A stretch of 64,000 bases of DNA from Ceratobasidium sp. AG-K (lineage: Eukaryota > Basidiomycota > Agaricomycetes > Cantharellales > Ceratobasidiaceae): NCBI GenBank assembly GCA_037039685.1, contig JAWNGF010000002.1, positions 5,642,001 to 5,706,000 on the forward strand, in the 5' to 3' direction. Positions 1-64,000 of the stretch are shown piece by piece. The translations under genes were made by a program, and so were the position numbers. Below the pieces are notes generated by a model that was not told where the DNA came from, searched no databases, and was given only the letters and a program-made list of their open reading frames with translations. How positions within the stretch are numbered: position 1 is the stretch's first letter; every line of letters starts with the position of its first letter.

Positions 1-1080
1 ATTCTGGCCCATATGTGGTTCGATAGATCCCACCAGTCTGTGAAGCGAACGAAGGATTAACTAGTGATGGAACTAAAGATAAGGCACGGATACGTACTTC
101 AGCTACTGTGCGAACTGGTGCCCCGGCGGTTGAGTTGAAAATGGAGCTGTCCCTGCGACAGTGAGTAAGTATCTGCTCAAAGACAGGCTGGAATTTGGGT
201 CGCGAGCTTACTGGGTTACACCCCCTGCAATGGAGAATAAGTGAGGTGACCAATCAAGAGAGACAAAAACGAAACGGACCAGGTCGGATCCAAGGCGAAA
301 CGCCAGTCCTATCCGCAACGTTCTATTGGTTATACACACAGATTGGTTGGTCCCAGAATCACAATTCAATCTTCATTCCGCTCACTTTGATCAATTGAAA
401 AGACAACTTGTTGGGGTGAGAAGAGTTACCAAAGAATTCCACCCACTGAGGACGGCCAGAGAATCAGTTATACGAAAAAGCACCCTGCATAAAATTTTGA
501 ATACATACGAATGCGGGATCCACTGACAAGGACGCAAAGGCCTGGTGGACAATCCTGGACGCATTTTGAGGAGCGCGGTAAGGCACATCAAGTTGAAAAT
601 TGAGTTTAGTTGTTCCAGTCAAAGGCGCGGCGCTCGAAAGTCCCACGCATATAGTCAAACAAAAATGCAGGAGAATGTCGGACTTCATGATGCAGGGTGA
701 ATAAACCAACAACAGCACGTCCTGTCCTTTTTTGAAGAACTTTAGCTGAGCTTCTATACCTGTGAGCTACTCCATACCGGTCCGAGTCAACGCTCACAGA
801 ACACGATCGTTCCAGCCCGGTCCGAAAGATCACTCAAAGAACACCTCGGAACCGGCCCGGATTCGTGACTACGCTCCACATTGGGACTAATGGAGAAAGA
901 ACCACTAGTGTTGACATCAAGGGTTGCTCGCGGATGGTTCACGGGCAGCATATGCATGAGTTGCATGCACGAATAAATACAAGTAGCGAAGCAAGTAAGC
1001 ATGGATTCATATGATTTTCATGGTGTTTACTAAATAGGTTTAGCGTTGAGCAAATCTGGGGTTGGGTTAGTATGGAAGGA
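1..1080. other. No gene recognised; 3' flank of the TBC gene
   Basis: Only short overlapping open frames are present, none with a recognisable motif, splice pattern or repeat. The segment lies 3' of the minus-strand TBC gene, so it may hold its 3' UTR and terminator. I see no RNA gene or mobile element here. Confidence 0.4.
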
Positions 1081-4000
1081 CTAGACGCCACTGGACATGC
1101 TCCCACCTTTTGCTGCATCCTTTTCTGCAGCCGAGAGGCCCGCATCGTGTTCTTCGAGGAAAGCGTCGACCTAACGGAGGGTCAGTGAAACATTCAGGGT
1201 ATGTGCTTGGCCAAGTGCTTGCCTCATCCAACAGTCCGTCCTCGGCAGCCACATCGTCGAGATCATCCAAATCATCCTCCTCCCCTTTTGCTTCATCAAT
1301 GGCGAACTTCGGTCTCTCGTTAACCAGAGTCAGAGGATTAAGTGGGTTCGGCGAAGGTGGCTCCCTCTCTGACGGGTCTTTGGACGGCGCAACAACCGTA
1401 GGGACAGTTAGCGCAGCCGGGGAGCTATTGCTTGGCGTGATGGATAATGATGCCAGTTCAGACAGGGTTTCAGACTGCTTCTCTGTGGTAGATAAACTGG
1501 TCGACGAAGCCGAACCTTTGAGCTGTTTCTCGCGCATAGGCGCCGTGAGCAGCGATTCTCGGGCCTTGGGCTCCTGTAGGGCGACAACCCGGTCCATTTT
1601 GCCAATCGACGGTTTGCTGACAACCTATTGCCAGTTTCAACTTATTAGAATAAACGTGGTGCTACGGGTACCGACCGTACCTGGTGCTTCCCGATTGTCT
1701 TTCCAAACTCGTCCGCAAACTTGTTGAATATCTTCATATTGTCGTCTGTAACAATAGCAGACATCAAGCCTCCCAAGAAGCCACTCTTTTGTTGAGGGAC
1801 CTGGGCTTCTGGAACAGGGTCCAGTCTGAACGATGCAGTCAGGTCGGACTCGAAGAATGATTCAAGAATTTCGTCGGCTAGTACTACCATTCGGAATCTG
1901 CGATAGGTTGAATGCATAAGCGAACGGTTGATGCAAACGGGGACCTCACTTACGTAGCCAAACCCAAGTAAGGTGCATTCGCACTTATGGTCGGCGTTCC
2001 TGCTCCATCCTCTGTGCCGAGTGGTGTTGGCAATAGTGCGTCGCCAAATTCAAATGCGTTGGTCATAAACCGGCTAACTGCACCTAAATAAGCGTCGCCT
2101 GGCTCATTCCGGAATATAAACTAGGAATTTGAACAGTCAGTGACGGCACAGAATAAGTAGGCTCCCTCCCACCAAAAGGGACTCGGAAAGCTGTAATAGC
2201 TCGTCCTTGGTTAACATCCCGTCCTTGTCTTTATCGTGCAGAGTAAAGAACCACTACCAGCGGCGTTAAGCTATCAATAGTCCCATTCTTGAGCCTTGCC
2301 TACCTGAATATTGCCCATTAAGTCATTATGCATGACCTCGTCCAGGCCTAGCACCAAATCCTATCGGTGAATGCAATCAAGCAGATTGACCAATGGCTCA
2401 AAGCAGGCATACCTGAAGCGAAAGAGCACCCCTTGCTTGTCTATCCCAATAGTAAAATATCCGCCCAACCAAGTCATGTTCTGCTACTTCACGCTGAATG
2501 CGCTCTATGAATCCATTGGATACCACTCGTTCGTCGCGCGCCCATGAAGCCACGTCCGCTAGGAATACCTTAAAGGTCTACAATGATGATTAAGCTTGCC
2601 AGGAACATCACTTGACCGGCCCTCATACATACCGTCATACCGATCCTCGTCTCGGGCCTCTCCTCGCCCACCGCGAGCGACGAAATGCTATCGGGCGGGC
2701 ATACCAATACAGCTTTGAACAATACATCATACACCCCACCCACTTCGTCCCTCGTGAACTTTCCAAAAGTGGACAAATTACGGACCGCCGCGCGCTTCGC
2801 AAACGATTCGACACCCGTGACTATCTCGGTGCGGAAGCGTTTTCGTTCGGCGATGATTGTCGCGTCGGTAATAGTACTAAATTCACGGAAAGCAACGAGA
2901 AGGAGTTCTTGGAAATTGGTGATTGCACGCGTGCGCGAATCCGGGTGGTCGGGATGGGCGGATTGGTCGAGTGAGGCAAAGTAGGAACGCATTACACTTA
3001 GAGGTGAGAGAGTTAGGAGAGTAGGATGAGTGCCGGCTTGTGGTACATACCTAATAAATGCACCGTCATCCTCTACTTTGAGGAGCTTCTCTCCATTGAT
3101 TTTCAAGATGGCTAGGCTACGGAGTACAGGGGTTATTTGGAGACAGCTCCCAACTTAATTATGGGGCGTACCCGACTTGAAACAAGACCCTCGGCCCCAT
3201 GGCGAAGAAGCAGTCAACGATTCGGAATGCAAAAATGAGAGGCATGCTATTTATGTACCTAAAAGCACGAAAATCAAGCAAATATTTATAGTTAGGTAGG
3301 GTAGAATACTTGTGTGCTGTTGTACGTACAAACTAAGGAACCAAGGTAGACTGGCCACGCTGAGTTGAACATCTACCGCAATAAAACGTTCGTGAATAAT
3401 CGGCAAGCATCTATGCACAAGGGCCTCGAAGACGCGTTGGTCTAGGAGAGTCCCCCACATGGAGGGACTTATTGGATCGAGAAGGGGGTGTCAAATGAAC
3501 CAGATTAATATTTGTGGTGTGTTGAGAGTTCAATGCGTTGGTTAGTCCGGGGCGCGATGAAGTGGAATGAAAGCACATACCTGTAATAGCCCGGGACTAG
3601 TCTATTACATAATACCTCTAATAACCAAAAAGCTTGCTCCTCTGATACGTATCTATTCGAATGAATCATCAGTACATATTCTAGTGCAAACACGCTTCGG
3701 ACACACATTAATATCGCAGCCGTAAGGATATTCATGGCCTGTAGAGCAATCATCAGAATGCTGACGCGCATCACATTGTGCCTCTGGAATTCTTGCCTGG
3801 CAATACCCCAACTCAGGATTCTTCCAGCTATACGCTGTAAGGACTCGACGCAATGTTGCAATACCTTCGTCAGTTTGATAAGCCGCATATTCAGGAAGTG
3901 ATCGGTTTAGATCTTTTTCAATTTCTACGAAGGGACCATGCATATTCGTTGGTAGGAATCCAAATTGGCATTGTAATTACGTACCTTCTGTACTTGTGCT

Positions 4001-5088
4001 CACACGGCCCTCGTTCTCCTTGAGTATTTGATGATAAAGTCCAGGGTTATTGAATCGGAGATATAAAGATCCGCACAGCGTTTCCCAGAGTTCTCCTCTT
4101 AGCCGGTTGGGCCTATAGGCGATGTTAGGGGAGTGGGCGTATGACGGGGCAATGGCTTACAATCCGACTTGGATTAGACGCGTAGCCTGTGGATACCGAA
4201 GAAGAGTAAGGTTCCGGCCGTGTACTTTCATGTAATTCAGCAACCATGCACGTCCGTCACACACAGAGATCTTACCCCGCATGTAGTCTTTCCAAAGTTT
4301 GAGTTTTGAGCCCTCTCGTAGCCTAGTCACCAATTGTTCACGCGCCAATTAATCAGATATCGAGAATACGCACTTTTTGGCATCTCCTGGAAACTTGTGT
4401 TTGAGCCCCAAGCCACCTAGGAACTGAGGTGTCGACTCGTCCCCGTCCTCCTTGTCAATAAAGCTGCCATCCTCGTGCTCGTTCTCAGCAAATGTAGAAC
4501 TAGACAAAAGAGCCGATTCAGAATAGCATGTCTTGACGAAGGTCTTGAGAGTCTTCATTTGCCCGGATTGAAGCTGCACTTTGAGGGCATCGCGTAGGTG
4601 GTTGCAGAATGCGTCGGCAGTGGGTCGTAGCGAGGTAAGTTGAATAATCTACGCAAATAAATTAACGCGAGAGGACTCAAAGCATATCCCACTGACTATC
4701 TTCATTCCATGCCATACTGTAAGTGAGAGTGCAAAGACACCCGCGCGCGAACTTAGACGCTCTACTCGGCGGATGGTCGTAAGTGGAATCGTGAACTGGA
4801 CGGATTTGCGGTCTAACGAAGCAAAGCACAAAAACGGAGGCAAAAGATAAAGTGTGCCAGCCTATAACGGGGTAAATAATGGCCGTTTTGATGTAATAAC
4901 AGCCTGTTTCTCACAAAAGAATCATCCTGCCCGTGAAGAGTAATAACCGCACTAATATCCACTTTCTCGAGGCCATCTTCAAGTGGACCACAAGACCCAG
5001 CCGGGGGAAGTGCGAAAAATAGTCGATTTATATCATCTTTGGTGGGATCCTTGTGGGTTCTAAGTTGGGTCGATATTACCCCAGACAT
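1081..5088 (-). CDS. GYP2: GRAM-TBC-EF-hand Rab GTPase-activating protein (Gyp2/Mdr1, TBC1D8/9-like)
   Basis: Predicted GTPase-activating protein for Rab/Ypt GTPases in membrane traffic. The multi-exon model starts at the ATG at 5088 and yields roughly 900-1,000 residues. In order: a GRAM domain ([16 protein letters not shown], about residue 60); the TBC1D8/9-type linker [13 protein letters not shown]; a TBC domain with both catalytic fingers, the arginine in IEKDLNR and the glutamine in GYCQ; the TBC C-lobe ([17 protein letters not shown]); a canonical EF-hand loop ([13 protein letters not shown], near 2240); and a long Ser/Pro/acidic tail. The domain order matches yeast Gyp2/Mdr1 and animal TBC1D8/9. 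The last intron (1171-1222) appears to use a GC donor; splicing it joins LLDE to [12 protein letters not shown] and ends at the TAG at 1081. Family and start are well supported; some internal exon edges are approximate. Confidence 0.9.
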
Positions 5089-5188
5089 GGCGGTCGAATC
5101 TAGGCGCGGTCAGTCTTGTGACTAATCAAACGACAAATACCCGGTCATGTTTTGATTACTCTTGTTTACCTACTCTCAACGATCACCT
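5089..5188. promoter_or_regulatory. Divergent promoter of the TBC and LRR genes
   Basis: The two start codons face away from each other and are separated by only 100 bp. Both transcripts must therefore start within or very near this stretch, and the genes probably share regulatory sequence. No TATA box stands out. Confidence 0.55.
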
Positions 5189-6949
5189 ATGGCTGAATAC
5201 CTCTCTAATCCAAATGCATACAACTATGCACCTTCACCCTCCCCTCCGTCTTCACCCATCCCTTGGGATTCTCCGAACCTCATGCCTTCTGATGATGAGG
5301 GAGAAGTGAGCAGCCCGTGGAACTTGGCGTCCGACCCGTATTCTGCCAACGCCAAAGCAACTCAGAGTCCTTTGACTTGCACTCAGACGAAGCGAAAGCA
5401 CTACGCCGCGCCACTCACGCCCTCAAGCTCGTTTGCTAGCCATGGGAAACCTTCGTCAAGCCCAGCGCCACGTTCTAATATTTCGACGTAGGTGAAGAGT
5501 CGTAGCTTTGTCGAACTCTTATACAACTAGATACTCAGCCCAATACGTGCCCAGAGCAAATACACACCCATTGGGGACCCGGTATGGGACGAGGTTCTGA
5601 ATGACGCCTTCTATAATGGAGTTTCGATTATTAACCTGGAGTAAGCCTTTCACTTTCGCCATAATGTAAACACAGGCAACTCAGTATCGCTCAGGAATTC
5701 CCAGATCGAGTCGGTCCCTCGAGAAATTATCGACCTGAATAACATGATTTCCCTACCGGCTGAGGCGCCAGCGTCGCAACCACTTTCCCTGCGGAAACCG
5801 GAAACACCCACTCGTTCAAATATCGCCTCTGCTGCTGCCCGCTCGCGTCGCGTGCTCTCCCAGTCACGGTCAAGCAACTCTCTCTTCTCGTCTGGAACTC
5901 CTACCAAGGCAAAAAGAGAACTACAACTCTACTTGGCCAACAATAATATTACAGTATTGCCTTCGGAACTGTTTGAGCTAAAGGACTTGACGCTACTCTC
6001 ACTACGTTCGTCGCCCACACTGGAATATGATTATCATACTGAAGATTTTTACAAGGGGGAAACAAGCTCCGCGAGCTCCCACCGGTGATAGGAAATCTCA
6101 AATCACTGCGTTCCCTCAATATGTGAGTCTACTCTGGATCCGGATCGTACGAAACTTTACCGACCATTCACTAGTGCCAGTAATGAGCTTACGTATTTAC
6201 CCGCTGAACTGTCTCGGCTTACACTACAAACCCTCCTCCTTGACCCGAATCCGTTCATTCCTCGACGCGAAACCGACAATAGACTAACCCACCACACCCA
6301 ATCGACTGTCCCCAAACTTGCTGAACTTGCATTACGCGTCGTACTACGCCCATCCCCTGAGCGTCCTCGAATTGCTCCAATATCATTTAGCAAGGATCTA
6401 GCTGCCGCTCGTTCACTACTCACGCCTACCGACTCTCGGTCTTCGGTCTTCTCGAATTCTGTGCCCTGGCATCCGTCACATCAGCCGTACGATGCACATC
6501 CATTTCCTCCGCACGCGCTAGCTATTTCCGATATTTACGACATGACCTCCTGGATCTCTCAGGACGTGGTTGCAAGGAGACATATAGCAGCTGCAATGCA
6601 AGGGACGGAAAACGCGCTCAACTTGTATAGCTGGTGTCCAGCTCCAAAGCATCGACAAGACCATGGAGGACTGTTCGTCCAACCCACCGAAGAGCGACTC
6701 GAATGGGTGACCGTGCTGGCTGGATGTGAGCTTTCATCGGCTGTGCCTGTGCTCTGGCGTGGATGTAGCATAGGCTGTCTGAGCTTCTTGGACTCACAAA
6801 CTTCGCAGGAATCAGAGGAGGATGACGAATTCATTGGCGCATTCCAAGGCAGGGGTAGGGATATGCCTATGAGCGAGACAGAGGAAGAAGCCATTGTAGA
6901 GAGACAAACTCAGATTATATGGGATGATATGATGGACTTGGATGATTAA
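5189..6949 (+). CDS. Leucine-rich-repeat protein, function unknown
   Basis: The ATG is at 5189 (MAEYLSNPNAYNY); the frame upstream of it contains no other ATG. Small introns link the exons: donor after ISAC-type 'ac' near 5488, acceptor at atactcag; a second at about 5640-5694; further ones near 6010-6056 and 6122-6173. The N-terminus is Ser/Pro-rich and disordered. The centre has about three LRRs (LQLYLANNNITVLPSELF; LRELPPVIGNLKSL; LNIASNELTYLPAELS). The C-terminus is conserved-looking and rich in Cys/Trp (NLYSWCPAPKH..., VPVLWRGCSIGCLSFL) and ends acidic. LRRs of this short type usually bind protein partners. The C-terminal part resembles uncharacterised fungal LRR proteins, so I assign no function. 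Confidence 0.8.
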
Positions 6950-7121
6950 ATACCACAAGTGAACTTTCTTTTTTCTCGCACCCCTTTGGCTTTACTGTCG
7001 TTTGCATCCCTGTTGTACCTTGTTATCTCCGTTAGTTTCGAATTCTACCGCATGTACACTTCGAACAATTCCCAATCATTTGTTGTAAACAATTGATCAC
7101 ATTGCCAACCATGATTTTCGG

Positions 7122-8858
7122 CTAGCATATACTCAAGGCACACTCGACCAACTTGTCCAAAAACCGCTCCAGGTATACGGAGTCCCATACATCAGACGCT
7201 TGAACCTGTAGTCTGAGTTTATTCCCGAGAGTCCACACATGAGTCATCCTGTGCATATATATCATCAGGATAGGTTCCAACATCTGACATACATACTCAC
7301 GGTCGCTTAGTACATTGCCTTAGTCCAAGATGGACTTCACCAAGCCGGATCACCTCCACTCCGCTAGGGCTGGTCCATGCAATCTTAAGTTTTTTGTCAA
7401 TGACGCCCAATCCAATAACCTCTCCCGTGCACTCATTGATGTCTTTTCCCACTGGACCACGGAACGGGAATAGCTTGGCTTCAGCAGCTAACACAAGCGG
7501 ATGGTGCGGGTTTCCCATAAATGTTTGGTAATTTTGTCGGGAAGCTCTAGCGACGGCGAGAACTTGTTCGCGTAAGGTAGGTAATCCGACATGAAGGGTT
7601 CCCGGGAAAGTCTGTGCAAAGACAGTGTTCAGGTTGCTGACAGACTCGGGAGCATTATAGGGTGACTTTCGGAGATGACGGGTACTGATGCTAGGAGCTT
7701 TGAGTTAGCAAGTACGCCCGATATCGATGATCGGTCTTTACATTGAAGGCCATAACCGTACGTGCGAGTCAGCTACTTCGTGCTCCGGAGGAGGTTCAAC
7801 TAAATAAGTGGCAATTACGTGGGCACCCTCGAATAGCTGAGTAATGGAGATGTTTTCAGATTTGGCTGTCTTGATGAGACGATTGGTGGTTTGTTCATCC
7901 AGTTGACGGCTGACTCGGACAATCTCCCCAAGTTTGGTGATGGATTCGCGTTGCGGTCGGAGCGCATGAGAAGGCTGTACAATATATTAGAAATCCCTAG
8001 CCTAACATAGCGTCCTCTCACCTGTTGCATAGCAAAAACTTTGGCGTTAGCCTCGAGCAACGCCGGAGACTCGGTCTCCCATCCTTCAAGCTCTCCTCCA
8101 AGAGCCACAACTGTACCTGGTGTGAGGTTCTGCCACTCCTCGCCCCACTTCAACTCGGGCTCCGGACCGGGATCGGCAATCCACCCAAAGACAGTATTTG
8201 CGAGGTCAATGACAGAATTGCCCTCCAAGATCGCATGGCTCATATACACAAAGAGAGTAAACTGACCATCCGTATCTGGCCCAATGAGGTGTGCCTCAAA
8301 CAGTTCGCCGGGCGCGAGAGGTTTGCTGACAATCTCGCAAAGATAGCTTTCTGGATCTGAATGAGGGCTAGTTGTTCCAGTCTTGAAATATAGGTGTTCC
8401 AAGGCCCAGGATTTTGCCTCTTCCGAGCTTGCGAGGGGTGCATATACCCACGAACGTAGTTCCGGGTCATGAATTCCTGCTTGGGGTCGTGCAGCAATTA
8501 GAGGTGAGTGATAGCGAAATCGTATCAAGGCATTTAACAAGCGCGATTGAAGTTCGCCTTGTGGCTAATCGTGAGAGGTCAGCCGAATGATCTTGTGATA
8601 TGTGTTGTATGACTGACTAAGGTAGTTGTGAAAGTGACCCCAAAAGCCAGTTGGTCATGCCCATTCATTAGTTGATGTACTTGGTCGAGTATGTGTTCGC
8701 CAGCCACCATCGGTCTATAAAGGACGACAAGGTAACGTTATCATTTTAACGGGACTTTTAGAGCCATAGGTAGCGGGTACCCACCTGATATACTTTGTAG
8801 TGCCATCAGGATCCACATGCTTTTGCCAGTGAGAATCGTCGAGTGCGGGGTGAACCAT
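7122..8858 (-). CDS. Condensation/acetyltransferase-fold protein (BAHD/Tri3-like superfamily)
   Basis: A spliced model from ATG 8858 (MVHPALDDSHWQKH) to TAG 7122 gives about 480 residues in six or so exons. The layout suits the CoA-dependent acyltransferase (chloramphenicol-acetyltransferase-like) superfamily. Near residue 130-140 lies FVYMSHAILEGNSV, at the place of the catalytic HHxxxDG motif: the second His is kept but the Asp is Glu (HxxxEG). The C-terminal half (GVIDKKLKIAWTSPSGVEV and LQVQASDVWD) resembles the DFGWG-side lobe only loosely. A TATATATA run lies about 40 bp upstream of this ATG on the same strand, supporting 8858 over the upstream in-frame ATG at 9002. The substrate is unknown. 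No biosynthetic cluster surrounds it. Confidence 0.6.
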
Positions 8859-8896
8859 TTTGAGTTGATGAATTCGTAAAAAATTAGCCCGAGTAC

Positions 8897-8906
8897 GTAT
8901 ATATAT
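8897..8906 (-). promoter_or_regulatory. TATA-like element of the acyltransferase-fold gene
   Basis: A TATATATA run sits about 40 bp upstream of the ATG at 8858, in the 203-bp gap between this gene and the 3' end of the upstream dehydrogenase gene. Position and composition fit a TATA box; it is not proven. Confidence 0.35.
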
Positions 8907-9060
8907 CACCGGTTTCGAGATCGAGTCATTACCCCGAACCATGCCAAGCCAATCGGTTCCGATTGGCTCATGGTCAGAATTCTCCGACGTTTGGTCAACC
9001 ATGTGGAACAGTTCGAATGGAATGTGCGTTGCTTATATATTACATATACGAATGTGATAT

Positions 9061-10797
9061 TTACACCACCTGTTCTACTCCAGGAGGAAACACGTAGCCG
9101 CACTGCTTGCGCACCTGGAGGTAGTGAATGTAAGTGAGAGCTCACAACGGTCGAACACTTGGGCGTACCTCGTCAAACACAGACATTTGCACAAGGCTTG
9201 TCTCCAAACTCCACGTCTCGCTCTGAAGCTTTCCGTCTCGAATACACCGAGCAACTTCATCGGCTGTGGGAGAAGAAATCAAGTCACATTCAGCTAACTC
9301 ACAAACGTTAAATCGTACCTTGGAAATGCCACCCGCCGCCCTCAAACGTGAACTCCCGCTTTTCCTCTCGCACGATCTTGTCAGATCCAGGCTCATCGAA
9401 GTACTGGACGACAAAGCTCTTGGGTCGATAAATGGGTGGAGCGACCACTATATTGCCTTTACGGCATCGAATAACCAGCGCAGGATCGGGTGTGGAAATA
9501 GTGATGCTACAGGACAAGATTGCCTGTATGCGGATCAGTTGCGTTACAATAAATTACATTATGATGATGCACTAACCTGAGCTTCGATCTTATCGAAATT
9601 CAAGATAAAGGTGGTGCTCGAATCGACGCCGGTGAGTTTGGTTTTCAACATGGAGCCTGTTACGTTGGAAGGAGGCTCGCGATTATTGAGCGCGTGTTCA
9701 TAGAGGACGGTCGCAGCCTGGAGTGAATTAGCTAAATTACGTGCGTTTGTAGCGCTGGCCGTCCGCTCACCCAAACAAAAGGATATGGACCACTAGGGAG
9801 CTCGATTTGAGTTTGTATCTTGGTGTGAATCAACTAAACTTACAGATCCAACAACGCCCCACCACCGAGTTTAGGGTCCAAGATACGATGGGTTGTTGGG
9901 ATTTCTATGTAAATACTGGTGATCAGCGAGGTATCTAGGGCACCCACTAGCGAACATACCATCGAGTTTAAAGTCGCCGGCAAGATCAGCATGAAGCACC
10001 TTGACCTCGCCAAGCTCTCCACTATTAACGATCGTCTTGATTGCTTCAGCGACGGGTAGGAAACGCGTCCACATTGCCTATTCCGGGTTCAGAAGTGGAA
10101 ATATCTTGTTTCCATGAACCCACCTCCATCAGGAAGACGTTGTTTTCTTTTGCGATAGCAATCAATGACTTGAGCTCGGCAGCATTGCATGTGAACGGCT
10201 TTTCGCACAAGACGTGTTTGCCAGCACGTAGGGCCAATGCCGTGGATGTATAGTGATGCGTGTGGGGAGTGCCTATATTTCCGTTATTATAACACATCCC
10301 TGCTTTTTTGCCAAACACCGCTCACCAATATAGACCGCATTGACATTCTAAATGTATGACTGAGCCCACAGCGAATAATTGAGTTCTACATTATGCCTAC
10401 CTTATCACCAACAGTTTCTTCATAGCTTCCATGAGCTCGGATTTCAGGGCGAGAAGGAGCATGTTTATTGATGAATTCCTATGAATCGATTACTATTGGT
10501 GGATTTCGGGACAGATGTGTCTACCCACCTGCGCCTTGGCCACATCTCTGGAACCAACAGCAACAACTTTGTGGATGACATCTGTTACATCTCTCCTATA
10601 CATCCGAGTCAGTGATTCTCTCATTCAATTAAACCACTGAACTGACGTCTTTGGGTCTACGAGCAAGTCCTAGATGACGCAAACGTGGTTGAGCCCAATT
10701 GATCGAATCATAGTGATTCACCTACCTTGACGAAGACCGATGAAATATGTCCCGCACCTAGGATGCCCCACCGAAGTTCGAAAGGAGTGCTAGTCAT
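9061..10797 (-). CDS. Gfo/Idh/MocA-family NAD(P)-dependent dehydrogenase (D-xylose 1-dehydrogenase / dihydrodiol dehydrogenase-like)
   Basis: A soluble oxidoreductase of about 390 residues, likely oxidising a sugar or trans-dihydrodiol with NADP+. The start is ATG 10797 (MTSTPFELRWGILGAGHIS), which puts the Rossmann GxGxxx loop at residues 10-18 as usual. Further on come GTPHTHHYTSTALALRAGKH, the family EKP motif (HVLCEKPFT) holding the catalytic lysine, MEAMWTRFLP, and GGGALLDLGPYPFVWA. The C-terminus, MSVFDEVRKQCGYVFPPGVE, requires an intron just upstream of the TAA at 9061. The gene has about eight introns of normal fungal size. Nothing is missing or truncated. Assignment to xylose rather than dihydrodiol dehydrogenase cannot be made from sequence alone. 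Confidence 0.88.
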
Positions 10798-11101
10798 TAT
10801 TGGATTCGATCAGCGGGGTCGAGTAATAGATCAAAGAGAGGCGGATAGTAGTATTTATACCACCGTGACGGAGTTTATCGATGCTGCTAACGGAGACTTG
10901 GCGGGGTGGGAATTTCCGAAGCAAGCCCGACAATCATTGATGCCTCCACACTCTTACTCATCAACTGAAACCAAGGAACGAATCGCATACAGGTAGGGCG
11001 AATGTCTAGCGATGTAATTCATGTTTGATTGTTCAAATCTGCGTGATGAACGTTATTCAAAACGTGGGCGAGTGCCGGCCGATTGCTCACATTACAATAT
11101 A
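10798..11101. other. Short intergenic spacer
   Basis: About 300 bp between the start of the dehydrogenase gene and the stop of the RPC4 gene, both on the minus strand. It should contain the dehydrogenase promoter and the RPC4 3' end. No distinct motif was recognised. Confidence 0.4.
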
Positions 11102-12812
11102 TCAATCGTCCATTCTTATAAGACCATCCTCCCTAGCCGCCTCCTCCTTTCGTTTCCTCTCCTTTTCTCTTTCTTCGACCACCAGCATATCTTCAAGAAG
11201 TTGATCTATGTCGGGAGAAACTAAGAATCTTCGGTTGACCTCGCCCAAAACAATCAATCGTTTCTTGTCCTCGTCGTGGTAAACAGCGTGCTGCAAGAAC
11301 GAAGGCTGGGTGGCGGCAGTAACCTACATGCAAACTGAGTCAACCGAGAAATTCAGAAATCGAGAAGACGCGTACCTCCATGACAATGCCATCTCCAAGC
11401 CTCATTTTGACCAAACCGCTGCGATATATCTCCAATTGACCAATTCTACCGCCTGTGGGTTGTGCGCCATCTTGCTCTTCTGCTTTGACCTTGGGCGGGG
11501 CTTCCTCTTCGTCGCTCAACGTGTCGCCAGCAAACGTGACCTTTTGTTTGTCCTTTTTGGCAGACGAGGCCTCCGCATCGGCCATTTCCACGTCTGGCGC
11601 CTCGGTTTCCTTTGTAGGCAAATCGAAAGTCGGGAATGGTCGAGGGAATTGAAAGTAGTACAAGCGATTTTGCGAGGTGCTGAAGGACTGTGGATGGATT
11701 AGGAGTGTTATCAAACGACGATTTGCACAAGACTTACGTCGTCGGTTTGGCTGCTGGCCAAAAAGTCCTCCACGAGATCTTCCATTTCTTCCTCCTCTTC
11801 GCTTTCACTCAAGTCGAGGGCATTGGCAAGTAATTTATCTTCTTCTTCCCCAGAGTCGCCCGTGCGGACAGTGGATGCATCGCGGGAAGATAACAAAGAC
11901 TCTGGCTTATGGGCGTCGTCCTCAGGATCCATTTTGACTGTACCGAGTTAATTATCACGAGCACTATGATTTATTGCAAACGGCTCACATTTCGGAGGGG
12001 CCTTGTCCTTGATTTTGCCCTTCAGCCTATCCCTCTTCTTGGCCGCCTTTTCTTCCTCTTCCTCCTTCACCCGAACGAGACTATCCGGGGCCATCCAATC
12101 CAACTCGTTGACATCATCCATGTCAACAATCTCTATGCCTTCATCGTCCGAATACTGCTCCTTGTCGGCAGCCTCGAGCCCCGCTCGTCGCTTTTGGAGC
12201 TTACGAGTGCCCTCGAGTGTGGGAGCGGCGGTATCCGTAAGTCCAGCTCCGTGGGTGGACCTCCGCCATGTCCGGGTGGTGCAGCAGCACCTGCGGCTAT
12301 TTTGGTTGGGCGGCGACTGGGACCAGCAGCTGGACCCAGCGCAAAGGGTCCACTTGCGACCATTTCGACTGGCACTGGAGGACCGCCACGACCACGCCCT
12401 CTTCCTCTTCCATCTCCACGGCCTCTTCCCTCCCCTCGACCCGCTTCTTGGCTCGTGGCTTCAGCGCTGCTCGTTCCAGGCTCCTAATAATAAAGTTCGA
12501 GTGGTTATCAAGGTAGCGTTCGGGGCTTACTTGCCTGCTTTACGACGACTCCGCTAGGTATCGATTCAGCGCCAGTAAATAATTGTTCGATTCAACTCAC
12601 TCTTCACCCTTTCGCCGCACTACTTTATTAGGCATGAACATCATCCTTCCCCTGCCTCCTGCACCATCGGCCGGACGGCGATTGAGAACATTTCCAATGA
12701 CTCGGGAAGTTGGTTGGGTCGAAGATGCATCGCGCAGAGTTCCTACTTGACGAGCGCTAGAGCTACTCGAGGCAGCTTGGCTCGACGATTCACCCGGTTT
12801 ATCGCTCGACAT
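11102..12812 (-). CDS. RPC53: DNA-directed RNA polymerase III subunit RPC4 (Rpc53)
   Basis: Subunit of the Rpc53/Rpc37 heterodimer of RNA polymerase III, acting in the nucleus in initiation and termination on tRNA and 5S genes. The diagnostic C-terminal domain is present: IGQLEIYRSGLVKMRLGDG, then VMEVTAATQPSFLQHAVY and an acidic/basic tail. The N-terminus is Ser-rich (MSSDKPGESSSQ, ATG at 12812), followed by MMFMPNKVVRRK, an RG-rich basic stretch, and LDWMAPDSLVRVKEEEE. Two unusual splices are inferred: a 19-nt exon at 12535-12553 followed by a GC-AG intron (12484-12534), giving VVVKQEPG, a psi-K-x-E SUMO consensus; and either a 44-nt intron (12247-12290) or a real frameshift between KIAA and GLTDTAAPTLEG. 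The domain call is firm; the middle of the model is less sure. Confidence 0.87.
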
Positions 12813-12864
12813 GGAGGAGAGTCAAGCAAAATGAATTTGAATATCACTTGACCGCCATTTGCAA

Positions 12865-14288
12865 ATGATCGAAGCCCGTGGCGCTTAGTAACGCAGACGA
12901 CAACAACACCACGACAAGCCCCAATTGAAGCCCCTTGAGGAGTACTTTTAAGCCGAATATTATATTCTGCCCGAGCTTTGCCCTCCTCTTCTGTGTACTA
13001 TCTGGTAGTCGCGGCGTCCTAGGAGTCTCGGATAATGGTGTCGGCAAACGTGGCCCCCTCTCCCCCCTGTCGGTCAAAGCTGAGCTCGTGGGACTGCTAG
13101 GTTCAAAAGGCCGACCCTATTGGAATACACTCTCCGAATTTCTTAAAGCAAAGATATCACGAGCCGAATTCGAAGAACGTGTAACGGAATGGCTAAACAC
13201 GCCTCGCCTGGGTAAGTCATTACATCACCACGTTTTGATCGTACTTACCCAATACCCATGCAGTTGGTTTGCACAATTCGCTCCTTACTGCTTTGATCTA
13301 CTCGGCCTCTGCGCCGCTCAACTCCGAGTCACTCGGACATCTTAATGGGGGGCTCAAACCACGATCTCGTCGTCGGCTTCACGCGCACGAAAAGGATGGC
13401 GAGTCGCACAGGCTTCGTCGCTGGGCTGTTGATATGGGTCGATCCGAGCGTGAGCGGATCCGGAATGCTGCTGGGGCAGCGTCTCGGACTGGCGGTGCCG
13501 CGAGGAGTAAGCGAGGAGAAGTGGTTGGGACACCTGGGCTTCGGAGTGAGATACGGAGCGAGAGGGGAGTACGGTTGATGAAAGAGCGTGGAAGTAAGTC
13601 ATGAACAAGTTAGGATAGTCGCACCGACTGATCAATTCATCAGACCCTCCCGGAACCCATCTCGCCATCCCCCTATGCGAGTCGACCAGACTCTTACCGA
13701 CGCAGCAGAACCTATTCGACCGAATGTCTCTTATCGCTTCACAGCATGATATGACATCATCAAAGACAGCCGTCGCCCTCCTCATGACCTCTCTCGATGT
13801 AAGTCCTACCACCCTCGCCCCCGTCTACTCCCATTTAATCCACTTTCCAGGCCCACCTCAAACACCTCTCCGGTCGAGCACTCGACGTGTCCGGCCCCTC
13901 ATCCTCTCGAGGCAGCGTATTCAACACCCAACGCGCAGATGCAGTCGGAAGCACGGTCACCGGCGCAGCAGTCGAAACGGTCCTCACTCTCGCTCCATTC
14001 GAAGTCCCCGGCAGCTCCGCCTCGACTTTACTCCTCGGCGACCACGGGTACAAGAAACAAGACACAAACGACTCGGGGACCGAAAAGGAGGAAGAGGACG
14101 ACTATAGCTCGATGTTGATCGACACTTCACCTAAACCGACTCCGAGTATGCTCATGAATGGGTCGTATGGGCTGCGAAGACCGGATGCGGGAGCGACGGG
14201 GAGTGCGGAGCTTTGGAAGAAGCTGATGTCGCAGGATACGTCGTCGGATGTGGTCAAGACGCGTGCGTTGGTGACTGGTACCGCATAG
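12865..14288 (+). CDS. HFI1: SAGA complex subunit Hfi1/Ada1 (TADA1-like)
   Basis: Transcriptional coactivator subunit of the SAGA histone-acetyltransferase complex, nuclear. The N-terminal signature reads VKAELVGLLGSKGRPYWNTL then SEFLKAKISRAEFEERVTEW, and after an intron VGLHNSLLTALIYSASAP. A basic RERIRNAAG segment follows, then PPGTHLAIPLCESTRLLP, a histone-fold-like helix (SSKTAVALLMTSLD|AHLKHLSGRAL) and a Ser/Thr-rich tail ending at 14288. Introns after PRL, ERG and SLD are clear. The start is unresolved: the coding frame upstream of VKAEL has no ATG, so I propose ATG 12865 with a ~120-nt intron ending at 13008 (MIEARGA|Y...). That would leave about 50 bp to the divergent RPC4 ATG. Family assignment is strong; the 5' end is tentative. 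Confidence 0.83.
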
Positions 14289-15008
14289 GGCTGTAGTCGG
14301 GTCATGTTGTGTGGCATGTTCTCATCTGTGCTCGCTGTTGGGATTCATTTCTTTGTATCTTACTATGTATGCTACGCTGTCTTTCCTATGATGACGACCA
14401 ATGGACTACGATCTAGACGCAGCCGCTTAGGCACCAGACTCACAAAGTCATGTGTTGGGAGACTTCTCGTTTGGTAAACGACCTTCGAATAGCCGCAAAT
14501 TCCATTCCTTGCGGTGTTTACTATAAATTGCTCCTATTTCCGCACTGGTGAATCGGCTCCGCATCAAACAATGCTATAGCCATATGCAGTGTTCTTGCTA
14601 ACGAAAGCCAGTCGCTATTTAGGCAGTTTCAAGGTCACTAGTCCCAACGCCCATTCAATATTCGCAAAGGATCGATCGGCTTCGCAATAACCGCCCAGTG
14701 TTCACTACAAGGCCATGCCTTTGACGAATAAGCGCCACACCAACCCCCTTACACCTCCCGACCATCGGGCTCTTGCGACTCGGATATACCTGCAAGCGGT
14801 CGGTATAACTCGATCATTTATTAGTACTTCTCTATATGAAATTGACAGTCATATTAGCACGCAATAACACAGTGATTGAAAGCATTCCAACCCGGTATAC
14901 GTATCGACTGTACCTTCCTTTCCCAACCGGACGTAGAGGAAACGGGCTAGAAAAGCCCACCTAATAACACAACTCTCGAAACGAATCGCCCGCGCAGGTT
15001 GCAGAGAA
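14289..15008. other. Intergenic spacer, no gene seen
   Basis: A 720-bp gap between HFI1 and kinase-TPR gene A. It contains no open frame with a recognisable domain and no clear repeat. It probably holds the HFI1 3' UTR and the promoter of gene A. Confidence 0.4.
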
Positions 15009-17531
15009 ATGGATGACTGGGGTTTACTTCCTCAGGTGGATCAGGACATTATTAGTCGTACAACTGTGAGTGAACAACTCAGCCAAACTCGTATCACGAT
15101 TATAGAGCTGATAGTCGGAGAAATAGTCTGTAACCGATGTTGTTCACATTCTTTCCCGGCATGGGTGCTCCGACCTCACATTGGCGATCGATCCCGACGC
15201 ATGTAGTGGCTCGCCGGTCGCCGGAGGAGGATTTTGCGATGTCTACCGAGGAGCAACTAGGGGTGGCACCCAGATCGCTATCAAGTGTTTGAGGATTTTT
15301 GACATACCAGGGAAGGAAAATGAGAAACAGAAGATCCTTAAGGTTTGGATAGCGGAACAGCAGAAGACGGCAATCGTTTGCTGACTTTCATGCTGGATTC
15401 TAGTGCGCAGCAAGAGAATTGTATCACTGGTCAAAATTGAAACACCGTAACGTGCTTCCTCTTATGGGTCTCGCCATGTTCCAAGGATGGATCTCTATGA
15501 TATCTGGGTGGATGGACAACGGTTGTCTATTAGAATACATCACCGCAAACTCAGGAGTTAACCGGATGGATCTTGTGAGTAATGCCCGGAACATGCGTTT
15601 AGAGCCGATTCTAAGGAGTCGAAGTGTAAAGGCATTTGTGCGGGCCTGTCTTACATTCACGCAAACGGAATGGTGAGCCTATGCTATAAGATGTGGTTTA
15701 CTGCTGAGCCAGCACATTATACAGATCCACGGTGACCTAAAAGCGGTGAGTACCCTTTCCCAGTAGAAAAATCGCAGGTTGTAGTAGTTGATAGGCCTAT
15801 AAGGCAAACGTGATGGTTTCTCGCAATGGCATCGCTCTAATTGCCGATTTTGGAAACTCCGAGCTACGGGATCTCACCCTGAAGTTTACCAATGTGACGA
15901 ACACTAGCCTCTCAGTTCGATGGGTGGTGCGTAACTATGTTATACAGGTGGCTGCAACTAATCCTCTATTAGGTGCCTGAGGTTTTGGAGAAGCAAGGTG
16001 GACCGCACGCGAGTAAAAAGGCAGACGTATATGCATACGCAATGGTATGCTTGCAGAGTTCTCGGACTCCCTAGTTTTACTTATTTAGGCCATACAGACG
16101 GTGCTGGTAGGAGCGGCCATGTGCTTTACTAACAGGAGATGCTCATGATGACACTGCAGGAAACACTCACAGGAAAGCCTCCTTATGACGGGCTCAGCAA
16201 GCGGCGAGTCTTGGTCTTGGTCGCAGTCCAGCACAAGATCCCAGAGCGTCCCGTGACTGGCGTGAGCAAGAGAATGTGGGAATTATTACAATACTGTTGG
16301 ACGTGGGACAAAGCAAAGCAACCGGATATAACTCTTGTGGAGAAACATCTGCGGACTTTATCTGGCTACCTGGTTGCGCAAACAACAACCACAGAAGAGT
16401 TTGACGGTATTGGCTTAGAGGTGAGCATCGCTTTGACGCGTTGTTATGAGAAGCTGATACTGCAGCTGTGTTAAACCTCGAAAGCTACAAAAAATAGGTA
16501 ATCTAGCGTCAACATACCGCTCCCAAGGTTGACTGGCAGAGGCCGAGTTGCTGGAGGTCGAGGTGCTGGCTATCCAGAAGCAAGTGCTCGGAGACCATCA
16601 CCCTGAAACACTCACGAGTATGGGCAACCTTGCGTCAATGTACTGTTCTCAAGGTCGGCTAGCAGAGGCAGAGTCACTGGAGGTCGAGGTGCTGGCTATC
16701 CAGAAGCAAGTGCTCGGAGACAATCACCCTAAGACACTCACAAGTATGGGCAGCCTTGTGTCAACGTACCGCTCCCAAGGTTGGCTAGCAGAGGCAGAGT
16801 CACTGGATGTTGAGGTGCTGGCTATCCAGAAGCAAGTGCTTGGAGACAATCACCCTGAAACACTCACGAGTGTGGGCAACCTTGCGTCGACGTACTGCTC
16901 CCAAGGTCAGCTAGTGGAGGCAGAGTCACTGGATGTTGAGGTGCTGGCTATCAAGAAGCAAGTGCTTGGAGACAATCACCCTGAAACACTCATGAGTATG
17001 GGCAACCTTGTGTCAACGTACTGCTCCCAAGGTCAGCTAGCAGAGGCAGAGTTGCTGGAGGTTGAGGTGCTGGCTATCCAGAAGCAAGTGCTCGGAGACC
17101 ATCACCCTGACACACTCACAAGTATGGGCAACCTTGCGTCAACGTACTGCTCCCAAGGTCGGCTAGCGGAGGCAGAGTTGCTGGAGGTCGAGGTGCTGGC
17201 TATCCAGAAGCAAGTGCTTGGAGACCATCACCCTGACACACTCACAAGTATGGGCAACCTTGCGTCAATGTACTACTCTCAAGGTCGGCTAGCGGAGGCA
17301 GAGTTGCTGGATGTCGAGGTGCTGGCTATCCGGAAGCAAGTGCTCAGAGACCATCACCCTCACACACTCATGAGTATGGGCAACCTTGTGTCAACGTACT
17401 GCTCCCAAGGTCAGCTAGTGGAGGCAGAGCTGCTGGAGGTCAAGGTGCTAGCTATCCGGAACTTGAAGCCAGTGCTCAGTGACTATCACCCTCACACACT
17501 CAAGAGTACAGATAATCTAGCATTGATCTAA
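15009..17531 (+). CDS. Kinase-TPR protein A (TKL-like kinase + kinesin-light-chain-type TPRs), probably damaged
   Basis: First of four tandem paralogs. Exon 1 (ATG 15009, 19 codons) ends at 15065; exon 2 starts at 15127 with SVTDVVHILSRHGCSDLT, matched in the other copies. Kinase motifs: Gly loop GGGFCDVYRG, lysine in AIKCL, alpha-C Glu in RELYHW, HGDLKAAN catalytic loop, ADFGNS, VPE in place of APE. A 9-nt exon (16098-16106, TVL) precedes ETLTGKPPYDG. The kinase part ends near 16420. The TPR part (16548-17531) has seven nearly identical 42-residue repeats plus a partial one. Between them lies a first repeat in which Trp has become TGA (16530-16532). Either an intron 16421-16541 skips it, or the gene is broken into kinase and TPR halves. 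Role unknown; kinase activity looks possible, and the TPRs would bind partners. Confidence 0.72.
16548..17520 (+). repeat. 126-bp tandem repeats encoding 42-residue TPRs in gene A
   Basis: Seven consecutive units plus a diverged eighth. The unit encodes LEVEVLAIQKQVLG, then DHHPDTLTSMGNLASTY, then CSQGRLAEAE. Units differ by only a few bases each, so recent duplication or gene conversion is likely. The unit type is the 42-residue TPR seen in kinesin light chains. Confidence 0.9.
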
Positions 17532-17610
17532 ATTAAACAAGGCCGGCTAACACAGGTGGAATTGTTAGAAACAGAAGGGTTGATTACCTAGAAGCAAGTG
17601 CTCAAGTAGT
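17532..17610 (+). pseudogene. Decayed TPR repeat beyond the stop of gene A
   Basis: Right after the TAA at 17529-17531 the sequence can still be read as KQGRLTQVELLETEGLIT, then a stop, then KQVLK and another stop. This is one more TPR unit that has lost its frame. Gene A was formerly longer and has been shortened by nonsense mutation. Confidence 0.65.
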
Positions 17611-18801
17611 GTATTGCCAGTTTTTGCATGATATGATTGGTGCTTCACACATAAATCAAGTGCAACTTTGGCCAAGACCGCTTGGTGCTCTTGTATCTGA
17701 GGTCAAGATGGTATTTGTGAAGGTGCAAAAATGAGTTGGGTCACTGGTTCTTCTGCGTTTCATTTGTTTGATTTCTCTGATAGCCTTATATATGTGTTCT
17801 TCTATGTGAGCTTGCACTATTATAACACTGTGCCAAAATGCATGATTGTCCTTACGGGGTTAGCACTATCTCCTTTTTGTAATGGACTCAGTTCTTATCA
17901 TCTCATTGATTGGTGCGGATTTGCTAGTATCCTGCCCAGTTGTTTCATGGGAATTTCTATGAGGGATCTGTCCAGGTAGTCTACTTCGGCTGCGACATCT
18001 AAAAACTTATGCTCTAGACATAGTGACCTGGGAGAAAATGTAAATGATGTACTACAGCTTGTAATGTAGCAATGACCTAATTAATGTGAGAAGATAAAAA
18101 GAGGAAGAGAAGAAGAAGATCTAGAAAGAAAGCTACTTTAGAGAGAAAGGCAGCATTAACCGGAGCTAATTCAGCTACAATCATGTCTCTCAGCTTGCAG
18201 GAAGCACAGGAAGCACAGCTGACAAATCTGCCACTCAACATGCCTCCAGCATCTCTGGGCCATATGTAACTCCAAAAAAGATGTGATCCATTTCTTGAGA
18301 CTACTTTGGAGTATATTACATAGATTCACGGAGCCCCGCGTTGCCCTAGAGTCTGGAGAATGTGAAGGATTAGGGCACGTGTTGCTCATGTTTAGTAAAA
18401 GCGCCATTTGTCAGCGTGCAAGCAGAGGGACATGTCTGTACGGTAATGCTTATGATATCAACGTTTCAACCACAGTAACTACACAGCCTGAGGCCAAGGC
18501 TGTGACTCCTGATCCCTCACGTTACAACTCGCACTTCATCACAATCTACGTCCCCCAATTGCTCACCACAATCCTTGATCCAAATGTAGGTCACAGGAAC
18601 CGTGTTTATTTTCACTGGCTTACTTTTGACTGCTCAAATTCCAGCTAGTGCCCGACGTAAGGCCTTGATACTGCCCTCGAACCATACTACCCACGTATTC
18701 GCGGTTACTATCCAGTGCAGTTTAGGATATTAATTTAATATATCTAGCAGGTCCTCCTGAGTTGGGTTTCACAAATTGTGGCAAAGCACAATCATTACCT
18801 G
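17611..18801. other. Intergenic spacer, no gene seen
   Basis: About 1.2 kb between genes A and B. It contains a purine-rich run (about 18093-18150) and short open frames without recognisable domains. No clear remnant of a kinase exon was found. Confidence 0.4.
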
Positions 18802-20803
18802 ATGGAGGGTGGAGTTCCACTGACTAGCACCAGCCTGGACCTCATCGGCAGCACAACGATCAGCGATTGATTAGCCAACTAGTGATAATGCCCTTTTTAT
18901 AACTAACTTGGAGATTGTAAACTCCTAGTCTGCAGAAGATATTATTATCGCCCTTGCTCAACGTGGCTGCATAGACCTCACTTTGTTGATTGACGTATCC
19001 GCAAGTAGTGCCTTCCTGCTTGCTGGAGGAGGGTTCTGCAACGTGTATCAGGGAACTACCAATGGTCGCATAAAGATAGCTATCAAGTCTCTGAGACTCT
19101 ATGACAGACCGGGAAAAGGCACCAAGAAGGAGAAAATACTTAAAGTTGGTCCTGCTGGGAGATGGTCATACATGCTAATGATACATGGCTACTGGTAGCG
19201 TGCTGCAAGGGAGTTGTATCACTGGTCAAAACTAAATCACCCTAACATGCTACCATTGATGGGAGTGGCAATGTTCTGCAGTCACATGTCTATGGTATCT
19301 GAGTGGATGGATAACGGCAGCCTGATGTCGTATATCAGCCTGAATCCCAATACAAATCGGATTCATTTGGTGAGTAACGCTCAGAATGTACGTTAACAGC
19401 TGGTTTTGAGGAGTCAAAGTGCCTCGACATCTGCACTGGATTGTCATATATTCACGCAAAGGGAATGGTAAGCAGAATAGGAAGCTAGATTAAAATAACT
19501 CATGCTTAGATGGGTGTATGACCAGGTTCATGGCGATCTCAAGGCGGTAAGTGGGCGTACGGTATATCAATTTTCCATGGCAATAGCTCAATGCAAATGA
19601 ATAATGTGACAGGCAAACGTTATGGTTTCTCACCATGGCACTGCATTGATTGCCGACTTTGGAAACTCCCAGATCAAGGATCTAACACTCAAGTTTATGA
19701 ACACAACAAGCACAAGTTTATCGGTCCGATGGGCGGTATGAATGAGGTCCTGCCAGGTTCTTAAACATAGCTAATACATTCTGTTAGGCACCCGAGCTCT
19801 TGGAAGAGGATGATTCTCCTCATGTAAGCAAGGAGGCTGATGTCTATGCATTTGGAATGGTGCGCATGAGATTTCCTGTTTCTTTCATCCACTAACATAT
19901 TATTCCAGACCGTACTAGTATGTGTATTGTTCCCATTTGGTTAGATGAGTATGTTCACACCTGTTTTAGGAAACCCTCACAGGGAAGGTTCCGTACGATG
20001 ATTGTAGCGAACAACAAGTGCTGCTTTTGGTTGCAGTTAACCATAAGACTCCAGACCGACCCGCAGTTGGTGTGTGGGATGATATATGGGCGCTACTGCT
20101 GTCCTGTTGGATATGGGAGCAGTCTAAACGGCCGTTTATTGCAGATGTCAAAGAGCAGTTGTTAGCTATATCAACGGATCTAGCTGCAAAACACTATTAT
20201 CAAGGACGACTGTGGGAGGCAGAATCGCTATACGTTGGAATTATTGCCTTTCTCAAACAAGAGCATGGGGAAGACCACTTGGAAACGTTGCAGACCATGG
20301 CAAACCTAGCCGCAACGTACCTAAGTCAAGGCCACCCCAAAGCGGCGGAGTCTCTTGGTGCTGAAGTGATGGTTACTCAAAAGCGAGTCCTTGGTGAAGA
20401 GCACCCTGAAACTCTGAAAACCATGGCGAACCTGGCAGCAGCGTATATTAACCAAGTTCGACTTGCAAAGGCCGAGTCGCTCGGGGTTACAACGCTTGCC
20501 ATGCAAAGGCGAGTGCTAGGAGATCACCCTGATACGCTACAGACCATGGCCAACCTCGCGGTGACGTATATTCATCAGGGGCAACTGGCAGAAGCAGAGT
20601 CATTGGACACTGAAGTAGTGACCGGTCGAAAGCGAGTGCTCGGGCCATCACATCACGATACCTTGCGCAGCATGCAGCATCTTGCTGATACGTACAAGGT
20701 GCAGGGCAAGTATGCTCAGTATAATGCACTACTGCTACTTCACCGGCTTGCCGATGGCTTGCTTGACAAAATGATGGTCAGTGGGTATGAAGCCGGAATT
20801 TAA
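18802..20803 (+). CDS. Kinase-TPR protein B, intron-1 donor mutated
   Basis: Second paralog. ATG 18802 begins a 19-codon exon MEGGVPLTSTSLDLIGSTT, ending at 18858 exactly where the paralogs splice. The next bases are ATCAGC where GT is expected, while the acceptor before SAEDIIIALAQRGCIDLT (exon 2, 18929) is intact. Kinase motifs are complete: GGGFCNVYQG, AIKSL, HGDLKAAN, ADFGNS, APELLE, and the 9-nt TVL exon at 19909-19917. The frame then runs open through the kinase C-lobe (LLLVAVNHKTPDRP, LLLSCWIWEQSKRP) into about four TPRs, one of which has lost a residue (LGDHPDTL), ending YEAGI at 20803. If the donor really is dead, the protein cannot be made from this ATG. Otherwise it would be a kinase with a short TPR tail. 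Confidence 0.72.
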
Positions 20804-23122
20804 GGACGATATGCATGATATATATATAACTAGGACATGCATGGTCTTTGTGCACTGGTCTGCACAGATCTTGTCGAACCATGTCACTGCCGTGGATCGT
20901 TGAGGGAGTCGAGCAGCCCTTTGGAGCAGGGACAAGAAACCAAGCGTTTTGGAGCGGCCCCCACCGCGAAGGCAAGATATAGCGCTATTGAGGGATGGGT
21001 AAATTTTGTATCGTAAACTCCTGAGTGGTGATATATGATAGTCCTCAGTTCATGTGTAGCTGGGGAGGTGGGAAGTGATCTCGACGAGCTCAAGGGGTCA
21101 ACAGGAAATATGAAAGTTTGTATCAGCATTGGTAGCGGATCGCGAAAATAGGGCAGCGCAGGCGCAGAGATCTGTACGATATTGTCAGCAGACGCAAGCT
21201 ATTCCCGCAAGAGTTGCCGCCTAAGTTTGGATAGATAGACTGGTCGAAAGAGCCGGACACCCAGGTGAGAGTCCAGAGCCCTAAGGCCGATTAGACTTTG
21301 CAGTTTCATCGAGAAAGTAGAGTGGTGAATGGAGGGTAGAGCCACATGTGTTAAGCTGTTGGACTGACTGGGAAGCCACTGTTGAGCAGCTCAAGCTCCT
21401 GTCACTGTCCAAGTAGCCCGGCGTAGTCGAGCCTAGTCACTTGATTTCTGGAAGTTAGTTTTCCATAGGTTTGGTCGTCGTAGTAGCGGTCCCACAGTCG
21501 ACTGAATCGGGGGTGCGTGTGACGGTAAAGAGTAAATTTAGGCTTGGTTGACGCATCCGCTCCACAAGCGCCGGGTCGAGGATCACGTGGGTGTCGGCGT
21601 GCATCGGAGATTTTGACGAAACCAGGGCCAGCGACGAATCTCGCCAGTGTCAAGATAGCGGAATGGCCAGTGAGACTCCAATATGAGGTGACTGCTGTGA
21701 TAAGGTATCATATGGCTCGTCCACGTTGTGCTCATGCTTACACAAGTGTCAAAAGTGGCCAAGCCCGTGATTCGTTCCTTGCTTCAATCCTGTCTATCCA
21801 TCCTCCACTCGCCTTGACGCGTCGCCGGTAGAATTCCTCATGTCCCGATGGTGGCGCTAAATCTAGGTGCTGCGACTGACTCGACGCCAGTAAAGCTCTG
21901 TCGGAAGACGCGGGTTTCGATGTCATGCACTCTGGATAGTACGGAGTGCTGTGGCACTGTCTCTCGAACTGGGATTGCTACAAACAACATACTGGATGAC
22001 ATCATCGGGACTTCAAAGGTGTCGCATGACTAAAGGGCAAATGAAGGGTTGATGAGGGCACAGAGGTGCGTCAGCCACCCCAACCGTCCGCTCGCGCTGA
22101 CACGGTCCCGCATTAGGTCCCCAGAGCTCGCCTATCATCCACATATCTGGGTAGCCCCGACTATCATCAGCGTGGCCAACTCTTTGAGTCATCGTCTTTC
22201 ATTATCTCGCGCAACGAACGGGTCATGGAGACGGCGGGACGGTTACTACCGTGACTTTATTCAGTATGAGCCCCCTAATACGACTTAGCTGACTCGTTAG
22301 CCCTTGCTTAATCAATCCATATTTCAGCCGAGCAGGATTTCGACCCGGTACCTTCGGTATCTGATTCTCATTCGGGCATTTCTGCAGAATGCATTGTGAC
22401 GCTAAATCAACTCGGTTGTTTTCATTCAATAGAGTAACAAATATTTAAATATCATACCCCCATACATTCTATTTTGCCGCAACTTCCGTGAATCGCGATC
22501 GAGCCGGGCGTTTGCCGTGTGCCTGTTCTGTGTCATAGGGCTGGTTTGGTTCACTGTCCGATTCACTCGCTCTGACGAACAGTTTTGTGGATATACATGA
22601 AGCTGTTGTTTTCGGAATACATGGGGGTTTAGTGATCTATACTAGCATTGACGTATCGTGATAGCTTCAAGCAATACGAAAATCGATTTCCGGCAAGTGC
22701 GACTATTCTCGCACCGGAGCAACATGTTTGTTCAACTATACAGTACCATTCGGTCCATTCCGCAACGTGGCCAGCTCTAGAGGCAAGACCCGGACCCTGC
22801 ATCATTCTCATCATTCTCTGGCGCTCATTCCTGGTGTGATCAACGACCCATTCATTGAATTCTATCTGTTGCAAAAGTGGTATCGCAATACTTGGACACG
22901 CGTGAGAAGCCCGAACCAGTCAACACATCCTTATTGAATATCACTGATTCCGTTGTACAACTGTATTAGCGCATCAGGAACGAAGCACTGCGGCCGAAGC
23001 GGCCGGTATCTAAGCGTCGGACACCATTACCGACTTATCACTTGTGGACCATCGCTTTTTCATAAGCCCGAACATCTCCTTGTAGTTCCCATTCCGTTTC
23101 CCGAAGAAACAAGCAACTGTAA
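20804..23122. other. Long intergenic spacer, no gene seen
   Basis: About 2.3 kb between genes B and C. Only short overlapping frames occur on both strands; none shows a domain, splice pattern or similarity to the flanking kinase genes that I can recognise. A CGGCCG-AAG-CGGCCG mini-palindrome lies near 22990. Confidence 0.4.
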
Positions 23123-25358
23123 ATGATGGGCGATGACAAGATAGAGGACGAAGCCGGGTCACCCCTGAATTCCAATAGAGATCTCATTGGTAGTGCATCG
23201 GTGAGTGCCCAATCACTTTATGACACTACCTTCCACCTTGTCCGCATGCAGCCACAACGTTAAACACCCTATAGTCAATAAAGGATATTATAGCCGCCCT
23301 GGCCAAACGTGGCTGCTCGGACCTCACGCCGTCCATCGATTTAGCTGCATGTGGCGAGCATCCGTATGCAGGCGGGGGGTTTTGTGATGTGTATAAAGGA
23401 GCTTTGAGTTCTGGAAAGAAGATAGCTATCAAGTCTTTGAGGATATTCGAGAGATCGGGGGACGATCAGAATAGCGAGAGGACACGGATCCTCAAGGTTA
23501 GCCCGCAAAACGTAAGGCGAGTGTATTGATATAGTGTAGTTCCTCTTAGCGCGCCGCACGAGAGCTTTATCACTGGTCAAAGCCAAAGCACCCTAATGTA
23601 CTTCCCCTGATGGGGCTCGCCGTGTTCCGCGGACACATGTCCATGGTATCCGAGTGGATGGATAACGGCGACTTGGCTTCGTATGTTCAATGCAATCCAA
23701 CTGCAAACCGGATTGGCCTCGTAAGTGGCATTCATGGTATGCGCCTGAGGCGAACCCTGATTTGCTCTAGTGTATGGATGTTTGCGCAGGCTTACGCTAC
23801 ATTCACGTGAATGGCATGGTAAGCAAATTGAACGCGCTGAACAAAATGCTGTTTGGCTGAAAGATTACCTCACTAAGGTTCACGGCGATTTGAAAGCGGT
23901 AAGAGTTCAGCGTCTATCGCTGCTCTCCAAGTCTATCCTGGCTCATACTTATCATAGGCAAACGTTGTGGTCTCTCCGAGTGGTACAGCAATGATTACCG
24001 ATTTTGGCAATGCTCAGCTTCAAGACCTTTCTCTCATGTTTTCGAATACAACTAAGTCTAGTTTGTCGCTTCGATGGGCGGTATGCAACCTCCTCAGTTG
24101 TTCCTTGGTTTGTCTAATCCCGCGCACCAGGCACCCGAACTCTTCTGCGCGGAAACCACCTCGCGCTTGACCAAAGAGGCAGACGTGTATGCGTATGGAA
24201 TGGTCAGTTTTTGAATATATCGTCATCCCTTATGGTTGCTGATAGATTTTTTAGACTGTACTTGTACGTTCATATGCAATATATGTCTTTTTATGCAACA
24301 ATTACTAATGCTTCCTATCAGGAGGTGCTGACTGGTAAAGTGCCATTCGATGGGCTAAGTGATCATCAAGTTATAGTGAGGGTCGCATTCGAGCACAAGG
24401 CACCTTCACGCCCAATGGTTGGCGTAAGCGAGGAATTATGGGTGCTCCTGCAAGGCTGCTGGACCTTGGATTCATCTAAACGACTCGACATTGAGAGCGT
24501 TGAACTGCGGTTGGAAGCATTATACCCACGCTCACTTGAGCACACTTATGGACATAATAACCTAGGCAGCATCCCCCTTATGGTAAGTGGAGTCTTATCA
24601 CAGCTCGCAAGCGTGGTCTGATCTTTTATGCTACCTTTTACGCACGAAACTGCCATTAGATGAGTCAACCATCATCCCCGTTAACAGAGGCAAGCGGCCC
24701 GCTTGTATCTTCAATTAATGTCGAAGACTATGACCCCGAACAACTCAGGGGTTTGGCTGGGCTGGCAAATTCCCATTTTTTACAAGGTCGACTAGCCGAA
24801 GCAGAGTCTGTGGGTGTTAAGGTAATGCTTGCCCGGAGGCGAGTGCTGGGGAGCGAGCACGCCGACACAATACGGAGTATTATCGAACTTTCAATGACCT
24901 ACTACAGCCAAGGTCGACTGGCAGACTCCGAGTTACTCGATATCGAGGTCCTACTTGCTCGGAAGCGGGTGCTAGGAGAGATCCATCCCCTAACCTTGCA
25001 AGCCATCGAGGATCTTGCGAAGCGGTACTGTGAACAAGGTCGACTTGAGGAGGCAGAGGCACTGCAGGTGGAGGCCTTGAGTGCCTTGGAACGAGTATAT
25101 CGACAGGACCACTCCAATACATTACGTGGCATGACTGCCCTAGCAACGACATACTACAAGCAGGGCCGATTCGTGGACGCTGAGCTTTTGTATGTCAAGT
25201 TAGTGGAGACTCGCAAGCGGTTGCAGGGGTATGGGGAGTACCACCGCGATACTGTGCGGGACATGAAAAATCTCGCCGAAACATACAAGGCCCAAGGGCG
25301 TGCCACCCATTATGACGCGCTTATTGCCCAGGTCTACGAAATCACTGCAAGGCATTAA
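23123..25358 (+). CDS. Kinase-TPR protein C (best-preserved copy)
   Basis: Third paralog and the only one with no lesion seen. Exon 1 runs from ATG 23123 to 23200 (MMGDDKIEDEAGSP..., 26 codons), intron 23201-23274, then SIKDIIAALAKRGCSDLTPS. Kinase motifs: GGGFCDVYKG, AIKSL, RELYHW, HGDLKAANVV, TDFGNA, APELF, TVL microexon 24255-24263, EVLTGKVPFDGL, and LLQGCWTLDSSKRLDIE. An intron before 24661 separates the kinase from a linker (MSQPSSPLTEASGP) and about four diverged TPRs (FLQGRLAEAESVG, YSQGRLADSELL, CEQGRLEEAEALQ, YKQGRFVDAELL), ending at 25358. The kinase-plus-TPR order recalls plant brassinosteroid-signalling kinases, but that is an analogy only. Cytosolic signalling is the likely setting; there is no signal peptide or membrane segment. 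Confidence 0.8.
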
Positions 25359-26991
25359 CAACTTCCAGTTTCCCCGCATTTCTTCCTTTCATAGCTGTTT
25401 CTTTGCTTATTTAACTTGGGGTATATGTCTATTCCTTTCTGTGTTTCTTATAAATTCTCTCGCAATAAACTCGATCACGAGTATGAATTTGTACCTACAG
25501 CCGACAAGGCTATATAACTGTAATCTTACTACATAGCCGTAACAAATATGATGGATAAGAGACATGAGCCTCGAACAGTGATTTGAGGGAAGGGGCGCAG
25601 AGCCAGTGCGGGTGGCACCTTGTCCAACATATGTGAAGGGGCTATTATCATAGTCCAGACACTATTTGTGCGGGAAATAATATACGGAGCTCAATAACAT
25701 TCAAGACGGGAGAAAACCTGGTTCTCTTTTTGACGACTGAAATACCCGAGTTCAAGTGCAGCGACGGGCGGAGTGCTAGACAGAATGTGCTAATGCAGGC
25801 AGGTCCAACGCAGATCTAGAAGGCGTGACCACTGATAGTAGAAGTGCAAGGCCGATGAAAAAAGGTAGGATGGAAAGCTTCCTGGGATGCCCGGATCCGG
25901 GGGTACGTGCACACTACACTGGTACCCTGACTCCGGATCCGCTGACAGGTCTAGGCAAGTGTTGGCTATTTTTGATATTATTGCCGACTAGTGGCTGTTG
26001 GAGCGTAGCGCTACGGTGCACGTGACTGGTTCCCGCGCATGACCCGCCTCCTATCCTCGCCGAGTATTTAGCCGTTTGCCCCTGTTCACGTATCCTCAGT
26101 TGGCTTCGTTATCCACGCTGCCCGCTGAGTTATTGTTTCGTGCAGCGTCCACAGTGGCACGGGGCGGACCAGGAGCCATTCTAATGTACTGCGGCTTTAC
26201 TGCGTGAGTTGAGCACCATGGATATACTTATGTTGAAAATACCGCGGCGCTGGGAGCTAGGACCACCTGGGTGGCAATGCCACCCAGGTACTCCCGGCAT
26301 TTGCTGCTCATCTCGTCATCACTATTCTCGTCCCGTGCACCCGTAAATTATTTGTTGCTCACATCTATCTTCATCTCTGGGGATCGCACATCGTCGAAAA
26401 CAATTGCTGAGTTTAGGATATCATTGGGGTAACACGTATGTGAACGCATGGACCCGTCAGAAAAATGGCACTGATTTCAAATTAAATTTAGCCTGTGGAA
26501 AGACCTCGTTACAGTACTGCAAGGTAGCGATATAGTGCACCACGTTTTGGTAAATGGGTTATGGTCCAATTTCCAGAAATATGTTGCGCGAAGTTGAATT
26601 GTATTATGGGTTCGAAATGCGGGTGATAGTTCTACGGAGTTTGGTTTTGTCGCGAACCACTGCCAGTGTCACGAGGTCCCTGACAATACACCGAATGCGG
26701 GCCGATCGGATCCGACGTGGGACCGGCGCTCATATCGCTACCTGATGCGACATCAGCCTTCGACTTGACGGTTTCGGGTCCCGAATAATTATAGGTAGTA
26801 GGTGCGAATTATTTTAGCAAGTAAACTATGCTGAATCTTCGGGACCATGAGTCATTATCACAAATCGACGCCTTTGGCCCATCACCAGTCATCCTTCCCT
26901 ACCTTTCCACACCCCTTGGGCGATATTATACACCCGGCAAATTCGTCCAACTAAGTCCTTTGAAACGCAAACTCCCTAAAATTATCAGACC
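25359..26991. other. Long intergenic spacer, no gene seen
   Basis: About 1.6 kb between genes C and D. It holds a perfect 12-bp palindrome (26265-26289, listed separately) and no open frame with recognisable content. The promoter of gene D should be at its right end. Confidence 0.4.
26265..26289. repeat. Perfect 12-bp inverted repeat with a 1-nt loop
   Basis: ACCTGGGTGGCA at 26265-26276 is followed, after one A, by its exact reverse complement at 26278-26289. Short GGGAG/CTCCC segments extend the potential stem outside. It could be a hairpin, a dimeric protein-binding site or the core of an excised element; nothing nearby decides this. Confidence 0.7.
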
Positions 26992-29900
26992 ATGGACAGC
27001 AGGAGTTCGATCCCTGATATTAGCCAAGACTTCATTGGCAGTGCTACGGTAAGCCTCTTATTGATTGGGTGTAGTTAATATATTCTGTGTTTGAGAGGCT
27101 GATTCATGAGTATGAAGTCTATCAAGGATATTATAAGCACCCTAGCAGGACGCGGCTGTACAGATCTCACAACATCGATTGATTTAGCTGCCTGCAGCGA
27201 CTTTCCGCTCGCTGGAGGAGGGTTTTGCGACGTATACAAAGGAAGCACAAGGCAGGGTACAAAAATAGCGATTAAGTCATTGAGGCTATACGAGAGGCCG
27301 GGAAAAGATAACGATAAGGAGAAGCTCATAAAGGTTGGTCGATAGAAAGAGGGTTATCTGTGAATCGTTATTGATAATAGGCGGTGGATAGCGTGCGGCG
27401 AGGGAGCTGTATCATTGGTCCAAATTGAAGCATCCTAACGTGCTACCGTTGATGGGACTTGCTATGTTCCGGGGACACATGTCTATGATATCCGAGTGGA
27501 TGACCAACGGTAGTTTGTTGGCCTATGTTAACTCAAAAACGGGCATAGATCGAATTGGCCTTGTGAGTGCCGTATATTGCGGTTTGAAGGGCTTTGTTAA
27601 TTAGTGCTAGTGTATCGACATTTGCGCAGGACTGTCTTATATTCATGAGAACGAAATGGTAGGGCAAATCATGTCTATCGCCCTAAACTCATCACTGAAG
27701 TGATTTTCACACAGGTTCATGGGGACTTGAAAGCGGTAGGTTTCTCTACCCTTGTAAACCGGTTGACGCTGTAAGAACGTTATAGGCAAATATTATGGTC
27801 TCTACCGACGGCACCGCTATGATTGCCGACTTTGGCAGTTCTCAGCTGAAAGACCTTACACTGAAGTTCACAAACACAACAAACCTTAGTTTCTCGGTTC
27901 GATGGGCGGTACGAAACAATTCCATCACATCTTGAATGCAACCAACGCTCTTTATTAGGCGCCTGAACTCTTAGACGAATCTAATGGTTTGCATGTGAGC
28001 ATGAAAGCAGATGTATATGCGTTTGGGATGGTGCGTCTACAAAGCAATTATAATAAATTAAGTCACAGTTTTAACTAATTTGGGGATGATAGACCGTCCT
28101 AGTGAGCGTGCAATCGGCATTCAAGTCAGCAGGTTGCTTATACCTTTCGTGCAGGAGACCTTGACCGGCAAAGTTCCTTATGATGAGCTCACCGAGAATC
28201 AAGTTATGATTATGGTGGCAGTGAAACGCAAGATACCAGCCCGCCCAGCGGATGGGGTGAGCAATGATTTATGGGAAATAATTCAAAACTGCTGGAAATG
28301 GGAACAGTCTGAACGGCCCGAAATCAAAAGCGTTGGGGAGCAGCTGCTCGCCGCCTTTGCACGTCTTACAGTGGAAGCAGACGGATCGGATGATTCGGAC
28401 ATCAGCCAACTTAGGGCAAGTGTTCCTACTCACATGTATATCTATGTACTGATACGTGAAGGACGTCGCTAACTTGTTTCCAGATGGACGAGCTAGATGT
28501 TTCTCACCCAGAAGCCAGCATTGTGGCCACGCCAAGTGAACCGGGCCGTGAAAGGGTAAGGAGCCCCGACGGCCCAGTACCAGCTTACTGGAATAAAGAG
28601 CGACTAGTGGACATGGAATTACGGGAAGCCAAACTATTGGCCGCTCGAAAACAGCTACTTGGGCCGAGCCACCCCGACACACATACATAACATGGCGATG
28701 CTAGTGACCATATACCATCAGCAAGGTAGACTAGCGGAAGCAGAATACTTAGGAACTCAGGTACTGGCTGCTCGGAAGCAGGAACTTGGAGACGAACATC
28801 CCAACACACTACAAAGCGCAGCAATTTTAGTGTCGCTATATATCGATCAGGGTCAACTTGAAAAGGCGGAAGTGATGGGGAACGAATTGCTGTCAACTCA
28901 GAAACGCGTACTCGGGGAAAACCATTGCAGCACTCTGAAGTGTATGTCTCACCTGGCAACGACGTATGCCCAACAAGGTCGATTACCAGAAGCAGACTCA
29001 CTGGGGAACGAAGCGGTGGCCGCCCAGAAGAGAATATTAGGAAATTCCCATCCGGATACACTCCAGACCACGGTGGGGCTAGCGAGGACATATGCCAAAC
29101 AAGGTCGATTATCGGAGGCGGAGTTACTGGTTGATGAAGTACTGGCCACTTCGAAGCAACTACTTGTAAAAGACCATCCCGACTTGCTCAAGACCATCGC
29201 GGATCTTGCAAAAATATACCAAACTCAGGGTCGAATAGCGGAAGCAGAACCTCTGTATGCTGAGGTAGTGCTCGCTCGGAAGCGCGTACTTGGGGAGCGC
29301 CACCTACATACCCTCCATAGTATCGCGGATCTAGCGGGCACGTACCTCAAACAAGGGCGTCTTTTGGATGCGGAACCACTGTATGTCGAGTTGCTATTTT
29401 CTCAGAAGCAAGTGCTTGGAGAGCACCACCATGAGACTCTCCAAAGCATGGTGAACCTAGCAGGCGCATACCGCCGCCTGGGTAGGCTGGCGGAAGCAGG
29501 AGCATTGCTTTTCGAAGTATTATCCTCTCGAAAGCATATACTTGGACGAGAGCACCCCGACACACTACAAAGCATGGCGGATCTAGCAGACATATACTAT
29601 CACCAAGGTTGGTTGTCGAAGGCCGAGCTATTATACACGGAGGTGACAGCATCCCGGAAGCGAGTACTCGGAGACGACCATCTTGATACGCTACAGACAA
29701 TGGCAAACCTAGTACACACATATCATAACCAAGGTTTCGTTGTCGAGGCAGAGCTACTGTGCACCGAGGTGTTGGCTGCTCAGCAACGAGTTCTCGGAGC
29801 AGATCATCCCGATTCAATCCAGAGCGTGGCCGATCTCGCAGCAACATATCACTACCAGGGTCGAGTCACAGAGGCAGAACCACTGTGCGCCGAAGTACTA

Positions 29901-32190
29901 GCTGCTCGAAAACGGACACTCGGGAAAGATCATCCCAGCACTTTGCAGAGCATGATGGATCTGGCGAGTGTATACCATCGTCAAGGTCGAATCGAGGACG
30001 CAGAACCCCTATACTTGGAGGTAACGACGGCTCGGAAGCGAGTGCTCGGAGAGTTGCATCCCGATACGCTCGAGAGCATGGCAAACCTAGCTTACGCGTA
30101 TTACCACCAAGGGCGAGTGGCAGAGGCAGAAAGTTTGTACGTGGAAGTTGTCGCGACTCGCAAGCAAGTGCTAGGAGAAGACCATCCCGACTTGCTCCAA
30201 AGCATTGCAGACCTAGCGACAATATACCACACTCAGGGTCGACTAGCGGAAGCAGAGCCTCTGTATGCCGAAGTAGTGCTCGCTCGGAAACATGTGCTCG
30301 GAGAACGCCACCCCCGTACGCTCGAAAGCATAGCAGCTCTAGCAGAAACATATTTCAAACAAGGCCGACCGTTGGATGCGGAGTCATTGTACACTGAAGT
30401 GTTGGTCGCCCGAAAGCAAGTGCTCGGAGAACGCCACCCTGATACCTTACGGAGTATGGCAAACTTAGCGGACATATATCGCTACCTGGGTCAACTGACG
30501 AGGGCCAAACCTTTGTGCGTTGAGGTACTGGCATCTCGAAAATGGGTCCTTGGAGGGGACCACCCTGATACACTGCAGAGCATGGCGAACCTAGCAAACC
30601 TATACCATTGCCAAGGACAAATGATGGCGTCGGAGCCATTGTATGCTGAACTGGTGGCTGCTTATAAGCGGGTTTTCCGGGAGGACCACCCAAGCACGCT
30701 ACAGAGTATAACAGACCTGGCAAACGTCTACCACCGCCAAGGCCGAAATGCAGAAGCGGAGTCCTTATATCTCGAAGTAGTGGCTGCGCAAAAACGAGCT
30801 CTCGGAGAAGAGCATCCAGACACGCTGGGTAGTATGAAGAGCCTAGCGAAGAAGTACTACGAACAAGGTGGATTGACAAAGGCAGAACCCCTGTATGCTG
30901 AAATAGTGGCCGTTCAAAAGCGAGCTCTTGGAGAAGACCACCCCGATACGCAACGAAGCATAATAGATCTAGCAAAGAGGTACTACTCCTGTAAACGACT
31001 GGAGGAAGCACAGGGGCTATATGCCGAAGTAGCGGCCATGCGCAAGAAATTATTCGGAACAGAACACCCCGATACACTACAGAGCATGGTTGATCTAGCA
31101 GACACGTATTATGCGCGAGGTTGGTGCGCGGAGGCGGAACCACTGTATCTCGAAGTGATAGCCACTCGAAAATCCGTGCTGGAGAAGACCATCCTGATAC
31201 ACTCATACTATGACAGACCTTGCAAGGAAGTACTACAGCCAAGGTCGGCTGGCAGAGGCAGAGCCGCTTTACCTTAAGATGATCGATTTTCGAAAGCGAA
31301 TACTTGGAGAATACCACCCCGACACACTGCGGAGCATGACGAGCCTGGCGAAAAAGTACTATGATGATCGCCGAATAACGGAGGCAGAGATATTATGCTC
31401 TAAAGTGGTGACCGCTCGGACGCGAGTACTTGGGATACAACATCCTGACACTTTACAAAGCATGACAAACCTGGCGCATACATACCATCACCAAGGCCGT
31501 CTGACCGAGGCGGAGCCGCTACTTGCCATCGTGGTGTCCACCCAGAAGCAGGTACTCGGGCATAATCATCCCGATACGATACAAAGCTTAACAAACCTAG
31601 CAAACGTTTACCACTACCAGGGTCGACTAAAGGACGCAGCGCCACTATATGTTGAGGCTTTAGCTGCTCGAGAGCGAGTGTTTGGAAAATTCGATTACCA
31701 CACCCTTCAGAGCCTGGTAGATTTGGCAACGGTATGCTATAACCAAGGCCACATGTCGGAGGCAGAGTCGTTTTACATCGAGCTAATCTCTATCGCAAAA
31801 CGGGTGCTCGGAGAATCGCACCCTGGTACCCTAGAATTGATGCTGGATCTAGCGGATACTCAACGCTATCAGGGTCGGCTGGCAGAGGCGGAATCGCTCT
31901 CTGTGCAAGTACTGGCTGCTCGGAGAATAATACTTGGAGAAGATCACCCTGACACGTTAAAGAGCATGATCAACTTAGCGGACGTCTACTATACACAGGG
32001 TCGGCCGATACAAGCGGAATTACTAAGAGCTCGAAGCGCTGCTATCCAGAAGCAAGCCAGTGAAGAGAGCTCCCCAGCGATTACATGCACCTTACGTGGT
32101 TCCACAGGGATCTCCGAGACTGAAAATCGGAAACATTGGTACGACGAACTTAAGGCCATTGTTGGCGTACTAAAATTCAAAGATCAATAA
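26992..32190 (+). CDS. Kinase-TPR protein D with 27 TPR units; frame broken in places
   Basis: Fourth paralog. Exon 1 runs from ATG 26992 to 27048 (MDSRSSIPDISQDFIGSAT); exon 2 starts at 27118 with SIKDIISTLAGRGCTDLT. Kinase motifs: GGGFCDVYKG, AIKSL, RELYHW, HGDLKAANIMV, ADFGSS, APELLD, TVL microexon 28093-28101, and IIQNCWKWEQSERPEIK. A GC-AG intron (28416-28483) leads to a linker and the first, partial TPR. The frame then stops at TAA 28688-28690, where one extra base seems to be present. It resumes from 28692 as a huge TPR array to 31277, and after two apparent single-base losses near 31181 and 31208 continues from 31210 to the stop at 32188-32190. Restoring three small indels would give a kinase with 27 full TPRs. 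Sequencing error, allelic damage or true pseudogenisation are all possible. Confidence 0.7.
28700..32100 (+). repeat. TPR-coding array of gene D: 27 units of 126 bp
   Basis: Counting the (Q/L)G(R/Q)xxxAE helix signature gives 20 units up to about 31160 and seven more after the frame break. Units are diverged from each other, unlike those in gene A or the NLR gene. Units 4-7 resemble units 12-15 more than their neighbours (both sets have HPDLL, then xTQGR(I/L)AEAEPLYAEVVLARK, then a KQGR(L/P) unit, then an LG instead of QG unit), which indicates an 8-unit block duplication of about 1 kb. Confidence 0.8.
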
Positions 32191-33281
32191 ATTTACTATC
32201 TCTGTACGTACCCATGTGCAATTAGGAACGGAAATGGATGCTTACGACGGTCACGGATGATTTGCTACAGAGCGCCCTAACTGAGAAGTCTTTGCTCGAA
32301 ATTACTCATGCGGACTTTGCGTCAATTCTTGCAGATTGTCTGGCTCGCGGCTCGAAGGACTCAGATTAGGCCACGCTATAGGCCAGATCATATAAGCGCC
32401 GGACCGAAACGAGCATCCATTTCCTTCCCTATATAAAGTAGTGTGCTTGATTCATTGGACTTCCTTACTTAGTGTTTGTCATTCGTATTACTTTCTCTTA
32501 TGCTCAACCCTATGCGTGGATGTATGCAGTCGGTCATGTGATCATATGAAATAAGTACCTCAAGTTCGCAAGTTTGCCGGAAAAACCTCAGGTTGTACAT
32601 TGTACCTATTATCCAAGGGATAGGCCATAGTCCGCCTACGTTTTGCGCTTTCCCTTACTGGTAGCCGTTCCCGCTCGGAATCACTCGCCCGATTACTAGG
32701 TCTCGGCAACTGCCCACACGACGCCGGTCCACATCTAAAAATCTCGTTCAGTTTAACCTCTACGTCTGGTGTTCGAATTTTACCCTCCCCCACGGCGTTC
32801 GTCTCGGGGGTCGTGAGGCCGGGCCTTTTGCAATTTGGGTAAGAACAGAGCGCTTCAGAAAATCCTCCTCGACATCATGCATACAAGCACTAAATGGCTT
32901 TCATACTCATACTAACCTTCAATCGTGTCTGATCTCCTCCACATTCCTCCTTAAGTTCTACCCCCATGATTGATATTGGGAGCTTATCATGATAAAATAG
33001 ACCTGCCATCAAGGTGACGTTCAACAACGGTTATGATTGGATTCGCCCTTAGTATGGGAGCTACGCTCTTGAATATTTTCTGAGCGCGTCAAATCTCGAG
33101 AGCGCACCGTCTAAAACACGGCTAACATGTTGTGAGGCATCCATGCGTTGAAATATTGCGATTACGGTTCTATGTTACAGTACCGAATTAGTTACAAAAG
33201 ATAGATGGTCACGTGATTTTCTTGCCCTCCAAACTGTGTCCATCCTCGGCCGCTAACGAATCGTAATACTGCGGTTCCAGA
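32191..33281. other. Intergenic spacer, no gene seen
   Basis: About 1.1 kb between gene D and MKT1. No domain-bearing frame was seen. A GTTCGAATTTTACC stretch near 32770 recalls a tRNA B box but has no matching cloverleaf. Confidence 0.4.
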
Positions 33282-35921
33282 ATGGTAATCAAGAATTTAG
33301 ACAGTAAGCATATTGGCTCTTAGTAATATCAAATGGTTAACACGTAGGATAGACTATATTACTGAGCGAAAGCATGACCAAACCCTTCCCCTCTCAACGC
33401 TATCCGAGTCGCGCGTCGGCATTGACGCATCCCACTACCTGAACAACCTTCTAGAAAATCCATCCACGAGAGAACCATATCTGGCGGCTACCGGTGGCAT
33501 TCCCCTGTCTTTGACCTCGCGAATTGAGCAAGATCTACGGGCCCTCGAGAAACTACATATCAAACCCGTTTTCGTGTTTCCAGGACTCCCACCTAACAAA
33601 CGCATCAACAAGAACACCCCACAGCAAAATGCTGCCAAGCAAATGGAGGCGTCTCATGCGCGTCGGGAAGCTTGGACTTGTTATATGAGAATGGGCGTAC
33701 TGAACAAGCGACCAAGTTATTCGAGACGAGGAGTAGCGTGGATCAATGGGACCTCTGGCGTCCTGTTCTACGAATTTTCAGGCATCGTAACGTCGAGTTT
33801 ATTATTGCGCCGTACTCTCCTTTAGCACAGGTGAGAAACTCCTGACTTTTGGTGGAGATGTTCCTCACGTCCGGGAATGGACAATTAGCTGGTCTATCTC
33901 CAACGCCATCCCAAATCCTACGTTCATGCAATCTACGGGCCGTCCGAACTCTTACTCTACCCTGGCGTCGACAAAGTCATCCTTTCTCTGGACCTCTCGC
34001 CACAATCCAACTTCACGTTCGTCTCCAAGACTAAGATGCTTGCCGACCTTCAACTGAATGAGGAGCAATTCCTTGATCTTGGGTTGCTTTGTGGTTCTGA
34101 ATACTCCGCAACCCTTCCTCCCCATGCGAATGAGACATCGATCAAGCCCTTTGTCGACTTTCTGCGATACTATAAGTCTGGGTTTATCTGTATCACAAGC
34201 GCGTTCCTCGACAATCAACTCATGAAGCAAACCAACTATGCCGAAACTTTTGCCCGTGCACGCTGTATGGTTAAATTTTCGCTCATCTTGTCTTCCGAGG
34301 GATCGGTTGTGCCGTTGCCCATTGCTCTCTCTGGTGGCTCGACTGGCACCACTACGGCGGCTGACATTCCGCAGGACTTGCACGACATATTTACCAATCG
34401 GCTCCCAGACGAAATTTTCTACTACCTTTCTCGAGGCCTATTCACACCTCAAGCGTTGGTCTGGCTGACTTCTGGGCAGATCATCGAGAATCCGCCGTTG
34501 GACAATGGCGAGACAAATGAGTACCGCCGGTTCGTCAAGGATGTAATCACAGAGGGAAGCACCGGCCCTCGGGCCACATCTCTTGGTTTGATCACGAATG
34601 TACTCCACTCAACTTGGCAAAAGACCCGCATTTCGACGCAGTTCTGGTACGACACTAACCCCAAGGGGTTCATCAGCCCCCATGTCCCACAAACCACCAG
34701 TCTGGTTGAGCGTGTTGTCAGCTGGAATGTTCCGAGCGCGATAGTTGAAGACGAGCTTCGGAGGCAAACGGTATGCTTGCGTGTCTTCGCGCTGTTATTT
34801 GCGAACTGAATTGTGGAATAGTCCTCGACGATCGATTTCACGCTGTGCCTAGGCGCGACGTCTACGGACAAGCTAGCTGCACGAACGCGCATCAAACCAA
34901 GCCCAAATCATCCGCTTGAGAAAAAAGATGAGGTTGTTGCAAACGTTATCTGGCGCTTCCTCGAGCTACGAGGGTACGTCGAATCAGCCAAATCCCAAAT
35001 TCTTGACTAAATGGCCTGTCAGCTTCCTGGTTCACCATCATACCCACTCGCCACTCGCGCGTGCACTTTACACCACACTCACTTCGGTGCGGGTGAATGA
35101 CAAGTTCCAAGACTCGATGTACCTCTTTTTGGAAATGGTCCGGGCAGGCGTAATCCACGGTAACCTTTGGAGTGGCCGGGCCTATAGCGGAGGACCTAGC
35201 TTTGGCGACGGCAAGTTTTATATAAAACTCTCAAAAGCATGCTCGACTAATTCTCGTATGCAGACGAGGAAAAGAAATGCATGCTGCTTATCATGCGTGT
35301 ACTGAGCATTGTCCCCCTGAGCTGCCACGTGCGTTTACCCATTCCTACACGTTGCTCATACTAATGTAGCTTAATGTCACAGGCCCAGCCGTGGAGTGGC
35401 CCTCTTTCCCGCGAACTTCTCGTCTTCAATTCTTTCCTGCGTTCACTGTCTCGGGCGCTACGCACACTCGTCGAAACAGTCGCGCTCAATATGCTCCTTC
35501 AACAGCACGCGCGTCGCCCCCGTGACGATCTCTTAGAGATCGCCGTTTCTCTACCATTTCAATCTGAGGTCAACACTGGATACGGAATACTGGCCAAGGT
35601 CTATCTCGACGCGCTGGTCGCGATCCATGGCGGGCCGGTCAAATCGCGTGATGATGAGGGCGTGCAAGAGGCCAAGGACGGCGCGATGGAACTAGTCGAG
35701 GAGACTTTTACTGGAGTCAAGAGCCCAAGGGCCGAGGTTGAACGTGGGTTTAGGTTCTGGGATGCGGTAAGTAATGGGATTCAAGTAGTAATATGTTGGT
35801 ACTGATATTTCACTAGGCGTTGATGACGATTAGGAGCCTCAGCCAAGACTCGTCCATGTCGAGCGAGTTGGCGGAAAGCTTCGAAAAGGCCCAGGCGTGG
35901 CTGGAACCAATGCGGCCATGA
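33282..35921 (+). CDS. MKT1: Mkt1-like post-transcriptional regulator (XPG-like fold), with an apparent 2-nt insertion
   Basis: Mkt1 proteins carry an inactive XPG/FEN-like nuclease fold plus MKT1 domains and act with Pbp1 in cytoplasmic mRNA regulation. ATG 33282 with a 5' intron ending at gatag gives MVIKNLDNYITERKHDQTLP and then VGIDASHYLNNLL, a typical start. Later blocks: IKPVFVFPGLPPNKR, VEFIIAPYSPLAQ|LVYLQR, a Tyr/Leu-rich central part, the MKT1 N domain (YAETFARARCMVKF, GLFTPQALVWLTSG) and the MKT1 C domain (PWSGPLSRELLVFNSFLRSL), ending at 35921. One intron (35211-35263) uses a GC donor. The frame breaks at 33682-33686, where TATAT replaces the TAT needed to link EAWTCY to ENGRTEQATKLFE. 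This is a null allele or a sequence error. The family call is firm. Confidence 0.85.
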
Positions 35922-36195
35922 ACGGCGCGGGGATATATGCGTTTCATAGAATTAAGTGCTTTTTTCCCGCCTTGTATCAATTGTTTGCTGTATGTACGGG
36001 CTCCGGGATTGTCTGTCATTATAGCACGTTGTATCAAGAAAACAAGCGCTGTTACATTTCTGTGGTAAACAAGTGTCATGAATGGGGGTAAACAACTGGC
36101 AGTGGTAAACATGTACAAGGCAATGCATATACAAAAATTGGCATGAAGGAGACACATGTAAAACCCAAAAGAAAGAAAAGAAAGTCCGATCATAT

Positions 36196-38957
36196 TCAGA
36201 GTGGTTTGCCCTTGAGCGAGCGTCCAGTGGTCCAATCGTCCTCGTCCGAAGTCGAAACCACCGTCACGGCCCTCGACTTCCTACTCCTGACTGATCCTTG
36301 CGGAGAAGGTGGTCGGTTATCGTCCACAGTAAGGTGATTGACATCCCACTGGCGCTGACGCTCGAGGTCTTGCTGGTCCCGCAAAGCCTGGAACGCTTCA
36401 ACCTGAGCCCTCGTCTTGTTCATGTTCCGATCGGTGAAACGTGAATTGGGGCGGGCCAGTGGGAATCCTTTGGGCTGTTGGGGCGGAGGCTTGCTTGAAA
36501 TCACAGGAGGACGACGGGGAGAGCCGACCTCGGCCATGGGGACTTGGTGGCTTGGGCCAAGGGTGTTTCGTACTCGGTTGACTTCTGGTCGCGAGCTGCT
36601 GGCTGTGGGTGCTCGGACTGGTGGGATATGCGAGGGTGGCCGAGCGGAGGATGCTACCGAGGGCGCCCTGGTTGCGGGGACCGGAATCACTGGAGGAGGC
36701 GCAGGGACAACTGGCTCAGGTACTGGGGGTGGAACTGGAGGCGGAGCGGTATTCGGCGAACGCAAAAAGCTGGGTCGACCGAACCCAAGTCCGCCCGCAA
36801 GGCCAGCACCAAGGCCAGAGAGTCGAGAAGCAAAGCCGCCAGTAGGTAGTGGAACTTGGGTAGCGCTGGGGGACCTATCAGCCGTGGCCGGTGGTGCGAG
36901 ACTGGCATTCGATGTCCGTTGCGTCGTTGGTTGGGAATCGGGCTGGGTTACGAAGATGGGCGGGGGAGGGGGCCTCGAAGACGCTCGCGCGAAGCTATTG
37001 GCCGAATCGCGACCCGACTGACGCGATGGATTCGAGTTGCGTGATGGGTTCGAGTTTCGGGACGGGTTCGAATTGCGCGACGGATTCGAACGACCGGGCA
37101 CATTGGTCGTGGGCTCGTACTTGAGGCTGTCAAGCTCGCCATCAAATTCGCCGAAATCCGGGAGGCCAGGCGGCAGCCCAAACCCAGGAGAGCGCGACGG
37201 GTTGACGTATCTTGAACCTGATCCGCGAGGCACATCACCGTACGGGGCAGGGAAGTTGCTGAAGCTATAGTCGGGCGCTTCGGGAATGTCGTCCAAGTCG
37301 AGTGGCTCGTTTTCAAGGCTGTTGGTTTCGTACTCGTAGGGGTCATCGTGGTGGTCATCGTGGTGCTCGTATCCGATTTGACGCGGGCGTGGTTCATATG
37401 CGGGGTTCAGCATCTCGCCGTCCGTGACGCGGGTTACAACCGACGAGGCGTTCGAGTTGTTTGACTGAATGGGTTTTGGTACGCATGCAAAGATGTTTAG
37501 GACTAGGGCAGGATGGAAAGAGAAAGAACATACTGGAGATTTAATCATGATGGTTGGAACACTGGTTCCTCGCGACTGGTTGTCGCGCTCGCGGTTGGGA
37601 TAGTTGTATAGCTCTTCGGGGGGTCGAGCATATTGTTGATGACTCTCGACGGTACTCTCGCTCTCGCTGCTGGACTCTTCGGTGGACTCTTCCTCGCTCG
37701 ATTCCTCTTCGCTTTCCTCCCCGTCCTCGTCGGAATAATTCTGACCACTCTGGTCGCCATACCTGCTCCGGACCAAGCCTACAAATCCATGTTAATAACT
37801 CCAGCCTTGTCATTTATAATAATCAAGTAAAACTCACGCTGCACCGACTCTTCCTCGTCCTCGTCATCATCCTCGCCCGCTTGCAATTTCCTCGCCTGCT
37901 CCAGGGCCCTAGCATGGGCACTCATCGCCGCGTCCTCGGCATCCAGGCGTCGCCGTGGGTTGGCCGGGTCGCTCCATGGCTCGGGCGAAGGCATCTTCAT
38001 CGGTGGGGGCTGAGATGTAATAGGCGTGACGGGCGTCGCCGCCGTGTAGCTGTATCGCTTATTCCCGCCGTTCCCATAGCTGACTCCAGTCCCGTTGGGC
38101 GAGTATGGAGTGTAAGCATCGGGGATGGGAGGAGGCGGAGGCGGGCCGGGTATGATAATTGGAGGAGCAGCAGGGAAACGCGATGGTCCTGCTCCAATAT
38201 GAGTGGGTCCTGCTCCAATTTGAGTGGGTCCCGCACCAATCACCGGGCCTGTCCCGATTGTCGTGGGTCCCTGTCCAATTGTCGTCGGGCCGGCTCCGAT
38301 GATTGCAGGCGGTTCCACAATCTGGGGTGGAGGCGCAGGATGCGGCACGGGGAACGTAATCTGGCGATCCTCGCTCATAGGCGAAGGCTCCATCGGTTGA
38401 GGAGGCGCCGGTGACCGTCTAGGCTGTGGCGAAGGTTTGCGCACGATAGGAACCGACGGCGCAGCCTGGTACGACCGACGACGCTCTGCCCGTTCCGCTC
38501 GCTCGCGCTCCTTTTCCCTCTCGCGCTCCCTCCTGCGTTCCCGCTCGCGCTCCTTTTCCACCGCCTTGGCGCGCTCCTTTTCAATCGCCCGTTCCCTCTC
38601 TAGCGCCTGTTCCCGAGCCTTGGTCTCCCTCTCCTTTGCCTGTTGACGCTCCAACCGATCCCGTTCCCGCTCCTGCTTGGCCCGATCTCGATCGCCCCTT
38701 TCCCTCAACCGGTCTCGCTCGCGCTCCTGCTTGGCTTCCCAATCGCGCCGCTGTTCCTCTTGGTGCTCCTTTTGCCGTTCCCGTTCGCGGTCGGCCCGGC
38801 TCCGGCGTGGAGGGGGTGGGGCGGATTCGGGGCTCATGGGGGAAATGGGGATTTGCGCTTGAGGGACGACGGGTCGGGGGTCGACACCTTGTTGCACGAC
38901 GGGTGGGGCGGGCGAAGTCGGCGTGACCGACGACGGACGACGTTTCAGCGGACGATG
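36196..38957 (-). CDS. Low-complexity coiled-coil protein, 5' end unresolved
   Basis: Not recognised as a known family. The first exon seen starts after an acceptor TAG near 38958 (AHRPLKRRPSSVTPTSPAPP) and is open to about 37836; no ATG opens it, so a short upstream exon must exist. Content in order: a long Arg/Glu/Lys-rich heptad region rich in RERERD and EKERERE (about 38450-38810), predicted helical coiled coil; repeats of the (I)GAGPTxIG type; a Pro-rich segment; a very acidic Ser/Glu block (EESEEESSEEES); four NSNPSR repeats (about 37035-37100); Pro-rich SH3-ligand-like runs; and a basic tail with a DDWTTGR end. It may be a scaffold or cytoskeletal/cortical protein. It lies head-to-tail behind the next coiled-coil gene, and the two share composition. 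Confidence 0.6.
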
Positions 38958-39008
38958 GGCCTAGTAGGAACAAACCGAATCGAATCGAAATGCGTACCGG
39001 GTTCCAGT

Positions 39009-39106
39009 CGAGCGAACAAAACGCCAATCGAGCGAATCGAGCGAACCAAGCGCCAATCGAGCGAACCAAAAGCCAATCGGGCGAACCAAAAGCCAATCGA
39101 ACGAAT
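39009..39106. repeat. 20-bp tandem repeat between two coiled-coil genes
   Basis: Four 20-bp copies of the CGAGCGAACCAAAAGCCAAT type (39009-39028, 39038-39057, 39058-39077, 39078-39097) plus two partial copies. They occupy the short interval between the stop of one minus-strand gene (39152) and the first visible exon of the next (38957), so they are in its promoter, 5' leader or first intron. Confidence 0.8.
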
Positions 39107-39151
39107 TCACGATTCACGCAAAAACCAACAAAAAATAAATTACGGTCTCAG

Positions 39152-41645
39152 TTATTTACTCCCGAATAATTTACGCCAGCGACTGGGTTTACGAGCCACA
39201 CTCACATCGCCGCTTTCCACCGAGATGGTCGCACTCCGGTCGTCGGATTCTTGTCGTAGGTGGCTAGACGCTTGGGAATATTTCGTTCGTCGGTTCGGGT
39301 GGGGAAGAGGGGCCTCGGGGATCGGAGGGGCTTGGTGCTCGGGTGAGAGTTCGGGGATCACGCTCAGCGGGCGGCCATAGTGCGCTGGGGTGCGTGGGAC
39401 CATGGGGTCAAACGGTGGGTCTGGCATGACGGGAATCTCGTCGTCAGATGGGAAGGTGAGCGGGGTATAGGGTGTCGTGGGTTGCGATCCTGCACGGTGT
39501 TTCGGCGTCTTGGGAAGTGGCGCATTGGGCACAAGCGGGTGTTGAGAGCGTTCGCCGTATCCCAGGTCTGTGTTGACGAGCAGCGGCGACGGGTGAATCT
39601 CGTGCGCGGGCGGGAGCGAGATGAGTCCCTCGTCGTTGGCGTCTGGGATCCAGCCTTCGGGGAGGATGACAGGTGGTCTGTGGTGCCAGGGGGAAGCAAG
39701 GCCGTTGTTGACGGGTATCGGGTGGATGGGTGCCTCCGGGGCTGCTGGGGGAGGAAAGACAGGCTGTGGGGGAGGAATGTTGGACTTGGAACGACGAGAT
39801 TTGCGATGAGGTTTGGGCTCAGGTGGGGAAGCCGCAGGAGGATGGATGATCATCGAGGGGCCAGCGCTTGGGCCGGCACCGGGACCTGCGCCAGGGCCAG
39901 GAACAAGCGTCGTGAGACCGGTCATGCCAGTCATTCCACTCATTCCCGCCATTCCCGACATTCCCGACATGCCACCCAATCCGGCCATTCCCGACATGGA
40001 CCCAATCCCGGCCATTCCAGTCTTGGGCATGGGCATACGTGGTGGCGACCGTTCATCGTGCTCGGTCGACGGGGACGGACTCTCCTCATCATACGCGTAG
40101 TGCTGACGAGGTGGGGAAATATCGTGCTCGACCGGGGTGTACCCTGTACGCGGTGGGGCATTGTACAACGCTGGGTCCTCGAGGTACGGGTCCGACGCAT
40201 ACGATTCTGAGCGCGAGTTGGTACGCTTGATCTTGTTGCCAATCTTGTTGCGAAAGTTGGCCCAGCTCGAGGTATGTGCAGGTGGCAAGGGCGCAGGGTC
40301 GAGGACCTCTGGCATGTGAATGTCGGTGGGAGGGTCTGGAAGATCAGGAAACGGCTCAGACGAGTGATCCGAGTGCGAAGGAGGGATGATTGGAGGCGGG
40401 GGCGGGGGTTGGGGACTAGGATCGCGTCGAATAGGCGGCAGCTCGGGTTCGGCGCGACGAGGAGTAGTCCGGCGCGACGACTCGTCTTCATAATCGTACA
40501 CACCGCTTTCGGTGACTCGAGGAGTAGACTGCTCGGCGCTCTGGGCCTTTTCGACAATCTTTTCGACGATTTGGGCCTTGATCCGATGGCGCTCCTTGCG
40601 TTCCTTGCGCGCCTCGTGTCGGCCCTCTCGTCGCCCAGCCTCGCGCGCCCTGTTGACCAAAAGCTCCTCATGAAGCTTGCGTGCAGCGGTACGTGCATTG
40701 GCAGCAACCTTTTCGGCCTCGTCACGTTCCTGCTGAAGAACATCGAGCTCGCGCTGGATCATCTCCTGCTGGGCCCGGGCCGTGTCATAGATAATCTTTA
40801 GCTTGGCCGACTCTTCCGACTCGCGCGACGCATCCGCCTCGGCCTTTTTCCTCGCGACCTCGGCGTTTCGTAATCGACTGTTATAGTCCTTGTACTGTAG
40901 CTCAGCCAAGTTGGCGCGCTTCGACTCGAGTTCCAACCGATCCGTCAACTCCCGTAGCTTGTTCCGGAGACTCTCCGAGTCCCGCTCAGATTCAGCCAGC
41001 GCAAACCGAAGTCGGTCGATTTCATCGTCGTAGGGTCCGGATCGAGTGGAAGGAGAGATAGGACTGCGCCCAGACCGGCTGCCTTTGAGGGCGGCAATAA
41101 CTCGTTCGAGGTCCCGTGAATGCGCCCGTCGTTGTTCCCGTCGGTCCTCGCGTTCCCGCCGTTGTTCCCGACGAAGTTCACGCTCTGCCCTTCGTGCTTG
41201 CTGAGCTTCGCGGGCTGCTCGTCGCTCGGCTCTTCGGGCCGCGGCTTCAGGGTCGGTAATGACGATGGTGTGGTGGCGGGAATGTGGGCGGCTACTGCTA
41301 GGTCGCGAGATGGTTTCGGTGACGGTGTGCTCGTGGACGGCGTGGTGGTGGTTTCCTTTCCGCCTAGACGCGTGTCGTTTCTCGACGGTGATGCTGCTAC
41401 TGCTCTCGCCTCCACCGTCTCGAGAGACTCCTCCATCGCGCGAGACGGAAGCAGAGGCGGAAACATTGCCGGTCCTTGCACTTCGGGTCGTTGGTGTGCC
41501 GGGATCAGTCGCAGAATATCCCCGTTCGGAATCTTCGAGTATCTGATCTAGTCCGCTGCAAACGGTCAACATAGGCTCTCCAATGACAGCAAACAACCTA
41601 CTCGAACGGATTATGGAGAGGTGCACGGTCAACAGAGGTAGGCAT
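39152..41645 (-). CDS. Charged coiled-coil protein with C-terminal WRKLFG motif, function unknown
   Basis: Start ATG 41645: a 15-codon exon (MPTSVDRAPLHNPF) joins across intron 41556-41601 to GLDQILEDSERGYSATDP; the rest is open to the TAA at 39152. About 805 residues. Order: His-rich patch (GNHHHAVHEH), Arg/Glu-rich helix (AARRAERRAAREAQQ and following), a classic coiled coil (about 41010-40600; DEIDRLRFALAESERDSESL), a Pro-rich part, GTPVEHDISPP-like linkers, a 40-residue Gly/Met repeat (GMSGMAGMSG, about 39930-40010), an Arg/Lys patch, Pro-rich tail, and a tidy basic C-terminus RKPSRWRKLFGSK. The family is not recognised. The structure suggests a filament-forming or cortical scaffold. Model confidence is good because nearly all of it is one open frame. 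Confidence 0.75.
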
Positions 41646-41779
41646 AGCGAGTGGATCGTAATGTGTCGTAAACGGGATAAATAGATGTGTTAAATCGTTT
41701 TAGATGGAAGCCCCCCACAGCGGAGGCGGAGGTGTGGTTGGGTGTGTGTCGAACATGAGGCTTCAGGCATCTTTCTTTG

Positions 41780-42277
41780 CAAATCATTTGTTGTTTGTTT
41801 GTCTGTGTCACATGACCGCTCTCACGCTCATTACGACAAACTGGGTCAAATAGAATAACATCCGGGAAAGGACAAGCCGGGATCGAATAATGTGTCCATA
41901 TATGGCTTATTAGTGAGGTTATTTTGCTTGCTAGAGTTCGTGTCCCACCAGCGCGCGGCGTTGTGGGCATGGGCTAGTCGATCAGCACTAGGAACGTACT
42001 GAAATGCCGGCCACCCGAGCCGAGTATATAATACATACATTTCGAATCGCGTCAATACGCAAATATTTTGGGCTTCTTGACTGCCCACCTGTCTCACCTG
42101 TCTCATCTGTCATCTTGGCGTAGGCAGCCGATCACGACGTCCTTTTGACACTTTTCCTCCTCAAACTTGACAAATTGATGGCTTTAAGTAAAAAGAAATC
42201 ACACTCGGAATCGCTCAGATTATCCCTCCCCTCTTCTCTCGGCGGCGATTTTCACCGACCAGCTCCTCTCCGTCCAA
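41780..42277 (+). promoter_or_regulatory. Upstream region of membrane-protein gene 1, duplicated at 50030-50511
   Basis: Blocks shared in order with the second copy include TGTxxCACATGACxxC, GGTCAAATA, AGGxCAAGCC, a TATATATGG box, CACGACGTC and a TTGxCAAATT stretch just before the ATG. Conservation in non-coding sequence suggests that promoter elements travelled with the gene and were kept. Confidence 0.6.
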
Positions 42278-42792
42278 ATGCAGCTCGAAACCGCCTTCGC
42301 GCACTTTTTCGCTACCGCGCTCGCGTCAAGTCTATTCACTATCGCTGCCGAGCAACTCCTCGTTGCCTCTCCTTCTTCTCTCTTTGTCCAACTAGCTACA
42401 GCCTTGGCCATAGCCATACCACTAGCCTCTCACGCTTTTACCTACTTCTCAATCAAGTCATTCCAACATGAAGTACAATCTACTTCCTCCAATCCGCCCG
42501 ACCCGATTCGCATATTCCTCGTCTCGTTCCTATCATGTGCATCGACCATTGAACGGTACTTCTTCCTCAGCTGGATCGCTCTTGGGTTTCGCCACTACAT
42601 ATATGCGCTCGGATTAATCGAGATCTTCATCGTTCTTCGGCTCGGAGTCCTGTTTCGTGAATCATTTGCGCGGAGAAGCATTGTGATTGAGGACGTATGT
42701 GAAAAGGGCAACTCGGAGGTGAGACTTCGCTAGGCCGTATAAGTCTTGCAACTGATCAACCCTACTAGTTCGTATTTCACCAGAGCACCTAG
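42278..42792 (+). CDS. Small membrane protein, copy 1
   Basis: ATG 42278; the main exon encodes about 150 residues, and a last small exon after the intron at about 42720-42769 replaces the read-through tail by FVFHQST, stop at 42790-42792. At least three hydrophobic segments: FATALASSLFTIAA, LATALAIAIPLASHAFTYF and IRIFLVSFLSCA, with a further IYALGLIEIFIVLRLGVLF. The C-terminus is DVCEKGNSE. It is clearly paralogous to 50512-51032 along its whole length, including the intron position before the last exon. Family not recognised; a membrane location is likely. The two copies bracket the NLR-type gene. Confidence 0.7.
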
Positions 42793-43217
42793 GGCCAACA
42801 AGAGCGAGCCCCTATGACTTGGATCTACCTATTTTGTTTTTTGATGGACGTACTATGTGACTATTAATTGATGTATTTTCGTTTACTACTGCAACTATGA
42901 CTCCAGAAAACGGAGCTTGGCGCTGAATGAACGTGCACCGAGCAACGTTATAAGATATGGATTCTAGTGGGAAAAAATACCTAGCGTGCACCTAATGCGG
43001 GTGAAACCACATGGGGCTATGGGGGAAATTTACCTGAATCATGCTTTGTGCCTTCAAAGCTCTCCCGCTGACTAAGCATATATCCGCTCATAGCCTCTCT
43101 CAGAAAGGATGATTACGCCGCCGAGCGCTTCAGTACTTGACGAGCATCTCATCCAACCCACGACCACGACCTCATTACCTCTGGTCTAGTTTTGGCCACG
43201 CGTTCCAGAACATAACG
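42793..43217. other. Intergenic spacer, presumed promoter of the NLR gene
   Basis: About 425 bp without an open frame of note between the membrane-protein gene and the NLR-type gene, both on +. No TATA box or repeat stands out. Confidence 0.4.
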
Positions 43218-46200
43218 ATGTCGAACAATCCGGATGGGTCGCGAGGACTCAACATATTATCCTTCGGTAACTATTTACTCCCACTCGCCATTTTTAGCAT
43301 GGACCACTAATACGTTGGGGCGTCAGATGGGGGCGGAATTACTGGCCTATCATCGTTATATATCATTCGTGAGATCATGAATCGACTTCAGGCACATGCC
43401 GAACTGCCTACCCGACCGGAGCCATGGGAGTATTTCGACCTGATTGGCGGCACCGGTACTGGAGCGTAAGTCTGATAGTATTTTCCGAACGTCCACGGAT
43501 TATAGCTTACCTTTTCTCCACTCAGTCTGTCTGCCGTCATGCTAGGCCGGCTCAGACTGGGCTTGAACGATACAATTAGACTCTATCACCAGCTGATGAC
43601 TGATACGTTCTCAGCGAAGAAACGAGTGGCACTGGGCTCCGGTTTCAAAGCAACGAACCTGGAGGCAGGACTCAAGAAAATCATATTCAACGCCACGGGC
43701 GATGCCGATGAGATGCTGATGGAGGATAAACCTCAGGATGTAAAGTGTAAAGTGCAAGTTCGGATCATCGTACGAATAACAGTACAGATGCTGATTAAAA
43801 TAATATTCAGTGTTGTATATGCGATGTCTTTTCACAACTTGAACGCCAGTCTACCCTGTGCGTTTCGAACCTATCCTGCCAGCACTAACGTAATGCCCGA
43901 CTGCCCAATTTGGAAAGCCTTGCGAGCGAGTATGGCCCACCCCGAGCTATTCAAGAGCGTCGAGATCGAAGAGGAGGGTCTCAAACATCAGTTCATTGGG
44001 GGTGCGCTTGGATGCAACAACCCGACGGCTGAGCTGCTAAAGGAGATAAGCACGGTGTTCCCGACTCGGTTTGTATCGACAGTAACCAGCGTGGGGGCCG
44101 GACACGCAAAGACGATTCAGCTTCCTAAGCCAGGCAGGTTCGAGGGATTCTTCCCCATTGGCGAATCCCTTGCACTACGACTGCTGAGAGCTGCTCGAGG
44201 GATCGCCGAGGACAGCGGAAAAGTGGCGGAGGACCTGGAGACTCGGTTCTCACGCACGAGCAACATCTACTTTCGACTGAATGTGGATCAAGGCATGCAG
44301 AGCATCGATTCGACCGACTGGGAGAAGCAGAGCGCAGTAGCTAGTCATACTAGGGCCTATCTACGACTAGCAGACGTCAGCAAGCGCTTGCACGAGCTGG
44401 TCAGAGGGGCACAGGCAAGGCGGACCATGCTCGCGACGACTCATATTGGTTGGCATATATGTTATCTCATTGGGAGCGAGGCACTAAATCCATCTGTAGA
44501 CGGACGCATTGATATTCCGACCCAGGAAGACAATCACACAGCCCTAACGGTGTCAAATGGTGATAGGGTACCAGATAGAAGTCTAATTAACGCGCTAACA
44601 TTAAGTTCAGAAGGCTACACCCTCGCTATTTCGACCTCCGCCTCCATCAAACTTAAGCATTGCCCGCGCCCGACATTCATGTTTAAAGGTCGCAAGCTGC
44701 AGCTCAAAAAAGCAGAAAATTACTTCACAAGTGAGGACGAGCAACGTCATGTATTCGTATTCCACGGTCTTGGTGGTGCGGGGAAAACACAGACAGCACT
44801 GAAGTGCGCAGAGCTCATGGCCGATAGGTGAATGTCCTACATGAGCGCCTCTCCGTTGGCTCAACTTTTCGCTTGCTTAGGTTTGAAGGTATCCTGTTCA
44901 TTGATGGGACCTCACGCAGTAGCATAGAGTCAGCTCTGAGCCGGTTTGCTGAGACCAAACATGTCGGAAAGGAATACACCGATGCGCTACAGTGGTTCGA
45001 GCAACGTAGAGCACGTTGGCTGATACTGATTGACAATGTGGACAATCCCGGGGTCCGGGTGCATGACTACTTTCCTCGAGTAGATAAGTGCGATATTCTG
45101 ATCACCACACGGCACAAGACGGTTGCATGCCAGGCTCGTGGGCGGGATTCGGACTGCAAGATTGACGAAATGGATCCAGAAGAGGCAATTGAGCTACTGT
45201 TCGAGGCCGCGAGACTACGAAAGGACGGGCTGGAGCCTGCAGAAATTACAACAGCTTCTAGTCTTCTCCAGGTACGGTTTAAAAGTGGTTCTCGAAGCTT
45301 GAAATATTGCTGGGTTCTGACACATCCTTTCTGGTACCTACAACATAGGAGTTCGGGCATTTGGCCCTCGCAATCGTCCAATGCGGGGCATTCATCTCGA
45401 GGACGCAGTGCAGTATTGCCCGGTACTATAAAATGTTCCTGCGGGAGCGTCGAGAAACCTTGGAAGGCGATGGAATGACTAGCCTTCAGTTAGATGATTA
45501 TGAGCGCTCGGTATTTACCACCTGGGCACTAAACAAACCTCTGGTGGGAACAGCTTCCGAGAAGCTATGGAAGCTGTGTATCCCTATGCATCGAAGCGGG
45601 ATTTCAGAGGCAATCTTTCAGCGGGCTTACGAAAACCTCAAGCACTACAAGCCAACAGTACCTGCAACCGAATCGGAACGCAAATCACAGCAAGAAGTCA
45701 CAGATATCCTTGAACTATTTGCTAAAAATGGAGAATGGAACAGTCGGCAGTTCTTTGCAGCAATGGGGGAACTTGTTTGCTTATCTGTGATTGATTTAGA
45801 CATTACTACAAACGTTTATCGGCTTCACCCACTCGTACAACAGTGGGCACGCTCAACCCTACCACATGATGATGCGCCGACAAACACAGCATTCTTACTC
45901 GCTCGTTCAATCGAAGCCCGACGAGACACCGAGGATCACGCTTACAGGCGGGCAATGCTCCCCCACCTGACCGAAATAATGGATTCCAATCGGACCCCAA
46001 GCCCAAACAATGCTTGGGAGTTTGCAGCGGTCTATCGCACAATGGGCAACTTCGTGAAGTGCGAGCCCTTAGAGAAACTCGTGCTGAAAGGAAGAGCCAA
46101 CGCGCTAGGTGACGATCATCCTTCCACAATGGAGAGCTCGAGATACCTGGCCACAACGCAAAGAAAGCTTGGTCGACTGAAAGAAGCGGAAGTGATGCTT

Positions 46201-47160
46201 GTCAAAGTTATGGCTTCTCAGAAACGGGTGCTCGGAGACGACCATCCTGACACACTGTCGAGCATGGCAAACCTAGCGGCGACGTACTATGACCAGGGTC
46301 GGTTGGCAGATGCAGAGTCGCTCGAGGTCGAAGTGCTGGCTGCTCGCAAGCGGGTGCTCGGAGACGACCATCCTGACACACTGTCGAGCATGGCAAACCT
46401 AGCAGTGACGTACCATAACCAGGGTCGGTTGGCAGATGCACAGTCGCTCGAGGTCGAAGTGCTGGCTGCTCGCAAGCGGGTGCTCGGAGACGACCATCCT
46501 GACACACTGTGGAGCATGGCAAGCCTAGCAGTGACGTACAAGAACGAGGGTCGGTTGGCAGATGCACAGTCGCTCGAGGTCGAAGTGCTGGCTTCTCGCA
46601 AGCGGGTGCTCGGAGACGACCATCCTCACACACTGTCGAGCATGGCAAACCTAGCAGTGACGTACAAGAACGAGGGTCGGTTGGCGGATGCACAGTCGCT
46701 CGAGGTCGAAGTGCTGGCTGCTCGCAAGCGGGTGCTCGGAGACGACCATCCTGACACACTGTGGAGCATGGCAAACCTAGCGGTGACGTACCATAACCAG
46801 GGTCGGTTGGCGGATGCAGAGTCGCTCCAGGTGGAAGTGCTGGCTGCTCGCAAGCGGGTGCTCGGAGACGATCATCCTGACACACTGTCGAGCATGGCAA
46901 ACCTAGCAGTGACGTACCATAACCAGGGTCGGTTGGCAGATGCACAGTCGCTCGAGGTCGAAGTGCTGGCTGCTCGCAAGCGGGTGCTCGGTGACAGTCA
47001 TCCCCATACGCTAACTACCATGCGAAATCTCTCGTTTACCTATCAGGATCAAGGCCGATATGACGAGTCCAATGTCCTTATGGCTGAAGTGGAGGCGATT
47101 GGCCGAGGGCCAGAATCTAATTCCGAGTCCGGCCTCAACCCATTGTTGGAGTCCGGATAG
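43218..47160 (+). CDS. Patatin-like / NB-ARC / TPR protein (fungal NLR-type STAND protein), lipase site degenerate
   Basis: Architecture of a fungal NOD-like receptor. ATG 43218 (MSNNPDGSRGLNILSF) splices to DGGGITGLSSLYIIRE, the patatin oxyanion loop. The nucleophile elbow reads GGTGTGA, so the serine of GxSxG is Gly; the later DG(A/G) motif reads FIGGALGCNNP, so the catalytic Asp is also lost. A GC-AG intron (43754-43810, 57 nt, in frame) probably joins CKV to VVYAMSFHNLNA. The NB-ARC part has a P-loop HGLGGAGKTQTA, Walker B WLILIDNVD, ILITTRH, GHLALAI and a winged-helix end YRLHPLVQQWARS. The TPR part has six near-identical 42-residue repeats between diverged caps, ending at 47160. NLR types like this act in fungal non-self recognition and regulated cell death; here that is inference, and any lipase output looks dead. 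Confidence 0.85.
46190..47010 (+). repeat. Near-identical 126-bp TPR repeats in the NLR gene
   Basis: Six consecutive units encode RKRVLGDDHPDTLSSMANLA followed by VTYHNQGRLADAQSLEVEVL with few differences; the flanking units are diverged. Bases at a few codons vary between units (DTLSS/DTLWS/HTLSS; YHNQG/YKNEG/YYDQG), which is the pattern of internal repeat shuffling known for fungal NLR sensor domains. Confidence 0.9.
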
Positions 47161-47906
47161 TCAAACCATAGTTCGGTTGTACTTGTGCATTTACCCATCA
47201 CGTGCGTCCGCCCTTTACACCCATAACATCTCCTGCGCTAAACTAATCCGTGATCCTTTTGTTAGCGTTGTTTTCTGTCTCGAAGTGAACTTCTGTACTA
47301 GTTTTAGTTGCTTTTGAGGAGTTCGATCACTTCGTCGATTGGTCTTGTCTCTCTCATGTTACCGTGTATTCACTGACTATACGACTGTAAACCATGTAAG
47401 AAGAAGATTTTGAATGAGAACGGGGGGCTTGGGTGTTAGTGCCATTCTTAAAGCCAGCATAAGATCTAGGAAGTTGTCTTCACATGCAACGTGGTTATTG
47501 TAAGTAATCCGTCTATATGTAGTTTTGATATCTTTGAGATTCCCACACCTAATTGTGACACCGTCCCCCCAGGTTCCACGTGGGTTCCCCAGCATAGCTC
47601 TGCTGCGAGTGAGTCCACTGTCGAGTAGGCGGTCAGTTATTGCCACTTCGTGTCCATCAGACCCAATACCTTATGAAGCACAATACCTGGCCGAGTTGTA
47701 ATCACGATATCTCTCCACTCCTGAGCCTTACATTTGAGCTAGACTTGAGGCGTAATTATTAGTGGACGAATGAAAATTGCAAGTCCGTACCAAGAAGTTA
47801 GTTCAAAGGTAATCAAGGGCAAGGGCATATTACCTGGACGTCAATGTCATATACCTTCAAGATAGGGTTGAAGCGAAAGCCGCACCTGAGCCCACACTGG
47901 CATGTA
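47161..47906. other. Intergenic spacer, no gene seen
   Basis: 3' flank of the NLR gene up to the palindromic element. Short frames only, with no recognisable product. Confidence 0.4.
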
Positions 47907-48781
47907 CTCGGGGTTACAAAAAGTAACGCAGAAGGATAAATGCACGTCTCCCGCCGTGCATGCCTCCCGGATGCCATAGCCGCACTAATAAAAGTTGCAG
48001 ATAACGCAAGATCAGTGAAATTTGTGGCACTTATAGCGCGATTGCAGTTACGGAACTCATGCAGGGGTGGAGAGAGCAAAATTGCCCATATATCAAGTCA
48101 ATAAATACATGGAATTTTGACAGGCTGTAATAATAGAAATGATAGCCCGAGAGCTTTGGAGTAGCTTTTATCATTGAGTTATAAGTTGCAGTGGCCTCGT
48201 TGTCTGCATACAGTTGTTTCAAGCTCGAGGTTTTCCTAGTAACCCCATGTGAAATGACTACTCAAGCAAATCCGATGGATCTCCCTTGGGCTCGTAAGCA
48301 CCAAATTTCTTATGCGTGCTCGCTTGGATAAAGGGGCACGCAGGAGCACCCAAGTGGCTGTGCCATCGGTGCTCGTAGGTACTCCTTCATCCAAGCGAGC
48401 ACGCAGGAGCAAATCGGCGCTTGTTAGCACTGGAGGATTTTGGTGACGTAAAACACAGCGTGTTGTGTTGATCACAACTCACTACCTAATCCAATTCAGC
48501 CTTCGCTTCAATAAGTACATCTGCTCAGAAGGTCATCTACTACAATTTCTCTTACCACTGATTACCAAGATTCCATGTATTTATTGACTTGAGATATGCG
48601 CAATTTTGCTCTCTCTCCACCTCTGCATGAGCTCCGTAACTGCAATCGCTCTATGAGTGCCACAAAGTTAACTGATCTTGCTTTATCTACAAATTTTATC
48701 ATTGCAGCTATGGCATCCGGGAGGCATGCACGGCGGGAGACGTGCATTTATCCTTTTGCATTACTTTTTTGTAACCCCGAG
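47907..48781. mobile_element. MITE-like palindromic element with ~210-bp terminal inverted repeats (Tc1/mariner-type ends)
   Basis: Left arm 47907-48114 and right arm 48571-48781 are inverted copies with roughly 90% identity by eye. The ends read CTCGGGGTTACA...TGTAACCCCGAG and are flanked on both sides by TA (47905-47906; 48782-48783), the target duplication expected for Tc1/mariner elements. The 456-bp centre encodes no transposase. It contains a second, perfect 16-bp inverted repeat (48314-48329 and 48389-48404; GCGTGCTCGCTTGGAT). A non-autonomous foldback element is the best reading. Confidence 0.72.
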
Positions 48782-50029
48782 TACAAGGACCAGGACGCAC
48801 AGCTCAACACTTACATTGACTACAAGCGGCTCAGGCTAGTTCCTCTTATTGCTCGCCCTTTCCCAAATAAAACTTGTTTCTTTTGGCGTCCCCTGTTGAG
48901 GAGTTTACTGAGCAGAAACCCGTCAGACCTCGAAGGACCGCAGAAGCCTTGTTTTCGCACTACGATAAATTGGAAGCACCTCGCTCCTCGAACTCCGGTG
49001 CTCGAAACCCCAATGAAAGGCTCCAAAGTATGTATAGAATCAGTCAAAGGGGCCAAAGAACTTGCGAGTTCGACGACGTAACGTTTGTTTGATAATTTGT
49101 CGGATTGGTCATTTTGTATAATACACGTCAATAAGACAGAACCTCAGTACGACGACCGATGGGCAACGAGCGAGTTGAGATGAATGCCCAATGATCCTCC
49201 ATGGTGGTAGAAATAGTCGAGAGATCGCACAAGACCAAGGACCACAAGTGGCGATGGTCTCGTCCAGTGACGCAGTCAAGCGGGGCAACCAGGGTAGCAG
49301 AAGTTAAAATCAGCCTTCACGGAATGGGGTGATAATTCTGGTCGTTCCAGGGTTGTACAGGAGAATCCAAGGATGACCACGGACCGTGCGCACATGTGCT
49401 GGAGCCGGCGTCGAGTATCTGGGTGGATTCACGGCGGTTGTTGGGAAGTCCGGATCGTATCAGATAACATACCAGTCCCTGGGACGAAGAGTCATCCAAA
49501 CGACGCGCTGGGAGCTATACGACCTCCATCCTACTTGGTGACGATAAGCTGACAGTTTGACGGCTGAGGCGGCATGACGGGTTAGCAGTTGGCACTAATC
49601 AACTGATATTTGTCTTGCCTTGGAGCAGGTGTATGAATTTGGGGTGGCAATAACCCTCCGCAGCCGCACACGTGAGCCTGACGGGCTGTCTTGCTTTCCT
49701 TGTGGTATTATCGTCGTTTCCTGCCAAGTTTAGGTCTGCTCGCTGCGGGTGTCGATCTGCGTACGACAAGCAGCGCTGGACTCGTCAAGTCATGGGAGGA
49801 AGGGGCGGTGACGGTTAATATGCGGCGGATGGATGAACAGGTTTGTTCGATTCATTGCCGAGGTAGGATCGCCTACGTGGTGTCCCACGGAGAGCCTGTG
49901 ATAGCCTGTTGTAGCCACCACGGAGTGCCAGCTTCGGCTTTTGCGTGGTATCGAACCAAGCTGGCTACCGAAATGAATTCTGAAGATCAAGAACGGGGTT
50001 GTGGTCTCAAACTTGCACTGTTTGTTTGC
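48782..50029. other. Intergenic spacer, no gene supported
   Basis: About 1.25 kb with some open frames but no recognisable domain, repeat or convincing splice structure. Confidence 0.35.
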
Positions 50030-50511
50030 CACTTGTCTGCCACCATGTCACATGACGACTCCCATGTTCATTTCGGCTACCCCGGTCAAATAAATCTCAC
50101 TCGAGCAAAGGTCAAGCCATGTAGTCCGGCTAATACGTCTATATATGGTCCGCCCAGGAAGTATCCTACCAAGACATACAGTCGATTATCTTCCCATGTA
50201 CGCGTGGTCATCCTGAGATGTGCTGGATCGCCGCGGCCGGTGCCACACGCATAGCTGCGATGCCGGCAGCCCGAATCAGGTATATAGTCTTCGCTCAAAT
50301 CGTCTCGCATTACCTGGCGATCTATTAGCTCAACCTTTCATATTGTCGTAGGGATTCCAGCACGACGTCTATTATTACTTGAAACTCTCGAGGTTGTCAA
50401 ATTACCGAGGTCAGTCGAGTAAAAGGGATCTAGCTCACTCTCGCCCGCACCAGCACCGTTCTAGCCTCTTGACGTCCCAGCATCACTCCGCTGAAATACC
50501 CAGCCGCCCAA
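50030..50511 (+). promoter_or_regulatory. Upstream region of membrane-protein gene 2, duplicate of 41780-42277
   Basis: Shares ordered blocks with the upstream region of copy 1: CACATGAC, GGTCAAATAAA, AAGGTCAAGCC, CTATATATGG, CACGACGTC and TTGTCAAATTAC. The TATATATGG box is retained in both, though it lies several hundred bp from the ATG. Confidence 0.55.
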
Positions 50512-51032
50512 ATGACGCTCGAAACCGCCTACGCACACTATTTCGCCACCTCCCTGGTATCGAGCCTGACCTCCATCGCAGTCGTGCGACTACTCGCCAT
50601 CTCGCCATCCTCAACCTACCTAGCCATGGTCCTCGCCATCGCCATACCTCTTGGCTCTCACGCCCTGACCTACTTCTCGGTCCAGTCACCATCTCGACAT
50701 GACGTGGCGACCGCTTCCTTCCACTCACCCACCCCAGCTCGCATAAACCTCGTCTCATTCTTGTCATGTGCCACAACAATCCAACGGTACTACCTCCTCA
50801 CTCGGATCGATCTCGGCTTTCGAGACTACATATACGCCCCCGGATTGATCGAAACCCTCATCGTGCTTCGACTCGGAGTCCTATTCCGGAGATTATTTGG
50901 ACAACGAAGCAGCGTTCCCGAGGACGTATGCGAAAAGGGTGGCCCGGAGGTACGTCCCAAATGCGGTCACTGTACACGATTCTGATTGATTCCAAACAGT
51001 CCGTGTTGGGGCGGACAACCGAGAAGCAATGA
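50512..51032 (+). CDS. Small membrane protein, copy 2
   Basis: ATG 50512 (MTLETAYAHYFATSLVSSL). Paralog of the gene at 42278, with the same hydrophobic segments (MVLAIAIPLGSHALTYF, INLVSFLSCATTIQRYYLL, YIYAPGLIETLIVLRLGVLF) and the same DVCEKGGPE end. An intron beginning gtacgt at about 50949 and ending ttccaaacag at about 50999 leads to a last exon SVLGRTTEKQ, stop 51030-51032. The last exons of the two copies differ in sequence while the rest is conserved. Function unknown. Confidence 0.7.
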
Positions 51033-51216
51033 GCGCTATTTATCACGGCCAAAGACACATTCCATTTGTATTTCTACGCATACGCGACTATCACAGCATC
51101 TGTCGATTTCCTTTTGTGGGCGCGCGCATCAACGACTAGCGTTAGGGCCCTGGACCGGCAGGCACTGAGCAATATACATGCATAGCCACTGGGCACGACT
51201 TCACTATCACGTCGCG

Positions 51217-51223
51217 TATAAAA
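51217..51223 (+). promoter_or_regulatory. TATA box of the small membrane-protein gene at 51259
   Basis: TATAAAA lies about 40 bp upstream of the ATG at 51259. It would lie inside the coding region if the upstream in-frame ATG at 51178 were used, which favours the shorter start. Confidence 0.45.
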
Positions 51224-51258
51224 CCGTCTCGACGCGCGACTGGATTCTCCATCACATC

Positions 51259-51681
51259 ATGTCTGCTGCCAGTGTCGCCCAACTCAAATCCTTTCTTTCC
51301 ATCTCGCTCGGGCTCGCAACCCTCTCCCTTGGTCTATCCTTGACCAGCTTTGGCACGACCTCTTTCTGGCTGATCCCCGTCGCATGGCTGCTCACCGAGA
51401 TCCACCACTGGGGACTTTGGTTCCAGTTCCGTCGGACGCCCCAGCCTCAGCGCTGGTTCATTAATATGTACCTCGCCTTGATGATTTGGTGGGTGGGCGG
51501 CGCCGTGTGCGTGTTTATCATCTTTGCTCGCAAGACCTCGAAAACGACCAAGTGGACGGATACTGCTGGCCTTGTGAGCGGCATCGTTGGCGTCCTCGAG
51601 GCTGGAATGCTGGGCGAGTTGTGGAGGAGGACGGCCAAGCTGGCAAAAGAGACCCAGGGAACGGGAGAAGGAACTACGTAG
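51259..51681 (+). CDS. Small four-helix membrane protein, function unknown
   Basis: 140 residues from ATG 51259 (MSAASVAQLKSFLSISLG) to the TAG at 51679-51681, no intron. Hydrophobic segments: LATLSLGLSLTSFG, FWLIPVAWLLTEI, YLALMIWWVGGAVCVFIIFA and a weaker LVSGIVGVLEAGMLG, separated by a basic loop (FRRTPQPQRW) and a KTSKTTKW loop; the tail is polar. Layout resembles small MARVEL-like tetraspan proteins of basidiomycetes, but no diagnostic motif is seen. An in-frame ATG at 51178 would add 27 residues. Confidence 0.65.
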   Translation: MSAASVAQLKSFLSISLGLATLSLGLSLTSFGTTSFWLIPVAWLLTEIHHWGLWFQFRRTPQPQRWFINMYLALMIWWVGGAVCVFIIFARKTSKTTKWTDTAGLVSGIVGVLEAGMLGELWRRTAKLAKETQGTGEGTT

Positions 51682-52839
51682 GTCGTGTAGCTTCATTGGC
51701 GATAATCCAACTGACGAATTGCGTTGTAGCTATGGGTTATTACAACCATAATCGACCTACTCAGTTACGCTAGATATTATCACTTCGCGACGCGCATACA
51801 TGCGCTGGAAAGCTGTATGGGTTGCGGAGCGCATAAACCAAGCAATCCTCTGCGCTCGTGTTTTATATTTCTGCTAGTAATTTTCTCTTATAACAAATAG
51901 ACCTGTAAACTTGGATAGGACCGCTATCGGAGGATGAATGTTGAGGGATCTGGTTATTTCCTTTTGAAACGTCGCGAATCAACATCCCATGATCAACCCT
52001 GAGCCGAATGAAACCGGCACCAAGCGGAATAGATGTGCTAAGTGTCCGACCAGTCATATCTGACTATGTAGCCGCTCTCTGACGCACCATAATGACGTAA
52101 ATTATGCGTAGCAAGGCATTTCAGTGGGGAAGCAATCAACCCATAAGTTTGAGCAGCTCTTCGCGATGGAAATATCACCTCGGTACGATCATAACTTAAG
52201 CATTATCGAGCGCTTCATCCTATGCATGTATGGGGGGTGCGCAATGCAAATGGCTCGTTGTGCTCGTATTATTGGATTCTTGTTGCAACATTCATTTATA
52301 TCAAATACACCAGAAGGCTCCGGTAAATCTGCTATCTGGGGACAAGTTGTGGGGGCCTGGTTATTTCCTTTAGAAGTCAGGCGAATCGATATCTCGCTTC
52401 CTACTCTGAACCTGGTAGTACGAGCGCATATATACGCAGTACGGCTCCAAGGTCCGGCAAGCCCCAATCTGAACAGGCAACCAGGTGACCAAGTAACTGC
52501 CATGGCGACACACCAACAATGAGGTACAAGGCCGTTGACAAAGGACATAGCAAGGAGGACAAATGAGGAATGAACAGCTTATCCTAAGGGAAATGCCAAA
52601 GCTAAACAATCCTAATGTAAGCATTACCAAGCGCTTTGTCCGCCAAATTAAATAAGTGGCTAGCTTGCCCAAATCAATCATGTGAACCACTCCCATTGAC
52701 CAAACCGAAATCGCCGCACTGTATCGAAGGTCAACCACTTTACCTGAAGGTGAGGGAAACACATTGGTGAACTAGATACATGGGCTCTGATAAGCGTGAT
52801 TCAGAACCTCGCCACCGGTCGATACTTTAATCCACTGTC
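51682..52839. other. Intergenic spacer, no gene supported
   Basis: AT-richer sequence with short frames on both strands. No domain, RNA gene or clear repeat was recognised until the duplicated segments that begin near 52840. Confidence 0.35.
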
Positions 52840-53010
52840 GCCCACCTGGCGGTATCGAGTTTGGGAATACAACCCAGATTCAAACGTACGTATTCCTCCA
52901 CCATTGCTGCGCTCAGAGCCACGCTTACGGTCTGACCCGCTGCCATATCCCTAGTAGGGGACCTCGTTGGCCGCTTTGGGTGCATAAGTAAATCTCTCGC
53001 CTAGATAGCT
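52840..53010 (+). repeat. Decayed duplicate segment, copy 1 (possible WD-repeat relic)
   Basis: Aligns in order with about 54324-54460: shared blocks TTTGGGAA/TCTGGGAA, CGTACGT, and CCGCTTTGGGTGCATA. The + strand can be read as a decayed ...RVWEYN like the end of a WD repeat, but frames are broken. Low-confidence pseudogene. Confidence 0.4.
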
Positions 53011-53509
53011 GCAGCTACCTCAATTCCGGATAGTACAATATTTACGCTAAATGAAACATCCATTCAAGCCAAACAGGGCTTTGCAGTTCCAGCTAATGCA
53101 AGTCTGCAATGACGATCCGAAGCCTGGTTCAAGAGAAGCAACACAATTAGAAAAAGATCGATATCTATTTCTTATAATTATAATCATGCGAAATGTAACT
53201 CGGAGCTTGATCTCAAGTACATGTGAGTTGTATCGCTAAGACTCGAGACGGCCCATAAATACATTGGATACTATCGCGTAACGCGGCTCGTACTTGTCAT
53301 TGGCACCGCTCGCTCTGTGTCACGCGAAACGGCGTCCTTCTGATCCGATTTCTCTAAGGCTCAATGATCACTCACCCAACAGCGTCGATCCTTGCAAGGC
53401 AATACAGCCCCCCGAAACGAGACCGTCGGATCTCCTTCCCTTCCCAAACCCGGTGCTCGGTCGCGGGGTATCAATTGCAGGCCTATGGAGTACTCATAGA
53501 TTCGGTCTT

Positions 53510-53770
53510 CCCGTCAGAATGACGGAGGTATAGTTTCGTTCGGAAATATGTTGGATTCATCATTTGTATGACGCGTGAAAATAAAATAGCGGTCATCAGC
53601 GGCGGTGGGCATGGTGCGGTATGGGTAGGAAAGGGCCATGGATATGTTCACGCTGATATTCGAGGTCGGATGCAGGTATGCGGCAAGAGACCGGTAGTGG
53701 CCAACGATGTGTTTACTGGCACAACGAGGTAGCGTATCCATCGGCGTAGGAAATGTGATCCATCGATGTT
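53510..53770 (+). repeat. Decayed duplicate segment, copy 1, second part
   Basis: Clearly related to 54560-54830: both contain GAAAATAAAATAG, then GTGGGxATGGTxxGGTATGGGT, and later AAGAGACCG and TGGCACAACxAGGT in the same order. Divergence is high (about 70% by eye). Frames are interrupted, so this is relic sequence rather than a gene. Confidence 0.55.
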
Positions 53771-54323
53771 CCCTGTGAGAGCGCCACGCGATTTGGTAAG
53801 GGTATATGCGCACATCACTCTTGCCCAGGACTGTCCGCTTGGTGCTATTGCATTCCTCAAATATTAATCGCAGCGTCGATCCGAATCACCGCATATACGC
53901 AGCACTCGTACCTCCCACAGTGCCCGCATCGGTGTACCGAGCTAGCTGTCCACACCTTAAAGTGAGCGTTTCAACCATCCACAAAGTAAGAATCGATTTC
54001 GAGTTCGCCTCATATCGCTGGATATGCTTGTGCGGTCCCGCATGGACGCTAGCAGGTGAGGCGTGGAGGTTGGGTAGGTGGCAGGTTATCACTTTGGAGC
54101 AGGTATGCCCCGGTCGGGTTCTCTGTTGGTTTTCCCCATTCGGACGTGCCTCGCGCGTGACATGGTGGCAGCCGGGGAGACCTACAATCTTGGTAAAGCT
54201 AAACTCACAAGCGCGGGTGACGATAGCTGTGGGAGGCCCGCTAGTAGGCGCTAATAACCGAGGTCCCGAAACTTTGAGAGCGCTTATCAGTTCACACTGT
54301 TACCGCTCCACTGTTGGCACTGT

Positions 54324-54830
54324 TCGGGTCTGGGAACGCAACGCAGACTTGATCGTACGTGCCTCTCCGCCATCTTCATGCACAACACCTCGCATACGAC
54401 CTAATCCGCTAACACGTTGGAAGGAGACCTTGCTCTCCGCTTTGGGTGCATAGGCGATCGTCACGTATGTATCAATTCAAGTTACGCTACATGGCGCGTA
54501 CATTCGAGTTGAACGGAGTTTCCCAGGGAGTTCAAGTCTACAACAACGCTCCGAAGTCCGGTTCCGAGGTATAATCGCGTTTGGAAATTCGTTGAATTCA
54601 TTATTTGTGTGACACATGAAAATAAAATAGGGGTTGTAAGTGACGGTGGGTATGGTATGGGTGGGCGGGAAAGTGACAATGGGATTGTCCATCCTAATAC
54701 CCGGGGTCAGACGAAGGTATATGACAAGAGACCGCCAATGGCAAACGATATGTCCATTGGCACAACCAGGTGGCACATCCATAGGCATGGGAGATCGAAA
54801 GGGGCCAGCGTAGAATAGGGTAGCGATCCA
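54324..54830 (+). repeat. Decayed duplicate segment, copy 2
   Basis: Second copy of the segments at 52840-53010 and 53510-53770, with the spacing between the two parts shorter by about 400 bp. Upstream of it the reading STVGTVRVWERN looks like a WD-repeat end (TVRVWD). WD-repeat NLRs are common in such genomes, so a dead gene of that type is a possible source. Confidence 0.45.
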
Positions 54831-55566
54831 ACGAGTCATGAGATTGCGACGGGAGATCCAGGAGTAACCAACGAAGCACGATGCGCGCTTGAAGTAGCGA
54901 GGAAATGTAGTACACCGAGGTAAATCAACGGCAGCCATCGCAAGGCCGATCTCGCAGCACATGAGAGTCCGCGGTGCGTGACACGAGGTTGCGATCGGTG
55001 ACGACGCGATGGCAGGGTTCGACATGCCGAGTCGTGTTTGGTGACGATGGGAGGATAGGGAGATCCCTAATGCGATATCACCAATTAGCGGTTGGTTCTA
55101 ATTAGATATGGGTCGACTCACCTTATGAACGCAGTCCCTGGGAGTGGACAGGAACTCTATCGGGTTTCGGGAGTGGGCTTGACATGCTTTCCCGCGTTCA
55201 TCGCGTCCTCGCCGTGCTCCCCTGCGTTTCTGTTTGACTCTGAGGCTGATAGTTTGCCGTGAGCTTGTTGAACCAAGTTTTCCGATTAGCGTGTGTCATC
55301 CGACGCCGTCGTGTGGGGCTGTGGTGTCTCAGGATAGGACGAGATGAGTGTTCGAGTGCCAGGATTAGCCGCATGGTGTCCAGTTTGCTGTGTCTCGTCA
55401 AATTCAATACTATTTTTGTCAAACTCTTCTACTTGGCTAGATTGTGCAGAAAGATGTGGTCGCAGGAGGAGGGGAAGCGGAAGGCGGATGCGACTGGAAA
55501 ACGATTCGCCTCGCCATCAGACGGTCACATGCGACGTGACGACGACGACTACCACTAGCTACTACT
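54831..55566. other. Spacer upstream of the ORF1-like gene
   Basis: No gene supported. It probably carries the promoter or 5' untranslated part of the ORF1-like gene. Confidence 0.35.
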
Positions 55567-57627
55567 ATGTCTGCAATTTCAAATTCCCACCCGCCCGATA
55601 TCCCGCCTCCAGCGCCGAATTTAGAACCTAACCAGGTCATATTACCTGCTCCCCGAGCTTCGTCACCTCCCTTGGTGGCAGCTGACACTGGTCCGATTCG
55701 AAAAGACGACACCGAAACTCCTCGCTTCAACCCTATAACCAAGGCCCAACGCACCTACGGACGCAACAAGAAAGCTACTTCAACTTCAAACGTCGCCCGG
55801 AGCGATGTTTCTGCGCCACGAAGCTCTCCTGATACGTTCGCGGTCGATATGCCACTCCCCGGGGAGACCACCCAGTCAACCCCAGACCTCAATATCACTT
55901 TTATCCCACAAATCAACCGTATCCCGTACCACGAATTTATTCCTGGGAAAGGACTTATGCCCAACCGTATGATGACTCCCGTTATGCTTGATACTAACAC
56001 TCCCGAACACGACCAATTGGTCTACGCTATGTCTGAACCGAATTACGCTGCTGCTAATCTTGCTGCCAAACTAGAATACGAGGCTTTGAAGAAATTCTCT
56101 GCCCCTCAAGATGAAGTTCTCTTGAAAGACGGCATTACGCTCAAAACCATTATCGGGGTTCCTGCCAAAAGGATCCTCGAGATGTTGGCGTCTCGTCGCG
56201 AATATACTCACAAACCCTTGTCCGAAGAAGAACGAGCAGTATACTACGATCTTCTCCGCATTACTGATGAACTGCACCACGCCATAGACGCTACCATCGA
56301 AAACATGGCAACACCGCCTCAATCACCCACAACCACAGAAATGTCCATCCCGGACGACACAGAAATACCTTCGTCAGTCAAGGGCGAAGACAACACACTC
56401 GAAAAACAGGCCCAACAGTCACCCGAGTCACAGACAGAACGCCGCCCAGGTTCGTGGACAGGCACTGAGGCGTGGAGTGCCTCCCCCACCCCGGTACCCG
56501 CCCCCAATCCTTCCCAATTGGGACTGACTCTGGACGAAATTATACACACACAACCCGACGCGGCCACCCGCACCATACTTTCTAACACCAAAGAAGAGCA
56601 ATTGCTCAATTCGGTGAAATTCATGTTCTTTGTTGCTCACAACAGATTCCCATCTACAGAAGAGTGTCAAGACATTCTCGCCCGTTTTAACCCGAACTTA
56701 TTTGGGAAATGGGTACGACTCTTGGACAAAGATATGCTGCCACCGAGCCCAACCGCCGACTCGGTCAAATCCAACGAAACCATTTGCACTGAACCCTCAA
56801 AACCGGCCGAAACTACTCCCGCAACCGCTCCTGCGCCCTCGCCCACGCTTACGCCTGCACCCAGCTTTACGCCAGGTCAACCGAAGAAGAAGGAGAAAAA
56901 ATTCAAGAAACTCACCGACCTCCCGGTCCCCACGCCCTCAACCCCGGCTCCAGCCCCAGCGGAAATGTCTGATGCGGAGAAGGCAGCTGCAGTCGAGAAG
57001 GCTCACGCCGCCTTGGCCGACAAGCATAAGACCAGACTTGAAGCGCCCAGCGCGCCCAAGATCTCTGCTCAGGCCGCTCCCGCCGTCAAGAACACCCAAA
57101 CTTCAGCCGTCCCGGCTGTTACCAAAGAGGGGGTTGCAAAGGCTCTCGCAGCGAATCCACCCAAACAAGTTCAAAAATTGTTTGCTGGCATTGTCGCGTC
57201 CGCACAAGCCCCCAAACCCGTTGTTAACACTAACACCTCCACACTGCAGAAATTCAAGGGGTTCAAAGCTATCAAATCCACAGACGAGCCCGCCCCTCCC
57301 AAAGGGCCCCGATACCTCATCAAATGCACACCCGCCATTCCTAAAGAATGGTTCAACGACAATACAAACATGCGTGTCCTCAATCGCATCAAGGAATACT
57401 TCGAGAAGGCCAAGAAAACGTACGGGAAGAGATCGTATCCGAGATGTTTGGCAGTCGGTTTCACTCCGGCGGGCCATGTCTCGGTGGATTTTTTGCCCAA
57501 GACACTTGAGTCGGATGTGAAGCATTTCCAAGAAGGCATGCTCCGCAAAACACAAATCCCGGGTCTCAAAGTCATGACCCGCAACACCAAATGGACAAAG
57601 ATCGTCATTTCTCACATCCTGTCATGA
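55567..57627 (+). CDS. Solo LINE-ORF1-like protein (gag-like nucleic-acid-binding)
   Basis: A single 686-codon intron-less frame, ATG 55567 to TGA 57627, unlike the intron-rich neighbours. The N-terminal 120 residues are Pro/Ser-rich. There is a conserved-looking block about residues 120-240 (IPYHEFIPGKGLMPNRMM; LMASRREYTHKPLSEEE-like helix), a second helical block (LNSVKFMFFVAHNRFPSTEE), then a long Pro/Ala/Lys linker. The C-terminus (YLIKCTPAIPKEWFND..., RVLNRIKEYFEKAKK, YPRCLAVGFTPAGHVSVDF, NTKWTKIVISHIL) resembles the RRM-like end of ORF1 proteins of fungal non-LTR retroelements. No zinc knuckle follows, and no reverse transcriptase lies downstream before the LTR element begins. It could be a truncated element or a domesticated ORF1; the family call is tentative. 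Confidence 0.5.
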   Translation: MSAISNSHPPDIPPPAPNLEPNQVILPAPRASSPPLVAADTGPIRKDDTETPRFNPITKAQRTYGRNKKATSTSNVARSDVSAPRSSPDTFAVDMPLPGETTQSTPDLNITFIPQINRIPYHEFIPGKGLMPNRMMTPVMLDTNTPEHDQLVYAMSEPNYAAANLAAKLEYEALKKFSAPQDEVLLKDGITLKTIIGVPAKRILEMLASRREYTHKPLSEEERAVYYDLLRITDELHHAIDATIENMATPPQSPTTTEMSIPDDTEIPSSVKGEDNTLEKQAQQSPESQTERRPGSWTGTEAWSASPTPVPAPNPSQLGLTLDEIIHTQPDAATRTILSNTKEEQLLNSVKFMFFVAHNRFPSTEECQDILARFNPNLFGKWVRLLDKDMLPPSPTADSVKSNETICTEPSKPAETTPATAPAPSPTLTPAPSFTPGQPKKKEKKFKKLTDLPVPTPSTPAPAPAEMSDAEKAAAVEKAHAALADKHKTRLEAPSAPKISAQAAPAVKNTQTSAVPAVTKEGVAKALAANPPKQVQKLFAGIVASAQAPKPVVNTNTSTLQKFKGFKAIKSTDEPAPPKGPRYLIKCTPAIPKEWFNDNTNMRVLNRIKEYFEKAKKTYGKRSYPRCLAVGFTPAGHVSVDFLPKTLESDVKHFQEGMLRKTQIPGLKVMTRNTKWTKIVISHILS

Positions 57628-57844
57628 GCTGACTAAGCTCAGACATTTTATTCTGATTTTATATCTTTTTTTCCGAACACTTTCCTTTTATGGTACAAAT
57701 GTCCTCTGGTGCTTAACTTGTATCATGTGATGTATTTGTCTTTCCATTCGATATTGGTGATGCTTCCGGAACTTCCAGAATGTCAAGTCATATCTCTTAT
57801 CTCGCTTATCATCGGTTGTACTCGGCTTTCCCACACTGATAGAT

Positions 57845-58420
57845 GATGACGTGGCATTGATCCCTCATGTATATAAACCCAGAGGTCAAGCCGGTTAACG
57901 ACAAGGCTTGACCTCCTCTCCACTAGGACTTGTACAATCAAATCCTCTTACTAAAAACACTACTCCTTGGGTTCTAAGACTTACTTCAGTCGAACCCCTT
58001 AACCTTCTATATACCTAATTGACCCAAGTCGGGACATTAGGTCAAGCCTTTCTAGCATCAGCCTTAAAAAGCTCCTGCTTTTCCACCAAGTAGATAGAAC
58101 GTACACGGGAAAACGGGCATAGTACAACGGACGAAGAGCTATACTTGATATAGACCAGTAGTCCCACGTCGCTATACGCCGTCAGTGAACCCAATCGTTA
58201 TCCTCTTTTGGGTCATAGCGGCTTTAGTCAGCTAAATACACCCTTACTCTGTTATACACTGTTGCTATCACGCCCGTCCAAGGCTGTTGATAACTAATAA
58301 GATCAGATAAGGAGTATATAAAGCAAAAGCTTAGCGTCTAGCACCCTTCACTTCCAAATCAACATCTCGAGGAAGCCAGATCCTCTCAAGAAAAAAACTG
58401 GAAAGTGGTCGGAGCACCAC
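57845..58420 (+). repeat. Probable 5' LTR / leader of a Ty3-gypsy element (limits approximate)
   Basis: Non-coding sequence directly upstream of the element's ORFs, with two TATATAAA boxes (57870-57877 and 58315-58322). The second is placed as an LTR promoter would be. The 3' LTR lies outside the window, so neither end can be fixed; the left limit is a guess at a TG near 57845. Confidence 0.35.
57882..57915. repeat. 11-bp inverted repeat in the putative LTR
   Basis: GAGGTCAAGCC (57882-57892) and its exact reverse complement GGCTTGACCTC (57905-57915) can form a stem with a 12-nt loop. AGGTCAAGCC recurs near 58037. It may be a regulatory or packaging structure of the element. Confidence 0.6.
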
Positions 58421-58516
58421 CCAAGTTAACACTCTTATCCATCAAGAACCACATCAACTCGTCGTTTCCATCAGTACGCACTAGAAAGGAACATATTAGT
58501 AACTAACTAATTAACC

Positions 58517-59137
58517 TTGAAAGTGTTCCCCGCATTCTTTAGCCTCTGCGAAGCAGTCTTTAGACTAAAAGACTTTGTACTTAATCTAGATACCAAAGTC
58601 GACGAATTAAACAGTCGAATTGAAGTACTAGAAGAAGATCAAGTCGAACAAGCAGAAGATTTAAGGGTCGAACGTACCAGAAACGACGAAAACCACAATC
58701 AACTCGAAGCCGATTATCAATCCCTCCATTCAAGGCTCGAGTTCATCGAAATTAACCTTGACAATACAAACAAGCAACAAGCCAATCAAGATCGCGTCCA
58801 AAGCATAAATCTAGCGGACACCAATATCGAAGTTGAGCGATTGCAAGAACAAACCCGTGTCTTGATCGAAAACTGCGACCAACTTATAAAAATCCAAGAA
58901 AAACACACTCGAAAGGTCGAAAATCTCATCAGCAACAACAAACGTCAGTGGCGTACTATCGAAACCCTTAAAGACAAAATCAAGGGCAAATACTGTCATC
59001 AAGCAGCAGAAGTGCGTATTCCTATTAACCAGGATTACCGCCTTCTAAATCACCTTAGTACCATCGCACCCAACCCTTTTCAGTGGGACCAAGACCTTGA
59101 CTCACACAGGAACAACACAGGGAACAACTTAGACTAG
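58517..59137 (+). CDS. Coiled-coil leader ORF of the retrotransposon, no Met codon
   Basis: 206 codons opening right after a TAA with TTG and containing no ATG in the whole frame. The product would be strongly helical and charged (LDTKVDELNSRIEVLEEDQ, LHSRLEFIEINLDN, HTRKVENLISNNKRQWRTIE), like a dimerising coiled coil. Either translation begins at a non-AUG codon, or an upstream AUG-bearing exon is spliced on, or the ORF is relic. It overlaps the next small ORF in another frame. Confidence 0.5.
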   Translation: MKVFPAFFSLCEAVFRLKDFVLNLDTKVDELNSRIEVLEEDQVEQAEDLRVERTRNDENHNQLEADYQSLHSRLEFIEINLDNTNKQQANQDRVQSINLADTNIEVERLQEQTRVLIENCDQLIKIQEKHTRKVENLISNNKRQWRTIETLKDKIKGKYCHQAAEVRIPINQDYRLLNHLSTIAPNPFQWDQDLDSHRNNTGNNLD

Positions 59138-59334
59138 AGTCCCTAAAACTCTTTATTGAAGACGTTCATTGTAATTACATATACGAACAGTACGACAAAC
59201 TAGGAGTCATCAACGCATTGTTCTTGGAAGACGAAAATCTTGAATTGATATTTTTGAGAAGTCTGCGCATCATTAAAGACAGAAGGGTTCGAAGAAGAAT
59301 CCGTGATATTTTGTACGGCCTGGGTTCCCAATAA
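59101..59334 (+). CDS. Second small leader ORF of the retrotransposon, possibly a frameshifted extension
   Basis: 78 codons open after a TGA, in a different frame from the coiled-coil ORF, overlapping its end and the start of the gag frame. The sequence stays helical and charged (EQHREQLRLESLKLFIEDV, then IIKDRRVRRRIRDI), continuing the style of the preceding ORF. That suggests one original coding region split by a frameshift, or programmed frameshifting. No ATG at its start. Confidence 0.4.
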   Translation, partial: LTQEQHREQLRLESLKLFIEDVHCNYIYEQYDKLGVINALFLEDENLELIFLRSLRIIKDRRVRRRIRDILYGLGSQ

Positions 59335-59359
59335 ATCTACCTGTTTTCCCCGCTCCAAT

Positions 59360-60712
59360 ATGTCAAGAGCCCCATCACCTAGTCAAGGGGGATTTACCCA
59401 AATCTCAGCGACATCTGGACCTGAGGTAGTTGCACATGCAATCAATGCCTTAATAGACGAAGTGCGAAAAATTAACGGTCATATTAATGCCTTAAATGGT
59501 ATCACCGCTACCCTAGAACAGGGGATCGACAATAACATTGCAGATATTCATGCAATTCAAAATCAAACTGCACAAATTGCACCCCTTCACCAATTAATGA
59601 ATGCAGTGTCTCAGTCACTTGCAAACCTAGGGGCAACACCCTCCACCACCGCGTCGACAACGACCCCAGGATACAAACTCAAAATGCATCCCCCAGAAGA
59701 ATTTTCTGGGGATGTAGACAAATTTGATGAGTTTAAGTCGCAATGTACCTTGTACATAAACCATACGTCGCCACAAGCAACCACAGAACAAAAAATCACT
59801 TATATCATGGGTTATTGCAAGGGGCCTGCCTATGTATGGATGCAACCTGGAATTGATGTAGACACAGCAAGAAGGGGAGCAACAAATTGGCTACACGATA
59901 TGGATGAATTCTGGAACGAAATGCAAGCTAGGTTCGGCGATGTTCACAAGATCGACCGATATAGACAATTATACAAGAAATTAACCCAGAAGAACTCTGT
60001 CCAAGATTATCTACGAGACTTCGTCACTTATTCATCGGTACTCGGGTACACTGATCAAGTACTTCGTGATGATTTCTATGACGGTCTTAAGGATGAAATC
60101 AAGATGGCCATGGTGTCACAGAACTTTAAACCCCACGAAGTGACAAGGACATTCAACCAAGTTCGCGAAAGAGCCCTGGAAATTGACTCCACAATGAATG
60201 CTATTAACGCACCAAAGAAGTTGCAAAGCCCACAAACGACTACTTCGAAACAAAGTACTTCCAAGACAACCACAAGTACTCCAAACGCCTCACTAGGTCA
60301 AAGATTCAATGTAAACGATCGAGTCTTTATGTCAAAACCTACGGGGGGGGTGCAATACGGCAAAATCTCAAGCATTACCCGAAACGCCAAGGGCCGTCCA
60401 GTTCCACAAATCTCCTGGGATGATGGGACAAAAGGAAATGTCCCTTTTGGAGCAATTCAAAGAGACACCCGAACCAGTAACCTCAACGCTCCTACCATCC
60501 AAACACCCAAACCATCCACTCCTGCTAAAGACCCTAATGCAATGGATCTTGATGGAAAAGGAAAAGGACCAATGATCTGCTTCACCTGCGGCGGCAAGGG
60601 ACACTCAGCAAGAGTCTGTCCTTCCAAGAACACAGCGTCAGGATTTGAAGCCCAGATTGAAGAAATCTCTTCAGACATCGAATCGGGAAAAGACGTCACC
60701 GAGGCTTATTAA
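59360..60712 (+). CDS. gag: Gag polyprotein of Ty3/gypsy element
   Basis: 450 residues from ATG 59360 (MSRAPSPSQGGFTQI) to TAA 60712. The capsid region is about residues 110-275 (YKLKMHPPEEFSGDVDKFDE; WMQPGID; MQARFGD; VQDYLRDF; GLKDEIK). An unusual segment at about 312-370 (RFNVNDRVFMSKPTGGVQYG then ISWDDGTKGNVPFGAI) looks like an SH3/Tudor-type barrel. A CCHC zinc knuckle (CFTCGGKGHSARVC) lies near 406-419. Gag would package element RNA into particles in the cytoplasm. The pol frame (-1) is open across the gag stop. Confidence 0.88.
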   Translation: MSRAPSPSQGGFTQISATSGPEVVAHAINALIDEVRKINGHINALNGITATLEQGIDNNIADIHAIQNQTAQIAPLHQLMNAVSQSLANLGATPSTTASTTTPGYKLKMHPPEEFSGDVDKFDEFKSQCTLYINHTSPQATTEQKITYIMGYCKGPAYVWMQPGIDVDTARRGATNWLHDMDEFWNEMQARFGDVHKIDRYRQLYKKLTQKNSVQDYLRDFVTYSSVLGYTDQVLRDDFYDGLKDEIKMAMVSQNFKPHEVTRTFNQVRERALEIDSTMNAINAPKKLQSPQTTTSKQSTSKTTTSTPNASLGQRFNVNDRVFMSKPTGGVQYGKISSITRNAKGRPVPQISWDDGTKGNVPFGAIQRDTRTSNLNAPTIQTPKPSTPAKDPNAMDLDGKGKGPMICFTCGGKGHSARVCPSKNTASGFEAQIEEISSDIESGKDVTEAY

Positions 60713-60747
60713 GGAGCCAGGTACTCGGTGATATATTAGCTAGTAAT

Positions 60748-63700
60748 ATGGATGAACTAGAAATCATGTCAATATCAAATGAAAACCAATTATACCTTGA
60801 TTTCACCACTCATCCACTAGCTACGGCTCCTGGTTCTAAGTCAGTCAACAGATCAAAAAGATTCTCTGGACAAGCACTCCTTGACTGCGGCGCAACCTCC
60901 TGTTTCATCAACCCTTCCCTAGCAAAAGAAGCAAATCTCCCCCTTTTCCAACACGAAAAACCCAAGACTCTGCGAGTTATAGACGGACGAGAAGTCTCGT
61001 CCGGAAAAGTCACCCACTATACCAAATTTAAACTTGTCATGGGAACACATTCCAGTGAAATAGAATGTCATGTTACAAACATTGGAAGACACCCTATCGT
61101 ACTCGGGATGTCATGGCTCAAGAAACATAACCCACAAATTAATTGGAAAAATAGGACAATTGCATACACAAGCGAATTCTGCTCAAAAAACTGCCTAGAA
61201 GTCCCATCTACGCTCCAAATTGCAGCAGAAAACACATTACCAGAGGAATACAAAGAGTTCGCAGATGTGTTCGACGAGTCCAGATTAGAGGAACTCCCAC
61301 CTCACAGGCCAACCGACATTACGCTCGACCTCCTACCAGAAGCTAAACTTAAGCATGGCCCTATTTACAAAACATCCCCAGCTGAAGACAAAGAAATGAA
61401 GAAAGTACTAGAAACCCTTATCCGAAGGGGACACATTCAGATTTCTAAGTCTCCTTTGGCTTCCCCGGTTCTGTTTGTCAAAAAACCACATCCAGAAGAT
61501 CCAAACAACCCAGAATTACGCTTTTGCGTTGACTACAGATACGTGAATTCGCTATGCAAATTCAATGCAAGTGGAATACCTCTATTGGATCAATGGTTAA
61601 GGGCTCTAGAAGGATTTGTCATTGGCACCACTCTAGATTTGGCACAAGGATTCCATCAAACCCGAATAGCAGCAGGCCATGAATGGAAAACAGCATTCAA
61701 AACTCAATACGGCATGTACAAATGGAAAGTCATGCCCTTCGGTCTCAAAAACGCCCCATCAAGCTTCCAGTCCCTAATGAACTCTATATTCAGGGACATT
61801 ATGGGGGTTTTTGTACTCGTATACATTGATGATATCTTTGTTTTTTCCAAACGAGTCGAAGATCATCCAGGACACGTGAAAGAGGTGCTAAGAAGACTAA
61901 GGGAACACAAGCTGGTCGCAAAATTGAGGAAATGCAAGTTCCACCAAACCAAACTGGATTGGGTAGGACTGGTCATTTCCAATAAAGGAATCGAAACGGA
62001 TCAGGAAAAGGTCACGGCGGCTATGAATTGGAAAGCTCCCAAAAATGTCAAACAAGTTCAAGAATTCCTAGGATTTGTCAATTTCTATCGAAGATTCATT
62101 CAAGACTTTGCCGGCAAAGCCAGACCACTGTACAACCTACTTAAGAAGGATCAAAAGTGGCAGTGGACAAGCAAAGAACAAGAGGCCATGAATGAGCTAA
62201 AAGAAGCTCTTAAAGTGGCACCTGTAATGATGCAGCCCGATCAGAATAAGGAATTTTTCCTCGAGACAGATGCGTTGGGATTTGCCACAGGAGCAGTCTT
62301 ATCTCAGAAGGATGAAGAAGGGAAATTACACCCCGTAGCTTTTCTTTCTAAATCACTAAATCCGGCTGAGCGGAACTATGACATTTTCGACAAAGAACTA
62401 TTGGCAATAATTAGAGCTTTCAAAGAATGGCGGCACTTACTTCAAGGCACAGAAAAAGCCATTCAAGTGATAACAGATCACAAAAATTTGGAATACTTCT
62501 CATCATCCAAACAATTGAATCAACGCCAAATCCGCTGGATGAATTTCTTGGTAGACTTCAACTTCCAAATCTTGTACAGGCCAGGAAGCCAAAACAAAAA
62601 GGCAGACATTCTCTCGAGGCGATATGACCTGGAACCTTTGGGGGGGGTAGAGAACCAAGTCCTCCTCAAACCAGACATTTTCATTTCGGCTATTACCCCA
62701 GACCAGGAAATCAACGATCTAATCAGGGAAGCAATCCTTGAAGATCCCAGATTAGAAGAAGCCCACAATAAGCTGAGAAACGGAGAAAAAGTCAAAGATT
62801 GGGAATACAGAGAAGGACTCCTAATGTTCAAAGGGAAGATCTTTGTCCCCAAGGATGAAACCATCAGAAACCTGATACTGGAATCGCGCCATGACAATAT
62901 TGCAGCTGGGCATCCTGGACAAGCAAGAACACTAGAATTGGTCTCAAGAACTTACTACTGGCCAACCATGAAGAAATTTGTCAACTCCTACGTGTCACAC
63001 TGCGAAACGTGCATTCGAATTAAACCATCGAACCAACTCCCCACAGGACTACTGCGTCCTTTACATATCCCTGAGAGACCCTGGGAAGAGATCTCCTATG
63101 ACGTGATTGTAGGGCTCCCAGAATCAGAAGGATATGACGCAATCTTGACAGTGGTAGATCGGTTCTCCAAAATGGCACACTATCTCCCTTGCAAATCAAC
63201 GGCCACAGCAGTAGACATAGCCAATATATTCATTGCAAACATTTGGAAACTTCACGGCACCCCAAAAGCAACAGTCTCGGATAGAGGATCCACTTTCAAC
63301 TCAAAGTTCATTAGGCATTTGTACAAACGGTTGGACGTAAAACCTACCTTCAGCACAGCCTACCATCCAAGGACAGACGGACAGTCAGAAAGAGCAAACC
63401 AAGTCGTTGAAATCTTTATCAGAGCTTTTGTCAACCATAGGCAAAACGACTGGGTGGCCCTACTCCCTATGGCAGAATTTGCTTACAACAACGGAATTCA
63501 AGCATCCACTGGCAAAACCCCTTTCCAAATCTGCCAGGGTTTCAACCCTAGAATGAACATCGGGGAAGAATCAGACTATACTGTTCCTGAAGCTGATGCC
63601 CATGCGGAATTCCTGTTGAAAGGATACGACGAAGTCAAAGCTGCCCTCATCCTAGCAAATCAGTCCTATAAATACTATTTTGATAAAGGAGCCAAAGAAC

Positions 63701-64000
63701 CAGAAGAGATAAACCCGGGGGATAAAGTCTGGCTTAATCATCAGAATATTTCAACAGACAGACCCTCAGTAAAACTCTCCCACAAAGTTTTAGGCCCTTA
63801 CAAAGTAATGGAAAAAGTAGGAACTCATGCCTTTAGACTGGAATTACCAAAATCAATGAAAGTTCATCCTGTCTTCCACGTCATGCTGCTCAAGAAATTC
63901 CACTCTGATCCCCATGGCCGCGAACCCGCTCAACCACCCCCTATTGTCACACAAGATGGAGAAGAAGAATGGGAAGTCGAAGAGATCCTTAATTCCAAGA
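60748..64000 (+). CDS. pol: Pol polyprotein of Ty3/gypsy chromovirus (3' end beyond the window)
   Basis: First ATG of the frame at 60748, 35 nt after the gag stop and in the -1 frame; open to the window end. Aspartic protease LLDCGATS (Asp about residue 46; Cys where Ser is usual). Reverse transcriptase with LDLAQGFHQ, FGLKNAPSSFQ and YIDDIFVFSK (Asp 361/362). RNase H with ETDALGFATGAVLS and ITDHKNL. Integrase with the HHCC finger (H..H..CETC), then Asp 785 (SYDVIVG), Asp 845 (VSDRGSTF) and Glu 881 (DGQSERAN), a proper D,D35E spacing. A GPY-like end (LGPYKVMEKVG) and the start of a chromodomain (EEEWEVEEIL) follow. No stop or frameshift was seen, so the copy may be active. Confidence 0.92.
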   Translation, partial: MDELEIMSISNENQLYLDFTTHPLATAPGSKSVNRSKRFSGQALLDCGATSCFINPSLAKEANLPLFQHEKPKTLRVIDGREVSSGKVTHYTKFKLVMGTHSSEIECHVTNIGRHPIVLGMSWLKKHNPQINWKNRTIAYTSEFCSKNCLEVPSTLQIAAENTLPEEYKEFADVFDESRLEELPPHRPTDITLDLLPEAKLKHGPIYKTSPAEDKEMKKVLETLIRRGHIQISKSPLASPVLFVKKPHPEDPNNPELRFCVDYRYVNSLCKFNASGIPLLDQWLRALEGFVIGTTLDLAQGFHQTRIAAGHEWKTAFKTQYGMYKWKVMPFGLKNAPSSFQSLMNSIFRDIMGVFVLVYIDDIFVFSKRVEDHPGHVKEVLRRLREHKLVAKLRKCKFHQTKLDWVGLVISNKGIETDQEKVTAAMNWKAPKNVKQVQEFLGFVNFYRRFIQDFAGKARPLYNLLKKDQKWQWTSKEQEAMNELKEALKVAPVMMQPDQNKEFFLETDALGFATGAVLSQKDEEGKLHPVAFLSKSLNPAERNYDIFDKELLAIIRAFKEWRHLLQGTEKAIQVITDHKNLEYFSSSKQLNQRQIRWMNFLVDFNFQILYRPGSQNKKADILSRRYDLEPLGGVENQVLLKPDIFISAITPDQEINDLIREAILEDPRLEEAHNKLRNGEKVKDWEYREGLLMFKGKIFVPKDETIRNLILESRHDNIAAGHPGQARTLELVSRTYYWPTMKKFVNSYVSHCETCIRIKPSNQLPTGLLRPLHIPERPWEEISYDVIVGLPESEGYDAILTVVDRFSKMAHYLPCKSTATAVDIANIFIANIWKLHGTPKATVSDRGSTFNSKFIRHLYKRLDVKPTFSTAYHPRTDGQSERANQVVEIFIRAFVNHRQNDWVALLPMAEFAYNNGIQASTGKTPFQICQGFNPRMNIGEESDYTVPEADAHAEFLLKGYDEVKAALILANQSYKYYFDKGAKEPEEINPGDKVWLNHQNISTDRPSVKLSHKVLGPYKVMEKVGTHAFRLELPKSMKVHPVFHVMLLKKFHSDPHGREPAQPPPIVTQDGEEEWEVEEILNSK

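Follow-up and report, generated by a model that had tools for sequence, protein, structure and literature searches.

The window, a stretch of 64,000 nucleotides from Ceratobasidium sp. AG-K, contains four complete kinase cores, K1 to K4, all on the forward strand (table 1). HGDLKA-type motifs start at positions 15728, 19529, 23881 and 27718 (four matches with at most one mismatch, against 0.03 expected), and the splice models give K1–K4 a short leader exon and seven intron positions in common. Motif and splice models agree with the original prediction of four same-strand kinase genes, each with a leader and a complete core. TPR_10/TPR_12 repeats (42 residues, kinesin-light-chain type) are located 3′ of each core; their predicted inclusion in each gene was borne out in so far as repeats stand behind all four kinases, and failed, as read, for K1, whose array is out of the kinase frame.

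Table 1. Features of the locus (positions are those of the window; dot, no strand assigned).
Feature	Position	Strand	Description
K1 kinase gene	15009..16474	+	8 exons, leader exon 15009-15065; splice model, HGDLKA-type motif 15728
K1 repeat array	16533..17528	+	about 8 TPR units of 126 bp; TRF 7.6 copies, 90% matches
K2 kinase-TPR gene	18802..20803	+	kinase end and 5 TPR units share one open exon
K3 kinase-TPR gene	23123..25358	+	intact, 9 exons, 564 aa
K4 kinase exons	26992..28415	+	intact; splice model, Pfam
K4 linker and about 28 TPR units	28484..32187	+	frame breaks in the window, near 28.68 and 31.2 kb
Duplicated block	20116..55377	.	inverse order at C11:1297628-1232946, pieces 97-99% identical
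NLR	43218..47160	+	patatin from 43218, NB-ARC to about 45271, TPR array; Pfam; last two introns by eye, unlike the first two
NLR sensor array	46201..47060	+	6 near-identical TPR units and flanking degenerate units

The K1 kinase core is complete and its frame ends at a stop at 16474, ahead of the repeats; the array lies in a different frame, with a TGA immediately 5′ of it. As read, K1 would not encode a single kinase-TPR protein, unless a 133-base intron, placed by eye, joins the halves. The first intron donor of K2 is non-canonical (AT, not GT). K3 is under purifying selection, with an omega of 0.16 between its copies on C2 (window) and C11 (8 of 23 changes nonsynonymous, p = 2.6e-5). The C11 duplicate reads open across the K4 array, over 1,243 aa. 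Between the two K4 copies there are three single-base length differences, while the codons compared hold three substitutions, so the frame breaks in the window may be assembly errors.

The AIK Lys, the alpha-C Glu (REL), the HGD Asp and the DFG Asp were identified by eye in all four models, so that K1–K4 keep the residues expected of an active protein kinase. The HGD motif is of the non-RD type (no Arg before the catalytic Asp) in K1–K4 and in K6, a kinase located 35 kb downstream, outside the window; HGD was present in 60 of the 62 kinase rows of the alignment, and the pattern was not found in the other two. The kinase class is non-RD, TKL-like Ser/Thr. The window kinases score near tyrosine kinases, a property shared, with no membership implied, with the FslK lineage, which is itself near tyrosine kinases and is expanded in some Agaricomycetes (PMC3937382); the text of that paper makes no mention of TPR, WD40 or NACHT.

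No NB-ARC or NACHT domain was detected by Pfam in K3, the K4 kinase part or the first TPR frame of K4, and by eye the K1 and K2 frames contained no domain beyond kinase and TPR. Pfam searches of ten other open reading frames returned no families. As in fungal NLRs, the C-terminal repeats are of a superstructure-forming class, and TPR units are present in all of K1–K4, those of K1 off-frame. The earlier claim of a kinase joined to sensor repeats without an NB domain was thus upheld for the class of the repeats and for the NB domain, which was not found, and falls short at K1, which is not one protein as read.

An NB-ARC gene with the same TPR type had been proposed about 11 kb away, and a patatin-NB-ARC-TPR gene with 42-residue repeats does start 11.0 kb past the last kinase gene. 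Its order of N-terminal domain, NB-ARC and repeats is the architecture of a fungal NLR, and it is that of PLP-1 of Neurospora crassa (PMC12881547); unlike in PLP-1, the patatin Ser and Asp are replaced, and the likeness is one of architecture. The catalytic Ser is replaced by Gly, with GTGTG in place of GxSxG (compared with patatin-17, 1oxw, and CapV, 8zr9), and IGG stands in place of DGG, replacing the catalytic Asp (compared with CapV). Judged by these motifs, the window patatin is not a predicted active phospholipase. The motif survey covered the window NLR and eight other NB-ARC loci, with 15 further NB-ARC matches outside it. GTGTG was present in all nine patatin-NLR copies with a readable motif, namely both copies of the window NLR and seven of the eight other NB-ARC loci looked at; in the eighth (L002) the motif was not found. 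A residue loss peculiar to the window NLR was rejected on these grounds.

The duplicated block comprises the K2 tail, K3, K4 and the NLR, with K1 outside, and its C11 version carries about 28 kb extra. Window positions 10000–14900 have no second copy in the genome, the K1 array matches nothing else above 74%, and C2:5947501-5956500 matches other places through short dispersed repeats only. The idea that C11 is simply a haplotype copy of the C2 arm was rejected; a block duplication fits better. Unit numbers were compared between two copies within one genome: the C11 copy of the NLR array is longer by 630 bp (five units), K6 has nine units against seven, and K2, K3, K4 and K5 have equal numbers.

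Internal conservation was assessed by the high-internal-conservation (HiC) test of fungal NLR repeats (>85% identity across at least 100 aa; PMC4986451). Values above the threshold were obtained for K1 (0.89), K6 (0.89) and K7 (0.93), three of the 11 TPR-bearing kinase loci compared, and the NLR gave 0.92 on C2 and 0.98 on C11. The arrays of K2 (0.51), K3 (0.43) and K4 (0.74) fell below it and are diverged internally; the only highly conserved kinase array in the window is that of K1, off-frame from its kinase.

For repeat comparisons, TPR units scoring at most 12 bits, containing stops or cut off were dropped before counts were made (K1 from 8 to 7, K6 from 9 to 8, K3 from 5 to 4). Against the whole genome, the NLR array matched its own copies at 93–95% DNA identity, followed by kinase K6 (84% over 793 bp) and K6′ (85% over 776 bp); among the best candidates scored, the remaining matches were at most 71%, bar two of 128 and 135 bp at 72–73%. 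K6/NLR was the highest of 171 gene pairs (0.881; C11 duplicates, one C15 duplicate and KB left out). The three arrays nearest the window NLR are kinases, while six of the seven other NLRs, whose arrays were compared in part only, over 4–6 units, are closest to an NLR. From exon 2 onward, K6 is one open spliced frame of kinase, linker and nine TPR, with GT-AG introns. Mean unit identity to the window NLR was 0.61 for K1, equal to an NLR on C4, and 0.52–0.55 for K2–K4, and a special closeness of the K1–K4 repeats to the NLR was rejected on these values. The proposed comparison of kinase and NLR repeats with other such TPRs thus came out against K1–K4 and clearly in favour of K6, outside the window. 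In a unit tree built without four C11 duplicates (K2′–K5′), the NLR units group in a separate clade (support 0.61) and deeper nodes are weak, so that ongoing exchange of units between kinases and NLR is not evident from this tree.

Amino-acid change was analysed at the concave, ligand-facing TPR positions 2, 5, 9, 12 and 13 (PMC1261162), restricted to units with 70% or more identity to the medoid (K1 6 of 7, K6 8 of 8, K7 12 of 13, NLR 6 of 9 and 11 of 14). For K6 and K7, pooled after inspection of single arrays, the concave amino-acid change rate was 1.05 against a synonymous rate of 0.37 (p = 2.3e-4), with 0.28 at other positions; with K1 added it was 0.81 against 0.34 (p = 8e-4). Three NLR arrays followed the same trend (0.60 against 0.33, p = 0.029). 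K1 alone (0.28 against 0.30), K8 and K9 gave no concave excess. Single-array p values of 0.006–0.009 would fail correction for the 12 arrays with at least three usable units. A Fisher test was rejected as unsuited where changes exceed sites. By fold prediction, used for helix register only (one sequence, mean pLDDT 62, about 75–89 over the repeats), the concave positions fall in the first helix of the unit. Concave positions vary in TPRs generally.

A kinase tree was built from 57 of 60 labelled database proteins (323 returned) and five of our own; pairing with TPR needs four changes on it. Among predicted proteins, relatives of the kinase are joined to TPR, WD40, NACHT, NB-ARC-TPR, CHAT and caspase domains, and in Ceratobasidium the same kinase occurs with patatin-NB-ARC-TPR, NACHT or WD40. 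P0157 and P0318, from two Ceratobasidium species, have the order patatin-NB-ARC-TPR-kinase and are sisters on the kinase tree (support 97); NB-ARC, TPR and kinase were assigned by Pfam and patatin from its alignment to the window NLR (35% and 32%).

The kinase-then-TPR order is that of plant BSKs, and the proposed likeness holds as a resemblance in this order only. BSKs have an N-myristoylation membrane anchor and are mostly pseudokinases; unlike them, K1–K4 keep the catalytic residues and show no N-terminal myristoylation site at their starts by eye (MDDW, MEGG, MMGD and MDSR, respectively). Bacterial Ser/Thr kinase-TPR proteins combine the same two domain types, and bacterial-named matches were 35–43% identical over about one-third of the query. 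With fungal HiC-TPR NLRs such as Pa_2_10340 of P. anserina, the cluster shares arrays of sensor TPRs, in some of them high internal conservation and variable sites on the concave face, and unit numbers that vary, here between duplicates in one genome; it differs from them in kinase genes that have no NB domain and fuse the kinase to the repeats (PMC4986451). Protease-repeat proteins of fungal gasdermin systems likewise fuse an enzyme directly to TPR, WD40 or ANK repeats, the enzyme being a protease where the window genes use a kinase (PMC12881547). Searches of open-licence papers turned up no account of kinases that carry highly conserved repeats and lack an NB domain.

We give about even chances to the reading that the K genes are NB-less kinase-repeat receptors sharing one sensor-repeat pool with an NLR. 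The locus would belong to a cluster of genes for intracellular receptor-like proteins, each with a kinase, mostly a short linker, and a 42-residue TPR array. A variable protein ligand would be bound on the concave face of the array, and binding, or the loss of a guarded partner, would cluster or release the kinase, which would then phosphorylate a downstream effector; an NB domain would be unneeded because a kinase can be activated by proximity. The NLR of the cluster would take its sensor repeats from the same pool as the kinases, by one past transfer from K6 or through common origin with K6, after which its array would have been homogenised and its unit number altered. Ligand binding, kinase activation, the downstream target, the direction of transfer and a possible part in recognising non-self or in cell death are what we infer here. 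The reading draws on the closeness of K6 and NLR repeats, the three kinase arrays above the HiC threshold, the concave change in K6 and K7, the unit-number differences, the purifying selection on K3 and the domain swapping among relatives of the kinase. Arguing against it, K1 has no concave excess and an off-frame array, K8 and K9 have no excess either, and the K2, K3 and K4 arrays are diverged, with unit numbers equal between copies. The original prediction of such a locus is partly supported, mainly by evidence outside the window.

The most serious competitor, to which we give about half that weight, takes the genes as ordinary signalling or scaffold kinases, a lineage-specific TKL-like expansion whose TPRs bind chaperones or cytoskeletal partners; repeat similarity would then reflect unequal crossing-over only and variable positions merely less constraint. 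The agaricomycete Laccaria bicolor has a strong expansion of TKL-like kinases (PMC2838846), kinase-TPR proteins occur in bacteria too, eight of the 11 kinase-locus arrays are not highly conserved internally, and K1, the only window array testable for recent diversification, shows none. Against it, amino-acid change at the ligand-facing positions of K6 and K7 runs at almost threefold the synonymous rate, which relaxed constraint alone would not exceed; the repeats common to kinase and NLR, and predicted proteins in which NB-ARC, NACHT, CHAT or caspase domains are fused to the kinase, count against it as well.

It is rather improbable that kinase and NLR are instead partners in one pathway, as in the fused Ceratobasidium proteins. 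With Gly for the catalytic Ser and IGG for DGG, a patatin without catalytic residues would leave the NLR to signal through a separately encoded kinase, and P0157 and P0318 do fuse patatin-NB-ARC-TPR with a kinase, the C-terminal part of the window NLR being 43% identical to P0157. The fused proteins are, however, automatic predictions in which adjacent genes may have been merged, the window kinases carry repeats of their own, and GTGTG in all nine readable copies means that the motif is not special to the window NLR. Less probable still are integrated decoys, in which the kinase domains would be bait for foreign effectors or viral proteins targeting host kinases rather than outputs. C-terminal kinases of some Sordariales NLRs are discussed as putative integrated decoys (PMC12258605), and P0159 and P0206 are NACHT proteins that end in the kinase. 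Against decoys, K1–K4 and K6 have their kinase at the N-terminus, where effector domains usually sit, with the catalytic residues of an active kinase in place.

Extended to Ceratobasidiaceae-type fungi, the receptor reading would mean a second class of intracellular innate receptor, a kinase-repeat protein without an NB switch, with repeats recombined from a pool common with NLRs and the same recognition surface wired to either a kinase or an NB-ARC; we hold this wider proposal tentatively, as a possibility somewhat short of even. Surveys of fungal intracellular recognition take the NB domain as their starting point. If NB-less kinases carry the same diversifying sensor repeats, NB-based counts of fungal immune receptors miss a whole class, and repeat sharing inside one cluster would be a natural test of whether the repeats set the specificity and the attached module sets the response.

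The genome searched comprised 53.6 Mb in 17 contigs. All four same-strand kinase cores of the original prediction (K1-K4) were found on the + strand, using splice models, which have seven intron positions in common, and the HGDLKA motif, which occurs four times in the window against 0.03 expected from shuffles. Each gene consists of a short leader exon, a conserved N-terminal segment (in K3, SIKDIIAALAKRGCSDLT) and then the kinase with AIK, REL, HGD and DFG. The predicted junction of kinase and TPRs was intact in K3, which is complete (nine exons, 564 aa, kinase-linker-TPR; Pfam PK_Tyr_Ser-Thr 2.5e-35, TPR_10 1.2e-28), but not in K1, whose array lies in a different frame; in K4 the array is broken in the window copy. 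In K2, a single exon holds the kinase end and five TPRs, and the first intron starts with AT. Of the best-scoring K3 relatives (best 120 of 412), the named ones were mostly from Rhizoctonia solani and Ceratobasidium; the top identity among those listed was 62%.

Positions of the features described (window coordinates unless a contig is named)
Feature	Position	Strand
Region left of K1	10000-14900	
Stop ending the K1 kinase frame	16474	+
Duplicated block, first part (from inside K2)	20116-55377	
Duplicated block, second part (K5, K6)	C2:5719698-5726437	
~158 bases missing from the C11 copy	25996-26153	
99.8% identity between C2 and C11 (K4)	26154-32190	
99.8% identity between C2 and C11 (NLR 5' part)	43201-46200	
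Patatin-NB-ARC-TPR gene (NLR)	43218-47160	+
GTGTG motif of the NLR	43445-43465	+
GTGTG motif of the NLR copy on C11	C11:1273803	
Gag-like ORF	59303-60709	
Kinase locus K6	C2:5724012-5726812	
ORFs past the block's end on C11	C11:1299877-1303998	
Kinase locus L031	C6:1329552-1331500	

Fifteen loci of this kinase family were present in the examined parts of C2 5.564-5.9575 Mb, ten with a TPR array behind them. C11 carries an inverted copy of the duplicated block (96-99% identity), in which K2 is without its kinase; insertions differ between the two sides. C11 is not simply the other haplotype, because no second copy of the region left of K1 was found in the genome, and the K1 array has no other genome match above 74%. 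Of the changes that separate the two K3 copies, 15 are synonymous and 8 nonsynonymous (omega 0.16, p=2.6e-5), so K3 is, by this codon comparison, under constraint. Between the K4 copies there are three length differences of one base each, and the compared codons contain three substitutions; on C11 linker and array sit within a 1,243-aa open frame, and the breaks in the window may be assembly error. The 99.8% identity in K4 and the NLR 5' part, compared with 96.8-98.9% between and around them, possibly reflects gene conversion or selection. The flanks of the ~158 missing bases overlap by a few bases, possibly marking a small mobile insertion, and the ORFs past the C11 end of the block carry, by eye, retrotransposon integrase and chromodomain-like sequence.

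The NLR starts 11.0 kb past K4, at the distance predicted; between them lie an MKT1-type gene (XPG_N, MKT1_N) and minus-strand ORFs with no Pfam match. Its domain order, patatin, NB-ARC, TPR, is common to it and PLP-1 (PMC12881547). In the patatin, GTGTG takes the place of the Ser motif seen in patatin-17 and CapV, and the DGG of CapV is replaced by IGG. GTGTG was present in both NLR copies and in seven of eight other NB-ARC loci examined (L001, L003-L008; not found in L002), from 25 NB-ARC matches in the genome; the Asp motif among the examined loci was DGG in one (C1) and VGG in three. Many NLRs in the genome have apparently lost the catalytic Ser.

Of the 27 arrays that supplied TPR units (42 residues, 126 bp), six were C11 duplicates. 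No special closeness of kinase and NLR repeats was seen in the window, where mean DNA identity to the NLR units was 0.61, 0.52, 0.53 and 0.55 for K1 to K4, but it appeared in K6, outside the window and 34.9 kb beyond the NLR, with unit identities up to 0.88 and the top rank of 171 gene pairs. Searched genome-wide, the NLR array matched its own copies (93-95%), then K6 (84%) and the C11 copy K6' (85%); remaining scored matches were <=71%, except two at 72-73% (128 and 135 bp). K6 can be spliced with GT-AG introns into a single open frame of kinase, linker and nine TPRs that starts with the second exon, the first being unplaced. In the unit tree, the distance of each of the six core NLR units was 0.13-0.23 to its closest K6' unit but 0.74-0.84 to the closest one from a different NLR, and NLR units formed their own clade (support 0.61; deeper nodes weak). 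The pattern is consistent with a single transfer in the past, or with a common origin, and subsequent homogenisation; continuing exchange is not demonstrated by the tree. We lean to an unproven transfer from kinase to NLR, because the arrays nearest to this NLR are kinases, whereas an NLR is nearest for six of seven other NLRs.

High internal conservation (>85% across 100 aa; Dyrka et al., PMC4986451) was found in K1, K6, K7, the NLR and one further NLR array on C4 (0.86), and not in K2, K3, K4, K5, K8, K9, K0 or KA. The two copies of the NLR differed in length by 630 bp, equal to five units, and those of K6 had 9 vs 7 units; unit number was equal for K2-K5. The most variable concave-face TPR positions are given as 2, 5, 9, 12, 13, 33 and 34 (Magliery and Regan, PMC1261162). 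Positions 2, 5, 9, 12 and 13 were tested as 3, 6, 10, 13 and 14 of the unit, a one-residue shift set by the LA--Y motif against the canonical TPR signature; a single-sequence NLR model predicts them within helix 1 of the unit, which spans 296-311 in the unit at 298. Changes per site were minimal-change counts, indicative and not a formal codon-model test because repeats exchange sequence. For K6 and K7, pooled after single-array results were known, concave amino-acid changes were 1.05, those elsewhere 0.28 and synonymous changes 0.37 (concave > synonymous, p=2.3e-4); K7 position 3 uses CGG, CTG, TGG, CAG and GGG. Concave against synonymous values were 0.81 vs 0.34 for K1, K6 and K7 (p=8e-4) and 0.60 vs 0.33 for three pooled NLR arrays (p=0.029). 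Singly, K6, K6' and K7 gave p 0.006-0.009, which would be lost on correction for 12 arrays, and no concave excess was seen in K1 alone (0.28 vs 0.30), K8 or K9.

Among relatives of solved structure, tyrosine kinases such as EGFR, ITK and Eph receptors made up most of the best-scoring ones, together with the TKL kinases CTR1 and TNNI3K. DLKAAN is a motif of Ser/Thr kinases, and its presence suggests that type here. By their HGD the kinases are non-RD. Kinases of innate immunity in different kingdoms have been linked to this feature (PMC8463890). The non-RD kinase EFR works without its own catalysis. A decoy role, discussed for C-terminal kinases of Sordariales NLRs (PMC12258605), is very improbable in our judgement. 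That these are ordinary scaffold kinases is an unlikely reading. Among the best-listed relatives (best 120 of 412, of 223 and of 288), the kinase occurred with no other listed domain, with TPR or with WD40. In the kinase tree, built from 62 sequences, K1-K4 and K6 formed one clade (96), and TPR pairing needed four changes, four being forced by well-supported branches. L031 also belongs to this kinase family; its last frame continues by eye into a C2-domain-like stretch, a possible swapped partner.

Other relatives were kinase-NACHT-WD40 (P0162), NACHT-kinase (P0159, P0206), TPR-kinase-kinase-CHAT (P0002), kinase-CHAT (P0134) and a kinase with a caspase-type (C14) domain (P0012). Joining the kinase to caspase-type or CHAT protease domains, P0012 and P0134, one a predicted Rhizoctonia protein, suggest a link to cell death. 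That the kinase is the NLR's partner we consider improbable. In favour of it, P0157 and P0318 read patatin-NB-ARC-TPR-kinase, and the NLR C-terminal part is 43% identical to P0157. Their patatin, not called by Pfam at 1e-5, was recognised by alignment with the NLR (32% and 35%) and, for P0318, also from a precomputed domain list. All the fused proteins were predicted automatically, and in some of them neighbouring genes may have been merged; accident is argued against for P0157 and P0318 by their origin in two species, their sister position in the tree (97) and the run of the TPR into the kinase leader.

Published accounts describe direct protease-repeat fusions in the gasdermin pathways of fungi, and list kinases among NLR N-terminal domains (PMC12881547, PMC10197012, PMC4986451); no account of NB-less kinases with internally conserved repeats was found in the open-licence literature searched. 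We give about an even chance to the reading that the TPR arrays would act as sensors and the kinase as an output that proximity switches on, and that the NLR takes its repeats from the same pool as the kinases.
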